64,000 nt of DNA from Sthenelais limicola (lineage: Eukaryota; Annelida; Polychaeta; Phyllodocida; Sigalionidae), in the NCBI GenBank assembly GCA_942159475.1, contig OW804096.1, forward strand, positions 103,886,194-103,950,193. The letters run 5' to 3'. The translations under genes and the position numbers were made by a program. Under the pieces are notes generated by a model. It saw nothing but the letters and a program-made list of their open reading frames with translations. It was not told the DNA's origin and made no database searches. Positions 1 to 64,000 of the stretch are shown here, piece by piece (position 1 is the stretch's first letter; the number at the start of each line of letters is the position of its first letter).

Positions 1-258
1 GAACGCAAGAGGTCTGTTATGCAGTAATTATACCAGTAAGAGGTAAAATTTCTGGGTGAAATCTCGTCCTAAGGGTCTAACTTAGCCACTCAGATAAGTT
101 CTGGGTCTTGGGTAATGGGAAATATAGGGTTTTTTTCGCATCCTGTCCAATGTTCTCTAATAGTTTGTAGCCCCGATGGACGGGAGGCATGTTCTCTAGC
201 TTTTGTGTTATGCAGTGCATAATGAATTATGCCATTTCGCCAGCTAGTCCAGGACCAG
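1..258 (-). mobile_element. 3' end of an antisense CR1-like LINE
   Basis: This stretch is an inverted, diverged copy of positions about 4005-4240, the C-terminal codons and 3' UTR of the LINE at 1955-4240. Shared words in matching order include AGGTCTGTTATGCA near position 10 and a GCATAAT...CGCCAGCT block near 215-250. The copy is therefore a LINE 3' end on the minus strand, and it continues beyond the window. No open frame survives. Confidence 0.6.
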
Positions 259-1954
259 GGGCATTAGACCTGGCTCCCAGACCATCACAGAGGGTCTGGG
301 AACAGAACTGCACAAACAGTGGTGTTTACTCCGGCACTTCTGGCCGAGTAGAGTTGTAATAGAAAAACGATTTAATCACCGATTTTTAATGTTCCCAATG
401 GAAGTATATAAATGTTGACAAATGAGCAGAGCATAAATTAATACCTGTTTACGCTCTATTTTGCTTCAGCAAAATAGAGCGTAAACAGGCAGAATTACTC
501 GGGCTATACCTTATAAGACATAAGATGATAAGTCCAATCCGAACCCGGATCCAGAGTTGTCCATTCGCGACAAGGGCTTATCAGTCCAGGGGCTATAGGT
601 CTATACATAGGCTAGTATAGACATATACAATCACTACTGACTAGTATTATAAAACGTCCAGGCCGGGGCCCTAACGTTGCAGGGCCCAAACGTCCCGTGA
701 GCCCCCGGCGAGCCCCTCCAACACATTTCCATAGCTGAAGGGCTTAGGGGGAGGACAGGAGGCAATCATGGGAGGAGGAGGGAGGCAGCGCCAGTGTCAC
801 GGTACTGGATTGCGATCGGTATGAAATGGCTACCGACCAATGATTTTGTTGTTGTTGTAACTTTTATTAGCCTATATTTACAAAAGCGACACTATCGGCG
901 GGAACTAAACTCCCAACATAGGGAGGATCTAAAGCCCTACCGTAGTAATATTATTTTATTGTATAAGCAAAGGTGACAATGTTCCCTAAGGTCGACGACA
1001 GTAGGGAGGCCTTTGCAGAATTTGGTTTACATTTATTCAGATTTGTGCAAGTAGCACCACGCGCAAGTTTAAGACATAAAAAAATATATAAATATATTCA
1101 ATAAACATTCATTATAATTGAATACAATTTTAGAGTACAATTGCTCCACGCAATAATTATTTACAAATTTAAAGGATATTATAAATACACTGATGAGTAA
1201 AGATGTAAATATAAAATAAATATACATATAGCATGCGACAAGAAGCTTGCATCGAGGCAGAGCTTCTAATACTAAGTGCCTATAAAGTCAATATCGAAGC
1301 AGTACTGAGATTACAAGTATATTATATGAGATACATATATTCAGATGAATTATGTCATACTCATATGATGAGGAGGAGAAAACACTGCAAACTGGAAAAA
1401 CTGAAGAGGAGGGCCTATACTAAACCAGCTGACAGGAATTCAATACAGATAATTTTGGTCATTTCAAATGGCTGTTCGTTTAGCTAGATTTGTAAATCTG
1501 ATAGCAGTATCAGCTGTGTGCAGATTTACATCTAAAGAGTTCCAATAAAATGGTATCTTATAATAAATTGATTTTAAAATGATAGGGGTCGTAGTGACCC
1601 GAAGAGCACCTGATGTCACTACCGGCTCTCCATATATGGCAAGGCATGACCCATATATGGCAGGCGTGCCAAAATGACCGGGCTGAACAAATAGATTTAA
1701 GTTAATTCCCTATTAATAGAAATCGGGCTGTTCTCGACCAGGTGCCAGACGATCATCTACCGCAAAGCGTCATCTACCACAAAGTGAGCCGCCAAACTCG
1801 CCACATATTACGACAACCTATGTAGCAGACCCGTGGTCACCCATTACGTCACTTCATGCCTCACTGCTCATGTCTCCCTGCAACCTGTGTTAGTGGTCAG
1901 TGCTGTGCACCACTCAGTAGCTTTAGCACTGACTGATAACTTTGCATCTGGTAT
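259..1954. other. No recognisable gene; AT-rich repeat-derived DNA
   Basis: I see no coding signal here. Short frames at 794-976 and 1233-1487 show no domain and no codon character. The stretch holds a small hairpin (arms 276-283 and 293-300) and the large perfect hairpin at 444-489. Confidence 0.5.
444..489. repeat. Perfect 21-bp hairpin with 4-nt loop
   Basis: Positions 444-464 and 469-489 are exact reverse complements around the loop TTCA at 465-468. The arms begin CCTGTTTACGCTC. There is no T-run and no gene next to it, so a terminator role is not supported. Confidence 0.95.
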
Positions 1955-2070
1955 CAAAATATTTATAACAGTCTCAATGAAACAAAATTCACTTCGGCAG
2001 TTTTCTTAGACTTAAAGAAAGCGTTCGATACTGTCCACCATGATCGTTTATTAACAAAATTAGAAAATTA

Positions 2071-3004
2071 CAAGACAACCTACTACTGCCCAATTGCTAT
2101 AGTATCTTTCGATACTAGGAGGGTAGCCCAGCTGATTTGCCTAACTGCTATTTTCTTTTGCTTTAGATCTAGCTTATCAAGGACCCTAGTATAGATTGAA
2201 TCGTTTTGCTTGAAATCGATTTACAGGTTTAGGATGTTATTAGGAGATATCTAGTGCATGTAACGTATAATTGCATGTAATTTATAACTTTTATCTCGAT
2301 TATAGCTGTACCGATCTTGGCCTGAAAGTAAAATATTGCTTTCGGCAGAAAGTCTTCGAATTTTTATTAAAAGTGGGTATCGTTGGGTGTATCGGTTCAT
2401 CGTTTATATACCAAGAAGTGCATGTAATTAAAACTTTTATTTAACTCAAAACACGGACAGCATTTGAAACACGGACAGCATTTGTATACCAAGGATATAC
2501 ATATAGTTATTTAACTCAAAACACGGACAGCATTTGAAACACGGACAGCATTTGTACACCAAGGATATACATACAGTTTACGCACAAGCTTTCAAACAGC
2601 CTACTGCTATTTTTGTTTTCAGCTGAGTACTTCAGGCAGACAAGGATATCAGCCCATACTAATTTCCACCCCCTGCCTAGTACCCAACCCCCTGTCAATC
2701 ACAGCCAGTCTGTACACCTCCCTCCCTGTCCTCCCTCCTCCCTCCCTCCTCCCTCCCTGTCACTCACAGCAAACACGCCAAGCCAATACACTCCTCCACT
2801 TAGCAACACCAGCCAACACAGTCAAAACAGACCCATGTGGCCACTGACAGGCCACCCCTCCAAATCAGACTTAGCCAGGGGTGCGACAGTCTGGCTCATG
2901 TATAAGTATACCTTTCCTATAGTGATACTAAAAGGAGGCTGCGCCCATTCAATCGAAATACAACTTAAAACAGAAAAGCACTCAGAGGCTACCCTCCTAA
3001 TAAT
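2071..3004 (-). mobile_element. Family A repeat element, copy 1
   Basis: This copy interrupts the LINE RT between codons for LENY and ITGITN, so it is younger than the LINE. It has an internal 13-bp inverted repeat, TAGGAGGGTAGCC at 2116-2128 and its complement at 2987-2999. A small hairpin AGTATC-TTTC-GATACT lies at 2101-2116. Copies at 23300-24544 and 51273-52304 are in the opposite orientation. No transposase frame is visible, so it is probably non-autonomous. The superfamily is not identified and no clear target duplication was found. Confidence 0.65.
2441..2580. repeat. 70-bp tandem duplication inside family A copy 1
   Basis: Two 70-bp units start at 2441 and 2511 with few differences. 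Each unit holds two copies of the word ACACGGACAGCATTTG. The duplication is absent from the other two family A copies as far as I can see. Confidence 0.85.
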
Positions 3005-4240
3005 ATAACTGGAATCACAAACACTTGGTTTAAAAACTACTTATCAAACAGGAAACAGTCTGTACGAATAAATGGTCTTACTTCTAAACAGGAGTCAGTA
3101 ACCTTCGGCATACCCCAAGGAACCATTTTAGGGCCAATCCTATTGTCCATATATATCAATGATCTAAACAAAATGATTGAAAACTCTACAATACAACATT
3201 ATGCCGATGATACGATTCTTATTAATAGTAACAAGAATGAAAAAGAAATGTACCAACAACTTCAGGATAATTTAGACCGAATTGATACATGGTGCAAAGT
3301 TAACAAGATCTCGATGAATGTTTTTCGAAAATGCAGTACGTACAATTTAACATAGGTCGCAAAAAAATAGCAAAGGAGCAAGACAAAACGATCTTATATT
3401 AGGAAATGAGAATCTAGCTCAAGTCAAACAATATAAGTACCTCGGTCTGATCATAGATGAGAAACTAAACTTCCAAGCTCACCTTCAAACAGTTATAAAT
3501 AAGGTGAAATGGAAAGTCAACCTATTACGAAAATCAAGTTATGTCTTAACCAAAAAATCAAAACAGATATTGTAAGAATGCTTATCATCCCATTAATTGA
3601 CTATGGTGATATCTTCTATTCATCTGCATGTCAGAAGTTGATAAGAAGACTGCATACACTTCTGAACTCAGCAATACGATACATACTAAAACTAGAAAAG
3701 AGAACAAATGTTGATCGATATGCCAAACTAGGAATACAAAGCAATAGTTCAAGGGCTAAAAAACATATGCTAGAAGCTGCCTTCTACCTAACACAAACGA
3801 ATAACAATCTTGACAAAAAACGCCTGGCCACTAGAAGCCATGCCAGAAACAGAAGAAATCTTTTAATCAACTAACCGAAAACCACTTTTTATAAAAATAG
3901 CTTTATTTACAGGGCCTAATCGGCCTGGAATTCACTCCCTACCCGAGCACACCAACTTGAAACAAGATTGGAATTCAAAAAGGTACCTAGACGAGCTGGC
4001 GAAAATGGCATAATTATTTATTATGCACCGCATAAAACCAGAACAATCGCCATTCCTCCTTCTGAGATACAAATTATACTGGACAACTTCCTCCATGATT
4101 GGGAAACCCCCCCTATTTCTCATTGTCCAAGACCCAAAAGTTACATGAGTGCCTAAGTTAGAGCCTTAGGGAGAGATTGGACCAAGATTTTTTAGCTCTT
4201 ACTGGTATAATAAGTGCATAACAGACCTCTCACGTTCAGG

Positions 4241-5311
4241 CTTTATCTGCATGAGGACGTCGAAATCAGACATCGCTGCCTCCAATATTGTGGTCCTTAC
4301 ACCTTGTGCCTATGTGGTAAACTAACAGGAAGTGAGAGGAATGGTTTCTCACCCTTTTGAGCTGGATTAAAGCTCAAAAACGATAGGCCTATTATTTTGG
4401 ACGCGTCAGGAGACGCCATATGGGGAGAGGGAAGCAGGTAGGGTGTTGACAGTGTTAATCTTACAAAAGAATCCATATTTATGGACGTAAAATGCCACAA
4501 AATGAGTTTGCGCCCCCAGCGCCCACCTGGTGCCATCATACCCTCTGGATCGAAACATTACAAATAATGAGAATGAGTAATAGCAACTTATAAATGCAAA
4601 GCTAACTAGTTGATTATGTGAAACTGATCCCTCAAATTGTATTGCTAAGGCAAGTCAAGATGAGAAATTATTTGAACCTGGTTTAATTAGCCTAGCTTAT
4701 TGTTACTGTCAAGAACAGTATTTATTATAATTTTATTGTTTTATACCGTGCTGTATTATCCTCTAAATTTATATACTCTGTACTGAGTTAGGGTAGCGGC
4801 TGGGAGAGCTGGATTATTAATCTAGATGTCTGCCTACCTGTTTGTTGTTCTTTCGTTTGTTATATTTGCATTGTCTATTATTGTACTATGTGAATCTCGA
4901 CGAGAGGCGACCAATAACCGCCTTAAGAAGGCGGTGCACAAGCAGGCATATTTCGAACCCTTCTGTCGCCCCGGGCCTTCACAGCCATGGCTCAATACCT
5001 TCCACAACTCAACCTGGCCGTGTCGTTTTCCTATTACACATACCGATAGCTGACAACCTTACACAGAAATCGCAACGATATGACTTCCTCTGCAAGTTCT
5101 GTCCGAAGAACTAATCAATCTAGGCTGTAAAATAGATTTTCGATATTTCTATACTAATCCTATGGGGATGCGTTGGCACGTTTGCGCCACCACGTTTGCG
5201 CCCTAAGAGAACCACTGTGCTTACTGCACCGGTTCCCGGAAGTCACGTTTACGCTAATAAACGTAACCGGCAAATGGGATATATTCGAAATGGATAGCTG
5301 TAGTGTTGATA
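4241..5311. other. No supported gene; one short hydrophobic ORF
   Basis: The only frame of note is 4826-5053 (+, 75 codons). It has a hydrophobic N-terminus resembling a signal or anchor segment, followed by a basic stretch. An overlapping frame, no domain and the small palindrome CCGCCTTAAGAAGGCGG (4918-4934) inside it argue against a real gene. I would not annotate it as coding. Confidence 0.3.
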
Positions 5312-5434
5312 TATTTATAGGGTGGGTAGCGTAGACGTACACAGTACGTCTACGGTATTTAACACTAAATCAAATGGATATTGTAGGTAGGAGGGATAGA
5401 GAGAGCTAGGGTGGATGGATGGGTTCTATTTCCG
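5312..5434. repeat. Dispersed repeat unit with hairpin, copy 1
   Basis: The unit has a TATTTATAGGGTGG start, a perfect hairpin (11-bp arms 5330-5340 and 5344-5354, loop ACA), then a 76-bp block beginning TTAACACTAAATC (5359-5434). The flanking blocks recur at 5953-6097, but the hairpin stem does not. Confidence 0.8.
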
Positions 5435-5952
5435 AATCAAAACAACCAAACAAAAGCAATACGCATACGGTAGTAGGCCTAGGCCTACACTAAGTATGCC
5501 ACAAAAATAAATCATCCCGAAGGGCCTCCTAGCGGTTTTGATACTTCTGGACTTTGCGCAACCGACCCGCCCCCTACAGGGCGGATTTAGACCACCTTTA
5601 AACTTCCTTACGTTGCTCAAATACCCCTGGTCTTCTCAGTTATACAGAACTCCCAGCCATGGACCTGTTTTTTATGTTTTCCCATCTAAATGGGTACCAT
5701 TACATCATCTGAATGGCAAGTTTTGTTCCTCATTAGGCCTTTTCAGGGGACGACTTATATATAATATGGTACAGGAAAGTAGCAATTTTAAATATAAAAA
5801 GTGGCACCCAATTTGTTCTGAGTCCCAGCTAGCCCTTTCGGACCTCCTCCCCTCTAGTACACATGCACTGTGTTTACATAGCTTCAATACTGGTCACTGC
5901 CACCATTACATAACACCCACGCTCACTGAGGCATGTTCACTCACAGTAGGCC

Positions 5953-6097
5953 TATTTATAGGGTGGCTTGTGGAGGATGGCTTGTGAAGCTTAGTCACCA
6001 CCATGTGGTGACTAGGCTTTATTAACACTAAATCAAATGGATATTGTAGGTAGGAGGGGTAGAGACAGGGTGGGTGGGTGGATGGGTTCTATTTCCG
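5953..6097. repeat. Dispersed repeat unit with hairpin, copy 2
   Basis: The same outer blocks as at 5312-5434 flank an unrelated hairpin. Arms 5988-6001 and 6005-6018 pair over 14 bp with one T-G wobble around the loop CAT. The 3' block starts at 6022. Confidence 0.8.
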
Positions 6098-6194
6098 TCA
6101 AAATAACAAACCCCAATGCCCAAAAACAGACACAAAATCAGTAAGTAACACCACCCCAAAATACTCGCGGGTAAAATTTCTGGATAAATAAAGT

Positions 6195-6380
6195 AGTATC
6201 TTATCTTATCTCTCCTCTCCCATTCTCTTTCCTCCCCCTTCCCCTCTCCTTCTGTGACCTTCTCTCTCTCCTTTCTTATTTGCTAAACTAATAATCCCTC
6301 CCTCTCCCTCTCTCTCTTTCCTTTTCCTCCCCCTCCCCGACTAAGGGGAGGGGGAGGAAAAGGAAAATTGATAGATGTAA
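6195..6380. repeat. Polypyrimidine tract ending in a perfect 22-bp hairpin
   Basis: The tract is mostly CT-rich up to 6338. Positions 6317-6338 and 6345-6366 are exact reverse complements around GACTAA, so pyrimidines switch to purines at the loop. A (GT)n microsatellite follows at 6383-6401. Such DNA can form cruciform or triplex structures. Confidence 0.9.
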
Positions 6381-6401
6381 TGGTGTGTGTGTGTGTGTGT
6401 G

Positions 6402-6812
6402 GTGGGGATGCAAGTACTTTTCAATGAAACCCTCTTTTATCTGTCTTTCTCATCTCTCCTCTCCCTCTCTTCTGCTCTCCCCTCTCCTCAATTGTGCTCT
6501 CTCTACTCCCTTCCTTATCCATTTCTCTCCTTTATTTTTTATCTCCTTAAATTCTTAATTCTAAAATTCTTAAAATGTTAATCTTAAATCCTCATTATTT
6601 CTGTTTTAAAATAAATTGGTTTCCAGTGTTAAATTTGTCTAAGTCTAACATTCAGAATAATGAAGGTATCGTTCCATTTCTTTCTCAGAGTATACCGAAA
6701 GAGGGTGGAGGGGAGAGTGAAGAGGAGAGGGGGAAAAGAGAGAATTGCAGATCTAACCTGCTATATTCCAAGTGCCGAAGGCGCTTGTAGCAGAAATAAA
6801 ACTCTAGTTCCC
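6402..6812. other. No gene; AT-rich and pyrimidine-rich sequence
   Basis: Short frames here (6387-6581, 6575-6790) follow the CT-rich composition and carry no domain. Nothing else was recognised. Confidence 0.4.
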
Positions 6813-8246
6813 GTCACGGGGTTGCGACGGAGGCGCCCCGAGATCGAGGCGCCCAGATCGAAGCGTCAAGCGCCAGGACCCAAGCGCCCCGGTCTAAGAT
6901 CGAGGCGCCCACCGCTTACATCGAGGCGCCCTGCCGGTGTTAGATCGAAGCGCCCCGGCCCAAGATCGAGGCGCCCACGGCAAGCCAAGCATCAAGAAGC
7001 ATGGCTCCGATTTATCTAATGATACACAAATATAAACAATGAGTCCACTACTGCCTTTACTGACTTAGGACAACCAATTAACCTCTCCACGAGCGGGGCT
7101 ATGCTCCGCCCACTGTCTCACGGGACTACACGCGTTAAAAGTTTTATCTTGGAGAAAGATATGAGATTAGTTTATAGCTAAGATCAGTACTGGCATGACA
7201 ATGGCTTATTGGAAATTGAAATTAACATCCATTGTGCGGATTGAGTGAGTCAGTATTCAAGCATTATTATTTTGCATAAAATGCTATGATTAATTTCAAA
7301 TATGTTCAGATAAAACGTTAGGCTACTTCTATACTGAATACTAGAAGATTTATATCAAGGCAACACATAAAGAACAACTGTATAACTTAATGTAACAATG
7401 TTAATTGTTTGTATGTCTGGCCTTAATTGAAATAAGATAATACTTCATGATGAATAATACCATATTTAACAGCAAATATAAATATATTTAGTGGAATATT
7501 TAAATGATCAATAGTTGAATTTAAAAAAAGAGGGATTGAGGGAGATGGAGAGAGATTATTTCTAATGTAAGATATATGTTATATCTTAGTTATCTACATT
7601 TGTCTCCTGTATAAGGAGATTTTTTTTAGAAGGGATCTATCTTTTTCCACAAGTTTGATCTGTTATTTTGGTGATTTTCTTTATGTTTGTTAAAATCAAC
7701 CACCCTGGTGAGGGTAAGGGTCATTGGTGGGTCCATACCACCCGCGAGAATAATCCTAAACACTTTAAATCCAATGAAAAAACCTATATTTGGGGCAAAA
7801 GATGGTACATTTCTATGTTAAAGCATAGGCTGTGTTTACGTTGATGTCTGAGGTTCCAGAATATCAACATGCAGTGCGCGCTAAACACCCCATGTGGGGC
7901 ACATCTGTTTATGGTTTCAAGCGCGGTGACTGGCTATCTGTTAATGAAGGGGGTGGACCTTCGATGTTCGTGGAGAGGTTAATTTAAGGTTAGGGTTAGG
8001 GTTATTATAAGGATTTGTTCAAATATTTGGCGATTTTATAACGACACGTAAAAAAACGGCCGTCCCTACCCTTATAGCTGGGGCGCTTCGATCTAAGCCC
8101 GGGCGCCTCGGTCTACGGGCGGCAAGGCGCTTCGATGTATGCGGTGGGCGCCTCGATCTTAGCCGGGGCGCTTGGGTCTCGGGCAGGGCGCCTCGAACTC
8201 GGGGCGCCTCGATCTCGGGGCGCCTCCATCGTACAATCCCCGTCAC
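6813..8246. mobile_element. Putative DNA element with repeat-array inverted ends
   Basis: The left end (about 6813-6985) and right end (about 8080-8246) are long imperfect inverted repeats. Each arm is built from degenerate copies of a word like GATCGAGGCGCCC, present many times on the + strand at left and inverted at right. The outer tips also match: a TCACGGGG-like tip, then GGAGGCGCCCCGAGATCGAGG. The 1.1-kb centre is AT-rich and carries no transposase frame. A short TTAGGG run lies near 7987-8007. This layout fits a non-autonomous foldback-type DNA element with arrayed binding sites. The superfamily and target duplication are not resolved. Confidence 0.6.
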
Positions 8247-8554
8247 CACTGGCACTGCGCTCTGAGGCCGGTCCCTCTCCCCTTACAATCAGTCACCCCT
8301 GACCTTATGCAAACAACACAAATAAACTATAAGCTATGTTAGTTCTTTCTCTAATCCTCATGAAGCTAACCTGGTAGATCAAAGCAGATTTTTACTTTTT
8401 AGTTTCGAGTTTACCAAAAATCGGGAGCTTTTTCTTCGCAGGTTGAGGAAGACCGGAAATGAACAAAACTGGTGAAAGTTACAACCGGCTACTCCCGCTC
8501 AGGTACTGATTCTACCCTTAACCACGAGGTGGCGACAGGCGATCATTGTCCAAG

Positions 8555-8610
8555 ATGTCGGCGTTAGTAAGACAATCCTGCAACTTGCTAAGACAAGGGC
8601 TGTGCACCAG
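8555..8610 (+). CDS. First coding exon of a nuclear gene (probable mitochondrial presequence)
   Basis: ATG at 8555 sits in a good context (A at -3). The exon reads 18 codons plus two bases, then a GTAAAT donor at 8611. The peptide begins MSALVRQSCNLLRQGLC and is basic, with Arg, Ser and Leu and no acidic residue, as expected of a mitochondrial targeting sequence. The two leftover bases AG need an acceptor exon supplying one base, which is exactly what 44927 offers, giving Arg at the junction. No other frame competes here. The upstream 8247-8554 stretch is not transposon-like and may hold the promoter, but I see no TATA box. The product is not identified; see the exon at 44927. Confidence 0.55.
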
Positions 8611-8649
8611 GTAAATTATGTACATTTATTGCTTTAGTTTTGCATATTA

Positions 8650-10389
8650 TGAGAGTCAGCATAAAGAAATCTATCATGCCTCGCTGTAACATTAAAATGA
8701 CCTCTCTCAGAGACCAAAAAAGATTGTTGAGTGTAGTGACCTTGTCCTTCGTCTACCGCCTAGACTAGGCCTTCACTGACACTGCGAACTATTAGGTGAA
8801 CGATTATGCATGACCTGTGGCTGTGATGAAGTCGATTGACTCAATGTTATTATAACTTCATTTTGACTTGCGGTTACTGTGAAGAGAGCTAAGGTCGTTG
8901 ACGGTTGTGGTTGTTTAAACCTAAGAGCAATACTAGGATTGTATTGCCTATAATATTGCATTTTGAGCGGTATTAGGTGCACGTCCCATAGAGTCTCATA
9001 GTAAACTTTTGACATTTAATCCCCCGAAAAATATAGAAAACCTTCATCAAATAAAAATCGCTTTCATTGACACCAAGTCCAAGTTTGACCTTGTAAGTAT
9101 CACATATGTTGAGAGCGAAACAATTTCTCATCGTTTTCATATAGAAACAGGAGTGTAAACTTAGGGGTTTTATTACCTTTCCGGACTGGCAGGTTTGGTC
9201 ATTTATCATGAAATGGTCTAGGTAGAATATCCCCTCTGGGACCGCCCTGAGGTGGACAGCTTTCATATCTATTCCTATGCTAAAGGGGATCGCTGGTAAT
9301 GAATGTCCGATTCTTGACCTACACAAATAAACACACTCTAAAACTTGAATCCACTTAATCGCTGATGTAGCCCCTATGATACTTGCATGTAATCCATAAA
9401 TACCTAACGTCATGAGTAATAATGTATTTTGAGCGAGGAGCCAAGTTGAATAGCCACCATTTTGATTCATTGGAGCTCATCGTTTGTCCTTCCGGTTTGA
9501 AGGGGAATAGTCATTAAAGTACAAGCTCTCTTTGTTCCTGCTCAAATTTAGTTGCCATCTTGAATGTCTGTGAAGAGAGTTCAGGGAAGCTCACTAAATG
9601 CTCCCTTCTTCCCACTTCCTGTCACATGACTTGAACTCAAACATGGTACCTATTACGTGCGCGCCTGCATCGCCTAAAACAATTTAGCAACTCAAAACAA
9701 TATTTATACCCTTTGGAGAATACCCATATTACTCGGGAAGGAGTGTGCCGACAAGATTTAAAAGGTGAACAAGTTTATTCATGTGCCCTGCATTTACTTT
9801 GTAAGCACACAACGATTAGGTGATCTCCCTGCCTGACAGGGCCCTTTGCCACCAGCTCTGGCCGTCTGGGTGGTGACCCTAGAGCTGGCTGCTGGCTAGA
9901 AATGGTCATATATCATATCAATATCACTTTTTAAGGAAAGGTGTTATCCATAATATAGGCAACCTATATATATTTTATAACCTGGGACATAAGGAACTTT
10001 GTTGTTAAAATATTAATGAAATTTTGTTGTCATGGTTACCATGCGGCACAAGCCAGTGTAACAATTTTTTCAATTATTTACCATAAATTTGTGTCTAATC
10101 ATGTATTTTAGCCCCCAAATGACAAAATTATTTATTTTACAACTTCATGGTCTAGGAAAACTTGTAGGGCACGTTTACCTCTATTAGTTAAAAGAATGAT
10201 CGTTGAAATCCATCCTTTTTTTTTAGTTCGATTGGGATTCAAAGTAAGGATTAAAATACTTTTCCCTGATGTAGGGCACCCTATAGCCCAAAACGTTGGA
10301 ATAAATAAAGTCAAGTATACTAAGGATTAAAATATCCAATTTTGACAATTTTTGTGTTGGTCAAGGTAATTTCCCCATGGCAAAGATAG
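8650..10389. other. No recognisable feature
   Basis: This is ordinary AT-rich sequence. The longest frames (8973-9470 minus, 8773-9015 minus) have no domain and no supporting start context. It is probably intron of the gene starting at 8555. Confidence 0.4.
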
Positions 10390-11476
10390 CAGTGTGTGAA
10401 ATTAGCACCCGCCCACTGCCAAATGCGGGTAAAAATTTGTGCGGGCAGGTAAAACCGTCAAGTTACCCGCCCTCCTTGGCCGGTGAATGAAAATGAGCTT
10501 CAGATTATAGTGAAGATGAACATGACGAGGCAAAAATAACATGCCAAATGGAAGCGTTTCTGTAAAACTACATATATGAGTAATTCTCCCAGTAGGACGT
10601 CAGTTGGTCTTTTGTGGGAACCCCACTTTTAAAGTTCTTATGCCAAAATCTTCACCGCTATTGTGATAAAAGGGCTTTAAAATAAGTAATAGGTATGGAA
10701 TTTGGATAGAATACACAGGCGTATTAAGAAAATATATTACTTCTCCTAGAAAAAATGGTTTCTACACATGCAAAGATGTTCATTATCATGAATTTACAAC
10801 TGGCTCCAAAACAATGAAATACTCCAAGAGTAACTATTAGTATCAAATTTCATTTAGTTTTTTGTCTGGGGAAGATATATATGCATGTATGTTTTGATAA
10901 ATATTAGGTAATATTATGAATATAAAGAGACCCTCCTATTCAAACTCAGTGATTTTATAGTAATAAAATAGATATTTTTATTTTTACAAAATCAAGTCAA
11001 ACTTCTGGTAAGAACCAGGCCCTCTTTTGTGACCAACATCCATTCTCTAGCTTTGACTTTTCATTTAATTTTGCTGGCCGAATTTGTGGGTAATTTACCT
11101 CATTCTTACACTAAATCATGAATTGATAAATCACGGGAAAATGATAGGAAAAATATTAGTATCAGAAGCATAGGTGTAGGAATCGGAATGTTTGCCCAGC
11201 CTTCCCAAACTTCACCTGCATTATGCTGATATTCCCTGCTATATGTATACCAATGATTGTAGAGATTCAATGAATTTTCAATCGAAATCTGTTACTATAT
11301 TATTTTGGTACAAAGAAAGAATGGTATTTTATTATTTACTTGTATGATTGAAAGCACCTCTGACTTCTGTCATTAAATTTTAATTTGTGGGCGGGTAAAT
11401 TCATGTGTGGGCGGGTAAATATCTGCATTTACCCGCCAAGTTGGTGGGTGGAGAAAAAAGTTAATTTCGCACTCTG
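10390..11476. mobile_element. Non-autonomous hAT-like element with 5-bp target duplication
   Basis: The ends are inverted repeats: CAGTGTGTGAAATTAGC at the left and the complement of CAGAGTGCGAAATTAAC at the right. The 5-bp word GATAG flanks both sides (10385-10389 and 11477-11481). A second copy starting CAGTGTGCGAAATTAGC begins at 63765. The interior has GC-rich GCGGGTAAA words near both ends and no transposase frame. CAG-starting ends fit hAT elements. hAT groups with 5-bp duplications are, to my knowledge, recognised in Repbase. Confidence 0.7.
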
Positions 11477-13814
11477 GATAGTGTGTATTTGATGATGTCA
11501 TTTAATGAATAACAAATCAGAATGATAGAGGTAAACCAGATACACTTGGGAAGTAGTGAATATCGCAAATTTTCTCTAATTTTCCATTTTCTAATTAAAT
11601 TGTTATTATGATGGACAGATCAGTTAGACTGTTAAACTTGATATAACTGTATCTAACTGGATCTGACCCTCATTTTGTCATCTCTGAAATAGAGGTCTGG
11701 TATGTATGTTCACACGTGCGTTTGTTGCTGTGTGACGTCACGCATATTTAATGAGCCGTGTGACGTCACGCATATTTAATGAGGTGCTGGTGTGCACCAG
11801 GTGGTTAGGGTGACTCAAGTTGCATGGACCTCTCACCCTGCTGCTTGCTGCAATGAGACTTGAGAGGGAATCTTTAACCCTCTGGGTCCTAGCCCCAAAT
11901 CGAGTACTTTACCCTGGAGGACTAGCACTTTTTGGGTCAATTCCTCCAGGGCTGACATGCCATGACGGAATTGATCATGGTATGTCACAAAATAAAGAAC
12001 TATAGGCAAAGTATACATTTTTAGAAAGCTGAGAGTTGTGCCATTCCATCTACGTTGAAATAATAGGGGAAAAACAAAGTTATAATACCATATCATTGAG
12101 GCGAACTTGGTGAGGGGAAAAAAAAGTTTTGCTCCCCCCACTTCACCATGCACAAATTTTTTTTGCATTTGCCTACAACATAGAATCATTGTATCCAACT
12201 AAAAGAGAATAGTGTTGTGCATATTCCCTGAAAATTTCATTCGAATATACCTAGAAATAAAAAAGATATGACAAAATTCATGATTGGGACTGGTCCTCTT
12301 CCCCACCCACCCATGTTGGAGCTAATGGTAAAATCCGAAAGATTCCTAAGTGTGTTTATGCTTGTAATTCCCGTTCTGCCTCTCTCAATCTTTCATCTGC
12401 TGTCCTCAAACTTTCTTCCAACTATTATTCCCGGATATATGATGCTTCAAATTCACTATCACTGCTGTCAGATAGAACAAATCCAAGTTTATTTACCGAT
12501 CATCGGGACTGGCGTGTCGCCATTTTGAAATTTAGAAACAATACTTTTCCGCGCGGTTTGCTTTCTCTCTCCGTGTATAGAAGAGTTCTAGATATCGACC
12601 AATGACAAAGCTTAATAGCAAGCATAGGAACCGACTAACAGATGGAAGCAGTTCTGTGATTGGTCGAGCAAAAATAGCGCTTGAAATACCCGTATGTAAA
12701 GCCAAGCACGTGGGCGTCGCATATGCGATCCTTAGTGCAGTGGGCCGGCAATGGCCGCGTCGCATATGCGACTCATAGGACCCAGAGGGTTAAGGAAATT
12801 TAAGGATTTGAGATTTGAGATCTTGATTTAGGGAGTACACATTTACCTAGGCCTAGACAAATTGTGTTTTTCATTTGCCACAGTAAATTTCATGCTTTCA
12901 ACTTTTTTTTTCAACCAACTTTTTTAACTTTTTTCAACCAACTTCCAACTTCTTTTTTCGACCAACTTCAACATTCAAAGATCGCAATATTGGCCCCCCT
13001 TCACAGGCACCATGACCACTGTAGGACTATGGGAGGTTGGATGGGTGGTATAGAACTCTATTGGCAGGCAGAGCCTGTGGAGGGGATGGGGGAATAGCAC
13101 CGGGAATAGCAGTGTCCATTGGGCCAAGGGACAGATGTGTCATGTCACAGGGATGCAAGTTGGGACGGAAAAGGTTCTGAGGTGTACTGGTCCCTTTTGA
13201 AGTAATAAACCAAAGAGGAAACATTAAAGTATATGCTAAACAGAGTATAAATAGCTTCAAAATGAATAAGATGTATATTCGAAATTATATAACTAGCAAG
13301 ACAAGTTGGAAGGTAGGCACTGAGCTGAGCACTACTGCTACTCACTGACTCACTACCATCCGCCGGGCTGCAGGCCCCTGCTCCCGGTAGAGGTGAGTGC
13401 CCTGCTAGTAGCACCTTACACGCTAGCCATGCTGCCCTATATGACGTTGGTAGCAAGAGATGAAACCTCTTTATGTAATATGCTACACATATAGTTTAGT
13501 GCCCTATTCCTTGAGAGTAAAGGGGGGAGGTCGAAGAAGAGTTGGGGGGACAGACCATATATATTGACCATTTTATGTCACCCACCACTGCCTCTACCGG
13601 TAGACCAGAACGGGATGAGAGATCTGATATCATATTACTGCTAAGACAGGAGGAATGACCATAAAAATTTGGTCGAGGGGGCAGAGCCATACCATGACCC
13701 AGCTGTTCTTTTATGAGGGTGTTAACAGATTAACAAGAAATAATGGTCATTCCCTCTTCCACTCCTCGACATCAGAGAGAAAACACCGGTGTCTAATTAA
13801 CCTGTCATAAACTA
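11477..13814. other. Intronic sequence without recognisable gene
   Basis: This holds the CRE-containing duplication at 11731-11786 and a CAACTTTTTT-type low-complexity run at about 12895-12975. Frames such as 11833-12198 minus and 12268-12528 plus lack any domain. Confidence 0.4.
11731..11786. promoter_or_regulatory. 28-bp tandem duplication, each unit with a TGACGTCA site
   Basis: TGACGTCA, the consensus palindrome for CREB/ATF factors, occurs at 11733-11740 and 11761-11768. The surrounding text (CGCATATTTAATGAG) is repeated too. Whether the sites are used is unknown; there is no gene start nearby. Confidence 0.5.
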
Positions 13815-14457
13815 TAGCAGTGTCCATTTCCAGAAAGTGTCAGGTCTTGCCCTTAATATCAATAAATTGATAGGTTTTAACGTAGGTGAAAGATTTTGCT
13901 TAAGCCGGTAACCCAGAAAATCGCCTGGGTAGATCGTATGAAGGTGCTGGGTGTCTCTCTCTTCTACCCGGCGAATAGACATGCCCAGAATAACACTAAC
14001 TTTGAATCAGCCTTTGCGAAGGCCAAGGGAGTCATTGCCCTTTGGGAAAAAAACGGATATTACCATAAGGGGCAGAATAATTATTGCCAATGTTCTCATT
14101 GTTCCTCTGTTTCTGTATCTTGCATGCATAATTTCTGTAGATGACAGAATGGTCGTCAAGATCCAAAAAGTGATAGAAAATTTGTTATGGGGGAGAGGCA
14201 GAAATAAGGTTGCAAGAATATACTTATGTAAACACATAGAAGATTAGAAGGTGGCCTGAAGCTACAAGTTATCCGAGCAAAACTAGAGGCGAGCAAGATG
14301 AAATGGTTACAGAGATTAATGATTGACAAAGATGCGAAATGGTCTGCTTTTATGCGACACTCCCAACAGGGAGATATCAAGAAATGTTTCAGAGAAAGAA
14401 GGCAGATTAAAATTAGTTCCCCCCCTCCCCCCCCCCCCCCTTCTATCAGAAAATGCT
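13815..14457 (+). pseudogene. L1/Tx1-like LINE remnant, piece 1 (region after the RT core)
   Basis: Two overlapping frames (13896-14144 and 13951-14247) and downstream codons give a typical post-RT segment: KVLGVS, TIRGRIIIANVLIVPLFLYLAC, then IENLLWGRGRNKVAR and, after a shift, SKMKWLQRLM. This block precedes the zinc-binding domain in L1/Tx1-type ORF2 proteins. It carries frameshifts and a poly-C run at 14419-14440. The open frame that ends at 14457 resumes at 22027 after the inserted LINE, so this is one element split by a later insertion. Confidence 0.8.
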
Positions 14458-14727
14458 AACCATGCTAACCATCATAACAACATGGCGACCCTACCTGCAA
14501 GACGCGGGAAGATCGTGTGACGGACAAAATACTCGTATCTCTTAATCCTGTGAATTCTGGGGACTGTTTTTATCGCCAATCCAAGAGAAAAGTCTGCCTG
14601 TCTACACGTATCGCCTTGAAATATATCCATGAACTTCTTTGAGTGAGTTATATCGATATTAAATATCACTGATCGATATTGGGTGAAACGAATGACCATT
14701 GTTGGTTTGTTTACCGGTCACGCTCAC

Positions 14728-14804
14728 CACTGCCTGTCTACTTGGCTGTCACTCTGACTGTCAACACTGCCTGTCTACTTGGCTGTCACTCTGACTGTCA
14801 ACAC
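14728..14804 (+). repeat. 37-bp tandem repeat upstream of LINE ORF1
   Basis: Two units containing TGCCTGTCTACTTGGCTG start at about 14731 and 14768. They lie in the LINE 5' leader directly before the ORF1 start, where LINE internal promoters often carry short repeats. Confidence 0.8.
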
Positions 14805-14823
14805 TGATCATAAGCTGGTTGTC

Positions 14824-16511
14824 ATGAAAAGGGCAGCTGACGGGCCCACAGGAAACTCTCCCGTCAACAAAAGGCTTATTGACTCCAAGATGGAACTGGA
14901 AACCATTCCGGACGACCCGTGGGAAGCAGATCCTTCATTAACCACTCAAGATGCCATCAAAAATCATGCTGTGAGCTACAACACAGCTGTGCGATCGATA
15001 GAAGATAATCGTACTCTGTGTGTCGAGGTGGCAACAAACTTGACAGAGGAAATCCTCGTGAATACCCAACGGTTCGAGCTGTCCAAACGACTGGAAAGGA
15101 AATTGGATGAGTTAGAATCAAAGGTAGACACATTGACTTATCAACTTGAGCGTCAAACTATGATAAATAACGAGGTTTTTACGAAGCTACGGCAAAACTG
15201 CATTGTAATGAATGGTATATTGGAACGAAGAGACGAGAATCTAGAATCTACATGTGCCAAAATCATCAAAATGGTACTGCCATATTTCTCTACTGAACAC
15301 CTCGATGAAATATATCGCATAGTCACCCACAACAAGAAACAGGGGACTCGACGACCTGACACAATATCGGTACGTTTCAAGAATCTTAAGGATAAAAAAG
15401 CCTTCATGCAACAGAAAGCAAAGCTGTTCGATCACTCTAAATTTCCCCCTCAGCAATACCCAGCTCATGCTCACTGGTCATTTGAAGATGATGTCAACCC
15501 TGACGTCCGTCGCCATCGCAGCCTTCTCCGTCAAATAGTGAAAAAGGCCACAAATACCAACGTTGATGTGAATGCACGAGTCAAAGGAGACAAGATTTAC
15601 ATTAAAGGACATACCTATGATGAATCCCAAATGAGCCTCCTCCCTGTATCTGTCCAACCTGGTAATATTAAGGTGCAAAAGGTAGCTGGAGGTCTAGCAT
15701 ATCATAGCATCCACGTTTGGCCGTCAAACATGTTCCCATGCCGTTTTAAAGTCCTGAGAATACCATTCACCTCTGTAGAGCACGCGTTTGTGTACTTCAA
15801 GGCACTCAAGAACGGCAACGACACTGCTGCAAATAAAATAGGGAAAATGAAAGACCCGTAAAAGAGATAGGAGGTAAAATCAATACAGATAGTGATTGGG
15901 CAAGGAAAGAAGAATCATACATGCGCTCCATCATTAAAGCCAAATTTGACCAAGACAGAGACCTTCGTGCAAAACTACTGGCCACAGGCGAAATGAGGCT
16001 TATTGAAGCTACCCATGACGAAAGGTGGGGTTGCGGAGTGTATTTAGGCAGTCTACACTTAAAAACAGGCATATGGAAAGGCCTAAATCGCCAAGGAGAA
16101 ATCTTAATGAATGTACGTGACGAGCTTAAAGAAACCTATAAGCACAAACTTACCAACTTAACGATGTTGTCTCCTCCACCGAAGCCTGTCGAATGGAAAG
16201 ACCTAAGTCCGCAGAGTCAAGGCAAAGAGCAACGTACTCAACATTTCCGTCAATTCCCGTCACCTCAGGAACATAAGGCCAATCAGGTACAAATGGAGCT
16301 TGAACAGAGCGCATCTCACGACCTGGAACAGGAGGAAGAAGACGAATTAAACAATGAAACGATGATTCATATTGACGAACCTCAAGAAATGAACTCGCCG
16401 AAAGCCAGAAGTACGCCCCACCCATCTCTACGCAAACAACTAAACAGGTCGTCTCAAGAACTAAATGACACTATGACACGTCTACGAGAGGCAATGACCC
16501 AGAGAAAGTAA
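14824..16511 (+). pseudogene. LINE ORF1: coiled coil, RRM-like segment and NADAR domain
   Basis: I chose ATG 14824 because the open frame's earlier start at 14779 is TTG. The first frame (to a stop at 15861) has a predicted coiled coil (about residues 80-125, LERKLDELESKVDTLTYQLE) and an L1 ORF1p-like nucleic-acid-binding middle. It then begins a NADAR domain with SVEHAFVYFKAL (Glu codon at 15778). A one-base shift near 15855 moves the reading to the frame ending at 16511. There the domain continues with DWARKEESYM, KAKFDQDRDLRAKLLATGE, the ERWGCG motif and GEILMNVRDEL. NADAR proteins such as E. coli YbiA are N-glycosidases, and some remove ADP-ribose from guanine in DNA. A charged tail of about 120 residues follows. 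NADAR identity is strong; any role in retrotransposition is inference. Confidence 0.8.
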
Positions 16512-17212
16512 ATACTTACATTGTAGAACCAGGTAGATAAACTTTCAGCCATTTTTTCATAATATTTCCACGACATAAACGTATCCAAAGAAGGTAAACA
16601 TTGCGGAACTCTGACACACATGCTTCTTCACGGAAGTCACAAACCGGAAGTATCTCTGCAGCAAATGTTGTTTACGGTTTAACCAGCAATCCACGCAAAC
16701 TAGCTTGGTTAAAAATTAAAGTGAAATGAGGATAATATGCCTATATTATATCTTATCATATTATTGGTTTGTATCTATCAAGTGCGATCAAATCATAATT
16801 ATACATGATATCGTTAATGCGGGCATACGCCAACTTCCTGTAATGGCTGCCATCGACCAGGTCTATCGTAAAATGGGTTAGTAGAAAAGTTAATTTCATC
16901 TCAAACTTTGCCTAGACAGTATCCACGGGTACGAAAATGTGTAAATATGTTAGTTCCCCATGAATGAACGTTCACTGAGAATTTGAGTAACCTATATGTC
17001 TGGGGAGTAAATAAAACACGTGTTTTGTGTTATCGATCTCGCCACGGTCATATCGCCGAGCCTAGAATGGCACCCTCTGTTTTTATACATGCTATCTCCA
17101 ATGTTTGTACTTGTTCTTATCCCTTATACCTGTTCGAAAACTTCCTGCTATGCATTAGCTCATGTGAGCTACAAATTTTGCCAAGTCAAAGACCAAATAT
17201 CTATTTTAAAAT
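16512..17212 (+). other. Spacer between LINE ORF1 and ORF2
   Basis: No coding signal was found. This is unusually long for an inter-ORF spacer in a LINE and may contain the decayed start of ORF2 or regulatory sequence. Confidence 0.4.
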
Positions 17213-19510
17213 GTGATGGGATTGGATAGCCTAGAAAACATTGTACAACTGTCTGGCATAGGTATTCTTTCGTTGAATGTACGATCAGTAAGAAACAAGG
17301 TGATTGAAATTAGTGAAACACTACTACAGGGAAATACTCGAATATTATGTATGCAAGAGTCATGGCTCACGAAATTAGATAGTGATGAGGTCCTTAATGT
17401 CAATCCAGACTACGAATTATACAGGTTCGATAGGCAAACAGAAAAAAAAGGTATCAAAAATCAGGAGGTGGACTATGTATTTATATTCACACGGATTTTC
17501 ATGTTGAACAATGGGTGTTTGCAGATACCAATGTATGTTCTCCTAATCTTGAATCCCATTCTGTAATTGTAAAACCTGGGCAAAGAAGAAAAATTATCCT
17601 TCTCAACATCTATCGCCCACCGTCTGGGGACAAGACCCTATTTATCACAGAGCTAAAACACCAACTTGATGACATACAACATAAGGACAGGAGAAGTACC
17701 ATATGTCTATGTGGTGATATTAATATTAATATGCTTGATGACCAATCCCAGGAGGCCTCCGATTTAGCCAGCATGCTTGCTGATTATCATTTGCTTCCTT
17801 ATATTGATGTTCCAACATGCTATAATAATAACTCCTCATCCCTTATAGACATTGTATATTCTGATCACCCCCATATAAAATCATCTGGTGTTATAAACTA
17901 TAATATTTCAGATCATCTATGTACCTTTATCCAGTTAAAAAAATCAAAAGAACAGAAGGTGACCACTGTTAAATCAGGTAGAAAATACTATAGGATTGAT
18001 GACAACAATTTGAGTGAATACTTGAATCCCCTCAATGAGAATATTGAATCCTTTGGTATAAATACTCTATCGACTGATGACATGGCTGGGTATAAAAAAA
18101 TGCATAACTGATTATTTAGACGATAAATGTCCTACCAAGACATAAAGATAACCAGGAAAGGTAGATTTTCTCTTCGTTATGACATCATCTTACTGATAAA
18201 AGAAAGAGATCGTCTATTTAAAAAAGCCAGAAATTCAGGTTTACAAGCTGACTTATTAGCAGCCTCTACATCAAGGAAAAACGTTGTACGTCAGATAAAT
18301 CAATACAAACGAGAAGAAATTAGAAAACAATTAAGAAACTGCCAAAAAACCAGCAAAAAAAATTCTGGAGAAATATAGGTAACCTATTTGGATCAGGAAC
18401 TTCGTCCCTCCCTTCCTCATTTATACACAAAGGTAATGAATTATCTGGACAAGATGCCTGTAATGCTTTGAATGAATTTTATAGTAAAATGGGTCTTCCA
18501 GGAGCAGTCGATGATGACGGTTTCAAAAATTATCTTTCTGACGATATTGATGTTCTCTCATGTAGTAATATTCTTATAAAAGAGGAGTCGGTTACTAAAT
18601 ATATACAGGAAATAGACATTAATAAGAGTAGTGGTTTCTCTTGGATTAATGCTAATACTCTAAAAAAGTTTTTAATTCGCTTACCTAAGCAGATTACCTT
18701 GCTTTTTAAGAAATGTATAGCTATCAGCTTAATCCCGACCGAATGGAAAGAATACTTGGTAAAACCGATACCCAAATCAGGAAACCTACAACTTTTTAAT
18801 AATCTCAGGCCTATTGCCTTGGTCCCTCTTATGTCTAAGCTGTTGGAAAAATGTATTTATGAATCGATTACTTCACACATGGAGAGAAACAACTTGTATA
18901 CACCATACCAAGGGGGTTTTAGATCGAATCGATCGACTGACATTAGTCTCTTTGATTTTTTCACTCCTATTATAAACGGCTTTAACTCCGGCAAGATGAG
19001 TATTGCTAATTACTACGACATCTCTAAAGCCTTTAACTGTATCAATCATGACATATTGTATTTTAAGCTGAGGTATTATCAATTTAACCCGAAGATAACA
19101 AAAATTGTTATGAATTATTTACTGAACAGGACTTAAAGAACTATGTTAAATGAATTTATCTCAACTCCTATTACTATCAACAAAGGGGTACCACAAGGCA
19201 GTCATCTAGGACCGATTGTGTTTCTAATCTATATTAACGATCTACCTGTTTGTGTGAATAATTTGATTTTTCCCTCAGCTGATATCAATATGACTATGTA
19301 TGCCGATGATACGGCCCTTAGTGTAACGAGCAATGATGTAAACGAGTGTGTAAGAATATCCCAAGAGGCTACGAATGAGATTAATATCTGGATGTCTGCA
19401 AATAAGTTAAAACTAAATGAAAAAAAATGCCAGGTCCAACTACTAGGTACGAAAAACAAAATAAAGAGGATTAACGTTGCAGCTCTAGGTAGCATTTTCT
19501 TAAATGGTCA
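17213..19510 (+). pseudogene. LINE ORF2, endonuclease and RT part
   Basis: APE-type endonuclease is seen in ILSLNVRSVRNK and MQESWL (frame 17213-17566), then in the next frame INIYRPPSGD, LCGDININM and the SDH motif near 17905. RT follows in 18468-19136: KPIPKSGN, NNLRPIALVP, GFRSNRSTD and YDISKAFNCINHD. The last block (19143-19510) has GVPQGSHLGP, YINDL and the catalytic YADD near 19306. There are at least two frameshifts (near 17500 and 18370) and in-frame stops at about 18111 and 19136. The frame is cut at 19510 by the antisense LINE and resumes at 21032. In life it would nick target DNA and copy the LINE RNA in place. Confidence 0.88.
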
Positions 19511-21025
19511 TATATATATATATAAAGATTTTTATTCCGAATTATTTGATCATACATATAATACTTTGCACATCATACTTATTCAATACAATAAAACAGG
19601 AATTGGGCATTAATAATCCTCTACCATGAGGTCTTCCAGACCGCCCAAAATAAAATAACTTTAATTAAAGGTTGTAATGTATAGTAAAATGTTTGTCCAT
19701 AGTCCTTTCGTTATCATCTTTTTTGTATAGTTCGTATTTATTTATTTCACTGGCGTCGGTCGTCGGTGATGTTTGCTGACTTTTGTTGCGATGTCTTGTT
19801 AATCTGTTACGATATTGTTATTTATTTTATGTCCATCATGTTTGATAGAGATCACGTCATCTCACTAAGATCCATATTTGGATTTATGTACATCCTTATG
19901 TACTTATGTAGAATATAATTGTAAATTACTACCAGTTCATATTGATTCAGTCGTAGACCAGGAACATTATTTTTACATATAACATTAAACAGGATAACAT
20001 GAGCATAAGGTCAAGTTATTTAACAGAATTACTTGTACAAGAAATTAGCAATGCCTACTTTAAAGACTGGTAGGACATCATACATCCACAACTATGTCCT
20101 CAGAGTAATTCTAAGTAACACCGTTCATACTAAATAGGATTGACTGAAAAGTCAATAAGGACCCCCCACCCTTGAACATCGGTATATCGATCTTAACTTT
20201 GACTGGGCTTTTACAAATCCCAGAATTATCCCCCCAATACAATTTTCCCAAGCAATGGATTTCAAATTATAGAGGAATCAGATTCTACGTCAGACTTAAG
20301 GAAAGGATCAAATGCCAGATGATACTGGTGCTTTAAATACATTTTAAAATCCTTTCTCGCATTTGTCATCTGTATTTTTGGTTCAAGTCTGTTCCATAGA
20401 GTTGGAATACAATATAGGTATGACTTTCTGAATAACTCGTTATTTGGATGAGGGTAAAGTAGTTTCTTTCCCTCCGAAAGTCCCCTCAGTCGGACTTTCC
20501 TCCTGTCAACATTTACTATGTCTCTCGTCCGTAAGAAAGCTAAATCTAAAATATGGGTTTCTCTTCTTGTTTGAAGAGAAGTAATATTTAGTTTGTTATG
20601 AATGTCTCTAGTACTGGACAATCTAGTAAGATGTAATATTATTTTTAAAGCAGAATTTTGTAGAGTCTGGAGTTTCATAATCTGCTTTTGTGGTGCAGAG
20701 TTATAAAAGACATCTCCATAATCTATAATGGGTCTGATCATAGTTTTGTATAGTGAAAGTAGAACAGATTTATCACAGATATTGTAAAGCTTGGATAGTG
20801 ACCATATTTTAGTTCGTACCAGGTTTACTTTCTTGGTAAGGAATTTATTAAAGTTCAATTGTTTATCTATCTCAATTCCGAGGTATTTATATGAATCTAC
20901 ATTCTCAAGTTCTTGCCCTTTAATATTATATCGAGTAGAGTTGTTTACATCATTCCGAGCTCTAATAGTGAGACTCTTACATTTATTAATAAAACAATTT
21001 ATATATAAACTGTCATAAGGTTTCT
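19511..21025 (-). mobile_element. 5'-truncated antisense LINE nested in the NADAR LINE
   Basis: In its own sense this insert starts within the RT C-terminal region (about 21015) and ends at 19511 in a TA-repeat tail next to a TTTTATTC word (AATAAA on the minus strand). TGGTCA flanks both sides (19505-19510 and 21026-21031). The 3' UTR spans about 19511-20261. Confidence 0.75.
20262..21011 (-). pseudogene. RT C-terminal region of the nested LINE
   Basis: An open frame of about 250 codons has the post-RT blocks INKCKSLTI, DSYKYLGIEID, DYGDVFYNSAPQ and the ending TLWNRLEPKIQ. It closely resembles the LINE at 24928-25710, so the two belong to one CR1/L2-like family. The catalytic RT core is absent through 5' truncation, so the copy is non-functional although the frame is uninterrupted. 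This suggests a fairly recent insertion. Confidence 0.85.
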
Positions 21026-21031
21026 TGGTCA

Positions 21032-21610
21032 AAAATTGTCAATTATCTTGGATTTAGAGTTGATCCTAACCTATCCATGAACAATCACTTCACTAGGCTG
21101 AAATGTTCTGCCTCGTTTAAACTGGTTCAATTACAAAGAATCTGTCAATATCTAACCAGGGAAATGACAAAAACGATCGTGAAAACACACATCTTTTCTG
21201 TTCTAGAATATGGTCTCCTTTTCCTAGACATGACAACATGTATTATCAAACAGAAACTACAAAGAATACTGAATAGGGCAGTAAGGTTGATTTATTTAGA
21301 CGATCGAAGGGACATTGATACCCTCAGTCGACTGTGTAATGTTGATAATCTGACAAAAAGATCAAAAATCTCCCTATTAAGAATTATGAATAATAAAAAG
21401 AACACACTTCGTGATGTAGTTGAAAGACCAACAAGATTGTACGAAGGTATTGTTTTGATCACAGCCAGACCAAATACAGAAAAAGTCAGAAAAAGCCCAC
21501 ATTTCAATGGTCCACATGAATGGAATAAACTTCCTCCACATGTGAGAAACATGGAGTGGAAAGCCATGAAAGTCTTTCTGAAGGGTGATGCGCTATGGTG
21601 GACACAATGA
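21032..21610 (+). pseudogene. LINE ORF2, C-terminal part (continuation of 17213-19510)
   Basis: Just after the nested insert the + strand frame resumes with IVNYLGFRVDPNLSMNNH and runs to a stop at 21610. It includes SVLEYGLLFLD and HFNGPHEWNKLPPHVRN, the usual post-RT tail of CR1/L2-like proteins. The start is set by the insertion boundary; the ATG at 21077 is only internal. A few residues are missing or shifted at the junction. The 3' UTR follows to the AATAAA at 22000. Confidence 0.85.
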
Positions 21611-22026
21611 TCCTTACCTTATAACTCTGCTGCTATGTAACATGAAATACCTGTTTTTATTTATTCTATAAGGGCGATTCTATCATTATGACTATTGGAG
21701 AAAAAAATCAAAAATAAATGTTGTACATAAAACGATTGAAATATCAGGTTGGTAAAATTTGAGTTACCTCATCTTTGTTGATATGTGTCGTCTTGCGACC
21801 TAATCTAGTTCAAACACCTGATTCGCTATGATAAACCGTGACGACTTTATTGCTCACGAATGTCATCTTGCATTGAATATACTCTATATAATAATCTAGA
21901 AACTTAAAACTTAAATTATAATAATCTTGATGTATAATAATTAATTTTTTGCCATTGAGTGTGCATGAGATTACTATGTTCTACATGGAAATGTCCTCAA
22001 TAAAATTTCTTTAAACAAAAAATGCT

Positions 22027-22356
22027 GTTGAGAGTTGCTGTTATCTTGTCAGCCCACTCAGGCACCTTTTATAATGCCTCCATTGCAAGCAAAAAATCAT
22101 GTCAGGATAGAAATATTGAATAGATAGAACTGTTCAGGCTCCATGACCTGGACATATCAAATGTCGAAATGAAAGAATGGTATGTTAATCCGTACAGATG
22201 TAGGCGGAATGTGAGGCACAAATCCTTCCAGTTTATGGTGCTAAACAGGATAATTGTATCTAATGAATATCTAGAAAACATCCACATCAAATTGTCTGTA
22301 AAATGTAGCTATTGTGACGAGGATGACACAATATTTCACTTTTTGTTTTCTCAGCC
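22027..22356 (+). pseudogene. L1/Tx1-like LINE remnant, piece 2 (zinc-binding region)
   Basis: The frame continues piece 1 across the inserted LINE. It holds the typical KSFQFMVLNRIIVSNEYL block and the start of the zf-RVT zinc-binding motif, CSYCDEDDTIFHF (22300-22345). One in-frame stop occurs near 22119. The protein then breaks off at a 12-bp hairpin (22345-22371), and the next residues expected in the family appear at 43786. Confidence 0.8.
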
Positions 22357-22371
22357 ATAGGCTGAGAAAAC
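22345..22371. repeat. Perfect 12-bp hairpin at the broken LINE end
   Basis: Arms GTTTTCTCAGCC (22345-22356) and its exact complement (22360-22371) enclose a 3-nt loop, ATA. The hairpin sits where the LINE reading frame stops. Confidence 0.9.
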
Positions 22372-23299
22372 ATATGAGTCAGTATTAAAAGTGCCAATCA
22401 CTGATACTGCATCTACATCTTGATAACTTGCTTAACTGTCTGTGAGGTGTTTAAGCTTAGATGTGACATCAGGCGAGGATGCCATATCTAATCCTTTCAA
22501 TCAGTCATAGATTTCACACCTAGACGTTATTGAAGGCTGATTGACAGCCTTTCTAGGTTTAGCCAAGGGAGTTGATTGGCTGTTAGTTAGATGCTTCTCC
22601 AACCATGATAGGTCTGCAGAAGGCCCTCCCACCTCCCACACCATCCCTCTGCCCACCACCCCCCTCACCTGCCTCAGGTGCTCAAATGGACACTGCTGCC
22701 CAACACATTTTCTAAATTTTAAAAGTAAGTTTAAAAGTAAACTATTTAGCCTAGCCTAGCTTACTACTTTTTATATATATATAAAACTTTTATTCACAAT
22801 TACATGTACATAGAATATAATTACGAATTGGACACATTCTTCACAGAAATGATCTTCCTGAAGGCCCTAGGAAAATAAAAGAACTGATTCAAAATACAAT
22901 CATTATCTTAATGTTGGTAATCATGTTTTAGCATGAAAGTGGCGATCTTATGGCCCACTATAGTAATATGTATAGTGTCATTGTTCATTGTTCATTATGG
23001 GTGACTTGCTGATTTCAGACGAGTGTTCATTGTCACGATGGAAATGGCTCCTCTGTATAATACTACTTTGGATGGTACCTGTAGTTAAAATCCTTGAATG
23101 GAAATAAATAATTTATACAGTCATTTATCGTTCGATTTGATGTTTCTTACGTAGACCTTTTATTACAGAATATATAATCAACAAGTGGCATGTTTTACTT
23201 GTTTGAGTATAGAGACGGTAATATCCCTTGTACTAGGGAGATTTAACATTCATTTAGAGATACAAAGTTCGGAGCGTGACCGTCATCATTTGTCATCAT
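22372..23299. other. No gene recognised
   Basis: AT-rich sequence. A TATATATATATAAAACTTTTATTC run near 22772-22795 resembles the antisense LINE 3' tail at 19511 and may mark another tiny LINE end. This is low confidence. Confidence 0.35.
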
Positions 23300-24544
23300 T
23301 AGGAGGGTAGCCTCTAAGTTCAATTTTTGATGGATCCCTTTGATATTTGGAATTTGGATGCTACCCATGGTCCTTTCCATTTGAAAAATTTCTGTGTGAC
23401 CTTGGTCAAGGTCAAGGTCACCAAATGGAAGGTCAAACACCAAAAATACACCTAAATTTGGATAGTGAGGTATTTCCGTTGCCTACCATTCTGTCAAATA
23501 TCCTAAATGTTGAGACATTATACACTAAATTAGGCCCCTTCTTAATTAATTAACACTTCCCTCTTATTAGGAGGGTAGCCTCTGTGTTTTTCTGTTTTAA
23601 GTTGTATTTCGATTGAATGGGCGCAGCCTCCTTTTAGTATCACTATAGGAAAGGTATACTCTATACTGAAGGCTCTGTCGCACCCCTGGCTAGTCTAAAT
23701 TGGAGGGGTGGCCTGTCAGTGGCCACATGGGTTTGTTTTGACTGTGTTGGCTGGTGCTGTTAAGTGGAGGAGTGTATTGGCTTGGCCTGTTTGCTGTGAG
23801 TGACAGGGAGGGAGGTATACAGACTGAGTGAGTGCTGTGAGTGACAAGGAGGGAGGTATACAGACTGAGTGAGTGAAGCCTGTTGGCTGTCCTGTTGGCT
23901 GTGATTGACAGGGGGTTGGCTACTAGGCAGGGGGTTGGCTACTAGGCATTCCTACTAGGCCAGGCCTACAAGTGTGATCTTACAAGCTACATCCTGTAAG
24001 ATCTTTATCTTTGGATCTGTAGACTGTCATCTGTACATCTGTGTCAACTGATTTCAGTGAGAGGAAATATCTGAGGAGATCATCAGATAAGTTATGTAAC
24101 TGAAGTGTAACATCACTGTGATATGCCTCCTGCTGATTGTGGCCCAGAGTGGAGGAGGCCAGGTTTGGAAGTGAGTGATGGTTGCCATGACAACATCCAT
24201 GTGGAGTCATATTCATGGCAATGAGGGTTAGTGAGATGAGATGAGCAAAGTGATTTAGTTTTGTGATTTAGTTTACAGTCTAGCTGTAAATGTTACATAC
24301 TTCTTATACTTTCATATTGTAGGGTATTGATGGGATAGAGGTAGGAGCACAGGTTCAACTGAGCAATCCAATGGAACACCCAACAATCGCATGATCCACA
24401 AATTAATACGAAAAAAAGAAATACAAAAAAGAACTATATACTAAAAATTAGAAGCAAAAGAAAATAGCAGTTAGGCAAATCAGCTGGGCTACCTCCTAGT
24501 ATCGAAAGATACTATAGCAATTGGGCAGTAGTGTGTTGTCTTGT
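23300..24544 (+). mobile_element. Family A repeat element, copy 2
   Basis: TAGGAGGGTAGCC occurs at 23300 and again at 23568. The right end has the complementary word, the hairpin and GGGCAGTAGTGTGTTGTCTTG. About 0.9 kb of the middle is nearly identical to 51273-52160, including the 68-codon chance frame at 23347-23553. Overlapping TGACCTTGG and TCAAGGTCA words lie at 23397-23420. No protein gene was found. Confidence 0.65.
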
Positions 24545-25715
24545 TTATATAATTTTCCTTCATTAGAGACCTAACTTATCCTGAACTAGATAGATTTTAT
24601 AACTAACTTTCCATCCTGTACCGGGTGGGTGAAAATTTTAGGTCTTCTATGTTAACAGAGTATAATTTAATTAAGGTAAACAAATTCGATAATTTCCTTC
24701 TCATCATTTTAATACATTCGATGAGTAGGGCAACAATTTTACAGTAATTTTACAGTAATGCTTACAGTAACCTCCCCATCGGATGGTCCGATTTTCCGAT
24801 ATCTCGGTCATCTATTCTAGGTCTTACATGCCTAATCAACCCCCCTTCCCCCCACCTCTAAGAAGATTTTGTCCAGCTATGACTAGGTGATAGTTTGTAA
24901 CTTAATAATTAGACAATCACAAGTACATTATTCCTCCTTGAGGAATTTATCGAATTCTTGAGGGTAGACATTTTTTAAATAGGTTCTGAATTCTTTCCTC
25001 GTCTTTATCGCTCTAGGTTTTTGAGGTAGTTCATTCCAGAGGGATGTTAGTTTGTATAAGTAAGAATTTCTAAATTTTTCATTCTTTGGTTGTGGGACCT
25101 TGAGTTTTATACCTTTACTAAGGCCTCTAAGAGCTACCTTCCTGTCATCAACATTATCAGGCGACAATGTCCTTCTAAATGCCATCTCAAGCAAATGTGC
25201 ATTTCTCCTGGTAATAAGTGATGGGAATTTTACTTCCTGATGTAAAGCTTTCGAGCTGGTATATTTAGGAAGCTTTAAAGATATTTTCAGTGCTGAGTTT
25301 TGAAGGGCTTGAAGCCTATCAAGATACTTTATAGGGGCTGCCTGATAAAAAATATCCCCATAATCAATGTGGGGCAAAATTGTAACTTTATAAATCATTA
25401 ACATAGTCTTCTTGTCACAAATACCGTATAGTTTGGAGAGTGACTTTACCTTGTTTCTGATAACTGCTATTTTTTTGTCTAAGAATGTTTTAAAATTCAG
25501 GTTTTCGTCAATGTCTACTCCCAAGAATTTATAATGTTTAACCTGTTCGAGCTGTTGGGTATATATACTATATTTATCCACCGTATTCTTCATTGGTCCT
25601 GAACTAATTGTCAGTGATTTGCATTTCTTAATGTTTAATGATATCTTGTTTCTGGCACACCATATTGCCACTCTATCAAGATCCTCCTGAAGACTCTTTA
25701 TACAATCAGTTTTTT
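24545..25715 (-). pseudogene. CR1/L2-like LINE, 3' half (downstream of the family B insert)
   Basis: The open frame from 25710 down to 24928 encodes KSLQEDLDRVAIW, LNIKKCKSLTI, HYKFLGVDID, DYGDIFYQAAP and LWNELPQKPR, the post-RT region. The 3' UTR extends to about 24545. Its upstream RT core is at 30708-30900 on the same strand, separated by the family B element. The frame joins exactly across that gap, so this is one LINE split in two. It is closely related to the nested LINE at 19511-21025 and is 5'-truncated. Confidence 0.85.
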
Positions 25716-25969
25716 AATTGCAATGGGCAGTTAAATGTGTTTAGGTATAATGTTACCATTGGAATTCTACATTTGTGAAGAAAATCGTCGTCTATCGTCT
25801 ATGCACCACTTTCGTCTGAGTCTGAGTGCAGTGGTAGTGGTAGTGGTAGTGGTGGCAGTGGTGCTGGTCATGCTATGTCACGGTTCGTTGGCCAGCTGAG
25901 TGGGAGCTTAGTGTTAGTGGTGGTAGTGGTGGCAGTGGTGACAGTGGGTGTATGTACTAATGTAGGTAT

Positions 25970-26091
25970 TGTAATGATAAGTACGTGTGAACAACTCAAG
26001 CTTATAAGTTCTACTGACGTTTATTCAAATCCCTCCAGGGCAGTCCCCTGGTGGCACATCCAAGACTCCACTAGGTGGAGCCACTCTTACA
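25970..26091 (-). repeat. Gypsy-1 3' LTR
   Basis: This is a 122-bp direct repeat with TG...CA ends, identical to 30183-30304. In element sense it begins TGTAAGAGTGG and contains an AATAAA polyadenylation signal. Confidence 0.95.
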
Positions 26092-26104
26092 TCTTCTCCT
26101 CTTT
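26092..26104 (-). other. Gypsy-1 polypurine tract
   Basis: In element sense, AAAGAGGAGAAGA directly abuts the 3' LTR, as expected of the plus-strand primer. Confidence 0.85.
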
Positions 26105-26117
26105 AGGGAGTGGAAGT

Positions 26118-29100
26118 TTACATAGATTCAATTAACCGATTATTAGGTTTATGAGGTCTGCTGGATCTTCGAATTACTGGTTCTGCTATTGCAGCTCTCG
26201 GTGGTGATAAGATTACTGGTCTGCTTACTTCTAGCGGAATTGTAGGATTTTTCTCTACTACTTTGTTCTGACTACCTGTTTCACTACCAACTAGTACCTC
26301 GTTTTCAGACTCTGAATTACTATTGAAATAACTACTTTCTTGCGGCACTTTCAGTAGTTGCCGTCTGTTTCTTCTGTACCTACTACCTTCCTCTGTTACA
26401 AGGTGATAAGATCTTGGGGAGACTTCCCTTTCTACCTGAGCTTTCGTACTCCAACGTTTATTTGCATCTTGTAGCCTTACAAATTCACCTGGCTGTAATG
26501 GATGCAAGTCTCTCGCCCCTTTGTTGTATTGATACACTTGTTGTTCATTATAGAATGTGTCTGGTCCTTTTACGTTAGGTTCATTAATACCTGAGACCTT
26601 GCTTTTACAATTATCTGCTAGGAGGTTTAGCCTGCTCCTTACATTTCGACCCATCAGGATTTCTGATGGTGACTTACCCCCGTCTCTAGGTGATGATCTA
26701 TATGCTAGGAGACCAAGATAAGGGTCTTGTTTTAACTCATTGGCCTTGTTAAAGATTTGCTTGATTATACCCACCGCTCTCTCGCTCTTACCGTTTGACT
26801 GAGGGTAGCGTGGGCTACTGGTGCGATGTTCAAACCCATAATCTGTTACAAACTTCTTAAATGTTGTGGAGACATATTGGGGACTGTTATCGGTGACTAG
26901 GATTTTTGGGATCCCATGTCTCGCAAAGATTGCTCTGAGATTGCTAACAATTGCTTCAGATGTGGTTGAGGTGAGGCTTACCACCTCAGGATAATTTGAC
27001 AAATAATCAACTATTACTAAGTAATCTTTACCCTGCCACTGAAACAGGTCAGATCCAACCATATCCCAAGGACCTGCATTAAGTTTATCCTGATCTACCT
27101 GGTGGGTTTCTTTCCTTTGGCTATAAGTAAATTTAATACATGCCTCACAATTGCCACTAATTCGTTCAATATCCTTGTTTAAGGTTGGCCAGTATACAAC
27201 ATTTCTGGCTCTGCGCTTTTGTTTTTCCGCCCCGAAATGTCCTTCATGTATTAATGACAAAATCTCTGATCGCATAGACGTGGGTACCACTACTCTACTT
27301 CCTCTAAGTATTATACCATTTGCTAGTGACAACTCATCTTTGATATTGCTATAGGCATTACATTTACCTGATCTCCATCCCTTTTCAATACAATCTTTTA
27401 CTGTTGAGAGTACAATATCTTTCTCAGTTTCATCTGCCATTTGGCTTATCTTTTCTTTTGACACCTGGAGATTTTCGTATACAAAGTTAACCTGTGCCTC
27501 TAGTTCAGCATTGAGTTCACTTTCTTGTGTCTGTATGGTGTTCACCTGACTTGACCTTGACAATGTGTCAGCTATGTACATCTCTTTCCCCGGGACCCAC
27601 ATGCACTTGACATCATACCTTTGAATTTTTATCATCATCCTCTGTATGCGAGGTGTTAGATCATTTAACGATTTGTGAAAGAAAGCCAATAGGGGCTTGT
27701 GATCAGTTTCAAGAATTATGTTTGTACGCCCGTAAACAAAGTGGTGAAATTTAGAGACTCCAAATAACATAGCTAAGCATTCTTTCTCTATTTGAGCGTA
27801 TCTCGTCTCAGCAGGTGTTAACGACCTTGAAGCATAGGCTATTGGCTTCCACCCATCAGAATTTTGCTGTAGGAGGACCGTTCCCAACCCATCTTTACTA
27901 GCATCCGAAGATATTTTGAGTGTACAATTGGGATCATAGTAAGTTAATACAGGCTGTGTCGATAAAACGTTCTTTAGATCACTCCATTCTTTCTCGTGTC
28001 CTTCTGACCAGTCCCATATCACATTTTTACCCATTAACTTCCTGATGTTTGTACAGCGATGTGATAAATTTGGTATGAACCGTCCAACATAATTAATCAT
28101 TCCCATTACCCGCTGTAGTTCCTCTTTCGATTGCGGGCTCTTCATTTTGAGGATTGCATCTACCCTTTCCTTGGTTGGGTTAATGCCTTTTGCTGACAGT
28201 TCATCTCCTAGGAAAGTGATCTTATTCTTCCTCACCTCACATTTGGCCTTGTTCATTACCAGACCATGTTTCTTTATTCTCTGCTGTACTTGTTCGAGTC
28301 TCGCGTCATGTTCCTCCATGGTCCTTCCCCAGACCAGTATGTCATCTATGTACACCCGCACGCCATCTAATCCTTCAAACAGTTGTTCCATTGTTCTGTG
28401 GAATACCTCAGGCGCAGATGCCAGGCCGTAGGGCAGCCTATTGTAGCGGTACCTGCCGAAGGGAGAATTAAAAGTTGTTAGCTTGGCTGACTCCTCCGTC
28501 AACGGTAGTTGCCAAAAGGCCTGTGACATGTCTAATTTTGTGAACACATTCGCATTTGCCATCATCGAAAATATATCTTCCTTAGTCGGAAGCTGGTAAT
28601 GTTCCCTTCTGAGAACTTTGTTAAGGTCTCGTGGGTCCAAACAAACCCTAATGCTGCCATTTGGCTTATTTACTATTACACTTTCCGAGACCCATTCTGT
28701 TGGTTCCTGTTGTCGAGAAATGACCCCCAGCTTTTCCATTCTGTTTAGTTCATTTCTGAGAGGTTCTCGCACTGAGATCGGTATTCTTCTGGCAGGCCTA
28801 ATTACTGGCCTCGCCCCATCTTCTATTCTGATGTGATATTTAACTGGAAGTTCAGATAGGTGGTTACTTACAGCTGGTATGTTCTGCTGCCAGTCAGTTT
28901 CCTTAGCCTCTACCATCCTTACTCTCTTTATGAGACCGAATCTCTCACTGTCGTCACCGCCTATCAGTGATATGCCCCTCTGGGCGATAATAAAGGTAGC
29001 ATTGTGGTCTCGCAGTCCCACCTTCAGGCGCAGGTATACCTTCCCAATCACTGGTATCCTTTCATCATTATAGCTGAACAGTTTGACATTAACAGGTCTC

Positions 29101-30155
29101 GGCTTTGGCCTGTTCTTGATAGTACGGAAATCCTCAAGACTTATTATGTTCGCCCCTGCACCCGTGTCAAGCATGAAGGGTAGGCTCGAGTTGTTGATCG
29201 TGATCACCTCCGACCATTTGGTTGATTCGGAGAGTCGTACTTCCGTCACACGTACTGCATTGACAAACAAATCATTATCCTGTATGATTTCCTCTGCTTG
29301 TTCTCGTACTATCCTAACTTTCGTTTGGCAACATCTGGCATAGTGACCACGTTTGTTGCAGCTTGTACAGATAGATTTGAAGGCCGGGCATTCACGCCAT
29401 ACATGCTTAGTCCCACATCGGCGACAGTCATACTCTTTCCTTGAGGTCGCACCTGATTGGGCGGGCTGGTCACGTGCTGTGGCTTCCTCGTTTGGCGCCG
29501 TTTTGAATGGCGTCTTTCGTACCGCTCCAATCAGTTCACCTTCCCCAGCGTTAATCCGAATCATCTGATTCTGGGCTCTTTCAGCCGCCTTGCAAATCCT
29601 TATGGCTTCAGCCTCTGTCAGATCAGGGTTGCGAAGCATCTTTTCTGTTAGCTTTTTATCACGCACTCCCATGACTATTCTGTCCCGTAATATTGTGTTT
29701 TCCACCGGGGCTAGGTCACATGTAGCCATCTTGAGTCGCAAGTCTGTTACAAACACGTCGAAGGATTCCCCTTCTTCCTGCTGCCGTCCAAAAAAATTAT
29801 ATCTCTCGTAGACAATGTTCTTTACTGGAGTACAGTATTCGTCGAATTTGCGTATGACCAATTCGAAGTTATCTGGGTCTTCAGCTGGTATTTCCGCGAC
29901 TCCTTCTATTTCATCAGCCGGGACCGCTACCACTGCTGGTACTCTAGGTGCCCAGTGAAATGTATCGTAGACATCCATCGCCTCCTTGCCCGCTACCGCG
30001 AGGAGCATGGCTACCGCGAGCTCCCCATCCGTGCGAGCATTTACTCTGTTTGCCTTGATGTACCATCGAATCTGCTTCTTGAATTCTTTCCAGCGTGCGT
30101 CTACATTTCCCTCCTTCATCGTCATTTGTCCCGGAGGCTTAATACTTGTCGACAT
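26118..30155 (-). CDS. gag-pol: Gypsy-1 Gag-Pol polyprotein
   Basis: This single frame of 1345 codons starts at ATG 30155 (MSTSIKPPGQ). The open frame begins further upstream, inside the LTR, without a better start. Order: Gag; two CCHC zinc knuckles (C244-x2-C-x3-H-x4-C and C263-x2-C-x4-H-x4-C); aspartic protease with DTG at 330; RT with LDMSQAFW (540s) and YIDD at 602-605; RNase H with SSDASKDG near 750; integrase with an HHCC finger (970, 973, 1003, 1006) and D1036, D1089, E1125 (35 residues between the last two). All catalytic residues looked for are present. Gag and Pol are fused in one frame with no frameshift or stop, so Pol is probably released by the protease. No envelope frame. Confidence 0.95.
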   Translation of the reverse strand: MSTSIKPPGQMTMKEGNVDARWKEFKKQIRWYIKANRVNARTDGELAVAMLLAVAGKEAMDVYDTFHWAPRVPAVVAVPADEIEGVAEIPAEDPDNFELVIRKFDEYCTPVKNIVYERYNFFGRQQEEGESFDVFVTDLRLKMATCDLAPVENTILRDRIVMGVRDKKLTEKMLRNPDLTEAEAIRICKAAERAQNQMIRINAGEGELIGAVRKTPFKTAPNEEATARDQPAQSGATSRKEYDCRRCGTKHVWRECPAFKSICTSCNKRGHYARCCQTKVRIVREQAEEIIQDNDLFVNAVRVTEVRLSESTKWSEVITINNSSLPFMLDTGAGANIISLEDFRTIKNRPKPRPVNVKLFSYNDERIPVIGKVYLRLKVGLRDHNATFIIAQRGISLIGGDDSERFGLIKRVRMVEAKETDWQQNIPAVSNHLSELPVKYHIRIEDGARPVIRPARRIPISVREPLRNELNRMEKLGVISRQQEPTEWVSESVIVNKPNGSIRVCLDPRDLNKVLRREHYQLPTKEDIFSMMANANVFTKLDMSQAFWQLPLTEESAKLTTFNSPFGRYRYNRLPYGLASAPEVFHRTMEQLFEGLDGVRVYIDDILVWGRTMEEHDARLEQVQQRIKKHGLVMNKAKCEVRKNKITFLGDELSAKGINPTKERVDAILKMKSPQSKEELQRVMGMINYVGRFIPNLSHRCTNIRKLMGKNVIWDWSEGHEKEWSDLKNVLSTQPVLTYYDPNCTLKISSDASKDGLGTVLLQQNSDGWKPIAYASRSLTPAETRYAQIEKECLAMLFGVSKFHHFVYGRTNIILETDHKPLLAFFHKSLNDLTPRIQRMMIKIQRYDVKCMWVPGKEMYIADTLSRSSQVNTIQTQESELNAELEAQVNFVYENLQVSKEKISQMADETEKDIVLSTVKDCIEKGWRSGKCNAYSNIKDELSLANGIILRGSRVVVPTSMRSEILSLIHEGHFGAEKQKRRARNVVYWPTLNKDIERISGNCEACIKFTYSQRKETHQVDQDKLNAGPWDMVGSDLFQWQGKDYLVIVDYLSNYPEVVSLTSTTSEAIVSNLRAIFARHGIPKILVTDNSPQYVSTTFKKFVTDYGFEHRTSSPRYPQSNGKSERAVGIIKQIFNKANELKQDPYLGLLAYRSSPRDGGKSPSEILMGRNVRSRLNLLADNCKSKVSGINEPNVKGPDTFYNEQQVYQYNKGARDLHPLQPGEFVRLQDANKRWSTKAQVEREVSPRSYHLVTEEGSRYRRNRRQLLKVPQESSYFNSNSESENEVLVGSETGSQNKVVEKNPTIPLEVSRPVILSPPRAAIAEPVIRRSSRPHKPNNRLIESM

Positions 30156-30170
30156 CGTGAGTTTTCCTAT

Positions 30171-30182
30171 TTCCTGGTACCA
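30171..30182 (-). other. Gypsy-1 primer-binding site
   Basis: In element sense, TGGTACCAGGAA follows the 5' LTR with no gap. The TGG start pairs with a tRNA CCA end. The following bases could suit a leucine-type acceptor, but the tRNA is not settled. Confidence 0.75.
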
Positions 30183-30304
30183 TGTAATGATAAGTACGTG
30201 TGAACAACTCAAGCTTATAAGTTCTACTGACGTTTATTCAAATCCCTCCAGGGCAGTCCCCTGGTGGCACATCCAAGACTCCACTAGGTGGAGCCACTCT
30301 TACA
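30183..30304 (-). repeat. Gypsy-1 5' LTR
   Basis: Identical to 25970-26091. At 122 bp this is short for a Ty3/gypsy LTR. Confidence 0.95.
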
Positions 30305-30707
30305 GGTATGAATGTACATGTACAAAATGTACATGCAAACATAGTTACACCTTACAACTACAATCTGAGTAGCTATTATTATTGTGGTGACCTAGTATGT
30401 AGTATGGTTACAATCATTTAAACATGAAAAGTTTACATCTGTTTTAACAAATGTATAATTTGAATATTTTTTTTTCTAAATATATGCTGTTTTAAGGTAT
30501 TCTGGTGGGGTTTACTTGGTGTCATTGGGAGAATTCCTTAACATTCACATGCTTACTTGAAATTTAGAATGGTTCTTCTATGTATGTATGTATGTATGTA
30601 TGTATGTATGTATGTGTACATGTACTTATGTGTACATGTACTTATTTATGTATACATGTAGCCCATTGCAATTATATATGACGTTAGTCATAGCCGTGCA
30701 TCTTGTC

Positions 30708-30904
30708 TATCTCTAGAACTATATATCACAGTATCATCTGCGAAATGTTGTATTTCGCTATTTAATACCACTTTATTTAAGTCATTAATATATAATATAA
30801 ACATAAGAGGTCCTAAGGATGTTCCTTGAGGAACCCCACAGATAACTTTTTGAAGGGAAGATAGAGATCCATCGACGACAACGATATCGACGACATCGAT
30901 ATAA
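30708..30904 (-). pseudogene. CR1/L2-like LINE RT core (upstream part of 24545-25715)
   Basis: The minus strand encodes DGSLSSLQKVICGVPQGTSLGP, INDLNKVV and the catalytic FADD with VIYSSRD (about 30717-30745). The next codons are found at 25715 beyond the family B element. The 5' side is lost in a low-complexity run at about 30905. Confidence 0.85.
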
Positions 30905-31065
30905 TGTTTTTATACAACCAACTTTTTTTTAACGACCATTTTTTTTTTACGACCAACTTTTTTTAACGACCAACTTCTTTTTAACGACAATTTTTTTACG
31001 ACCAACTATTTTTTAACGACATTTTTTTTTCGACCAACTTTTTTTTTACGACCAATTTTTTTCCA
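30905..31065. repeat. Low-complexity ACGACCAACTTTTT repeat
   Basis: About ten degenerate units of a word like ACGACCAAC followed by a T-run. A similar shorter run occurs at about 12895-12975. Confidence 0.85.
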
Positions 31066-31146
31066 AAGTAATTGAGCCTGAGAAATCGTTTCCATTTGAA
31101 ACGCCATGTATATAAATTAAGTTGACACTAATTGTAATATTAAATA

Positions 31147-31571
31147 TGTAGTGAACCGCAGATTCGTGGGCGCGAGGTTACGAAATTCCGTAAAGAATCA
31201 CGAATACGAGGAGATTCGTTTGAACCTGGTTTATTTCCCAAAGGTATACAGTTACAAAGGTTTTGTTACTGAAGCAAGGGTGCTTAATTTGAACAACAGA
31301 AGTATCTCGGTCCGCGGCGCGGCTCGAGTCCGTAGTGTTAAGCGAAGCCTGGATCCCCTTGCGGAGGTAGTAGTATCCTCCGCCTACCGTCCGTCGGAGG
31401 GTGTCTGCAGTGTCGTCTGCACGGTGGTCGTATGTCGCCCCCTGACGGAACTGGCCGGAACTGGTGGTAGTCGTCTCCGGCGCTGGTAGAAGTGCCCCCG
31501 CTGTCGTAGCCTGGATGGTGATTGGCGATAGTCGACAGCCTCGCTGTATTCCGGGTGGCGGACCCACTACA
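31147..31571 (-). repeat. Gypsy-2 3' LTR
   Basis: 425 bp, identical to 43308-43732. Open frames seen in the LTR on both strands are duplicated with it and have no domain. Confidence 0.95.
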
Positions 31572-31583
31572 CTGCCCCCTCAC
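31572..31583 (-). other. Gypsy-2 polypurine tract
   Basis: In element sense, GTGAGGGGGCAG lies directly upstream of the 3' LTR. Confidence 0.75.
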
Positions 31584-32018
31584 TAGTTGGAGTTGAAGGG
31601 GTCCACGATAACTAGTTATGTAGGGTCCGCCGTGGCACTAAGGAGATCCTCGTGGCTCCAGATCCTCGTGTGCAGCGGGGCAAATGTTATGCCACTCCGC
31701 CGCACGGATCCTAGAGCCAGGCTTGCACTCGCCCCCAAGGTTCGTAGCCTTCATAGGCCTAAAGAGGCCACCGGACATGCCTGTCCGTCCCAGTCTCGCA
31801 GCGCGGTACAACTGGAAGCGTACATTCGAAGCAATAAAAAATTTTCGTGCACGAGCTTTATTAATAAAAGCGAGGCTAGTGAGCCATACTAGCCTTGCGG
31901 ATAAAAACCACCACCTGCGAGGAGGAGAGCCCCCCCCTCGCTGTGAGATGAACCCACACGAGACAGCCGCCTCGGGGGATCGCAGTGCTGATCCCAATCC
32001 CTATGGGGGGGGGGAGTT
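31584..32018 (-). other. Gypsy-2 region between ORF3 and the 3' LTR
   Basis: 435 bp of GC-rich sequence with no convincing frame. It is probably the 3' untranslated part of the ORF3 RNA. Confidence 0.6.
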
Positions 32019-35000
32019 CTAGACGAACTCCCCTGCCTCCTTCGCCTCAGCGTCCCCCTCCGTTTTGGAGATGCCGTGAAGCGAGAGATTCCCAATAAGG
32101 GCTTCATCGAACGGGTCGAAACGCGAATCTGGGACGACAACTACGTTGTCTTCTTGTCCCAGATCGTCGTATATTAACGCCGTTTCGGAGTCCGACTCCT
32201 GCAGCAGCTCGTGCTCTTCCCCGTCCGATATTTCTACCGACTTGTCAGAGCCCGAGCCTGCTGCCGCCAGATGGTCCACGGGAGTGGTACCTTCGTCCGT
32301 GCGAGGCCATGGTAGCGCGATCGCATCACCATTTCCCTCGACCCCTTCCACACTCGTACCCGTGGGCGCGGTGACGGGAAGACTGAACGTATCCAACGAA
32401 GGTAGCGCCTCGTCCAACTTTGTGGAGGCCTCACCGCTCGGAGGCGGTGCCGGCCGTGCCACCAAAGTTTTGTCCTCTATAAAGGAGAGGCGCTTGGTCG
32501 CCGAGGAGACGTCCCCTCGGGGTGGTCTGTACGAACGGGGCGTGGAGGAAGCAGCCGGAGTTACCTCGACCGAATCCTCTGCTTCCGCGGATTGGCTAGC
32601 CGAGGGCATGTTAGGCCCCCACTTAGCTGCTGACATCCGCGGAGCTAATCCCGTGCCCGTACACACGCTCTGATTCTCACGTTGCTGAGTTAAGTCAGTA
32701 ACGCCGATGAGCGTGCCACCCGTATCCATAGGGATCCCCGCGGGGTCCACTACCTGGATGGAGGGAGGTTCTATCCCGTGGGATAGTGGAAAGGCCGGCC
32801 GGCGCGAATTGAGAGCCTCAACTCGCAGCCGACTCTCTGTCTCACGGAGCTCTTGAATCTCCTGATTCAGCTTGGCCTGCTGCCGTTCAGCTTCCTCCTT
32901 CTCCTCTTCCTCGCGGAAGAATGCCATGTCGTGGGCCGACTGCTCCTTGTCTAGCAGACGTTGTCGCTCGAAAGCTTCCCGCTTGGCCGTCTCAGCTAGA
33001 CGAACGGCTTCCTCCTGTTGGAGCCGTTGCTGTTCTGCTTGCCGCAGAGCAGCCTCCTCCTGCCGGAGTCGCTGCTCTTCGGCCTCCCGTAGAGCAGCCT
33101 CCTCCCGTTGGAGTCGTAGGTCTTCCGCCTGTCGCAGAGTTTCCTCTTCCCGGAGTTTCCTCTCCAAGGCCTCTTTGACCAGGCGTGTCTCGGCTAGAGT
33201 CGTCTCCCGTTGGACACGGAGCCGCTCTGCCTCAACCCGACCCTGCTCGAAACGACGCTGTGCCGCCGCCTTCTCCTCCTTTCGAGCAGTTGACCCCTCG
33301 TGCGGGTCTACCTCCATCTCTGTCTCCGTACCACAGAGAGGGGTCGCGTTAGCGAGCGTTGATGCCCCCGCGGTAGAGGACACCTTCGTATTCGCGACGC
33401 GGGTGGGCGCGCGGGCTTGAGCATGGGTGGGAGTGCCCCGACCTACACCTCCGAAAAGAGGTTTGGCGGTCTGACGATCACCCGGACCGAAACCCGGAGG
33501 AATGGTCGGCTCCGCGCGCAAAGCTCGATTGAACTTTTCGCGGACCTCCAACTTCCTCTGTTCCAGGCGCAGAATCGGATTCTGCACCGGAGGAGCCGTC
33601 TCTACCCTTGGTGGTGGGGGAGACGCGGGTTGCATAGCCCGTTGCGCTGCCTGTGCCCGCAGCAGAGTGACCTCCGCATGCAGCTCCTGGTTCTCCCGGC
33701 GAAGTCCGTTGACTTGCGTATCGAGAAGGTTTACCCTCTCGACCAGGAGTTCCTGCTCGTTGAGGGACCTGTTAAGGTCCTCCATGAGCTGCGCGATTTC
33801 CGCTTGGCTATCAACCAAACGGTCCACGTTATCGAGAGGCCTGTAGGTCTCTGCGATATCGACACAGAAGCCTTCCAGCGACTCTTGTAGAGCCAGCCGG
33901 AGGACCGCTGCGCGATCGGCCACCACCTTTCGGGTACGGGCGATGCCCGCCCGGTCGACTTCGGGTGGGGGTGCCCTTGCGGCAGCCGTAGGTCGTGACG
34001 GACCCGGCTGAGGGTCCGGCACGGTGGCACTAGGTGCTCTACCTTCCGCGGCTGCGGGTGCGGGACGACGCGACTTCTGTAGGACCGTAAGTCCTGTAGG
34101 CGCGGGCAAGTTGGGGAATTCCTTCTCCTTTGTGGACGGAATTTTATATCCGTCCAGCCAAGCGTTCCTGTCGGGAATTGGCGCGTCCACGAGTTTCGGA
34201 CGTTTCTCGGGCCGCTTTTCCGTGTCGGAACGGTCCGATTTGTCCGACTTATCGGAACCCTTCTTCTTCCTCTTCGTCTTCCCCGTTCGTTTAGGCTTGG
34301 TAATGTCCTTTTCCAACGGGTACTTGGAGGTGAAGTTTTGTTCCTTTGCGTTCCTCAGAATGGCTTCCGAGGTTGCAGAGGCAAGGTGGAGCGTGCTTTT
34401 GTATCCCCACTGTGGGAGATACGAAACGCCCACGCGCTCAAGAACCGGCATAATTTTATCGACAGCCTTTTTACGGGCCATCTTATGCGGCTCCTTTGAC
34501 CCGTGGGCCACGATGTCGGAGCGACGGTCCCCGGTTACGGGACAATACCCAATCGGACACCGCCAAACCGGTGTCACGGGGGTATGCACTTCACACAGGT
34601 GTCTGGTGAAGAGAAGCCGCGACTTAAATATCTGCGGCTTACCGACAAGCGCCTCCGTTCTGCAGAGCAGGAACGGGCACCGCGAACCCTCTTCGTAGAG
34701 GAGCATAGCCATTTGAAGCTTACGGTCGGCTTCAAACGAGTACGCTAGATCTGCCGTTCGCAAGACCTTACGGGGGTTAGTACAGGTTTCAAAGAACCGT
34801 TTGTACTCCTCCACGGAGACCGCTTTGTGGTACTCCGGGTAGTCGGGGAAACGATCGACCTCCGATGGGTCACGGACCGCCTCCTTACGCTCTCGCTCGT
34901 TCGCGGGGAGTAGAGAAAGAACCGGCTTCTTTCCATCCCCCCACTTGAGCTTCTTCGCCGCGGCGTTGAGAGCTTTGTGCCGGCGGTACTTGCCGGCAGC

Positions 35001-35177
35001 CGCATCGGGGTCTTTTAGGCCATCCGACGGGCTCGCGTCTGAGTCATCCGAGTGACTTGCCGGACCTTCTACCTCACGTTTGAGGCGGCGGTCGCGCTCA
35101 CGACGAACACGCCGTTTGCGATTGGCTGCAGTCTCCTCGAAGGATTCTGCGGCCGAGTGTCCGCGGTCATCGCTCAT
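32019..35177 (-). CDS. Gypsy-2 ORF3: C2H2-like fingers plus long coiled coil, function unknown
   Basis: 1052 codons from ATG 35177, in sense with gag and pol and in the position where env would lie. The N-terminus is basic. Two finger-like motifs follow: C167-x4-C172...H193-x4-H198 and C207-x4-C212...H225-x5-H231. Then come a lysine-rich, nuclear-signal-like stretch (about 296-330), a proline/alanine-rich linker, a short coiled coil (about 460-530) and a long charged coiled coil (about 660-800). The long coil contains a 15-residue repeat of the type REAEEQRLRQEEAAL. The C-terminus is acidic. I see no signal peptide, no transmembrane segment and no furin-like site, so it does not look like an envelope. 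It may be a nucleic-acid-binding or scaffold protein. The long intact frame in a young element suggests selection, but the family is not recognised. Confidence 0.85.
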   Translation of the reverse strand: MSDDRGHSAAESFEETAANRKRRVRRERDRRLKREVEGPASHSDDSDASPSDGLKDPDAAAGKYRRHKALNAAAKKLKWGDGKKPVLSLLPANERERKEAVRDPSEVDRFPDYPEYHKAVSVEEYKRFFETCTNPRKVLRTADLAYSFEADRKLQMAMLLYEEGSRCPFLLCRTEALVGKPQIFKSRLLFTRHLCEVHTPVTPVWRCPIGYCPVTGDRRSDIVAHGSKEPHKMARKKAVDKIMPVLERVGVSYLPQWGYKSTLHLASATSEAILRNAKEQNFTSKYPLEKDITKPKRTGKTKRKKKGSDKSDKSDRSDTEKRPEKRPKLVDAPIPDRNAWLDGYKIPSTKEKEFPNLPAPTGLTVLQKSRRPAPAAAEGRAPSATVPDPQPGPSRPTAAARAPPPEVDRAGIARTRKVVADRAAVLRLALQESLEGFCVDIAETYRPLDNVDRLVDSQAEIAQLMEDLNRSLNEQELLVERVNLLDTQVNGLRRENQELHAEVTLLRAQAAQRAMQPASPPPPRVETAPPVQNPILRLEQRKLEVREKFNRALRAEPTIPPGFGPGDRQTAKPLFGGVGRGTPTHAQARAPTRVANTKVSSTAGASTLANATPLCGTETEMEVDPHEGSTARKEEKAAAQRRFEQGRVEAERLRVQRETTLAETRLVKEALERKLREEETLRQAEDLRLQREEAALREAEEQRLRQEEAALRQAEQQRLQQEEAVRLAETAKREAFERQRLLDKEQSAHDMAFFREEEEKEEAERQQAKLNQEIQELRETESRLRVEALNSRRPAFPLSHGIEPPSIQVVDPAGIPMDTGGTLIGVTDLTQQRENQSVCTGTGLAPRMSAAKWGPNMPSASQSAEAEDSVEVTPAASSTPRSYRPPRGDVSSATKRLSFIEDKTLVARPAPPPSGEASTKLDEALPSLDTFSLPVTAPTGTSVEGVEGNGDAIALPWPRTDEGTTPVDHLAAAGSGSDKSVEISDGEEHELLQESDSETALIYDDLGQEDNVVVVPDSRFDPFDEALIGNLSLHGISKTEGDAEAKEAGEFV
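33010..33145 (-). repeat. 45-bp coding tandem repeat in ORF3
   Basis: About three units of 45 bp encode the 15-residue coiled-coil repeat. The period is a whole number of codons, so gain or loss of units keeps the frame. Confidence 0.75.
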
Positions 35178-36799
35178 GATGAGCGTGACTGCGGAATGCT
35201 ACCCTACGGTAGAAGGGGGCTCGTCTCAGAGACAGTCCCCACTCGTTTCTTTTCCGTCCGCCTCGTCTCGTCCCCGAACACGAAGTCCGTACCCTGTAAT
35301 ACAAAGTGGAACACTCAATTCACGGGTCACAATGAAATCTCGCACCCGAACGACCTAACCAGTAGTCCGCCGAGATAGAGGGGTACGGCAAACCACGAGT
35401 GTTTGCCGAAGTTAATTACCTCTCTCTTAGACTCGGGGCTCTTATATAGGGGGTCCTCCGAATGAAACAACTCAATCGCACCCGAGGTGTTGACATCGCT
35501 CGCGAACTCCCAGGAGCCGTGTCCAACCGTTCCGGTTGCGTAGTTGACACCACTCGCGAAAGTTCGCGCGCTAGGGCGGCCCCACGAGCCACCTGCGCCA
35601 TAGGGAGCGACACTACTCACGAAAAGCGTTATCCGGCAGCATTCGTGTATTCATCCGTGCCCAGCATTTTATTAACAATGTAGCCGGTACCCGTACGAAA
35701 ACACGAAACTGAACCAGACACGCCCCACCTGGCGACAGAAAAGTCAGCAACCGAAACCACCGGCAGTGCAGAAAGGTCACCTTCACGCACATGGCAGCCT
35801 TCGAGTTGACAATTGAAACCCTCAGATTTAAACAACGAAACAGCTTTCCCCCGGGAATCAAAAGTTCCCATCTACTATTTCATCGCTTTACCACGGCAAC
35901 ATTTTTAGCGAACATCAAGGATAGTTCTCAACGATCCAATTCCATATCGGAAAGAGTTTCATTGAGATGGTCGGCATTGGCACCAGCCTCCTCTTGTTCT
36001 CACGATGCACATGGCGTAATGTCTTAGCACGCTATATGGAAGCGGCCAGAACTCAACAATCGTAATTCATCAATGGTAACATAATGACATGTTTTCATTT
36101 TCAATATCACAATGATCCAACAATGAAAGTTAACGTTTGCTGCTACTTACAGTGAACTGGATTTCTCCTTGCTCTGTGTAAAAAGCCAAAAATGCGGTTG
36201 ATGTGAGCCACTTACGTGTGGCCACCAACTCGCTTCTCGCTTGACTGACTGTCTTGGAGGCAGATGCTCTAAGATCAGTCATGTGATCAACAGATCGCCT
36301 GAAGGTGGCGCCCTGGTCGGGTCCAGCCTCCACGAACATTGCTACCCGTAAACCGGATAACTTCCGTATAGTTGATCTATACGAATGTTGTACGTATGTA
36401 AATACGTGGTCTTTAACCACGGTTAGTAACACCTTCGTGTTAAATATGTTAATCTGTAGCCCTAGACGGGCCGCTCCAAGGTACTATGGCAGTATTTTAT
36501 GATCAGGGAAACATACTTGGCTTCAGGTTTCTTACTGTTAGCGAACATGGTTGATTTCAGCCCGATATCGGTACTGTCCACATCATGGATCCATACTAGC
36601 AGTTTCCACCCATCCGCCTCGTACAGCTATTGCCGTATAGGGTTGATCGTTACAGAGGCGTCCACTCTCCTAGCGTATTGACCAAAATGACTTCTCGTTG
36701 TGTACTTTTTTCTTAACCCATGTCTTCGACAGACACGACCGGGTTAACAGACCTTTTGTGTTCGTCATTTGAAATAGAGGCTCTAACGGCCGCTCCGAG
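35178..36799 (-). other. Gypsy-2 gap between pol and ORF3
   Basis: 1.6 kb with only short frames on the element strand (35327-35620 and 36130-36432), none with a recognised domain. The part nearest ORF3 holds the promoter-like module at 35441-35623. The remainder is not understood. Confidence 0.6.
35441..35623 (-). promoter_or_regulatory. Candidate internal promoter of ORF3
   Basis: In element sense a TATATAAG box (35448-35441) lies 264 bp before the ORF3 ATG. Upstream of it are three related 15-bp words: TTCGCGAGCGATGTC (35506-35492), TTCGCGAGTGGTGTC (35560-35546) and TTCGTGAGTAGTGTC (35623-35609). Their spacing is 54 and 63 bp. A box with an upstream array of one motif is the usual layout of a regulated polymerase II promoter. 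The function is inferred. Confidence 0.5.
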
Positions 36800-39700
36800 C
36801 TATCCGATCCCAAGCCTGACCGGACGCTTGGAGACTCGTTTGCCAATGCCTCGCGTCGCGACATCGGGCGGCCTCGTGGGATTCGGCACCTCCGAGTCCC
36901 GTTGTACAAGCTTATCGGGCTTGTCTGCCTTAGGTACCGAGGGTTTCCTACCCTTGTTCTGCTGGTTCGGTAGAGGAGTTAGTCGCTTTGGAGGGGACAC
37001 GGTCTCCTTCGTACACCCCTTTTTGTGTTTTGGTGGGCGGCCACGCCTGTTCGCGAGACTAACTTTCCGGAGAAGTGTTTTCTCTAACGACTTAGCGAGC
37101 TCTTGGCCGGCCACGGCCTTGCCCTTCTCCAGCGACACCACATCTCTACCAGCAGCCACAAGCCTTCTATACTCAGGAGCTTGTTCCAACCCGGTCGTTT
37201 TGCGGAGCTCTCCCCTCTTATCAGGGTCAAGAACGGATTTCATCAGATCTCCACTCCACTTGACACCACCGGCCGCGGTATCTACGACATAGGAGTTGCC
37301 TCCTAATGCACGGGTTATTTTAAACGGACCATCCCACTTCGCACCATATTTGTTCGCCGCCTTTGGTGGGTAATATCTATATATCCAGTCCCCCACTTCA
37401 AATGACCGGTTTGTTGCGGACAAATCAAAATGGCGTTTCTGAGCGATGGCCGTTTTCTTCAACGTACGACGCACATATTCGTGCGACTTCCGTAAATTTT
37501 TACGAAGATCCTCAATGAAACCTGAGCCGGAGGGGAAGTCCAGGCCATTTCGAGGTACACCATGAATTAGATCCGCAGGTGTATATGCCTCTGTGCCGAA
37601 AACCACGGAATGAGGAGTGCAGCCCGTACTTGCGTTAATCGTATGATTATATGCCGCCGCGATGCATGGGATATAAGTGTCCCAATCATCCGCGCCATAA
37701 TCCGCATAACACGAGAGCTGTTCCACGAGAACACGATTAAACCTTTCTGCCTGCCCGTTTGCCTGTGGCCTATACGGGAGAGTTGTCTGTTTCTTCGTGT
37801 CGTAGAGATTGCAGAGTTCCCGGAATAATTCTCCATCAAACTCTGGGCCCCCATCAGTTTGTATCGCTCGGGGCGCGCCAAACCGCAGGATCCAATTGCG
37901 AAATACTGTCCAGGCGACTGTCGCCGCCTTATGGTTCGGTAAGCAGTATGCTTCCGACCACTTTGAAAAGTAATCCACGATGACCAATACACAAGTATTT
38001 CCTCTCGTGCTAGTCTTAAAGCCACTAAGGATATCCATCGAGATTCTACTGAACCTCTCTCCCGTGAGCTCTTTTTGCAATGGCGATTTATTGACACCTT
38101 TTCGTGTTTTTCGCACATTACATTCGGGGCATAACTGAATCCATCTTTTTATGTCCCCGGACTGAGCCGGCCAGAAGAACCTTCTTCGTAAAGCATCTTT
38201 TGTTCTGGCGTGCCCAAAGTGTCCCGCTGAGGCCGGGCCGTGATATCGCCTGAACATAGATAGGCGTTGGTCAAACGGCAACACGATCCTTGCGAAAACA
38301 TGTCCAGTCGAAGGTTTTCTCCACTTGAAAGTGAGTACCCCTTCTTCTAGACACAAATCCGTCTTGTGACTCCAGATTGTTCTGAATTCATCACTTTCAC
38401 TAGTCAGATTTGCGGGTTCCCGGTTCTTTTCCAGGAAACCCATGATACGATTGATAGTATCGTCCGTGCGCTGTTGCTCACGGATAGTCTGGTTTACAGA
38501 TACGAGATTGTCGTCCGTGCCTTTCCCCTCCCCCACGAAACCAGCTATAGCGGCTTCGTGTGCCCCACAATCATCGCAATCTGTACGTTTACAACGACTG
38601 TAGGGTCTACGAGAGAGGCCGTCCGCATTTTCATGCTTCTTGCCCGGACGGTGTTGAATAACCCCTTTGTTAGTAACCCCGTACTGCTGTAAGTCCAGCA
38701 ACCAACGAGCCAGCATATTTTCTGGTTCCTTGAAGGTCATAAGCCACGTAAGAGACGAGTGGTCCGTACGGACTATGAAGTCTGCGCCGTATAAATAATG
38801 TTTGAATTTCCGCACATAATATACGACCGCTAGCAGCTCCCTGTACGTAGTACAGTAGTTTTTCTGCGATTTCGAGAGCGAATTACTGGCGTATGCGATC
38901 ACCCGCTCTTGCTCGTCCTGAACCTGCGATAGGACCGCCCCCATGGCCGTACCACTCGCATCCGTATCCAGAATAAACTGGCCAGACGCTCGTGGATACG
39001 CCAAGACGGACGTGGACAGCAAGGCTTTCTTCGTAGCCTCGAATGCATCATCGAGCTCACTATTCCAAGTAAGCTTATACCGTAGTACCTTTTGCCCGGC
39101 TGTTGCAGTTTCCTGCAATGGCCGCACGAGATCATTAAAACTCGGAATGAACTGACGGTAATATGAAGCGAAGCCCAGAAATGATCTGATGTCCTTCACT
39201 GTCAACGGAATAGGCCAAGTGACAACCGCTCGCGTCTTCTCCGGATCCGCCCGTATCCCCTCCTTAGATACGATGCGACCCAAGTACTGTACCTCTTTAC
39301 GAAAGAGGCGACACTTTTTCGGCTTCAACTTAAGGCCGTACGCCATCAACCTATCAAACACTAACCCCGTGTTCGTAATCGCATCATGGATAGTTGCACC
39401 ATAAATGATCACATCGTCTAGATAGACGACGCAGATCTTGCCATTAAGCCCCCGGAGAACCTCCGTCATCATTTTCTGAAACGTGGCCGGGGCGTTGCAA
39501 AGACCAAACGGCATCACCTTAAACTGGTACAACCCCGTGGAAGTAGTGAAAGCCGTTTTCTCTTTACTGTCCGGATCCATGGCTGTTTGCCAATAGCCAC
39601 TCTCCAGATCTAGGGTACAAAACCACGCATTGCCCCCTAGCGCTTCTAGACAGTCGTCTATCCGCGGTAGTGGGTACGAGTCTTTTCGTGTCACATTGTT

Positions 39701-41209
39701 CAATCTCCTGAAATCAACGCAAACCCTAGTTGAACCATCCGGTTTCGGAACAAGAACCGTGGGGAAGGCCCACGGGCCGTTTCCCTCCTCGATCTTATCC
39801 TCCGCTAGCATTTTACTGACCTGGGAGTCCAGAGCCTCCTGTTTTGCCAAGGGAACTCGACGAAAAGGTAACTTTATAGGCTTAGTGTCACCCGTGTCGA
39901 TGGAGTGTAGAACCCTGTTCGTAAACCCCAATTGTTCCCCTTGCAATCTGAACACCCGCTTTTTCGCGTATACCAACTCGCGCACCTTTTTCAAGGTTTC
40001 AGTATCCGCTACTTCAGCGCCCTCTATGATAGATTCCAGTTCAGGGATGCTAGTAATTGAACAGCTATCGGAGGTCAGCTTTCGCTTACCCCCCGTGCTG
40101 GACCCGCTCACGGATTCTGCTCTTGCATCCGCCAGATGCGAATAGTCACCCGTGAAGTTTGCCGCTACCTCATAAGCGGATGCCACGGGCGTCCCGCGTG
40201 GCATGACTATTGCAAGTCCCGTTGGATTCATAATAGGAAGCTCGTGGCAGTGAGCAGACGATACATATGTATCGCAACCCTCCACGAGACCGTCTACTTG
40301 TAACCCTACATCTGACTCCATGATATAGCCCACGTCGTTCTCGGGTAGGGACACGTCCACAGACGCGACCTTTACCTCGAACGCGGCCAACCGCACATCC
40401 TCTCGTAGGAATGCAGTCGATATCGCTCCTTTCCGTCGACAGAATACGTGATTCTTGCCTCCTTCCAAGAGCATCTTCCCAGGCCCCGTCATGCTAGTAT
40501 CATAGCGCCACATGAAGTCTTGGCCCAGTACGGCCTCCTCCCCGCCGCCTAGACCATCGACTACGAGACAGGCATTCGGATACGAACGCCCTGCGATCTC
40601 AAAGTCAAAGACCGCATACCCCATCGTCACTGGAGTACCACCCGCAAGTGGTTTTACCCGAACCCGCGAAGCGAGCAGGTCGGGCTTGCGAGCTAGCGAT
40701 TCATAGAATTGTTTAGACACTAGTGAGGTAGTTGCACCCGTGTCGTATAAAAATTCTCCTCGCCTAGTACCCACTGTGACGGGTACGTACCATCTATCCA
40801 CTATCGCTACCACGTCGATAGGAATAGAGAGATCCCGGCTGGCCGCAGAACTAGTCAAATTCTTGACACAGCGTTCCCCACCCACGGTAGAGCTAACCGC
40901 GAGCAGCGCCGTGCCAGCGTCAGTATAGCGGCCGTCCAAACACATTCCACGATCGCGTGGAATGGCTCGAACGCTACTAACCGACTCCTTAGACCAAGGT
41001 TTCGTGTCTGCGGGCTTTGTCGGGTCCTCACCCTCCATCACCCCAGTTTCCTCCTTGTTTCGTTCTGCCTGCCTACCTGACCTCCCCAGATTGTACGACC
41101 CTTCTGGAGGTGTTTTGCCCGAGCGGGCTACGGAAGGGTTCCCCCTCCCGTCACGAGTTCCGTCGAACTTGCGGGTCTCGTCACCGCTTCCTTGCGAGAC
41201 CCACGTCAA
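36800..41209 (-). CDS. pol: Gypsy-2 Pol polyprotein
   Basis: 1469 codons with no ATG at the start. The frame opens at 41215 and is entered by -1 frameshifting from gag; the first codon after the slip is TTG at 41209. Order: a linker; protease with DTG at 156-158 and VLGQD near 218; RT with LDLESGYW (D534), MPFGLCNAPATF and YLDD at 596-599; RNase H with DTDASG near 748; a further RNase H end at 860; integrase with an HHCC finger (H997/H1000, C1027, C1030) and D1059, D1119, E1155; a GPY/F-type module with KWDGPFKI near 1291; and a basic tail of about 130 residues. All catalytic residues checked are present. It would copy element RNA and integrate the DNA. Confidence 0.95.
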   Translation of the reverse strand: MTWVSQGSGDETRKFDGTRDGRGNPSVARSGKTPPEGSYNLGRSGRQAERNKEETGVMEGEDPTKPADTKPWSKESVSSVRAIPRDRGMCLDGRYTDAGTALLAVSSTVGGERCVKNLTSSAASRDLSIPIDVVAIVDRWYVPVTVGTRRGEFLYDTGATTSLVSKQFYESLARKPDLLASRVRVKPLAGGTPVTMGYAVFDFEIAGRSYPNACLVVDGLGGGEEAVLGQDFMWRYDTSMTGPGKMLLEGGKNHVFCRRKGAISTAFLREDVRLAAFEVKVASVDVSLPENDVGYIMESDVGLQVDGLVEGCDTYVSSAHCHELPIMNPTGLAIVMPRGTPVASAYEVAANFTGDYSHLADARAESVSGSSTGGKRKLTSDSCSITSIPELESIIEGAEVADTETLKKVRELVYAKKRVFRLQGEQLGFTNRVLHSIDTGDTKPIKLPFRRVPLAKQEALDSQVSKMLAEDKIEEGNGPWAFPTVLVPKPDGSTRVCVDFRRLNNVTRKDSYPLPRIDDCLEALGGNAWFCTLDLESGYWQTAMDPDSKEKTAFTTSTGLYQFKVMPFGLCNAPATFQKMMTEVLRGLNGKICVVYLDDVIIYGATIHDAITNTGLVFDRLMAYGLKLKPKKCRLFRKEVQYLGRIVSKEGIRADPEKTRAVVTWPIPLTVKDIRSFLGFASYYRQFIPSFNDLVRPLQETATAGQKVLRYKLTWNSELDDAFEATKKALLSTSVLAYPRASGQFILDTDASGTAMGAVLSQVQDEQERVIAYASNSLSKSQKNYCTTYRELLAVVYYVRKFKHYLYGADFIVRTDHSSLTWLMTFKEPENMLARWLLDLQQYGVTNKGVIQHRPGKKHENADGLSRRPYSRCKRTDCDDCGAHEAAIAGFVGEGKGTDDNLVSVNQTIREQQRTDDTINRIMGFLEKNREPANLTSESDEFRTIWSHKTDLCLEEGVLTFKWRKPSTGHVFARIVLPFDQRLSMFRRYHGPASAGHFGHARTKDALRRRFFWPAQSGDIKRWIQLCPECNVRKTRKGVNKSPLQKELTGERFSRISMDILSGFKTSTRGNTCVLVIVDYFSKWSEAYCLPNHKAATVAWTVFRNWILRFGAPRAIQTDGGPEFDGELFRELCNLYDTKKQTTLPYRPQANGQAERFNRVLVEQLSCYADYGADDWDTYIPCIAAAYNHTINASTGCTPHSVVFGTEAYTPADLIHGVPRNGLDFPSGSGFIEDLRKNLRKSHEYVRRTLKKTAIAQKRHFDLSATNRSFEVGDWIYRYYPPKAANKYGAKWDGPFKITRALGGNSYVVDTAAGGVKWSGDLMKSVLDPDKRGELRKTTGLEQAPEYRRLVAAGRDVVSLEKGKAVAGQELAKSLEKTLLRKVSLANRRGRPPKHKKGCTKETVSPPKRLTPLPNQQNKGRKPSVPKADKPDKLVQRDSEVPNPTRPPDVATRGIGKRVSKRPVRLGIG

Positions 41210-41215
41210 TTTCCC
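41173..41215 (-). promoter_or_regulatory. Programmed -1 frameshift signal at the gag-pol junction
   Basis: In element sense the slippery heptamer G GGA AAT (41215-41209) is in the gag frame and is followed directly by the gag stop TGA (41208-41206). After a 6-nt spacer comes a stem GGGTCTCG (41202-41195) with exact complement CGAGACCC (41180-41173) and a 14-nt loop. The loop word GGAAG (41191-41187) could pair with CTTCC at 41136-41132 to form a pseudoknot. Slippage moves the ribosome precisely into the pol frame. Confidence 0.8.
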
Positions 41216-43239
41216 TTAGTTGATTTATCTTCCCGGGAATTTGAGTCGTCACCATTTTCTTTCGCGACGAATGCGCGAAACTTTTTCAGGTATTGACAAC
41301 TGGCTTGCAGGTGGGTAGTTTTCCCACAAAGCCAACAAGCTGGCTCTGGACGAGTCGCTTTCGTGTCCTTCTTCCTGTAGTCAGTTTTCGTGACTATCTT
41401 CTTGGAAGATTTGGACAAAGTCTTGGTTTTATCCCAAGCCTTTTTGGTGCTACTGTCTGACTTTTTACTGTCATCCTTTCGCACGTCCTTCCGCATAGCC
41501 TGGAAGGCCGCGAAATCGGCTATTAACTCCGATTCCGAATCAGAATCCGGGACTTCGGTCCCTGTAGACGCCCCCGAAGTCTCGTCCGCTGACGAGTCAG
41601 AGTCGGACTGCGCTTCTGCTTCCGCAGCCGCGTAAGAAGCCTTCCGCTCCTTGTCCTTTCTCTGTCCGTAGAACTTATATCCCCTAGCTTTAAATTTAGA
41701 GGACTGTCCCGGCGTGGAACCCAAGACGCGCTGATATGCTTCCGGGCCACCTGCTCGCACGAAATCTGTTGCGAGATCTACGCAATCTTGCATAGACTTT
41801 GGGCGATTAGTTTGCACCCACATGCCCAGAAATTTGTCTTCTAAGCCCGTGCAGAAGATTCGGATAGACTCCTTCTTCATATGTTCAAGGTATTGTCCCT
41901 CGTACGCACGTTTGCACAAGGTCAGCAGAGCCTCACCATAGTGTTGAAGTGATTCGCCAGGTTGTTGAACACGCTTGCGGTATTCCTCCTGGCGTTGTTC
42001 TTCGGTCTTTGTGTCCAATATGACACGAAGCCTCGTCACAACGTCACTTAACGTTAGGGACCTAGAATTTCCCCAAGTAGACTGGTTCACATGTCGTGAA
42101 GTCGCCATAATGAGTTCGCGCATCAGCGTTTCCTCCTGCCAACCGCAAAGTTCGGCATAGTTTATCGCAGATGCGAGATACTCTTCCCAATCCTCCCCAT
42201 TGCGAAAAGGTTTGAGATTTTTAGGTTTAGGATTTTCTCCCTTGCCCGTTGATCCGTATAAACGAACTTCCGCAGGGCGGTCTTCGTTATACACAACACT
42301 AGCTTCCATTTCGGGCATCATCGAACGCCTACACTTAGTAGTGGCCGTTGGTCCCGTCGAACGGTAGTCTGGTTCGTGACCAGTTGACAAACCCTGTTTG
42401 GCCTGTACATCGTTGTCCAACAATGGAATCGAAACATTAGTCAACGAGTAGTTGAGGCCATTGTCCGAAGGAGACGACTCTACGAAGTCGACTCTTCTTC
42501 CTGCAGTCTTAAAACCTGCCGGAGTGCTAGGCAAGCCCTGGGCTCGCATTTCCGTGCTGTCCGTATTCTGCGAAGGCTGTTGCACTCGCGGATCCGGGCT
42601 ACCTTGAGGCAGAATCGCAGGATATCTCCGATCCAACATATCGATCAGATATTGAGGGCAAACCGCATGTTCGTGTAGACCACGATACAGCCGCTGCACA
42701 CGCTTCAACGGAAGTTGTTCGTGCATTACCCACAGTAAGTCGAGTGTTCCTCGAATTTCACCTTCAACGATTTCGCCTGGTGGTTCTCCCGTCTTGTCGT
42801 AAGAACAAAGAACGGTAGTCAACTGGTCCATCATGACCTTCGCGTCATCGCTCTGTCCCAGCGGGACTGCTGTATTGACGGTTTCCGGCGGCTTAACATC
42901 GGAAAGCTCCGACCCATCCGCCTCGCCTGTTTCGACGCTGAAACCCGCACGCTCTACGAGCTTGCGAAGATTGTCCTCGTTGTAACACGAGCGCAACCCT
43001 AAAACAATAGCTATTAGTTTCTCAACCAAGCTTTGTGTGTCCGGATTAACAATCAATCCGTCGGCACGCATATTGTCTATGTGTGCAACTACTTGCTCTA
43101 GTTGAGCAAATGAGTCGTTCGCAAAATCTTGCGCATCGCCCTGACGTCTCGTTAACATCTGAGCGAGAGCCTCGCATGCTCGCTGCTCGGCTTCAGCCTT
43201 GGCCACGGCCTTGGCTGCTTCCTCGTCGCCAGGAGTCAT
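41206..43239 (-). CDS. gag: Gypsy-2 Gag
   Basis: 677 codons from ATG 43239 (A at -3). The frame is open further upstream, but only a GTG at 43299 and then the primer-binding site lie there. The centre has a retrotransposon Gag block (from about residue 335 WEEYLASAINYAELCGW to 490 CVDLATDFVRAG). The C-terminal part is rich in Ser, Asp and Lys and carries one CCHC zinc knuckle, CWLCGKTTHLQASC (about 635-648), for RNA packaging. The ending KSTKGN overlaps the slippery site. It is long for a Ty3/gypsy Gag because of an extra N-terminal region of about 300 residues without a recognised domain. Confidence 0.92.
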   Translation of the reverse strand: MTPGDEEAAKAVAKAEAEQRACEALAQMLTRRQGDAQDFANDSFAQLEQVVAHIDNMRADGLIVNPDTQSLVEKLIAIVLGLRSCYNEDNLRKLVERAGFSVETGEADGSELSDVKPPETVNTAVPLGQSDDAKVMMDQLTTVLCSYDKTGEPPGEIVEGEIRGTLDLLWVMHEQLPLKRVQRLYRGLHEHAVCPQYLIDMLDRRYPAILPQGSPDPRVQQPSQNTDSTEMRAQGLPSTPAGFKTAGRRVDFVESSPSDNGLNYSLTNVSIPLLDNDVQAKQGLSTGHEPDYRSTGPTATTKCRRSMMPEMEASVVYNEDRPAEVRLYGSTGKGENPKPKNLKPFRNGEDWEEYLASAINYAELCGWQEETLMRELIMATSRHVNQSTWGNSRSLTLSDVVTRLRVILDTKTEEQRQEEYRKRVQQPGESLQHYGEALLTLCKRAYEGQYLEHMKKESIRIFCTGLEDKFLGMWVQTNRPKSMQDCVDLATDFVRAGGPEAYQRVLGSTPGQSSKFKARGYKFYGQRKDKERKASYAAAEAEAQSDSDSSADETSGASTGTEVPDSDSESELIADFAAFQAMRKDVRKDDSKKSDSSTKKAWDKTKTLSKSSKKIVTKTDYRKKDTKATRPEPACWLCGKTTHLQASCQYLKKFRAFVAKENGDDSNSREDKSTKGN

Positions 43240-43295
43240 CGTCTGACTCTCAGCATCGGGGATCCTTTCGGGAACTTCCCTACTCGGCCCTAGGC

Positions 43296-43306
43296 TCACG
43301 GCACCA
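43296..43306 (-). other. Gypsy-2 primer-binding site
   Basis: In element sense, TGGTGCCGTGA begins one base after the 5' LTR. TGG matches the tRNA CCA end. The tRNA is not identified. Confidence 0.75.
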
Positions 43307-43307
43307 A

Positions 43308-43732
43308 TGTAGTGAACCGCAGATTCGTGGGCGCGAGGTTACGAAATTCCGTAAAGAATCACGAATACGAGGAGATTCGTTTGAACCTGGTTTATTTCCC
43401 AAAGGTATACAGTTACAAAGGTTTTGTTACTGAAGCAAGGGTGCTTAATTTGAACAACAGAAGTATCTCGGTCCGCGGCGCGGCTCGAGTCCGTAGTGTT
43501 AAGCGAAGCCTGGATCCCCTTGCGGAGGTAGTAGTATCCTCCGCCTACCGTCCGTCGGAGGGTGTCTGCAGTGTCGTCTGCACGGTGGTCGTATGTCGCC
43601 CCCTGACGGAACTGGCCGGAACTGGTGGTAGTCGTCTCCGGCGCTGGTAGAAGTGCCCCCGCTGTCGTAGCCTGGATGGTGATTGGCGATAGTCGACAGC
43701 CTCGCTGTATTCCGGGTGGCGGACCCACTACA
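43308..43732 (-). repeat. Gypsy-2 5' LTR
   Basis: 425 bp, identical to the 3' LTR at 31147-31571. Confidence 0.95.
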
Positions 43733-43773
43733 AATAGATAAACCAAACTTTACTTGATAATTTCTTAACTTAG

Positions 43774-44125
43774 TACTTGTTTATTGATTGTGAGAAAGCC
43801 CATGAGTTCTGGTCAAGCTTTGTGAACTGGGTGAAAAGGGTAAAACATCTAGATTACACACTTGTTACAAATATCAACGCAGTAAACATTCTGTTCGGAA
43901 TACCGAAAGATGAACCAAAACACAGGAAGCTAAATTACATTTGACTGTGTGCAAGATTCTTTGTGTACAAAAAGAAGCTCTTCCATAAAAACAAGTAGTG
44001 TCTATTTGAATTTTTAAGGGAGGTAAAACTCAATCTAAGAACATTAAAGGATAGCGCATTGACTAATGTGTCTTACAAGAAGGACTTTTCCCATATAACG
44101 ATCTATAGATATAGGAGCTTCGCTC
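43774..44125 (+). pseudogene. L1/Tx1-like LINE remnant, piece 3 (C-terminal end)
   Basis: The frame reads DCEKAHEFWSSFVNWV, then NAVNILFGIP and, after frame changes, LREVKLNLRTLKDSAL. This is the end of the zf-RVT region of L1/Tx1-type ORF2. DC supplies the next zinc ligand after the CSYC...H of piece 2 at 22300-22345. TTGTTT is present at both broken ends. Pieces 1, 2 and 3 are in the right order on one strand, so one disrupted element is likely, though two separate copies cannot be excluded. Confidence 0.7.
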
Positions 44126-44926
44126 ATGATTACATGTTAGACAGACCTCCGTCTGCTATATATTAAGTTAGTCTAGGTATTAAAAGTCAACCCGTGGACT
44201 TATCAGGGGTTAAGCTATAGGGTGTGAGTAAACACCAGAAAACAGAGTGGTGAAGTAAGACTTTATTCAGTATAATGTACAAAACTTGGTATCTGTTAAG
44301 AAGAGATGTAACCTTCTTTTTCATCTTCCAAGACTTCTAAGATTCTTTCTCATTGTGTGCAAATATGTCTAGGAATTTCTGTGATGATCGAACACCTGTC
44401 ATGACAAATAATGTAAACATGTTTATGGAGTAATAAATGCCTAGTATGGGGAAAAAAGGGGGGACTTCAAAATCATATTTTCACCCCAGATACCTTCACA
44501 AACCAAATATAATGTCCTTCGGACAGAGATGACGGAACTGTACTTGGCAGAAAAACTGCTCGGGAGATCACAGATTCCCAGAACATGCCTAACAAAAAAA
44601 ACCTTCTTGAGCGTTATATATTAGATAAAGCACATCATACAACATGTCATAAGGATGGGTTACTCAAATTATCCTCGAATTTTTGTTAAAATTCTTCCCC
44701 ATATTTCAACTGATTACCCATCTTTAATTCCATATTACATATTGACTCCAACAGTACGATAATTATAATTTAATTTAGGTAAGCATTACTCGGTACTGGA
44801 AATGAAAACTTACTCTGCATATGATTTGATTTTTATGTAAAAATAAACTTAGTATGTATACGTATTTAACAATGTTCATACTAGCTATATGAGGAACTTA
44901 TTATTTTCTTTTTTGTTTATCTTCAG
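44126..44926. other. Intronic AT-rich sequence
   Basis: Nothing recognised except the polypyrimidine tract and acceptor at 44905-44926, TTATTTTC...TTTATCTTCAG. Confidence 0.5.
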
Positions 44927-45011
44927 GGCCTTTTCACTGGGCGTGGTTCATCAAGGAGATGTGAAACTAGACAAACTACAAGCTATTCCTAAGATAGAGG
45001 TTCAAGAAAAG
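44927..45011 (+). CDS. Second exon of the nuclear gene starting at 8555
   Basis: A strong acceptor (long pyrimidine run, then CAG at 44924-44926) is followed by 85 bases open in one frame and a GTAAAA donor at 45012. The first base completes the split codon from 8609-8610, and the exon ends on a whole codon. It encodes AFSLGVVHQGDVKLDKLQ and then AIPKIEVQEK. The last part weakly recalls the N-terminal strand of mitochondrial peroxiredoxin-5-type proteins (a VK...IPxIEVxE pattern), which would suit a targeting peptide in exon 1. That match is short and I give it little weight. No following exon starting in phase 0 was recognised in the rest of the window. Confidence 0.55.
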
Positions 45012-46193
45012 GTAAAATGTTTATTTACTCCCCGGGCTCGTTGGCTTACATGCTAAAGGAGTATGATGTCTAGAGAAAAACAATATATATATATAACAAT
45101 TTTTTATTCAGTAAACATATACATTTCTGTAATAATGAGATACTGAAAAGGAATGATGTGATAGCAGAACAAACAATAAAATATCATACGTTCAGGAATT
45201 GCAGACCCTGACAAACAGGGTGGAATATGGACCGGGAAGAGAACAAAAATTTAGGTGTTACTGATTATTAACGCTTTCTGTACGCTTTAAAAAGTGGCTA
45301 TTTGCGCGACGACGACGGCGCAGGACGTTGCGCTAATATCTGACCTGTTTGATTTGAGCGCAACTACATGGCGCGCACAATAAATAAACAAAGCAAGAGC
45401 GAGCCATGAGCGCAGATACAAGAAATCCAGTGGAAACATACCTTTAGTTTCCAACGCAGTCCCACCCCTTCTTTTTTTTATTTTATATAGGGGCGTTGTC
45501 CTTTCCTTTCCTTTAAATCCCTCATTGACTACTTCAATACAGCATTGACCACTGCACTTCATGAACGCCTGTAATCATGAAATCCCTTAAATAAATCCTA
45601 AAATTACCCCCAACAGTCGCATGACGTGTTCTATATAAAAGAACACTGTTTAAGCTTTGTTTTCTGTAGTTATAAATATAAATTCAGAAATCACGTACCT
45701 TATGATTAGATTGTCCTGTGTGTCTGATGTAGACAGACGGCAATTTTCAGTTGACATTTTAATTTACCTTTTAATTTGCTCCTGACATCGGTTAATAGAT
45801 TTGAATGGCTTCTGTCTGAGTTACACCAGACAGTCAATTGCCATAGACACAGGATTGTCTGTCTAACTAAAGACACTAATTTAGATAGGGCCTCCGCGGG
45901 GCCTGGAAAAGCATTGAATTTGGAAAAATTAATTCAAAGCCTAGAAAATGGGCATCCGAAGGGCCTGAATTCTGTTGAAATCCATTACACGTATAACTCG
46001 CTGTACACTTTCCCCTAACTTACCTTAAAATAAATGACACACAATGTAAAAGTTGAAAAACTTTTACTTATATAAAATCGGAATTTAAAACTTGTTGAAT
46101 ACATAACTGGCCTATGAAAACAATAACCACAACCCCTAGGTCCCGTCTTTAGGGTTTTAAAAAATCATTGATATCGGCCTTGAAAATCACTAA
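45012..46193. other. No gene recognised
   Basis: A TATATATATAAC...TTTTTTATTC run near 45088-45112 may be the tail of a small antisense LINE. The frame at 45776-46018 has no domain. The minus frame 45287-45562 is not convincing. Confidence 0.35.
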
Positions 46194-46198
46194 AATGG

Positions 46199-46710
46199 CA
46201 GGGCTCGAAAAAAACCTACCAACTTCACTTGCCCATTGGGCAAGTGGCAGCCAAGATTTACTTGCCCGACATCCTTTTTCAATGGTCCTGGGTAAGACCT
46301 TAAAGTGCCTGGTCCTGGGTAAGACCTTAAAGGGCCTTTCTGTCTCTTTTCTCTGTCTCTCTCTCCCTTCTTCTCTATCTCTATTTCCTGGGTATGATCA
46401 TAAACTGCCTGCCTCTCAGCTCTCCCGCCCTTGATATAACACTTCAAAGTGTTGATAAGGGCGTAAAGCCACCAATCTCACTCACTCACTCATCCTTTTT
46501 CACTTGCCCAAATTTATTTGCAGAATTATAAACGAAATCACACTGATCTGTATTATCTTGTTTCATTGTAAGTAGACATCACAACAGGGGTTTGAAATCG
46601 GGCCGTCAAGATTTCCACTTGCCCACTCGGGCAAGTAACATTAAATTTTACTTGCCCAGAGCCATTTTTACTTGCCCCGGGCAAGTAAACATAGGTTTTT
46701 TCGAGCCCTG
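46199..46710. mobile_element. Non-autonomous hAT-like element with 5-bp target duplication
   Basis: The ends are a near-perfect inverted repeat, CAGGGCTCGAAAAAA(A)CCTA. The word AATGG flanks both sides (46194-46198 and 46711-46715). Near both ends, palindromes of the type ACTTGCCC...GGGCAAGT recur (46228-46246, 46618-46637, 46672-46688), probably transposase sites. A SINE-like insert at 46282-46490 lies inside it. No transposase frame. Confidence 0.8.
46282..46490 (+). mobile_element. SINE-like element nested in the hAT-like element
   Basis: The 209-bp insert is flanked by a 12-bp direct repeat CATCCTTTTTCA (46270-46281 and 46491-46502), a target duplication typical of LINE-driven insertion. 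It contains a 28-bp tandem word (TGGTCCTGGGTAAGACC) and ends AAGGGCGTAAAGCCACCAAT followed by a (CACT)n tail. That resembles SINE tails of marine invertebrates. No A and B boxes were clearly seen. Confidence 0.65.
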
Positions 46711-46715
46711 AATGG

Positions 46716-47814
46716 GCCTGGAAAGGCCTAAAAAAATGCCTTTAATTTCTTAGTCCAGAAGCGCGTAATATATTGGCCAACTCATGGACACTCTGAAGTG
46801 AAGGGGCGGATAGTTTATTATCGAATTGCATTTCTTGACTTTATTTCCCTAGAGCCATTAATTATTTTTGTATTAAATTATATAACTAACGGGTTGGTCA
46901 TTTTCAGAAAGCTAATGAACCGAGTGTTTTGATTTTGTTGATTGTGATTGCCATTCAATCTGTTGCCGTTCAATTCTCTAACTTTTATGGCCAAACCTTG
47001 CTTTCTCTGTGATGAATATGGGGTTGTATAATACTCCATAATTGTACTGGGGGGTTCACATGAATCGGAAGATGTCTACCAGATAAGTCGCAATCTAGGG
47101 GGGAAAAACACAGCATTTGCTAGTGGGACAGTGGGGCACACATCTTCATCTCTCCTTGTTCCCTCTCCCACCATCTATCTCTCTCAAGTTCTCTCTGTAA
47201 CTTAGTATCTGTATCAACATTCATACCTCAAATGGAACCCTGATAAGATGCTTTTTTGGTCACTCCTGTCCCTGTCCCGCTTCAGCTCCCACTCCCTCTA
47301 CAGGGCCGTCATAAGGATCCTATTACATTATGCATGTTCCTCAGATGGGGCACAGTGTGCAATATAACTCTGAGACCGGCGCCCAGGTCTCCACAGAATT
47401 TTCGTTGGTCTCTGAGATTGATATTTGTCAGGGGCTGACGGTCTCCAATATATAAATATCCAAGTGATAAAATGTTCAAAGTGTTCTGGACCATGGGAAC
47501 CCTGTCTATGACCCAGACTTTTTTTGGTCTCTGTAAAATCTTTTCGGTCTCCACTGTTACAATTTGGCAGAGACCAGCGGTCTCTCATCTCCAAATTCAC
47601 TATGTTGCACTGGGGACATATGCAAATGAGGTCAGAAGTGAGTCAGGGTTGCGTTTCCTGTTGTGTTGCTGTAGTTCATTATCCATGTTCCTCCGATGTG
47701 GTTTAAACCTTCTTTTAACCCAAATCTATCCCCCCAAAAAACGTGAGACATAGCGGAATGGCTTCGCACCATGCATGGTGCACCTCAAAGACCTCAGCAA
47801 TCCGTTCAGCAGTT
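46716..47814. other. No gene recognised
   Basis: Mixed composition. Short overlapping frames near 47256-47753 have no domain. Confidence 0.4.
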
Positions 47815-48795
47815 TTAGGCCATCATTCTTGATTGTGGGCACTACTTTTTGTCAACATATTTCAATTGCTAATACCCTATATTATAATATGCCAAAAGTT
47901 CTCCATGTAATTCCTGCCAGTTTTTGAGAAATTCAGCATTGATTCTGACAGTGCAAACCCTATGGAACCAATGGCCTGGATTCATTTTTAATAGCCCAGG
48001 TGCAGATTATCATTCTATTTGAGGAACCTTGCAATGTTGGCCATACCAAAGTTTTTTTATTGGTTTTTAATCTCCCGAATCTCCTGATTCCAAATCTGAC
48101 AATTTCCATTTTATAACCACTGAGGAATTTTAGTTCTCCATGTTGGAAAAAAAGAGTAAAAATGAATTAAATTAAAATTAATCAATAAAAATATTAAATA
48201 AAAAATATTTACTTTATCTAGAATCAAGTGATTGATATCAATCGATAGGAAATAATGTGCTCTAAAAATAATTTTATTTGACCTAAGATGTCAGTGCATT
48301 ATTCTCCGAGTTATTTGCAAAAGACCTAATAACCATCAAGATCAAAGGTATTTTGAGGTCTTTTGCAAATAACTCAGGAAATTATGCACTGACATCTTAG
48401 GTCCAATAAAAACTATTTCAGGGCACACTATTTCCTATAGATTGATATCAGTCACTTAATTCTAGAGCCAGTAAATATTTTCAAATTGATTAAATTTTTT
48501 TTTTTAACTTTTTTTTATAAAAACATCAATAAAAAAATCTCAAAGGTTACAGGGTGGTACTTGGCAGATTCGGAATTAAAAGAATCTGGAGGTCTAGAAT
48601 CCATAAAAAAAAAGATTAGTATAACCCAAAATTCAAGGTTCAAATAGATGACATTATTAAATTTACACTTAAAAATGATTCCAGGCTCTTGGCCCCATAG
48701 GCTTTGCACTGCCAAAATGAATGCCGATTTTCTTAGAAACTGGCAGGAATTACATGGAGAACTTTTGGGATATTATGATATAAATAATTATATAC
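47815..48795. mobile_element. Foldback element with arms of about 450 bp
   Basis: The left half (47815-48340) reads back on the right half (48350-48795). The inner arms share CTAAGATGTCAGTGCA and GTTATTTGCAAAAGACCT in inverted orientation. The outer arms share CAAAAGTTCTCCATGTAATT and its complement. A single-arm copy lies at 61660-62190, and partial copies at 49815-49910 and 53985-54410. No coding frame. Confidence 0.75.
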
Positions 48796-49814
48796 ACATT
48801 CCATATGAGAGATGCTATAAGTGGGGTGCTATGAAAATATTCATATAGTACGCATACCATAAAAATGTAGTTGTCTAAAAATAGCTCTAACGTTACCTCG
48901 GCACTTCTGCCGTCTTCGCGGAGAACAAAGCATATATGAACAAATCCAAAGGCATAGACCAAGTCTATGCTTGGACTATCTCTGAGACTTTTTTAATATT
49001 TTTTCAGTGATATTTGATGACATAATATGTGACAGTCTCTGCCATTTCCAGTCTTTGCTGACAGGGCAATAAGACTGGAAATCGCAGAGACTGTCACTGA
49101 TCAAATTTTATGCACACATAATAAATATAGAATGGAACTCACCGTCGTAATTGAAAATTTATTGGTCTTTATCGTCTGTGTGAGCACTCTGCCTATGGCA
49201 TCATGCCTACATGGACGAATCTCGTCCAATAAATTTTCGATTGCTGCCGGCTTTTTCCATTCTCTTTATTTATTATACGCGCATGCTATATGAGAAGTGC
49301 TATAAGTGGGGTGCTATAAAAATATTCATATAGGACGTGTCCTATAAAAATGTAGTTGTCTAAAAATAGCTCTGCTTCCCGGAGCTTTGGCTCTCCGCGA
49401 AGCATGTAAACACGGTACCCGCGATCGGTAATCCACCTGTGATACTGGTACTATAATTATATAAAAACCACATCATTTAGTACTTCATTTAAACTTCTAT
49501 GATATTTTTTCAGTGATATCTGATGACATATGATCAAATTTTATGCACATATTATAATAAATATAGAATGGAACTCGCCAGCAATAATCGAAAATTTATT
49601 GGACTTGATTCGTCCACATAAGCACGATGCCATAGGCAGAGTGCTTATGTGGACGAATCTCGTCCAATAAATTTTCAACAGAGCAATAATCGAAAATTTA
49701 TTGGACTTGATTCGTCCACATAAGCACGATGCCGTAGGCAGAGTGCTTATGTGGACGAATCTCGTCCAATAAATTTTCGATTATTGCCGGCGAGTTCCAT
49801 TCTCTCTATGTATT
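48796..49814. repeat. Two direct copies of a roughly 500-bp segment with palindromic inserts
   Basis: GCTATAAGTGGGGTGCTAT, AATGTAGTTGTCTAAAAATA and CAGTGATATNTGATGACAT occur in the same order in 48796-49275 and 49285-49815. Each copy carries a palindromic block ending TCCAATAAATTTTC. In the second copy this block is doubled with a 102-bp period (49581 and 49683), bounded by GAATGGAACTCGCC and its complement (49568-49811). Confidence 0.75.
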
Positions 49815-51272
49815 AGCAATTGGAAACTGCTGTCAAAAAGTAGTGCCCAAGATCCGGAACGAAAACCATTTTCTAGCCATATTTTGAGGCTCAGCTGATG
49901 GCCTATTTAGGAGTAGATTGGGGAAATAACAGATTTGACGCAATCCTGTTAAGATATATGATACACACCACAGGTACCTGGGACTTCCATGCAGATCATT
50001 TTTTGGAATACCATTTTCTTTTTAAAATACCATTTTTAATTGCAATGGGCAGTTAAGTGTGTTTAAGTACAAGCAGTCCATTTCAATTGTTCATATCTTA
50101 TCGTTTTCTTCATTTCATCAAGACCACCACTTCCATAGTCGTATGTCAGTAGCGGTGGGCTAGTACTGCGTCGTCATGGTTGGTTGGCCAGGTCAGGTGG
50201 CGGTGGTGTGGTGTGAGAGAGCGCGTATGTGTGGTGTGGTGAGCGGTCAGTAGTCGTTGGTATGGCAGTATGCTTGGTTGGACAGCTCAGTGTTAGTGGT
50301 GCCGGTGGACTGGTGTGGGCAGTGAGAGAGAGCGCATATATGTAGGTGTGGTGTATGTGTTTATCATAGTCAATGAACCTTGACCCTTGGGGGTGGTGCA
50401 ACATTCACATGCTTACTTGAAATTCAGAATGGCTATTCACTTAATAACTATCAACTTTGAAGTAGTCTCATTTGTTTATGAATGTAGATTAATATATTAT
50501 GTATACATGTGTATACATACAATATATATGTGTATATATACAGACATGGCGAAAAATTTTGAACTTTCACCGGACAGTCGGACCGGTGAAAAGGAACTTT
50601 CACCGGTCCTCCAAAGGTTTCACTGGTCCTTCAAAGGTTTCTCTAATGTTTCATACAAATTTTTCACCAAACAATCGGACCAGAGAAACTTTACTTTCAC
50701 CGGTCCGACTTGTCTTTCAACGGTCAAGGACCGCGGTCCGGCAGGTTTCGCGGTTAAGTGGATTATAATTTGCTACTTTTTGATTTGCAACATTGTATGT
50801 ATGTATACATGTATGTATGTGTATACATGTATGTATGTGTATACATGTATGTATGTATACACATGTATGTATGTATTTATGTATACATGTATGTATACAT
50901 GTACCTCATGTATGTATAATGTATGTATGTATAAATGTATGCATGTATTTGTGTGTATGTATGCATGAACGGGTGCAGATATGTATGGGTGCATGTATGA
51001 TGTATGTATATATGTATTGTAAGTGAGAGTATTTTTCCCTATTTTCGCTATCTTTTTGTGTAATTACTGACACTTCATTATCCCCTATAGTCCGCCAGCC
51101 AGAGGGGGTTCATGTGCACCCCCCTTAATTGTTGTGGAAACCTATTTTTTTACATTGCTGAATATGCCTAGTTACCAAAAATTGTTGTTAACAGTGTCAA
51201 CAAATGTCCCATGGGGTTCGTATGGCGGCCATCTTGGATTTGTTCTCGTAATTACGGCTTTTTAAAAAAAAT

Positions 51273-52304
51273 CAAAAAATTCAATTTTTGATGGATCCCT
51301 TTGATATTTGGAATTTGGATGCTACCCATGGTCCTTTCCATTTGAAAAATTTCTGTGTGACCTTGGTCAAGGTCAAGGTCACCAAATGGAAGGTCAAACA
51401 CCAAAAATACACCTAAATTTGGATAGTGAGGTATTTCCGTTGCCTACCATTCTGTCAAATATCCTAAATGTTGAGACATTATATACTAAATTAGGCCCCT
51501 TCTTAATTAATTAACACTTCCCTCTTATTAGGAGGGTAGCCTCTGTGTTTTTCTGTTTTAAGTTGTATTTCGATTGAATGGGCGCAGCCTCCTTTTAGTA
51601 TCACTATAGGAAAGGTATACTTATACAGGAGCCTCTGTCGCACCCCTGGCTAAGTCTAAATTGGAGGGGATGGGTCTGTTTTGACTGTGTTGGCTGGTGC
51701 TGTTAAGTAGAGGAGTGTATTGGCTTGGCCTGTTTGCTGTGAGTGACAGGGAGGGAGGATGGATGGAGGACAGGGAGGGAGGTGTACAGACTGGCTGTGA
51801 TTGACAGGGGGTTGGCTACTAGGCAGGGGGTTGGCTACTAGGATGGTGCTTGAGGATAAGTGAACAACCCTGAAAGCTTGTGAATAGTTACTAGGCAGGG
51901 GGTTGGCTACTAGGCATTCCTACTAGGCCAGGCCTACAAGTGTGATCTGACAAGCTACATCCTGTAAGATCTTTATCTTTGGATCTGTAGACTGTCATCT
52001 GTACATCTGTGTAAACTGATTTCAGTGAGAGGAAATATCTGAGGAGATCATCAGATAAGTTATGTAACTGAAGTGTAACATCACTGTGAAATGCCTCCTG
52101 CTGATTGTGGCCCAGAGTGGAGGAGGCCAGGTTTGGAAGTGGGTGATGGTTGCCTATGCAATCAAATGAAAAAAAGAAATACAAAAAAAGAACTATATAC
52201 TAAAAATTAGAAGCAAAAGAAAATAGCAGTTAGGCAAATCAGCTGGGCTACCCTCCTAGTATCGAAAGATACTATAGCAATTGGGCAGTAGTATGTTGTC
52301 TTGT
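51273..52304 (+). mobile_element. Family A repeat element, copy 3
   Basis: Nearly identical to copy 2 over 51273-51660 and 51900-52160. TAGGAGGGTAGCC lies at 51529-51541. The right end has GGGCTACCCTCCTA, the AGTATC-GAAA-GATACT hairpin and GTATGTTGTCTTG. The 68-codon frame at 51308-51514 encodes the same peptide as the one at 23347 but has no domain. Confidence 0.65.
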
Positions 52305-52321
52305 TTACCTTCCCTTTCTTA

Positions 52322-53530
52322 ACTCTTTAGTATGGCCAGGGGTGAAGTGTGGGGCTTGGCCCCAAAGGTCAACCCTGGCATGCGTCTCCTTGTAAGGCAG
52401 TTGGCCATCATATTTCATCCTATCCCTGATCCCTTCAGTAGAGTTGGCCCGCACCATCCTCTAGTAGGAATGGTCCGACTTAGGTTTGTTAGTAGAGAGG
52501 GCCAGATTGCCATCTGACTAGATTCCTTTGTGGCCACTTGCATAATAATTAGCCCCGTATATAAACCTGCCCCTTTTTCCCCTCCCCAGTTAGTACAGTC
52601 TAAGTCTAGGATTAAGTCAGTTGTTAGTTCGGAGTTCCTTCTTGCAAGTCAGTATTATTGCCAGTCAAGACAGTGAGTTTTACAGGAAGAGGTGTTCTCA
52701 CCCGAACATGGAGTATTACTGTAGGATTATCAGTCAGCACTAGAGTTGGGGATTTTACCCCGCCCTGGGACTTAGTAAGGTTTGCGATGAAGCAACATAG
52801 GAGCTCTTTGTGTGTCCAGGATCGGGACAGTCATTGCAACTAGGCTGAGGATGCCTATGTATAAAGTGTGTTATATCTCGAGTAGCTGGATTGTTGCTAC
52901 TGGGAGCATGTTGTGACCACTGTTGTGATTGGAATGTAACTACCTGGATTATACTGCCTCTTTTCTATCTCGCTTGTTGCGTCGCCGCCCGCTACCATAG
53001 ATTAGGATTAAGCATCGAGAGTAGTAAAGTCCGGAGTTAATACCAGGAAAACCAACCGATCATCATATCTCTCGCTCTTCTCCCCCTTCTCCCCTCCCAC
53101 TGCCCCCCTCCTCCTCTCCACCTCTGAAATCCATATATCACCACCATGGTCAGTAACGACCTGACCCCCTTTGAAGAAGCCCTGACATCGCCCCCAGTAG
53201 ATCCGTTTGCCACTTATCTCCCACCCCCTCCTCCAGTAGATAATGACCATAACAATAACAGACCCCGGCGCTCAGACCCCTATCACCTTAGGACCATGCG
53301 CACAGACTCCCCCACCCACTCACCCTCCCACACTACCCCATCCCACCACCTACCTCCTCATACCATAGATAGTAGCGACCGATTAGCCCTTCCATGGTTG
53401 GAACGAGCAGCAGCCAGTATGAGGCTAGGGCACGAGGCTGGCACGTGACCGCCCGCTCTTGACCTTGACCTTGGCCCTCTAAGGGTGGATACTGGACTGC
53501 AGGATAGAGCAAGTAATGGTAGACTGACCG
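52322..53530 (+). mobile_element. Possible 5' fragment of an LTR retrotransposon
   Basis: A TATATAAA box at 52558-52565 is followed by TCAGTT-type initiator text and a GC-mixed leader. A short ATG frame at 53146-53448 (100 codons) is proline-, histidine- and serine-rich, like the start of some Gag proteins. No second LTR, zinc knuckle or pol is present. The identification rests only on layout. Confidence 0.25.
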
Positions 53531-53644
53531 TCGACTCGACCATGGCTTACAGTATGTATGTATGTGTACATGTACTTATTTATGTATATGTAGCCCATTG
53601 CAATTCTATATGACGTTAGTCATAGCCGTGCATCTTGTTTTAAA

Positions 53645-53890
53645 TAATGGAACAAAGTTTTGCCTGATTGCTCCTCTAAAAAATATATTTCAAAGGATGG
53701 TGGATCCATATTAGATGATGAAGCTATTGGGAATTTGGATGGGATACTGTTGTATCTTGAAACATACAGTGCACCGAAATAAAGAATTGGAGGATACAAC
53801 AGTGTCAGTTGTCCACATGAACGATTCAGAATACTCAAAGGTGATATTTATCCCTTATAATAGATATAAACGTAGAATAAAACTTTCATA
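53645..53890 (+). pseudogene. Degenerate coding fragment of unknown origin
   Basis: A frame without ATG reads SKDGGSILDDEAIGNLDGI and ETYSAPK. After a one-base shift near 53779 it continues with ELEDTTVSVVHMNDSEYSKV and FIPYNRYKRR before a stop. The amino-acid composition is protein-like. It begins exactly at the family B right border. It is probably a transposon protein remnant, but the family is not recognised. Confidence 0.4.
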
Positions 53891-53984
53891 GAGGAGCATC
53901 AATTTGATACAACCCCTCAACGTTCCTATATTTTTACAAAATTTCCTATAAAGTTCTACATTGTTGGGAAATTCTTCCTGTAAA

Positions 53985-54410
53985 AATGCCCATATTTTGT
54001 CAACAACACCCAACAGCTATTATAGGCCATCAGCTGAGCCTCAAAATATGGCTAGAAAATGGTTTTCCTTCCGGCATTTGCAAGGAAATTATATGATGAT
54101 CGGTTGGTTTTCCTTGTATTTGAAACTGCTGTCAAAAAGTAGTGTTCCACTACTTTTTGACAGCAGTTTCAAATTGCTAATATGAAGCCAGGCTATCGGT
54201 TCCAACGGTATTCCACTGTCAGAAGCACTCCCCAATTTCTCAAAAACTGCAAGGAATTGCATTTTTTTTGTAAGAAATTGCATGGAGAACTTTTTAGAAA
54301 TTATGATATAGGGTATTAGCAATTGGAATATGCTGACAAAAAGTAGTGCCCCCAATGCCGGAACGAAAATCACTATTTTGGGACTCAGCTGATGGCCTAT
54401 TGCATGAGGC
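53985..54410. repeat. Foldback-family repeat with a perfect 27-bp hairpin
   Basis: Both orientations of the repeat GACAAAAAGTAGTG / CAGCTGATGGCCT are present (53985-54060 and 54300-54400). At the centre 54118-54144 and 54148-54174 are exact complements around a 3-nt loop. Confidence 0.85.
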
Positions 54411-57400
54411 CTGTAATATGTGTAATTTCTTAATTCTAGAGATTACCATTGGAGAGGGACTGCGTGTATGTGTAAGGTTGTAAGTGTAAAGTCTCAAAGC
54501 TTTTCCCATATAGTACAATCCTTAGTTTTAAGGGGGCACAACTGTTGATAAGCATCCAGCAATGCGTTTCCCTACAACCAGGTGGCGTCATGGAGTGTTG
54601 TAGATCCATGAAAGCTCATTTGCAAATGGAACATGCCTAATTATATATCTAGATCAAAACAATTCGTACAAAATCGAAATGAAAAGCAATTATTATCGAC
54701 TCTGTAAACAGGTTTAGATAGCATCTACCTCCCTGATATTACATTCTTATTTCGTTGTCCTTTACTTTGTAGTGCACTAACTGACAATCTCTGTTTATAG
54801 AGGAGATGTATCACTTCAGTCAGGAACGGTGTGTGTTGCAAAAGTTCCTTCGCACTGCGGTTATTATATCATATTAGCACTTCTTTCATAAGGAAAATTA
54901 TCGTTAGCTGTTGGTGACTAATGACTTCCTTGCTGGTTTTCCTTTGTTATTTGGAATACGTAATTGTTACAAAGATTTTGAAATGTCACCCAAAGTTTAC
55001 CGTCATTTGTAATTACATCCAAAAAGTAGAGCAATGCCGAAGGAATGATAAGCGAAAACACGTTGTGACTGGAACGAATGGCATTGAACCGCTTAGAATT
55101 CCGAGTTTGTTTTGCAACTTCCTTTAAACTGAGATGGGGTTCAAAGAATCCGAATCGTGATATGCTATCCATGCAAACATATACCTGCCAATATTGTTAC
55201 ACCTGATTTATAACTCATTAGAATTATCATACACAATCGTTCCTGAAGGCACATTTTTACAATCTGACATTGTAATGGTTAATTATGCCTTCGGGTAAGA
55301 TGATACAAAAAGTTGTTTCCAACAAATAGGTAGCCTTCTAGCCCAGTGCCTTTCCTATATCCGAAATTCTAGCCCATTTCCCCTTATATATCGGGGCTAC
55401 CATGCTACCATTTCAATGTTATAGCATAGATAATACAATACAAAATGGCCAGCTTATATGACAATAAACATAATAATACATATTGGACGTATTTTAAATA
55501 TTCATTTCTTCAACTATCTACAGCCAATATTTAACTGTAACAGCATTGATTTCTGCAAAGAACGGTGAAAATTGGCGCTAAATGATGATTGATTTGGGTA
55601 TCCCTTTTGCAAGTGACTGACTGGTTTGATAGGGGAGTTTTGGTTAGACACGGCAGCGTGAACTTATTTTGAGTATGCTCTACTAGATGGGAAATCGATA
55701 TGAATAATACATGATGTCTAACGTTTTACTTTGACACGCTTGACACTAGTTTTTGTCAGTACCACCAAAGACAATGATGGTACTAATTTAAATACTAGAC
55801 TCGTTGCTGTCTCCGATCAAGTGAATGGTAGACCTTCTCAAGTAAGGGATCGATGTGATGTTTTAGGCTGGTTTTTTAGATTGATGTTATCATCAATCTA
55901 AATGGATTGGGGTGAGATCTGTCAATCATTGATAGCATCTTGGCTCCTCCCATCCTGGATATCAGTGTGAAGAATCTGTTGATTCTGATATCAGCAGATG
56001 GGATCAGAATCATGCTGGTAATGGCTGGGAGGGGGAGGGGATGGCGTTTAGGTGTGAATTAAAGGGTAGACCATGTGTGAATTAAAGTGGCAAGTTGCGA
56101 AATAAGATGCCTCATATGCAAAGGTGTTAAAGGGACCAACAGAATCACATGGAATGACCAGTCATATATGGGATAGGGATTTCATGTTTTCTGTCTCCAC
56201 TTCCTCTCCCTCCTACTATCCCTCCCTCTCGAACTTTACATTTAACTGACATCAATCTCCGTTTCCCTTGGAAACGCAATCTTCTACATGAACCGGAAAT
56301 AAATAAATAAATGTAAACTGATCACTGTTAACTATTTCTTGTTTTTTAAAATAACTTTTTATTTCATACCTGTGAAGTTGAAATGAACCTAGATCCTAAG
56401 GAGTCCATTGTTTGCTCTATATTATGTATCACCTGGACCCATTATTAACCTAACATTAGCGCAGTATATCTTTAACCGTGGCCTGCCCTGTATTGTCTGA
56501 AGACTAATCCATTTCATCAACCGCTTTCACCTTGGAAGAGTCTAATTTTGCTAAACATATTTTGCCACCAAGTTTAGAGTGATGTCATCCTTTACGATTC
56601 ACGACCATCGTTTCTTCTGTTGTTAGGGCGTGATATTTGTGGAACATTATATCCCGAGGGAGAGAAAAAGAGGTACATATATCTGACAAAAAATAAACAT
56701 GCTCTAAACGAATCATAAAGGATTACTATACACGAACCCAATGCATATTTCTCACATTCTGATATTTGTGGAACATTATATCCCGAGGGAGAGAAAAAGA
56801 GGTACATATATCTGACAAAAAATAAACATGCTCTAAACGAATCATAAAGGATTACTATACACGAACCCAATGCATATTTCTCACATTCTATCCATAGCGT
56901 TTGATTTTACAATAACCTGTTCAATAATACACGCAGGGTGGGCTGCCGTGCTGTTATATCATGTAGGGAGAGATTTGTCAATGAATTGTTGAGAAGTTGT
57001 TAGATAGGAAGTCTAGCACTGACTGGTGCTTGTCTACATGGCCATACCGGTGTCTGGTTTTGGTGGCAGCACCGTTCCCAGTATAACCACTGCTGCGGCG
57101 TTTGTAACAGCGGCTATTGAGCCTAGGTGGCCCTGTCTGGGTTACAAGGCTATTTACTTTGAATCACTCGTCTGGCTTACTTTTTGGCTGATGCTTATTG
57201 TGTCCCCAAGGTTTGCAAACTTTGTTGTTGGTGATCATGATTTGTTCGGTCGTCGCTGTCAAATAAAAGTTTCAATTCCCATGTGATGTCTTATGATAAT
57301 AACCTGGATACGGTCATATAATAACGACTTGGGAGGTTCGACACAATGCAGATGATGCATTGCATCAAAGATATAATATCATTATGATTTAATATATTAC

Positions 57401-60400
57401 AACTTTGATCCATGTCAAAAGGCTACTTTTCGCGAGTTAAGTAGGATGTTTCCAGTTTGAGTATTGTCTAGTACAGAGATAATTTCCTTTATGACGCCAG
57501 TAATTCTGCAAAGTTTGAAACTGTTACATAACGTTCTGCAAATGTAGTTATTTTGAGTTTCCTAAGATTTAATGCGTATCGGTATAGGCTGTGTTAGGAA
57601 TGAGATGAATGGGAAAAACTCACTAGGTAATTAATGAATTAGGCGTTGTAGATTTATATCTATGAGACAGGTGTTAAATGGCAAACATTCACATGACGCC
57701 CACTCATCTTGCATAGCGACAATAAAGGTCACATAAGAAGTGAGGCGATAAAAAGATAATTTGGCCTAATAAATTGCAACTGAAGAAGCTGCTGGGAATC
57801 GGTCTTCAACTGTTAAACAGATTTTTGGCAATTTCTGTGTGATCCCATATATATGTACTTGATCCTACGTTACTGACAAGACTGCCTCCAGCGACAAACC
57901 CTAATGGTTATCTTGGGAAGGATAACTGCCCTCGTATTCATAGTTGAAAGAAAAACCACAGTGGGGGAAATAAAGAGATTGCTTTTTAAAATTAATACTC
58001 TAGTTGCCTTATGTCATTCCTTTGTTTTTTGCCTCGTAAAGCAAGTCGTTATATTATCAATACCTGTGATTACCTTGCGTCGTATATCATCAAAATGTAT
58101 AGAATTAAATGAGATTTGCGGTCACAGATTAATTTAATGCCATAAAAATATGGCCTTGCATATTTCCGAGCCACGATTCAAACAAAACAACCCGTTTTGA
58201 CTCCCCCTATTATATCATCTAACAATGCTTCTTCTTCTTTATTTCTTTTTTTTAATCATTTTTATTCAGGTTCAGATTTGTAATGAGTTCAGTAAGAGTC
58301 AAGTGGAAAATGGTTACATTTATAGGTAGAGTGTTACATTCTTGAATAGCTCTTTCATTCAGACAATTGTTTGTTAAGGTGAGGGCTCATCATTTTGTAT
58401 CTAAAGTTCTCCGAAATATTCTCTCTATCCATTTTAATGAGCTCGTCTAGATCCTACATAATTAAAACAGTCCAGGCTAAATAGGAAGACATTGCATTAA
58501 ATTAATTCTACATCAGGTTTCAATTAAAGTTGTTCGTTGGGTTTTGAAATGAAGTTGTTTCCATGAGTCCATTAAATCATCAAACTCAACTGTCAGTGAA
58601 CCTTTACGAACATGAGAACATGAATCTAGTTCTTTGACTAAGAACAGTTTGGGCAAAGATCCTTTGTAAGTAGTGAGAGCTCTTGAGTATGAAACATTGG
58701 ACTCCTGAATAAACACTTTGTTTCCTAGTGAAATGGAGCCCAGTGCTTGAACATAAATTCATCCAGTTGGTTACTGACTATTGCTTCTCCAAGTTAGTCT
58801 CTGACGTTTGATTTCCTTTTTTGTTTCTCATCGTATGAACTTCACTTCAGACATTCATTTACTATGAACATTGAAGGTCATTGCCCTTCGCCCATAAACC
58901 CTTTTAGCACATATATGCACAAAAGACCCATGGTTTTGTGCTTGGAATGTTCACGTTGCTATTGCCTCCCACGTAACCCCTTACTTTTAATTCGATATCA
59001 ATTATATTGCTGGCTTCTGATGGGATGATAAACGTGTATTGTAATGTAGAGAGCTTGGGGAGTTGGCTAGCAATGGGCCTGGTACTCATGTCGCGAACCT
59101 CTGTGCGGACCAGACAAACGGATCTTTGCTTAGCATGTCTGACCGCTGCACTAGACATAACACTCCAAGGCCAACTAATCCTTTAGTCTTTTATCGAACA
59201 CCCGCCACCAGCATGATGCATTATGACCAATTCATCTCCCGTCCCAGACTGCGAGAAATCGCTCCGTGTCTCTTGCTCCTGCGCTTTAACTGTCTTGATT
59301 CCTGTGAACCGGTAGATACTGATCCAAAAGGTCCCACTTTATAATTCGCGTAGTCCCTGTATGATTACCAAGTCTAACTAGGGCCACGGTCTGGCCTCTA
59401 ATCTGTCGAAGAACTTCCCAGAGGCAACTCACTCTGATATTGCTGTCGGTTCCCCGAGGGAATAATCGCTTGAGAGTAGGACAGTGCCCTCTCTGGATTG
59501 ATCTGCATTTATGAACGTGGAAATGCCGTGACTGCTTATAAACTACAAAGCTTTGTATCACAAATCATTTTACATTTGATCTCTCTGCTGCTTTCATTTC
59601 AAAGCAGGATCGATGGCTCTAAAAACGTCTTAGTTTCCGCTTTACCCTATACATGTTTTCAGACGGTATCGGTCCACCATAGAGTCAATCAATTGCATGT
59701 ATTATTTGCAATCTAGGAGTTAGTATATATGCGGTTGTTTCTTCTGTAATTTACTGTAAAGAAAGCTAATTTGAAATATTCAACGTTAGCAACTAGTTAC
59801 TTGCGCATCTGCATTCCCCTGCCTCTAATGGACATACTGTATGCAATCTTTATGTAATCTTGAAGGAACTTTTGACACAGCCCGCGAGAGAAACAACTTT
59901 TTGTCCTGAATACATTTTAGAGCCAAAAGGTCAGGGGATAATTATTTATTATGGGTGCCCGTGTCCACATTTTCTGAGAGAGTCTGGTTGACCGTTACCC
60001 CCGCATTTGAGCTCTTTACCAAAGAAATAAAGTTAGAACTACCATCAACATCATTACAGTGTAAATGAGTTAATTTGTGTAAATGAGTTAATATATCCTA
60101 TTCCTTATATATTTGTATTCGTTTCCTTTTTCTCAAAGCCAAGCCAGACTATATTTAGATACACACTGTCTGTTAGTGTGTAATCTTCTACTGTCAAATG
60201 ACATCTAATTAAGATATTAAGTCAAGAAGTTCTGCTGACAATGTGCTGATCTAATGAGAGTCAGCCATTCGTCGTATGCACCCTTTCAGCCTTCAAGCGC
60301 CCGCCCGCTAATGACGCTAGCATATTTTCACTCATCTGAAGATGATGGTAATTAATAGACTAATTCTATTATTTCCTTATATCCGACAGTCGGTCTAGCC

Positions 60401-61659
60401 TGATTGATGTAAATTATATTCATTTGTTTTGTTAGTGTCTGTATTCACATTTTGTTGCAAGCGACAAATAGAGCTTTTTAACTGGGGGGAAAATTAACAA
60501 TACTCTTGGGAGGTGGAAGCTAGCACACTGTTCATGAATCCGTATTCTGATAGCCGCTCTGTTGTTCCATCCATGTAACACGGGATCTGCTTCTAGTATT
60601 TGATCTGGGAGTAGATAACTGACCAAAGACAATTCATTCAATCAATCTTCTCCGTCCTATAGAAAGAGGCGATGTTTTTCGATCTTTCACCGCACGAACT
60701 TGTTATTTTGACGCTTTCGACACCACGAAATGTTTACTAACTAAATGAGAATTTGACTTTTGTTTGTAATCTATTGCACTCATTCGAATAGACTAAACAC
60801 AGGAGCAAATCAAACAAACAGTACTAACATGGCCCCATGGCCCCTATACAAATGACGAAATCGAGTCGGGGGAGTGACGAAAAAATAAGATGCATAAAAG
60901 CTCTCAAATGTATTTCTCAGCTGTTTCAGTACAAATAACCACTCCTTGGGCAAATAGCCCGTTAGAAAAAACCAGTCATAGATTACAGAAGCTGTACTCA
61001 ATCTTGGCTACTTTTCAACATTTCTTGTATCAATTTCTATTCATTCATCCTTCCTTGATTCTAGCTGCATGGAACATTTAAATTAAGTCGTTTATTTTAA
61101 ATGATAATTGCTCTTTACTTTTTACGCTCTTTGATCTGACCATTCGTATTTGTATTTGTAAGGAAAAGAAGCCGACTGAGCCCATGAGAAAATGAAATGG
61201 TGAGAGAGAAAGAGGAGTCGTAATATAAGATATGTGATGCCCATCGCTTCACTATTGTTCCCATAATTTGGCTGATCTTTGTGTGATCCATGCCATATGT
61301 ATTGGGCCGGGTGCATGGTACAATTCATACAGCAAATGGGAAAAACTTTCTAAGCACGATGAAGTACATAGCATGACCATGACCCTAGGTCTGTCCCTGT
61401 ATGCCTACAATCGTATGCCTAGTATATATTCACTGACGTCACAGCGCTGACCGCGGTTCGCTATGTTCTGTGTCACCCTTTGTCAGCTGGACATATGTGC
61501 TCCAAGACTCAAAAAAATGTTCGGCCGTTTTCACCTCTAAAAGTTTTAGCGAATGTATTATCAAGTATGCTGATAGGTTAAATAGTCATTTGTTAGTGTC
61601 ATGATTAGAAAATAAGTATAATATTAATCGCAAAATACCATATAATTAAAGACCTTTGA
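54411..61659. other. About 7 kb without recognisable genes
   Basis: Apart from the 129-bp tandem duplication at 56632-56889 I see no repeats or domains. Short frames (such as 57026-57286 +, 58904-59158 minus, 59063-59344 +) overlap on both strands and lack coding character. Later exons of the gene at 8555 could lie here unnoticed. Confidence 0.4.
56632..56889. repeat. Exact 129-bp tandem duplication
   Basis: 56632-56760 and 56761-56889 read identically, starting GATATTTGTGGAACATT. The period is 43 codons, so the minus frame 56592-56870 shows a repeated peptide, but it has no recognised domain. Confidence 0.95.
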
Positions 61660-62190
61660 CCTTGACCGTTATGAGGTATTTTACTAATAACTCTGAATAC
61701 AATGCACTGACATCTTAGCTCAACTAAAAATGATTTTAGGGCAAATTATTCCCTATCGATTGTTATCAGTCACTCGATTCTAAATTTAGTAGATCTTTTT
61801 TTTTTAAATTATTTATTCATTTGTTTACATTTTTTTTCAGACCATAGATAATTAAAATTCCCAAAAAGTTAGAAAGTGAAAATTGGCAGATTCAGAATCA
61901 GGAGATTTGGAATTAATCAAAAATCATTGGTATGACCTAAGATTCAACGTTCACCAAATAAATGATGTTCTATTAAAATGACCATTAAGATGAAGCCTGG
62001 CGGTCGGCTCCATAGGCTTTGCACTGTCAGAAACAAATGCCTAATTACTCAAAAACTGGCAGGAATTACATGGAGAACTTTTGGTATATTATAATATAGG
62101 GTATTAGCAATTGAAATAAGTTGACAAAAAGTAGTGCCCACAATCCGGAACGAAAATCACTCTTTTGGGGTCCAGCTGATGGCCTACATC
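61660..62190 (+). mobile_element. Single-arm copy of the foldback family
   Basis: Matches the right half of 47815-48795 in the same order (ATGCACTGACATCTTAG, GGCTCCATAGGCTTTGCACT, GGAGAACTTTTGG) and continues to GACAAAAAGTAGTGCCCACA and CAGCTGATGGCCT. No coding. Confidence 0.75.
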
Positions 62191-62204
62191 TTCAATGTTC
62201 CATA

Positions 62205-62515
62205 TCTTAGGGAATAATGAAGATAGAAGAATAAGACTGACATTAATGGCCCTAGCTTTATGGAATATATATAATGAATTACCAATCTTCATTTCCTCTC
62301 ATGTTACCTCTGTCTCCATGCAGACGGAGGTAACAACTAGTATTGTTGCATCAGTGGATGGTGTTACCTCCGTCTTGCACTTTCATCGTTCAATATCTCA
62401 GGAAATAATGAAGATAGAAGAATAATATGGACATTAATGGGAAGGACATGGCCATAGCTTTGTGGAAAATATATAATAAATTACCAATTTTCATTTCATG
62501 CTGCGAACAATGAAA
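62205..62515. repeat. Two diverged direct repeats of about 90 bp with GGAGGTAAC words
   Basis: GAATAATGAAGATAGAAGAATAA and TACCAATCTTCATTTC-like text occur from 62211 and from 62401. Between them is a hairpin GTTACCTC...GAGGTAAC (62304-62335). The word GACGGAGGTAAC recurs to 62730. Confidence 0.7.
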
Positions 62516-62869
62516 GAACATCAAGTCAGACCACCGGGAAGTGGAAAAAAAATAATATGATACTTCCAGGGCCCATATTGTTGGGAAAAATACATGAAAA
62601 TAAATATTGTGTACATAGCACCTCAAATGCTATTTGAGACGGAGGTAACCCTATGGCCCATTCTAAGACAGTATATTGAATATATCCTTGCATTTCAAAG
62701 GTCATAATGAAATGGAGGTAACCCTATGATTTCAATATGATGTTAGTGAATTTTTACTCATTTTTCTGTGACACATCACATGAACATACATCTTGGATAT
62801 GAAAACAAAAGAATGAAAAGAGAATGATATTTTAAAGTGTTGCAGGTATTACTGATTTTGGCCTCACTT

Positions 62870-63350
62870 GAGCTGCCTGCACTCGTGCTGTGTTGCCTGC
62901 ATTTCTGCTGTGCTGCACTTGCGATATGTTGCACTTGTGCTATTCTGCATTTGTGCTGTGCTGCACTTGTGTTTCACTTGTGCTATGCTGCACTTGTGCT
63001 GTCCTGTGCTTATGCTACGCTGCACTTGAGCTACGCTGCACTTTTGTTTCACTTGTGCTGTGCTGCACTTGGGCAGTTCTGCACTTGTAGCATGCTGCAC
63101 TTGTAGTATGCTGCACTTGTGCTGCGCTGCACTTGTGTTTCACTTGTGCTGTGCTGCACTTGAGCAGTTCCTGCACTTGGGCAGTTCTGAACTTGTGCTA
63201 CACTGCACTTGTGTTTCACTTGGGCTGCACTTGTGCTGTTTTGCACTTGTTCTATGCTGCACTACTGTAGTTCTGTACTTGTACTGTGATACACTTGTGC
63301 TATGCTGCACTTGTGCAGTTCTTCACTTGTGCTATGCTGCACTTGTGCAG
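62870..63350. repeat. Minisatellite of TGTGCTRTGCTGCACT units
   Basis: About thirty degenerate 15-17-bp units occur. Cysteine- and leucine-rich frames on both strands are a by-product of the repeat. Confidence 0.9.
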
Positions 63351-63705
63351 GGGAGGGGAGAGAGAAGGAGGGAGAGGTGAGCAGAATTGAAGAGGGGGAG
63401 GGGAGGGAGTATTTGAGAGGACGCAGAGAGGAGGGAAGAGGGTGTGGGGAGAGAGAGGGTGAGAGAAAGGAAGTGGAGGGGAAGCAAGACAAAGAGGAGA
63501 GGGAGAGGGTAGGTGAGAGAATAGGGAAGGGGAAGGAGAGAAAGGGAGAGGGTGAAAGAGGAAAAGGGAGGGGAAAGAAAAGGGGAAGGAAGGCGGGGTA
63601 GAGAGGAGGGGAAAGGAGGGAGAGGAAGAGAGGGTGAGAGAGAAGAGTGGGGACAGGGAGGGAGAGAGGAGAAGGGGAGAGAGTGAGAGTAAGAGGTGCA
63701 TAGAG
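63351..63705. repeat. Polypurine tract
   Basis: GGGAGAG-type sequence with almost no pyrimidines for about 350 bp directly follows the minisatellite. Frames on the other strand (Ser/Pro/Leu-rich) are artefacts. Confidence 0.9.
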
Positions 63706-63764
63706 GTGGTTAGCACAACTAGGGTGGGAGCAACAGACCAAAAAGGAATGTGTGAGACACTTTC

Positions 63765-64000
63765 CAGTGTGCGAAATTAGCACCAGCCCGCCGCCAAATG
63801 CGGGTAAAAATTTGTGCGGGCAGGTAAAACCGTCAAGTTACCCACCCTCCTTGGCCGGTGAATGAAAATGAGCTTCAGATTATAGTGAAGATGAACATGA
63901 CGAGGCAAAAATAACATGCCAAATGGAAGCGTTTCTGTAAAACTACATATATGAGTAATTCTCCCAATAGGACGTCAGTTGGTCTTTTGTGGGAACCCCA
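63765..64000. mobile_element. hAT-like element, second copy (runs off the window)
   Basis: Starts CAGTGTGCGAAATTAGC and matches 10390-10623 with only a few differences. The right end lies outside the window. Confidence 0.8.

Follow-up and report, generated by a model that had tools for sequence, protein, structure and literature searches.

The 64,000-nt window of the Sthenelais limicola genome (contig OW804096.1, 103,886,194-103,950,193) contains a broken LINE copy whose ORF1 runs through a predicted coiled coil, RRM and CTD into a NADAR domain. This NADAR may be a glycohydrolase that strips host-added ADP-ribose from the RNA or DNA of the element, a reading that is favored here only tentatively. 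The features are collected in Table 1.

Table 1. Features of the NADAR LINE in the window, ORF1 groups and SGNH-like ORFs of the fetched loci.
Feature	Position or loci	Strand	Remark
Older LINE fragment, insertion target	13896..14449	+	seems to resume at about 22027-22370
5' target-site duplication AAAATGCT	14450..14457	.	8-bp word common to 22019-22026
NADAR LINE as one inserted element	14458..22018	+	split flanking LINE, duplication, collinear siblings
37-bp tandem repeat, 2.2 copies, 5' untranslated part	14724..14806	+	
ORF1 frame A	14824..15858	+	coiled coil, RRM, CTD, first third of NADAR
Coiled coil in frame A	about 14944-15195	+	AlphaFold2 model
RRM in frame A	about 15199-15489	+	AlphaFold2 model and Foldseek
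CTD in frame A	about 15499-15639	+	AlphaFold2 model and Foldseek
NADAR start in frame A	15664-15858	+	Pfam profile match
E319, K326 of frame A	15778..15801	+	E43, K50 of P. nicotianae NADAR
ORF1 frame B	15858..16508	+	remaining NADAR to about 16130, then charged tail
W14, E50, D54, W57 of frame B	within 15858..16508	+	W89, E125, D130, W133
Non-coding gap ORF1-ORF2	16512..17212	+	collinear in 3/4 siblings
ORF2 endonuclease, two frames	17213..18108	+	pieces 17213-17563 and 17515-18108, PF14529 E 3.6e-8 on the latter
ORF2 reverse transcriptase, broken in two	18468..19510	+	RVT_1 E 1.5e-8 and 3.4e-15
Later nested insertion	19511..21040	-	edges approximate, by eye
ORF2 C-terminal part, resuming past nested insert	21041..21607	+	
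3' untranslated part of NADAR LINE	21608..22018	+	
3' target-site duplication AAAATGCT	22019..22026	.	8-bp word common to 14450-14457
ORF1 group A	L009, L010, L013, L014, L016, L017, L019, L024, L026		41-99% identity within
ORF1 group B	L020		
ORF1 group C	L012, L015, L021, L023, L025, L027		45-65% identity within
ORF1 group D	L011, L022, L028		45-57% identity within
ORF1 group E	L018		
SGNH-like ORF	L011:3270-3899, L012:3361-3981, L015:3348-3914, L018:3645-4298, L021:3515-4123	+	
SGNH-like ORF	L022:3280-3726, L023:3317-3937, L025:3359-3982, L027:3355-3975, L028:3498-4118	+	

The window ORF1 (14824-16508) has the order coiled coil, RRM, CTD, NADAR (about 15664-16130) and charged tail, and it is split into its two frames by one frameshift near 15.86 kb, inside the NADAR. 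The Pfam NADAR profile (PF08719), whose use on both frames had been advised in the first-pass annotation, matched frame B with 71.7 bits (E 1.1e-19, profile positions 71-163; curated cut-off 35.1) and the tail of frame A with 20.1 bits (E 8e-4, positions 11-67), the latter alone below the cut-off. Together, the two matches thus cover profile positions 11-163 with no overlap. The motifs quoted in that annotation for the domain were all present with the NADAR order kept, and its claim of a NADAR built into a LINE ORF1 held, the domain being fused behind the CTD.

In an AlphaFold2 model of frame A, made with 18 relatives (mean pLDDT 74.6), residues 41-124 form a long helix, and an RRM, a CTD and the initial part of the NADAR are recognizable. 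All four Foldseek matches with E <0.001 were human LINE-1 ORF1p, with 2yko as the best PDB match (E 4.6e-6), in agreement with the coiled coil and RRM-like part described before. Pfam Transposase_22 (PF02994) gave nothing on frame A at E up to 1, that domain being too diverged or absent. The modeled order of coiled coil, RRM and CTD, identical to that of human LINE-1 ORF1p, supports the window ORF1 as a type II (L1-like) ORF1 fused to a NADAR; type II ORF1s are also described from the CR1 and L2 lineages (PMC4120745). The window copy itself is dead.

When positions 15000-16500 were searched as DNA against the genome of the window (1.13 Gb, 161 contigs), 16 candidates and 18 matches resulted; five of the matches, counting the window, covered all of the query or came within 2 bases of doing so. 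The four full-span siblings, with 96, 81, 78 and 77% identity to the window query, were fetched and all contain the NADAR. The break in the window is a single frameshift in one ORF1; in two siblings (L040 and L041), ORF1 through NADAR is one open frame across this place. Similarity continues from ORF1 across the 700-bp gap into ORF2 in three siblings and ends after ORF1 in L041, and the siblings thus give independent support for ORF1 and ORF2 of the window as one element.

The frames flanking the NADAR LINE look as if the C-terminal part of a single older LINE ORF2, by its motifs probably of L1/Tx1 type, had been cut in two; a stretch of this fragment had no match when searched against PDB sequences. 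Chance alone would give about 0.2 shared 8-bp words in the compared stretches (own arithmetic), so the duplication carries weight only in combination with the split LINE on its flanks. The element has the features of an APE-type LINE, namely endonuclease and RT in ORF2 (RT motifs GVPQGSHLGP and YADD in the window), a target-site duplication and an A-rich end, which is a short A-run in the window element and a clear poly(A) in other copies. The insertions are layered: the older LINE was split by the NADAR LINE, itself split later by a minus-strand LINE piece (19511-21040) that holds a C-terminal ORF at 20265-21038.

That ORF1-NADAR and ORF2 of the window derive from two different elements is very improbable. 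The 700-bp gap between them, their different G+C (0.43 vs about 0.33) and the end of similarity after ORF1 in L041 would suit such a reading, but order and gap are repeated in three of the four siblings, the NADAR and ORF2 trees agree, and the split flanking LINE encloses both ORFs alike.

Elsewhere in the window, LINE C-terminal or RT fragments lie at 24931-25713 (minus strand) and 1916-3979 (plus strand), the former being 51% identical over 238 residues to the piece at 20265-21038. On the minus strand, a 1371-codon frame at 26121-30233 has protease, RT, RNase H and integrase matches of an LTR-retrotransposon Pol, and 31181-43749 is a probable long LTR retrotransposon with Pol at 36803-41215. 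The frames at its likely LTRs (31181-31579 and 43342-43749) start alike over the stretch compared, and its frames 32022-35198 (1059 codons) and 41209-43338 (710 codons) gave no Pfam match at E 0.001.

When this genome was searched with the Pfam NADAR profile, a first, loose screen gave 5561 candidates. Of the 150 best by NADAR score, a choice favoring conserved copies, all were above the Pfam cut-off, and 148 had no stop in the match. Twenty plus-strand copies were fetched, 9.9 kb each. In every one, ORF1 sequence (at least the CTD) precedes the NADAR in one open frame, whose 5' part is missing in L014, L017 and L018, and ORF2 or its first open piece follows at 564-2989 bp. The ORF2 frame is uninterrupted over at least 940 codons in 12 loci and over 895 codons in one more. 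L009, L010 and L013, on three contigs, have in common a 6.1-kb unit, 99.2% identical, with ORF1-NADAR, ORF2, a poly(A) tail and non-matching flanks; an 11-bp duplication was found at the 5'-truncated L017. The NADAR moves as part of one ORF1-ORF2 unit. The ORF1s of the 20 loci form five deep groups with 22-37% identity between groups, all with the NADAR fusion, and L034, a longer group E copy, provided sequence for the entire ORF1.

Outside this genome, the complete architecture is present in the ENA protein P0003 (459 aa). A query limited to the NADAR pair retrieved 39 further proteins from ENA, which were classed by reading: 31 (P0004-P0033, P0036) belong to the LINE NADAR sequence family, 19 of them keeping CTD sequence before the NADAR and 12 being mainly NADAR, and the other eight look like ordinary bacterial NADARs. 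A chance capture or read-through artefact in the window copy only, for which the frameshift inside the NADAR might speak, is practically inconceivable and was ruled out, given the fusion in 20/20 loci and 4/4 siblings (two in one open frame), the architecture of P0003 and the CTD retained in those 19 proteins. Related copies without NADAR, by which the first-pass annotation would have recognized such a capture, did not appear in these sets, from which the share of LINEs without NADAR cannot be read, since they were retrieved with NADAR or ORF1 as bait.

In 18 of the 20 loci, a GVPQGS motif, which we take to indicate a Jockey-type RT, follows downstream in the same orientation, and the remaining two show YADD only. 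The RQGCP/QGCxLS motifs, presumably those of L1/Tx1-type RTs (the Tx1 clade belongs to the L1 superfamily), were found by motif reading downstream in none of the 20 loci nor in the window element. Judged by the single motif GVPQGS, the RT of the NADAR LINEs looks like one of the Jockey superfamily. The earlier label of a CR1/L2-like LINE was only roughly right, as to this superfamily-level type (CR1/L2/Jockey).

The NADAR tree contained 49 rows, i.e., 31 copies, the stand-alone NADARs L029 and L030, the window, P0003 and 14 ENA proteins (eight of the 31 family proteins and six of the eight others). In this tree, the window grouped next to A and B (97/84). The branch parting LINE NADARs from bacterial and stand-alone NADARs had only 90/33, so that the LINE NADARs may go back to one capture or to several. 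The ORF2 tree had 17 rows, the window and 16 of the 20 loci (L017, L018, L024 and L025, too broken, were excluded), with joined pieces used for the window and three of the loci. Groups C and D were separated at 100/100 from the side that holds A, B and the window. The window is on a long branch in both trees, and its ORF2 placement is to that side as a whole.

Selection was evaluated as dN/dS from Nei-Gojobori counts. The 31 copies (34 distinct fetched places minus L029, L030 and the 5'-truncated LINE piece L031) were drawn from the 150 best NADAR scores, which favors conserved copies; the siblings were picked by DNA similarity to the window ORF1, with a smaller bias to conserved NADARs. Between L040 and L041, of the window's subfamily, dN/dS was 0.03 for NADAR (dS 1.17), 0.02 for RRM-CTD and 0.12 for the tail. 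For 12 other, non-independent pairs (dS 0.1-1.5), the NADAR value had a median of 0.061 and a maximum of 0.33, the three highest pairs all including the broken copy L033. Among deep pairs, NADAR dN was lower than RRM-CTD dN in 265 of 287 and lower than tail dN in 274 of 274. The dN/dS check, proposed in the first-pass annotation, thus gave strong purifying selection on the NADAR in sister copies of the window's genome.

The ADP-ribose contacts of NADAR are E43, K50, W89, E125, D130 and W133 (PMC11543638). Mapped by our own spacing and alignment, all six are present in the window NADAR; in the 31 copies, E43, W89, E125 and W133 are kept in all, D130 in 30, and position 50 is K or R in 30. In addition, the P0003 model shows the YbiA fold for the NADAR of this family. 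The function suggested in the first-pass annotation, removal of ADP-ribose from nucleic acid or countering of a host transferase, would agree with these conserved active-site residues and with the reactions published for NADARs of eukaryotes. In the proposed mechanism, the coiled coil would assemble ORF1p into multimers and the RRM-CTD would hold the LINE RNA, so that the RNP would bring an array of NADARs directly to the nucleic acid. The NADAR would cleave guanine-linked ADP-ribose there at its N-glycosidic bond and thereby remove a mark that, if left in place, would block translation, reverse transcription or the use of target-primed cDNA; the putative writer in the host would be an ADP-ribosyltransferase, specific for guanine or of another kind.

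Some residues speak against a glycohydrolase. A K-to-R mutation in NADAR lost rescue in cells (PMC11543638), yet 13 of the 31 copies have R at position 50; L024 has E there, L020 has N at D130, and at R79, the pyrophosphate contact, the window has G. An R at position 50 would also suit a NADAR that is a non-catalytic binding or structural module of ORF1p, and a folding or binding role would give strong constraint too. Such a module is nevertheless quite improbable, since the retention of the other five contacts described above is beyond expectation for folding alone.

Roles demonstrated for other NADARs extend to riboflavin intermediates. Nematode SNA-3, a protein with three NADAR domains, is essential, is needed for SL1 trans-splicing and is inactivated by mutation of key NADAR residues (PMC9303266), so an RNA-handling function unrelated to defense is a live rival. 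The NADAR would then act on the LINE RNA itself (cap, end or modified base) or on RNA metabolism, and not on a host mark. This is considered rather unlikely: it agrees with the RNA processing proposed for Gypsy and Tx1 NADARs (PMC12477816), with the SNA-3 precedent and with the predicted RNA-binding RRM-CTD adjoining the NADAR, but the NADAR reactions measured are N-glycosidic (riboflavin intermediates, guanine-linked ADP-ribose), and no RNA-processing reaction was found in the available parts of the NADAR literature.

It is unlikely that ORF1p is a mere carrier of a NADAR directed at toxic metabolites or at soluble ADP-ribose derivatives that serve the host as alarm signals. Such a task has been suggested for phage NADARs (PMC9503650), and the YbiA-type glutamate E125 is in 31/31 copies; however, the fusion behind the ORF1 CTD in all five groups favors a nucleic-acid target, and RNA-virus NADARs have been argued to target macromolecules (PMC9503650).

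Between ORF1-NADAR and ORF2, 10 of the 20 loci have a separate SGNH-hydrolase-like frame of about 150-220 codons, with DSRG and G-I-C invariant, D-G-x-H nearly invariant and weak Pfam support. It occurs in groups C, D and E, and none was seen in A and B. A LINE that combines NADAR with an esterase-like ORF would have three ORFs in all. Near-identical stand-alone NADAR ORFs of 162 codons were observed in L029 (1494-1979, minus strand) and L030 (1447-1932, plus strand; Pfam E 2e-30), and G000:C1:89380390-89380815 is perhaps another. The L029 NADAR adjoins a frame with motifs recalling the Maverick/Polinton protein-primed polymerase, with no Pfam match. NADAR may be present on two mobile-element classes in one genome.

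ORF1 of several Crassostrea gigas Tx1 LINE families appears to hold a YbiA-family NADAR, as does Pol of Ectocarpus Gypsy elements (PMC12477816). A NADAR in LINE ORF1, as found here, is therefore of a known kind, and no other account of YbiA in a LINE ORF1 was found in the retrotransposon literature available to us. The oyster elements are classed as Tx1 and termed divergent hits (PMC12477816), whereas those of S. limicola carry GVPQGS in 18/20 loci and in the window. The accessible text of PMC12477816 yielded no selection test on the oyster NADARs, and a Jockey-type RT with NADAR, copy numbers, groups, a selection test or an extra ORF were not found in the portions of the NADAR and retrotransposon literature at hand.

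The ORF1 types in the available part of PMC4120745 carry PHD, CCHC, zinc-finger or esterase modules, NADAR not being among them. The SGNH esterase ORF1 of ZfL2-1 and CR1-like elements is likewise an accessory enzyme built into LINE ORF1, and esterase ORF1ps were called unique among ORF1ps for enzymatic function (PMC3905857); the ZfL2-1 esterase sits in ORF1, whereas the SGNH-like frame of S. limicola is a separate ORF after ORF1-NADAR. With DarT1-linked and eukaryotic NADARs (PMC11543638), the LINE NADAR shares the fold (P0003 model) and the ADP-ribose contact residues. Unlike in the DarT1-NADAR toxin-antitoxin system, it is fused to ORF1, no DarT partner was seen, and it has the YbiA-type glutamate where DarT1-linked NADAR has aspartate. 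SNA-3 is also an animal NADAR protein tied to RNA, but it is a nematode-specific host gene (PMC9303266), while the LINE NADAR belongs to a mobile element. NADARs are also found in positive-strand RNA viruses of invertebrates, annelid and bivalve picornaviruses included, and those of animal RNA viruses were argued from their distribution to undo host ADP-ribosylation (PMC9503650). Both viral and LINE NADARs are carried by selfish RNA-based invertebrate elements and are predicted to reverse host ADP-ribosylation, but the viral ones are embedded in polyproteins and the LINE ones in a retrotransposon ORF1.

The roles of animal NADARs have been called unclear (PMC11125620); trans-splicing in nematodes is one established example. 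After the SGNH esterase, NADAR would be the second likely catalytic module of LINE ORF1. Since dN/dS is about 0.03-0.06 inside ORF1 of abundant LINEs, the NADAR target likely lies within the retrotransposition cycle, and nucleic-acid ADP-ribosylation as a defense in animals thereby becomes testable. It is conceivable, though doubtful, that a large and deeply split set of invertebrate LINEs carries a nucleic-acid de-ADP-ribosylase of its own in the RNP and is engaged in an arms race with host guanine ADP-ribosylation of retrotransposon RNA or cDNA, for which a candidate host writer would be a guanine enzyme of the CARP-1 kind, known from clams. If true, this would be the first ADP-ribosylation-based genome defense against a retrotransposon, together with its counter-measure.
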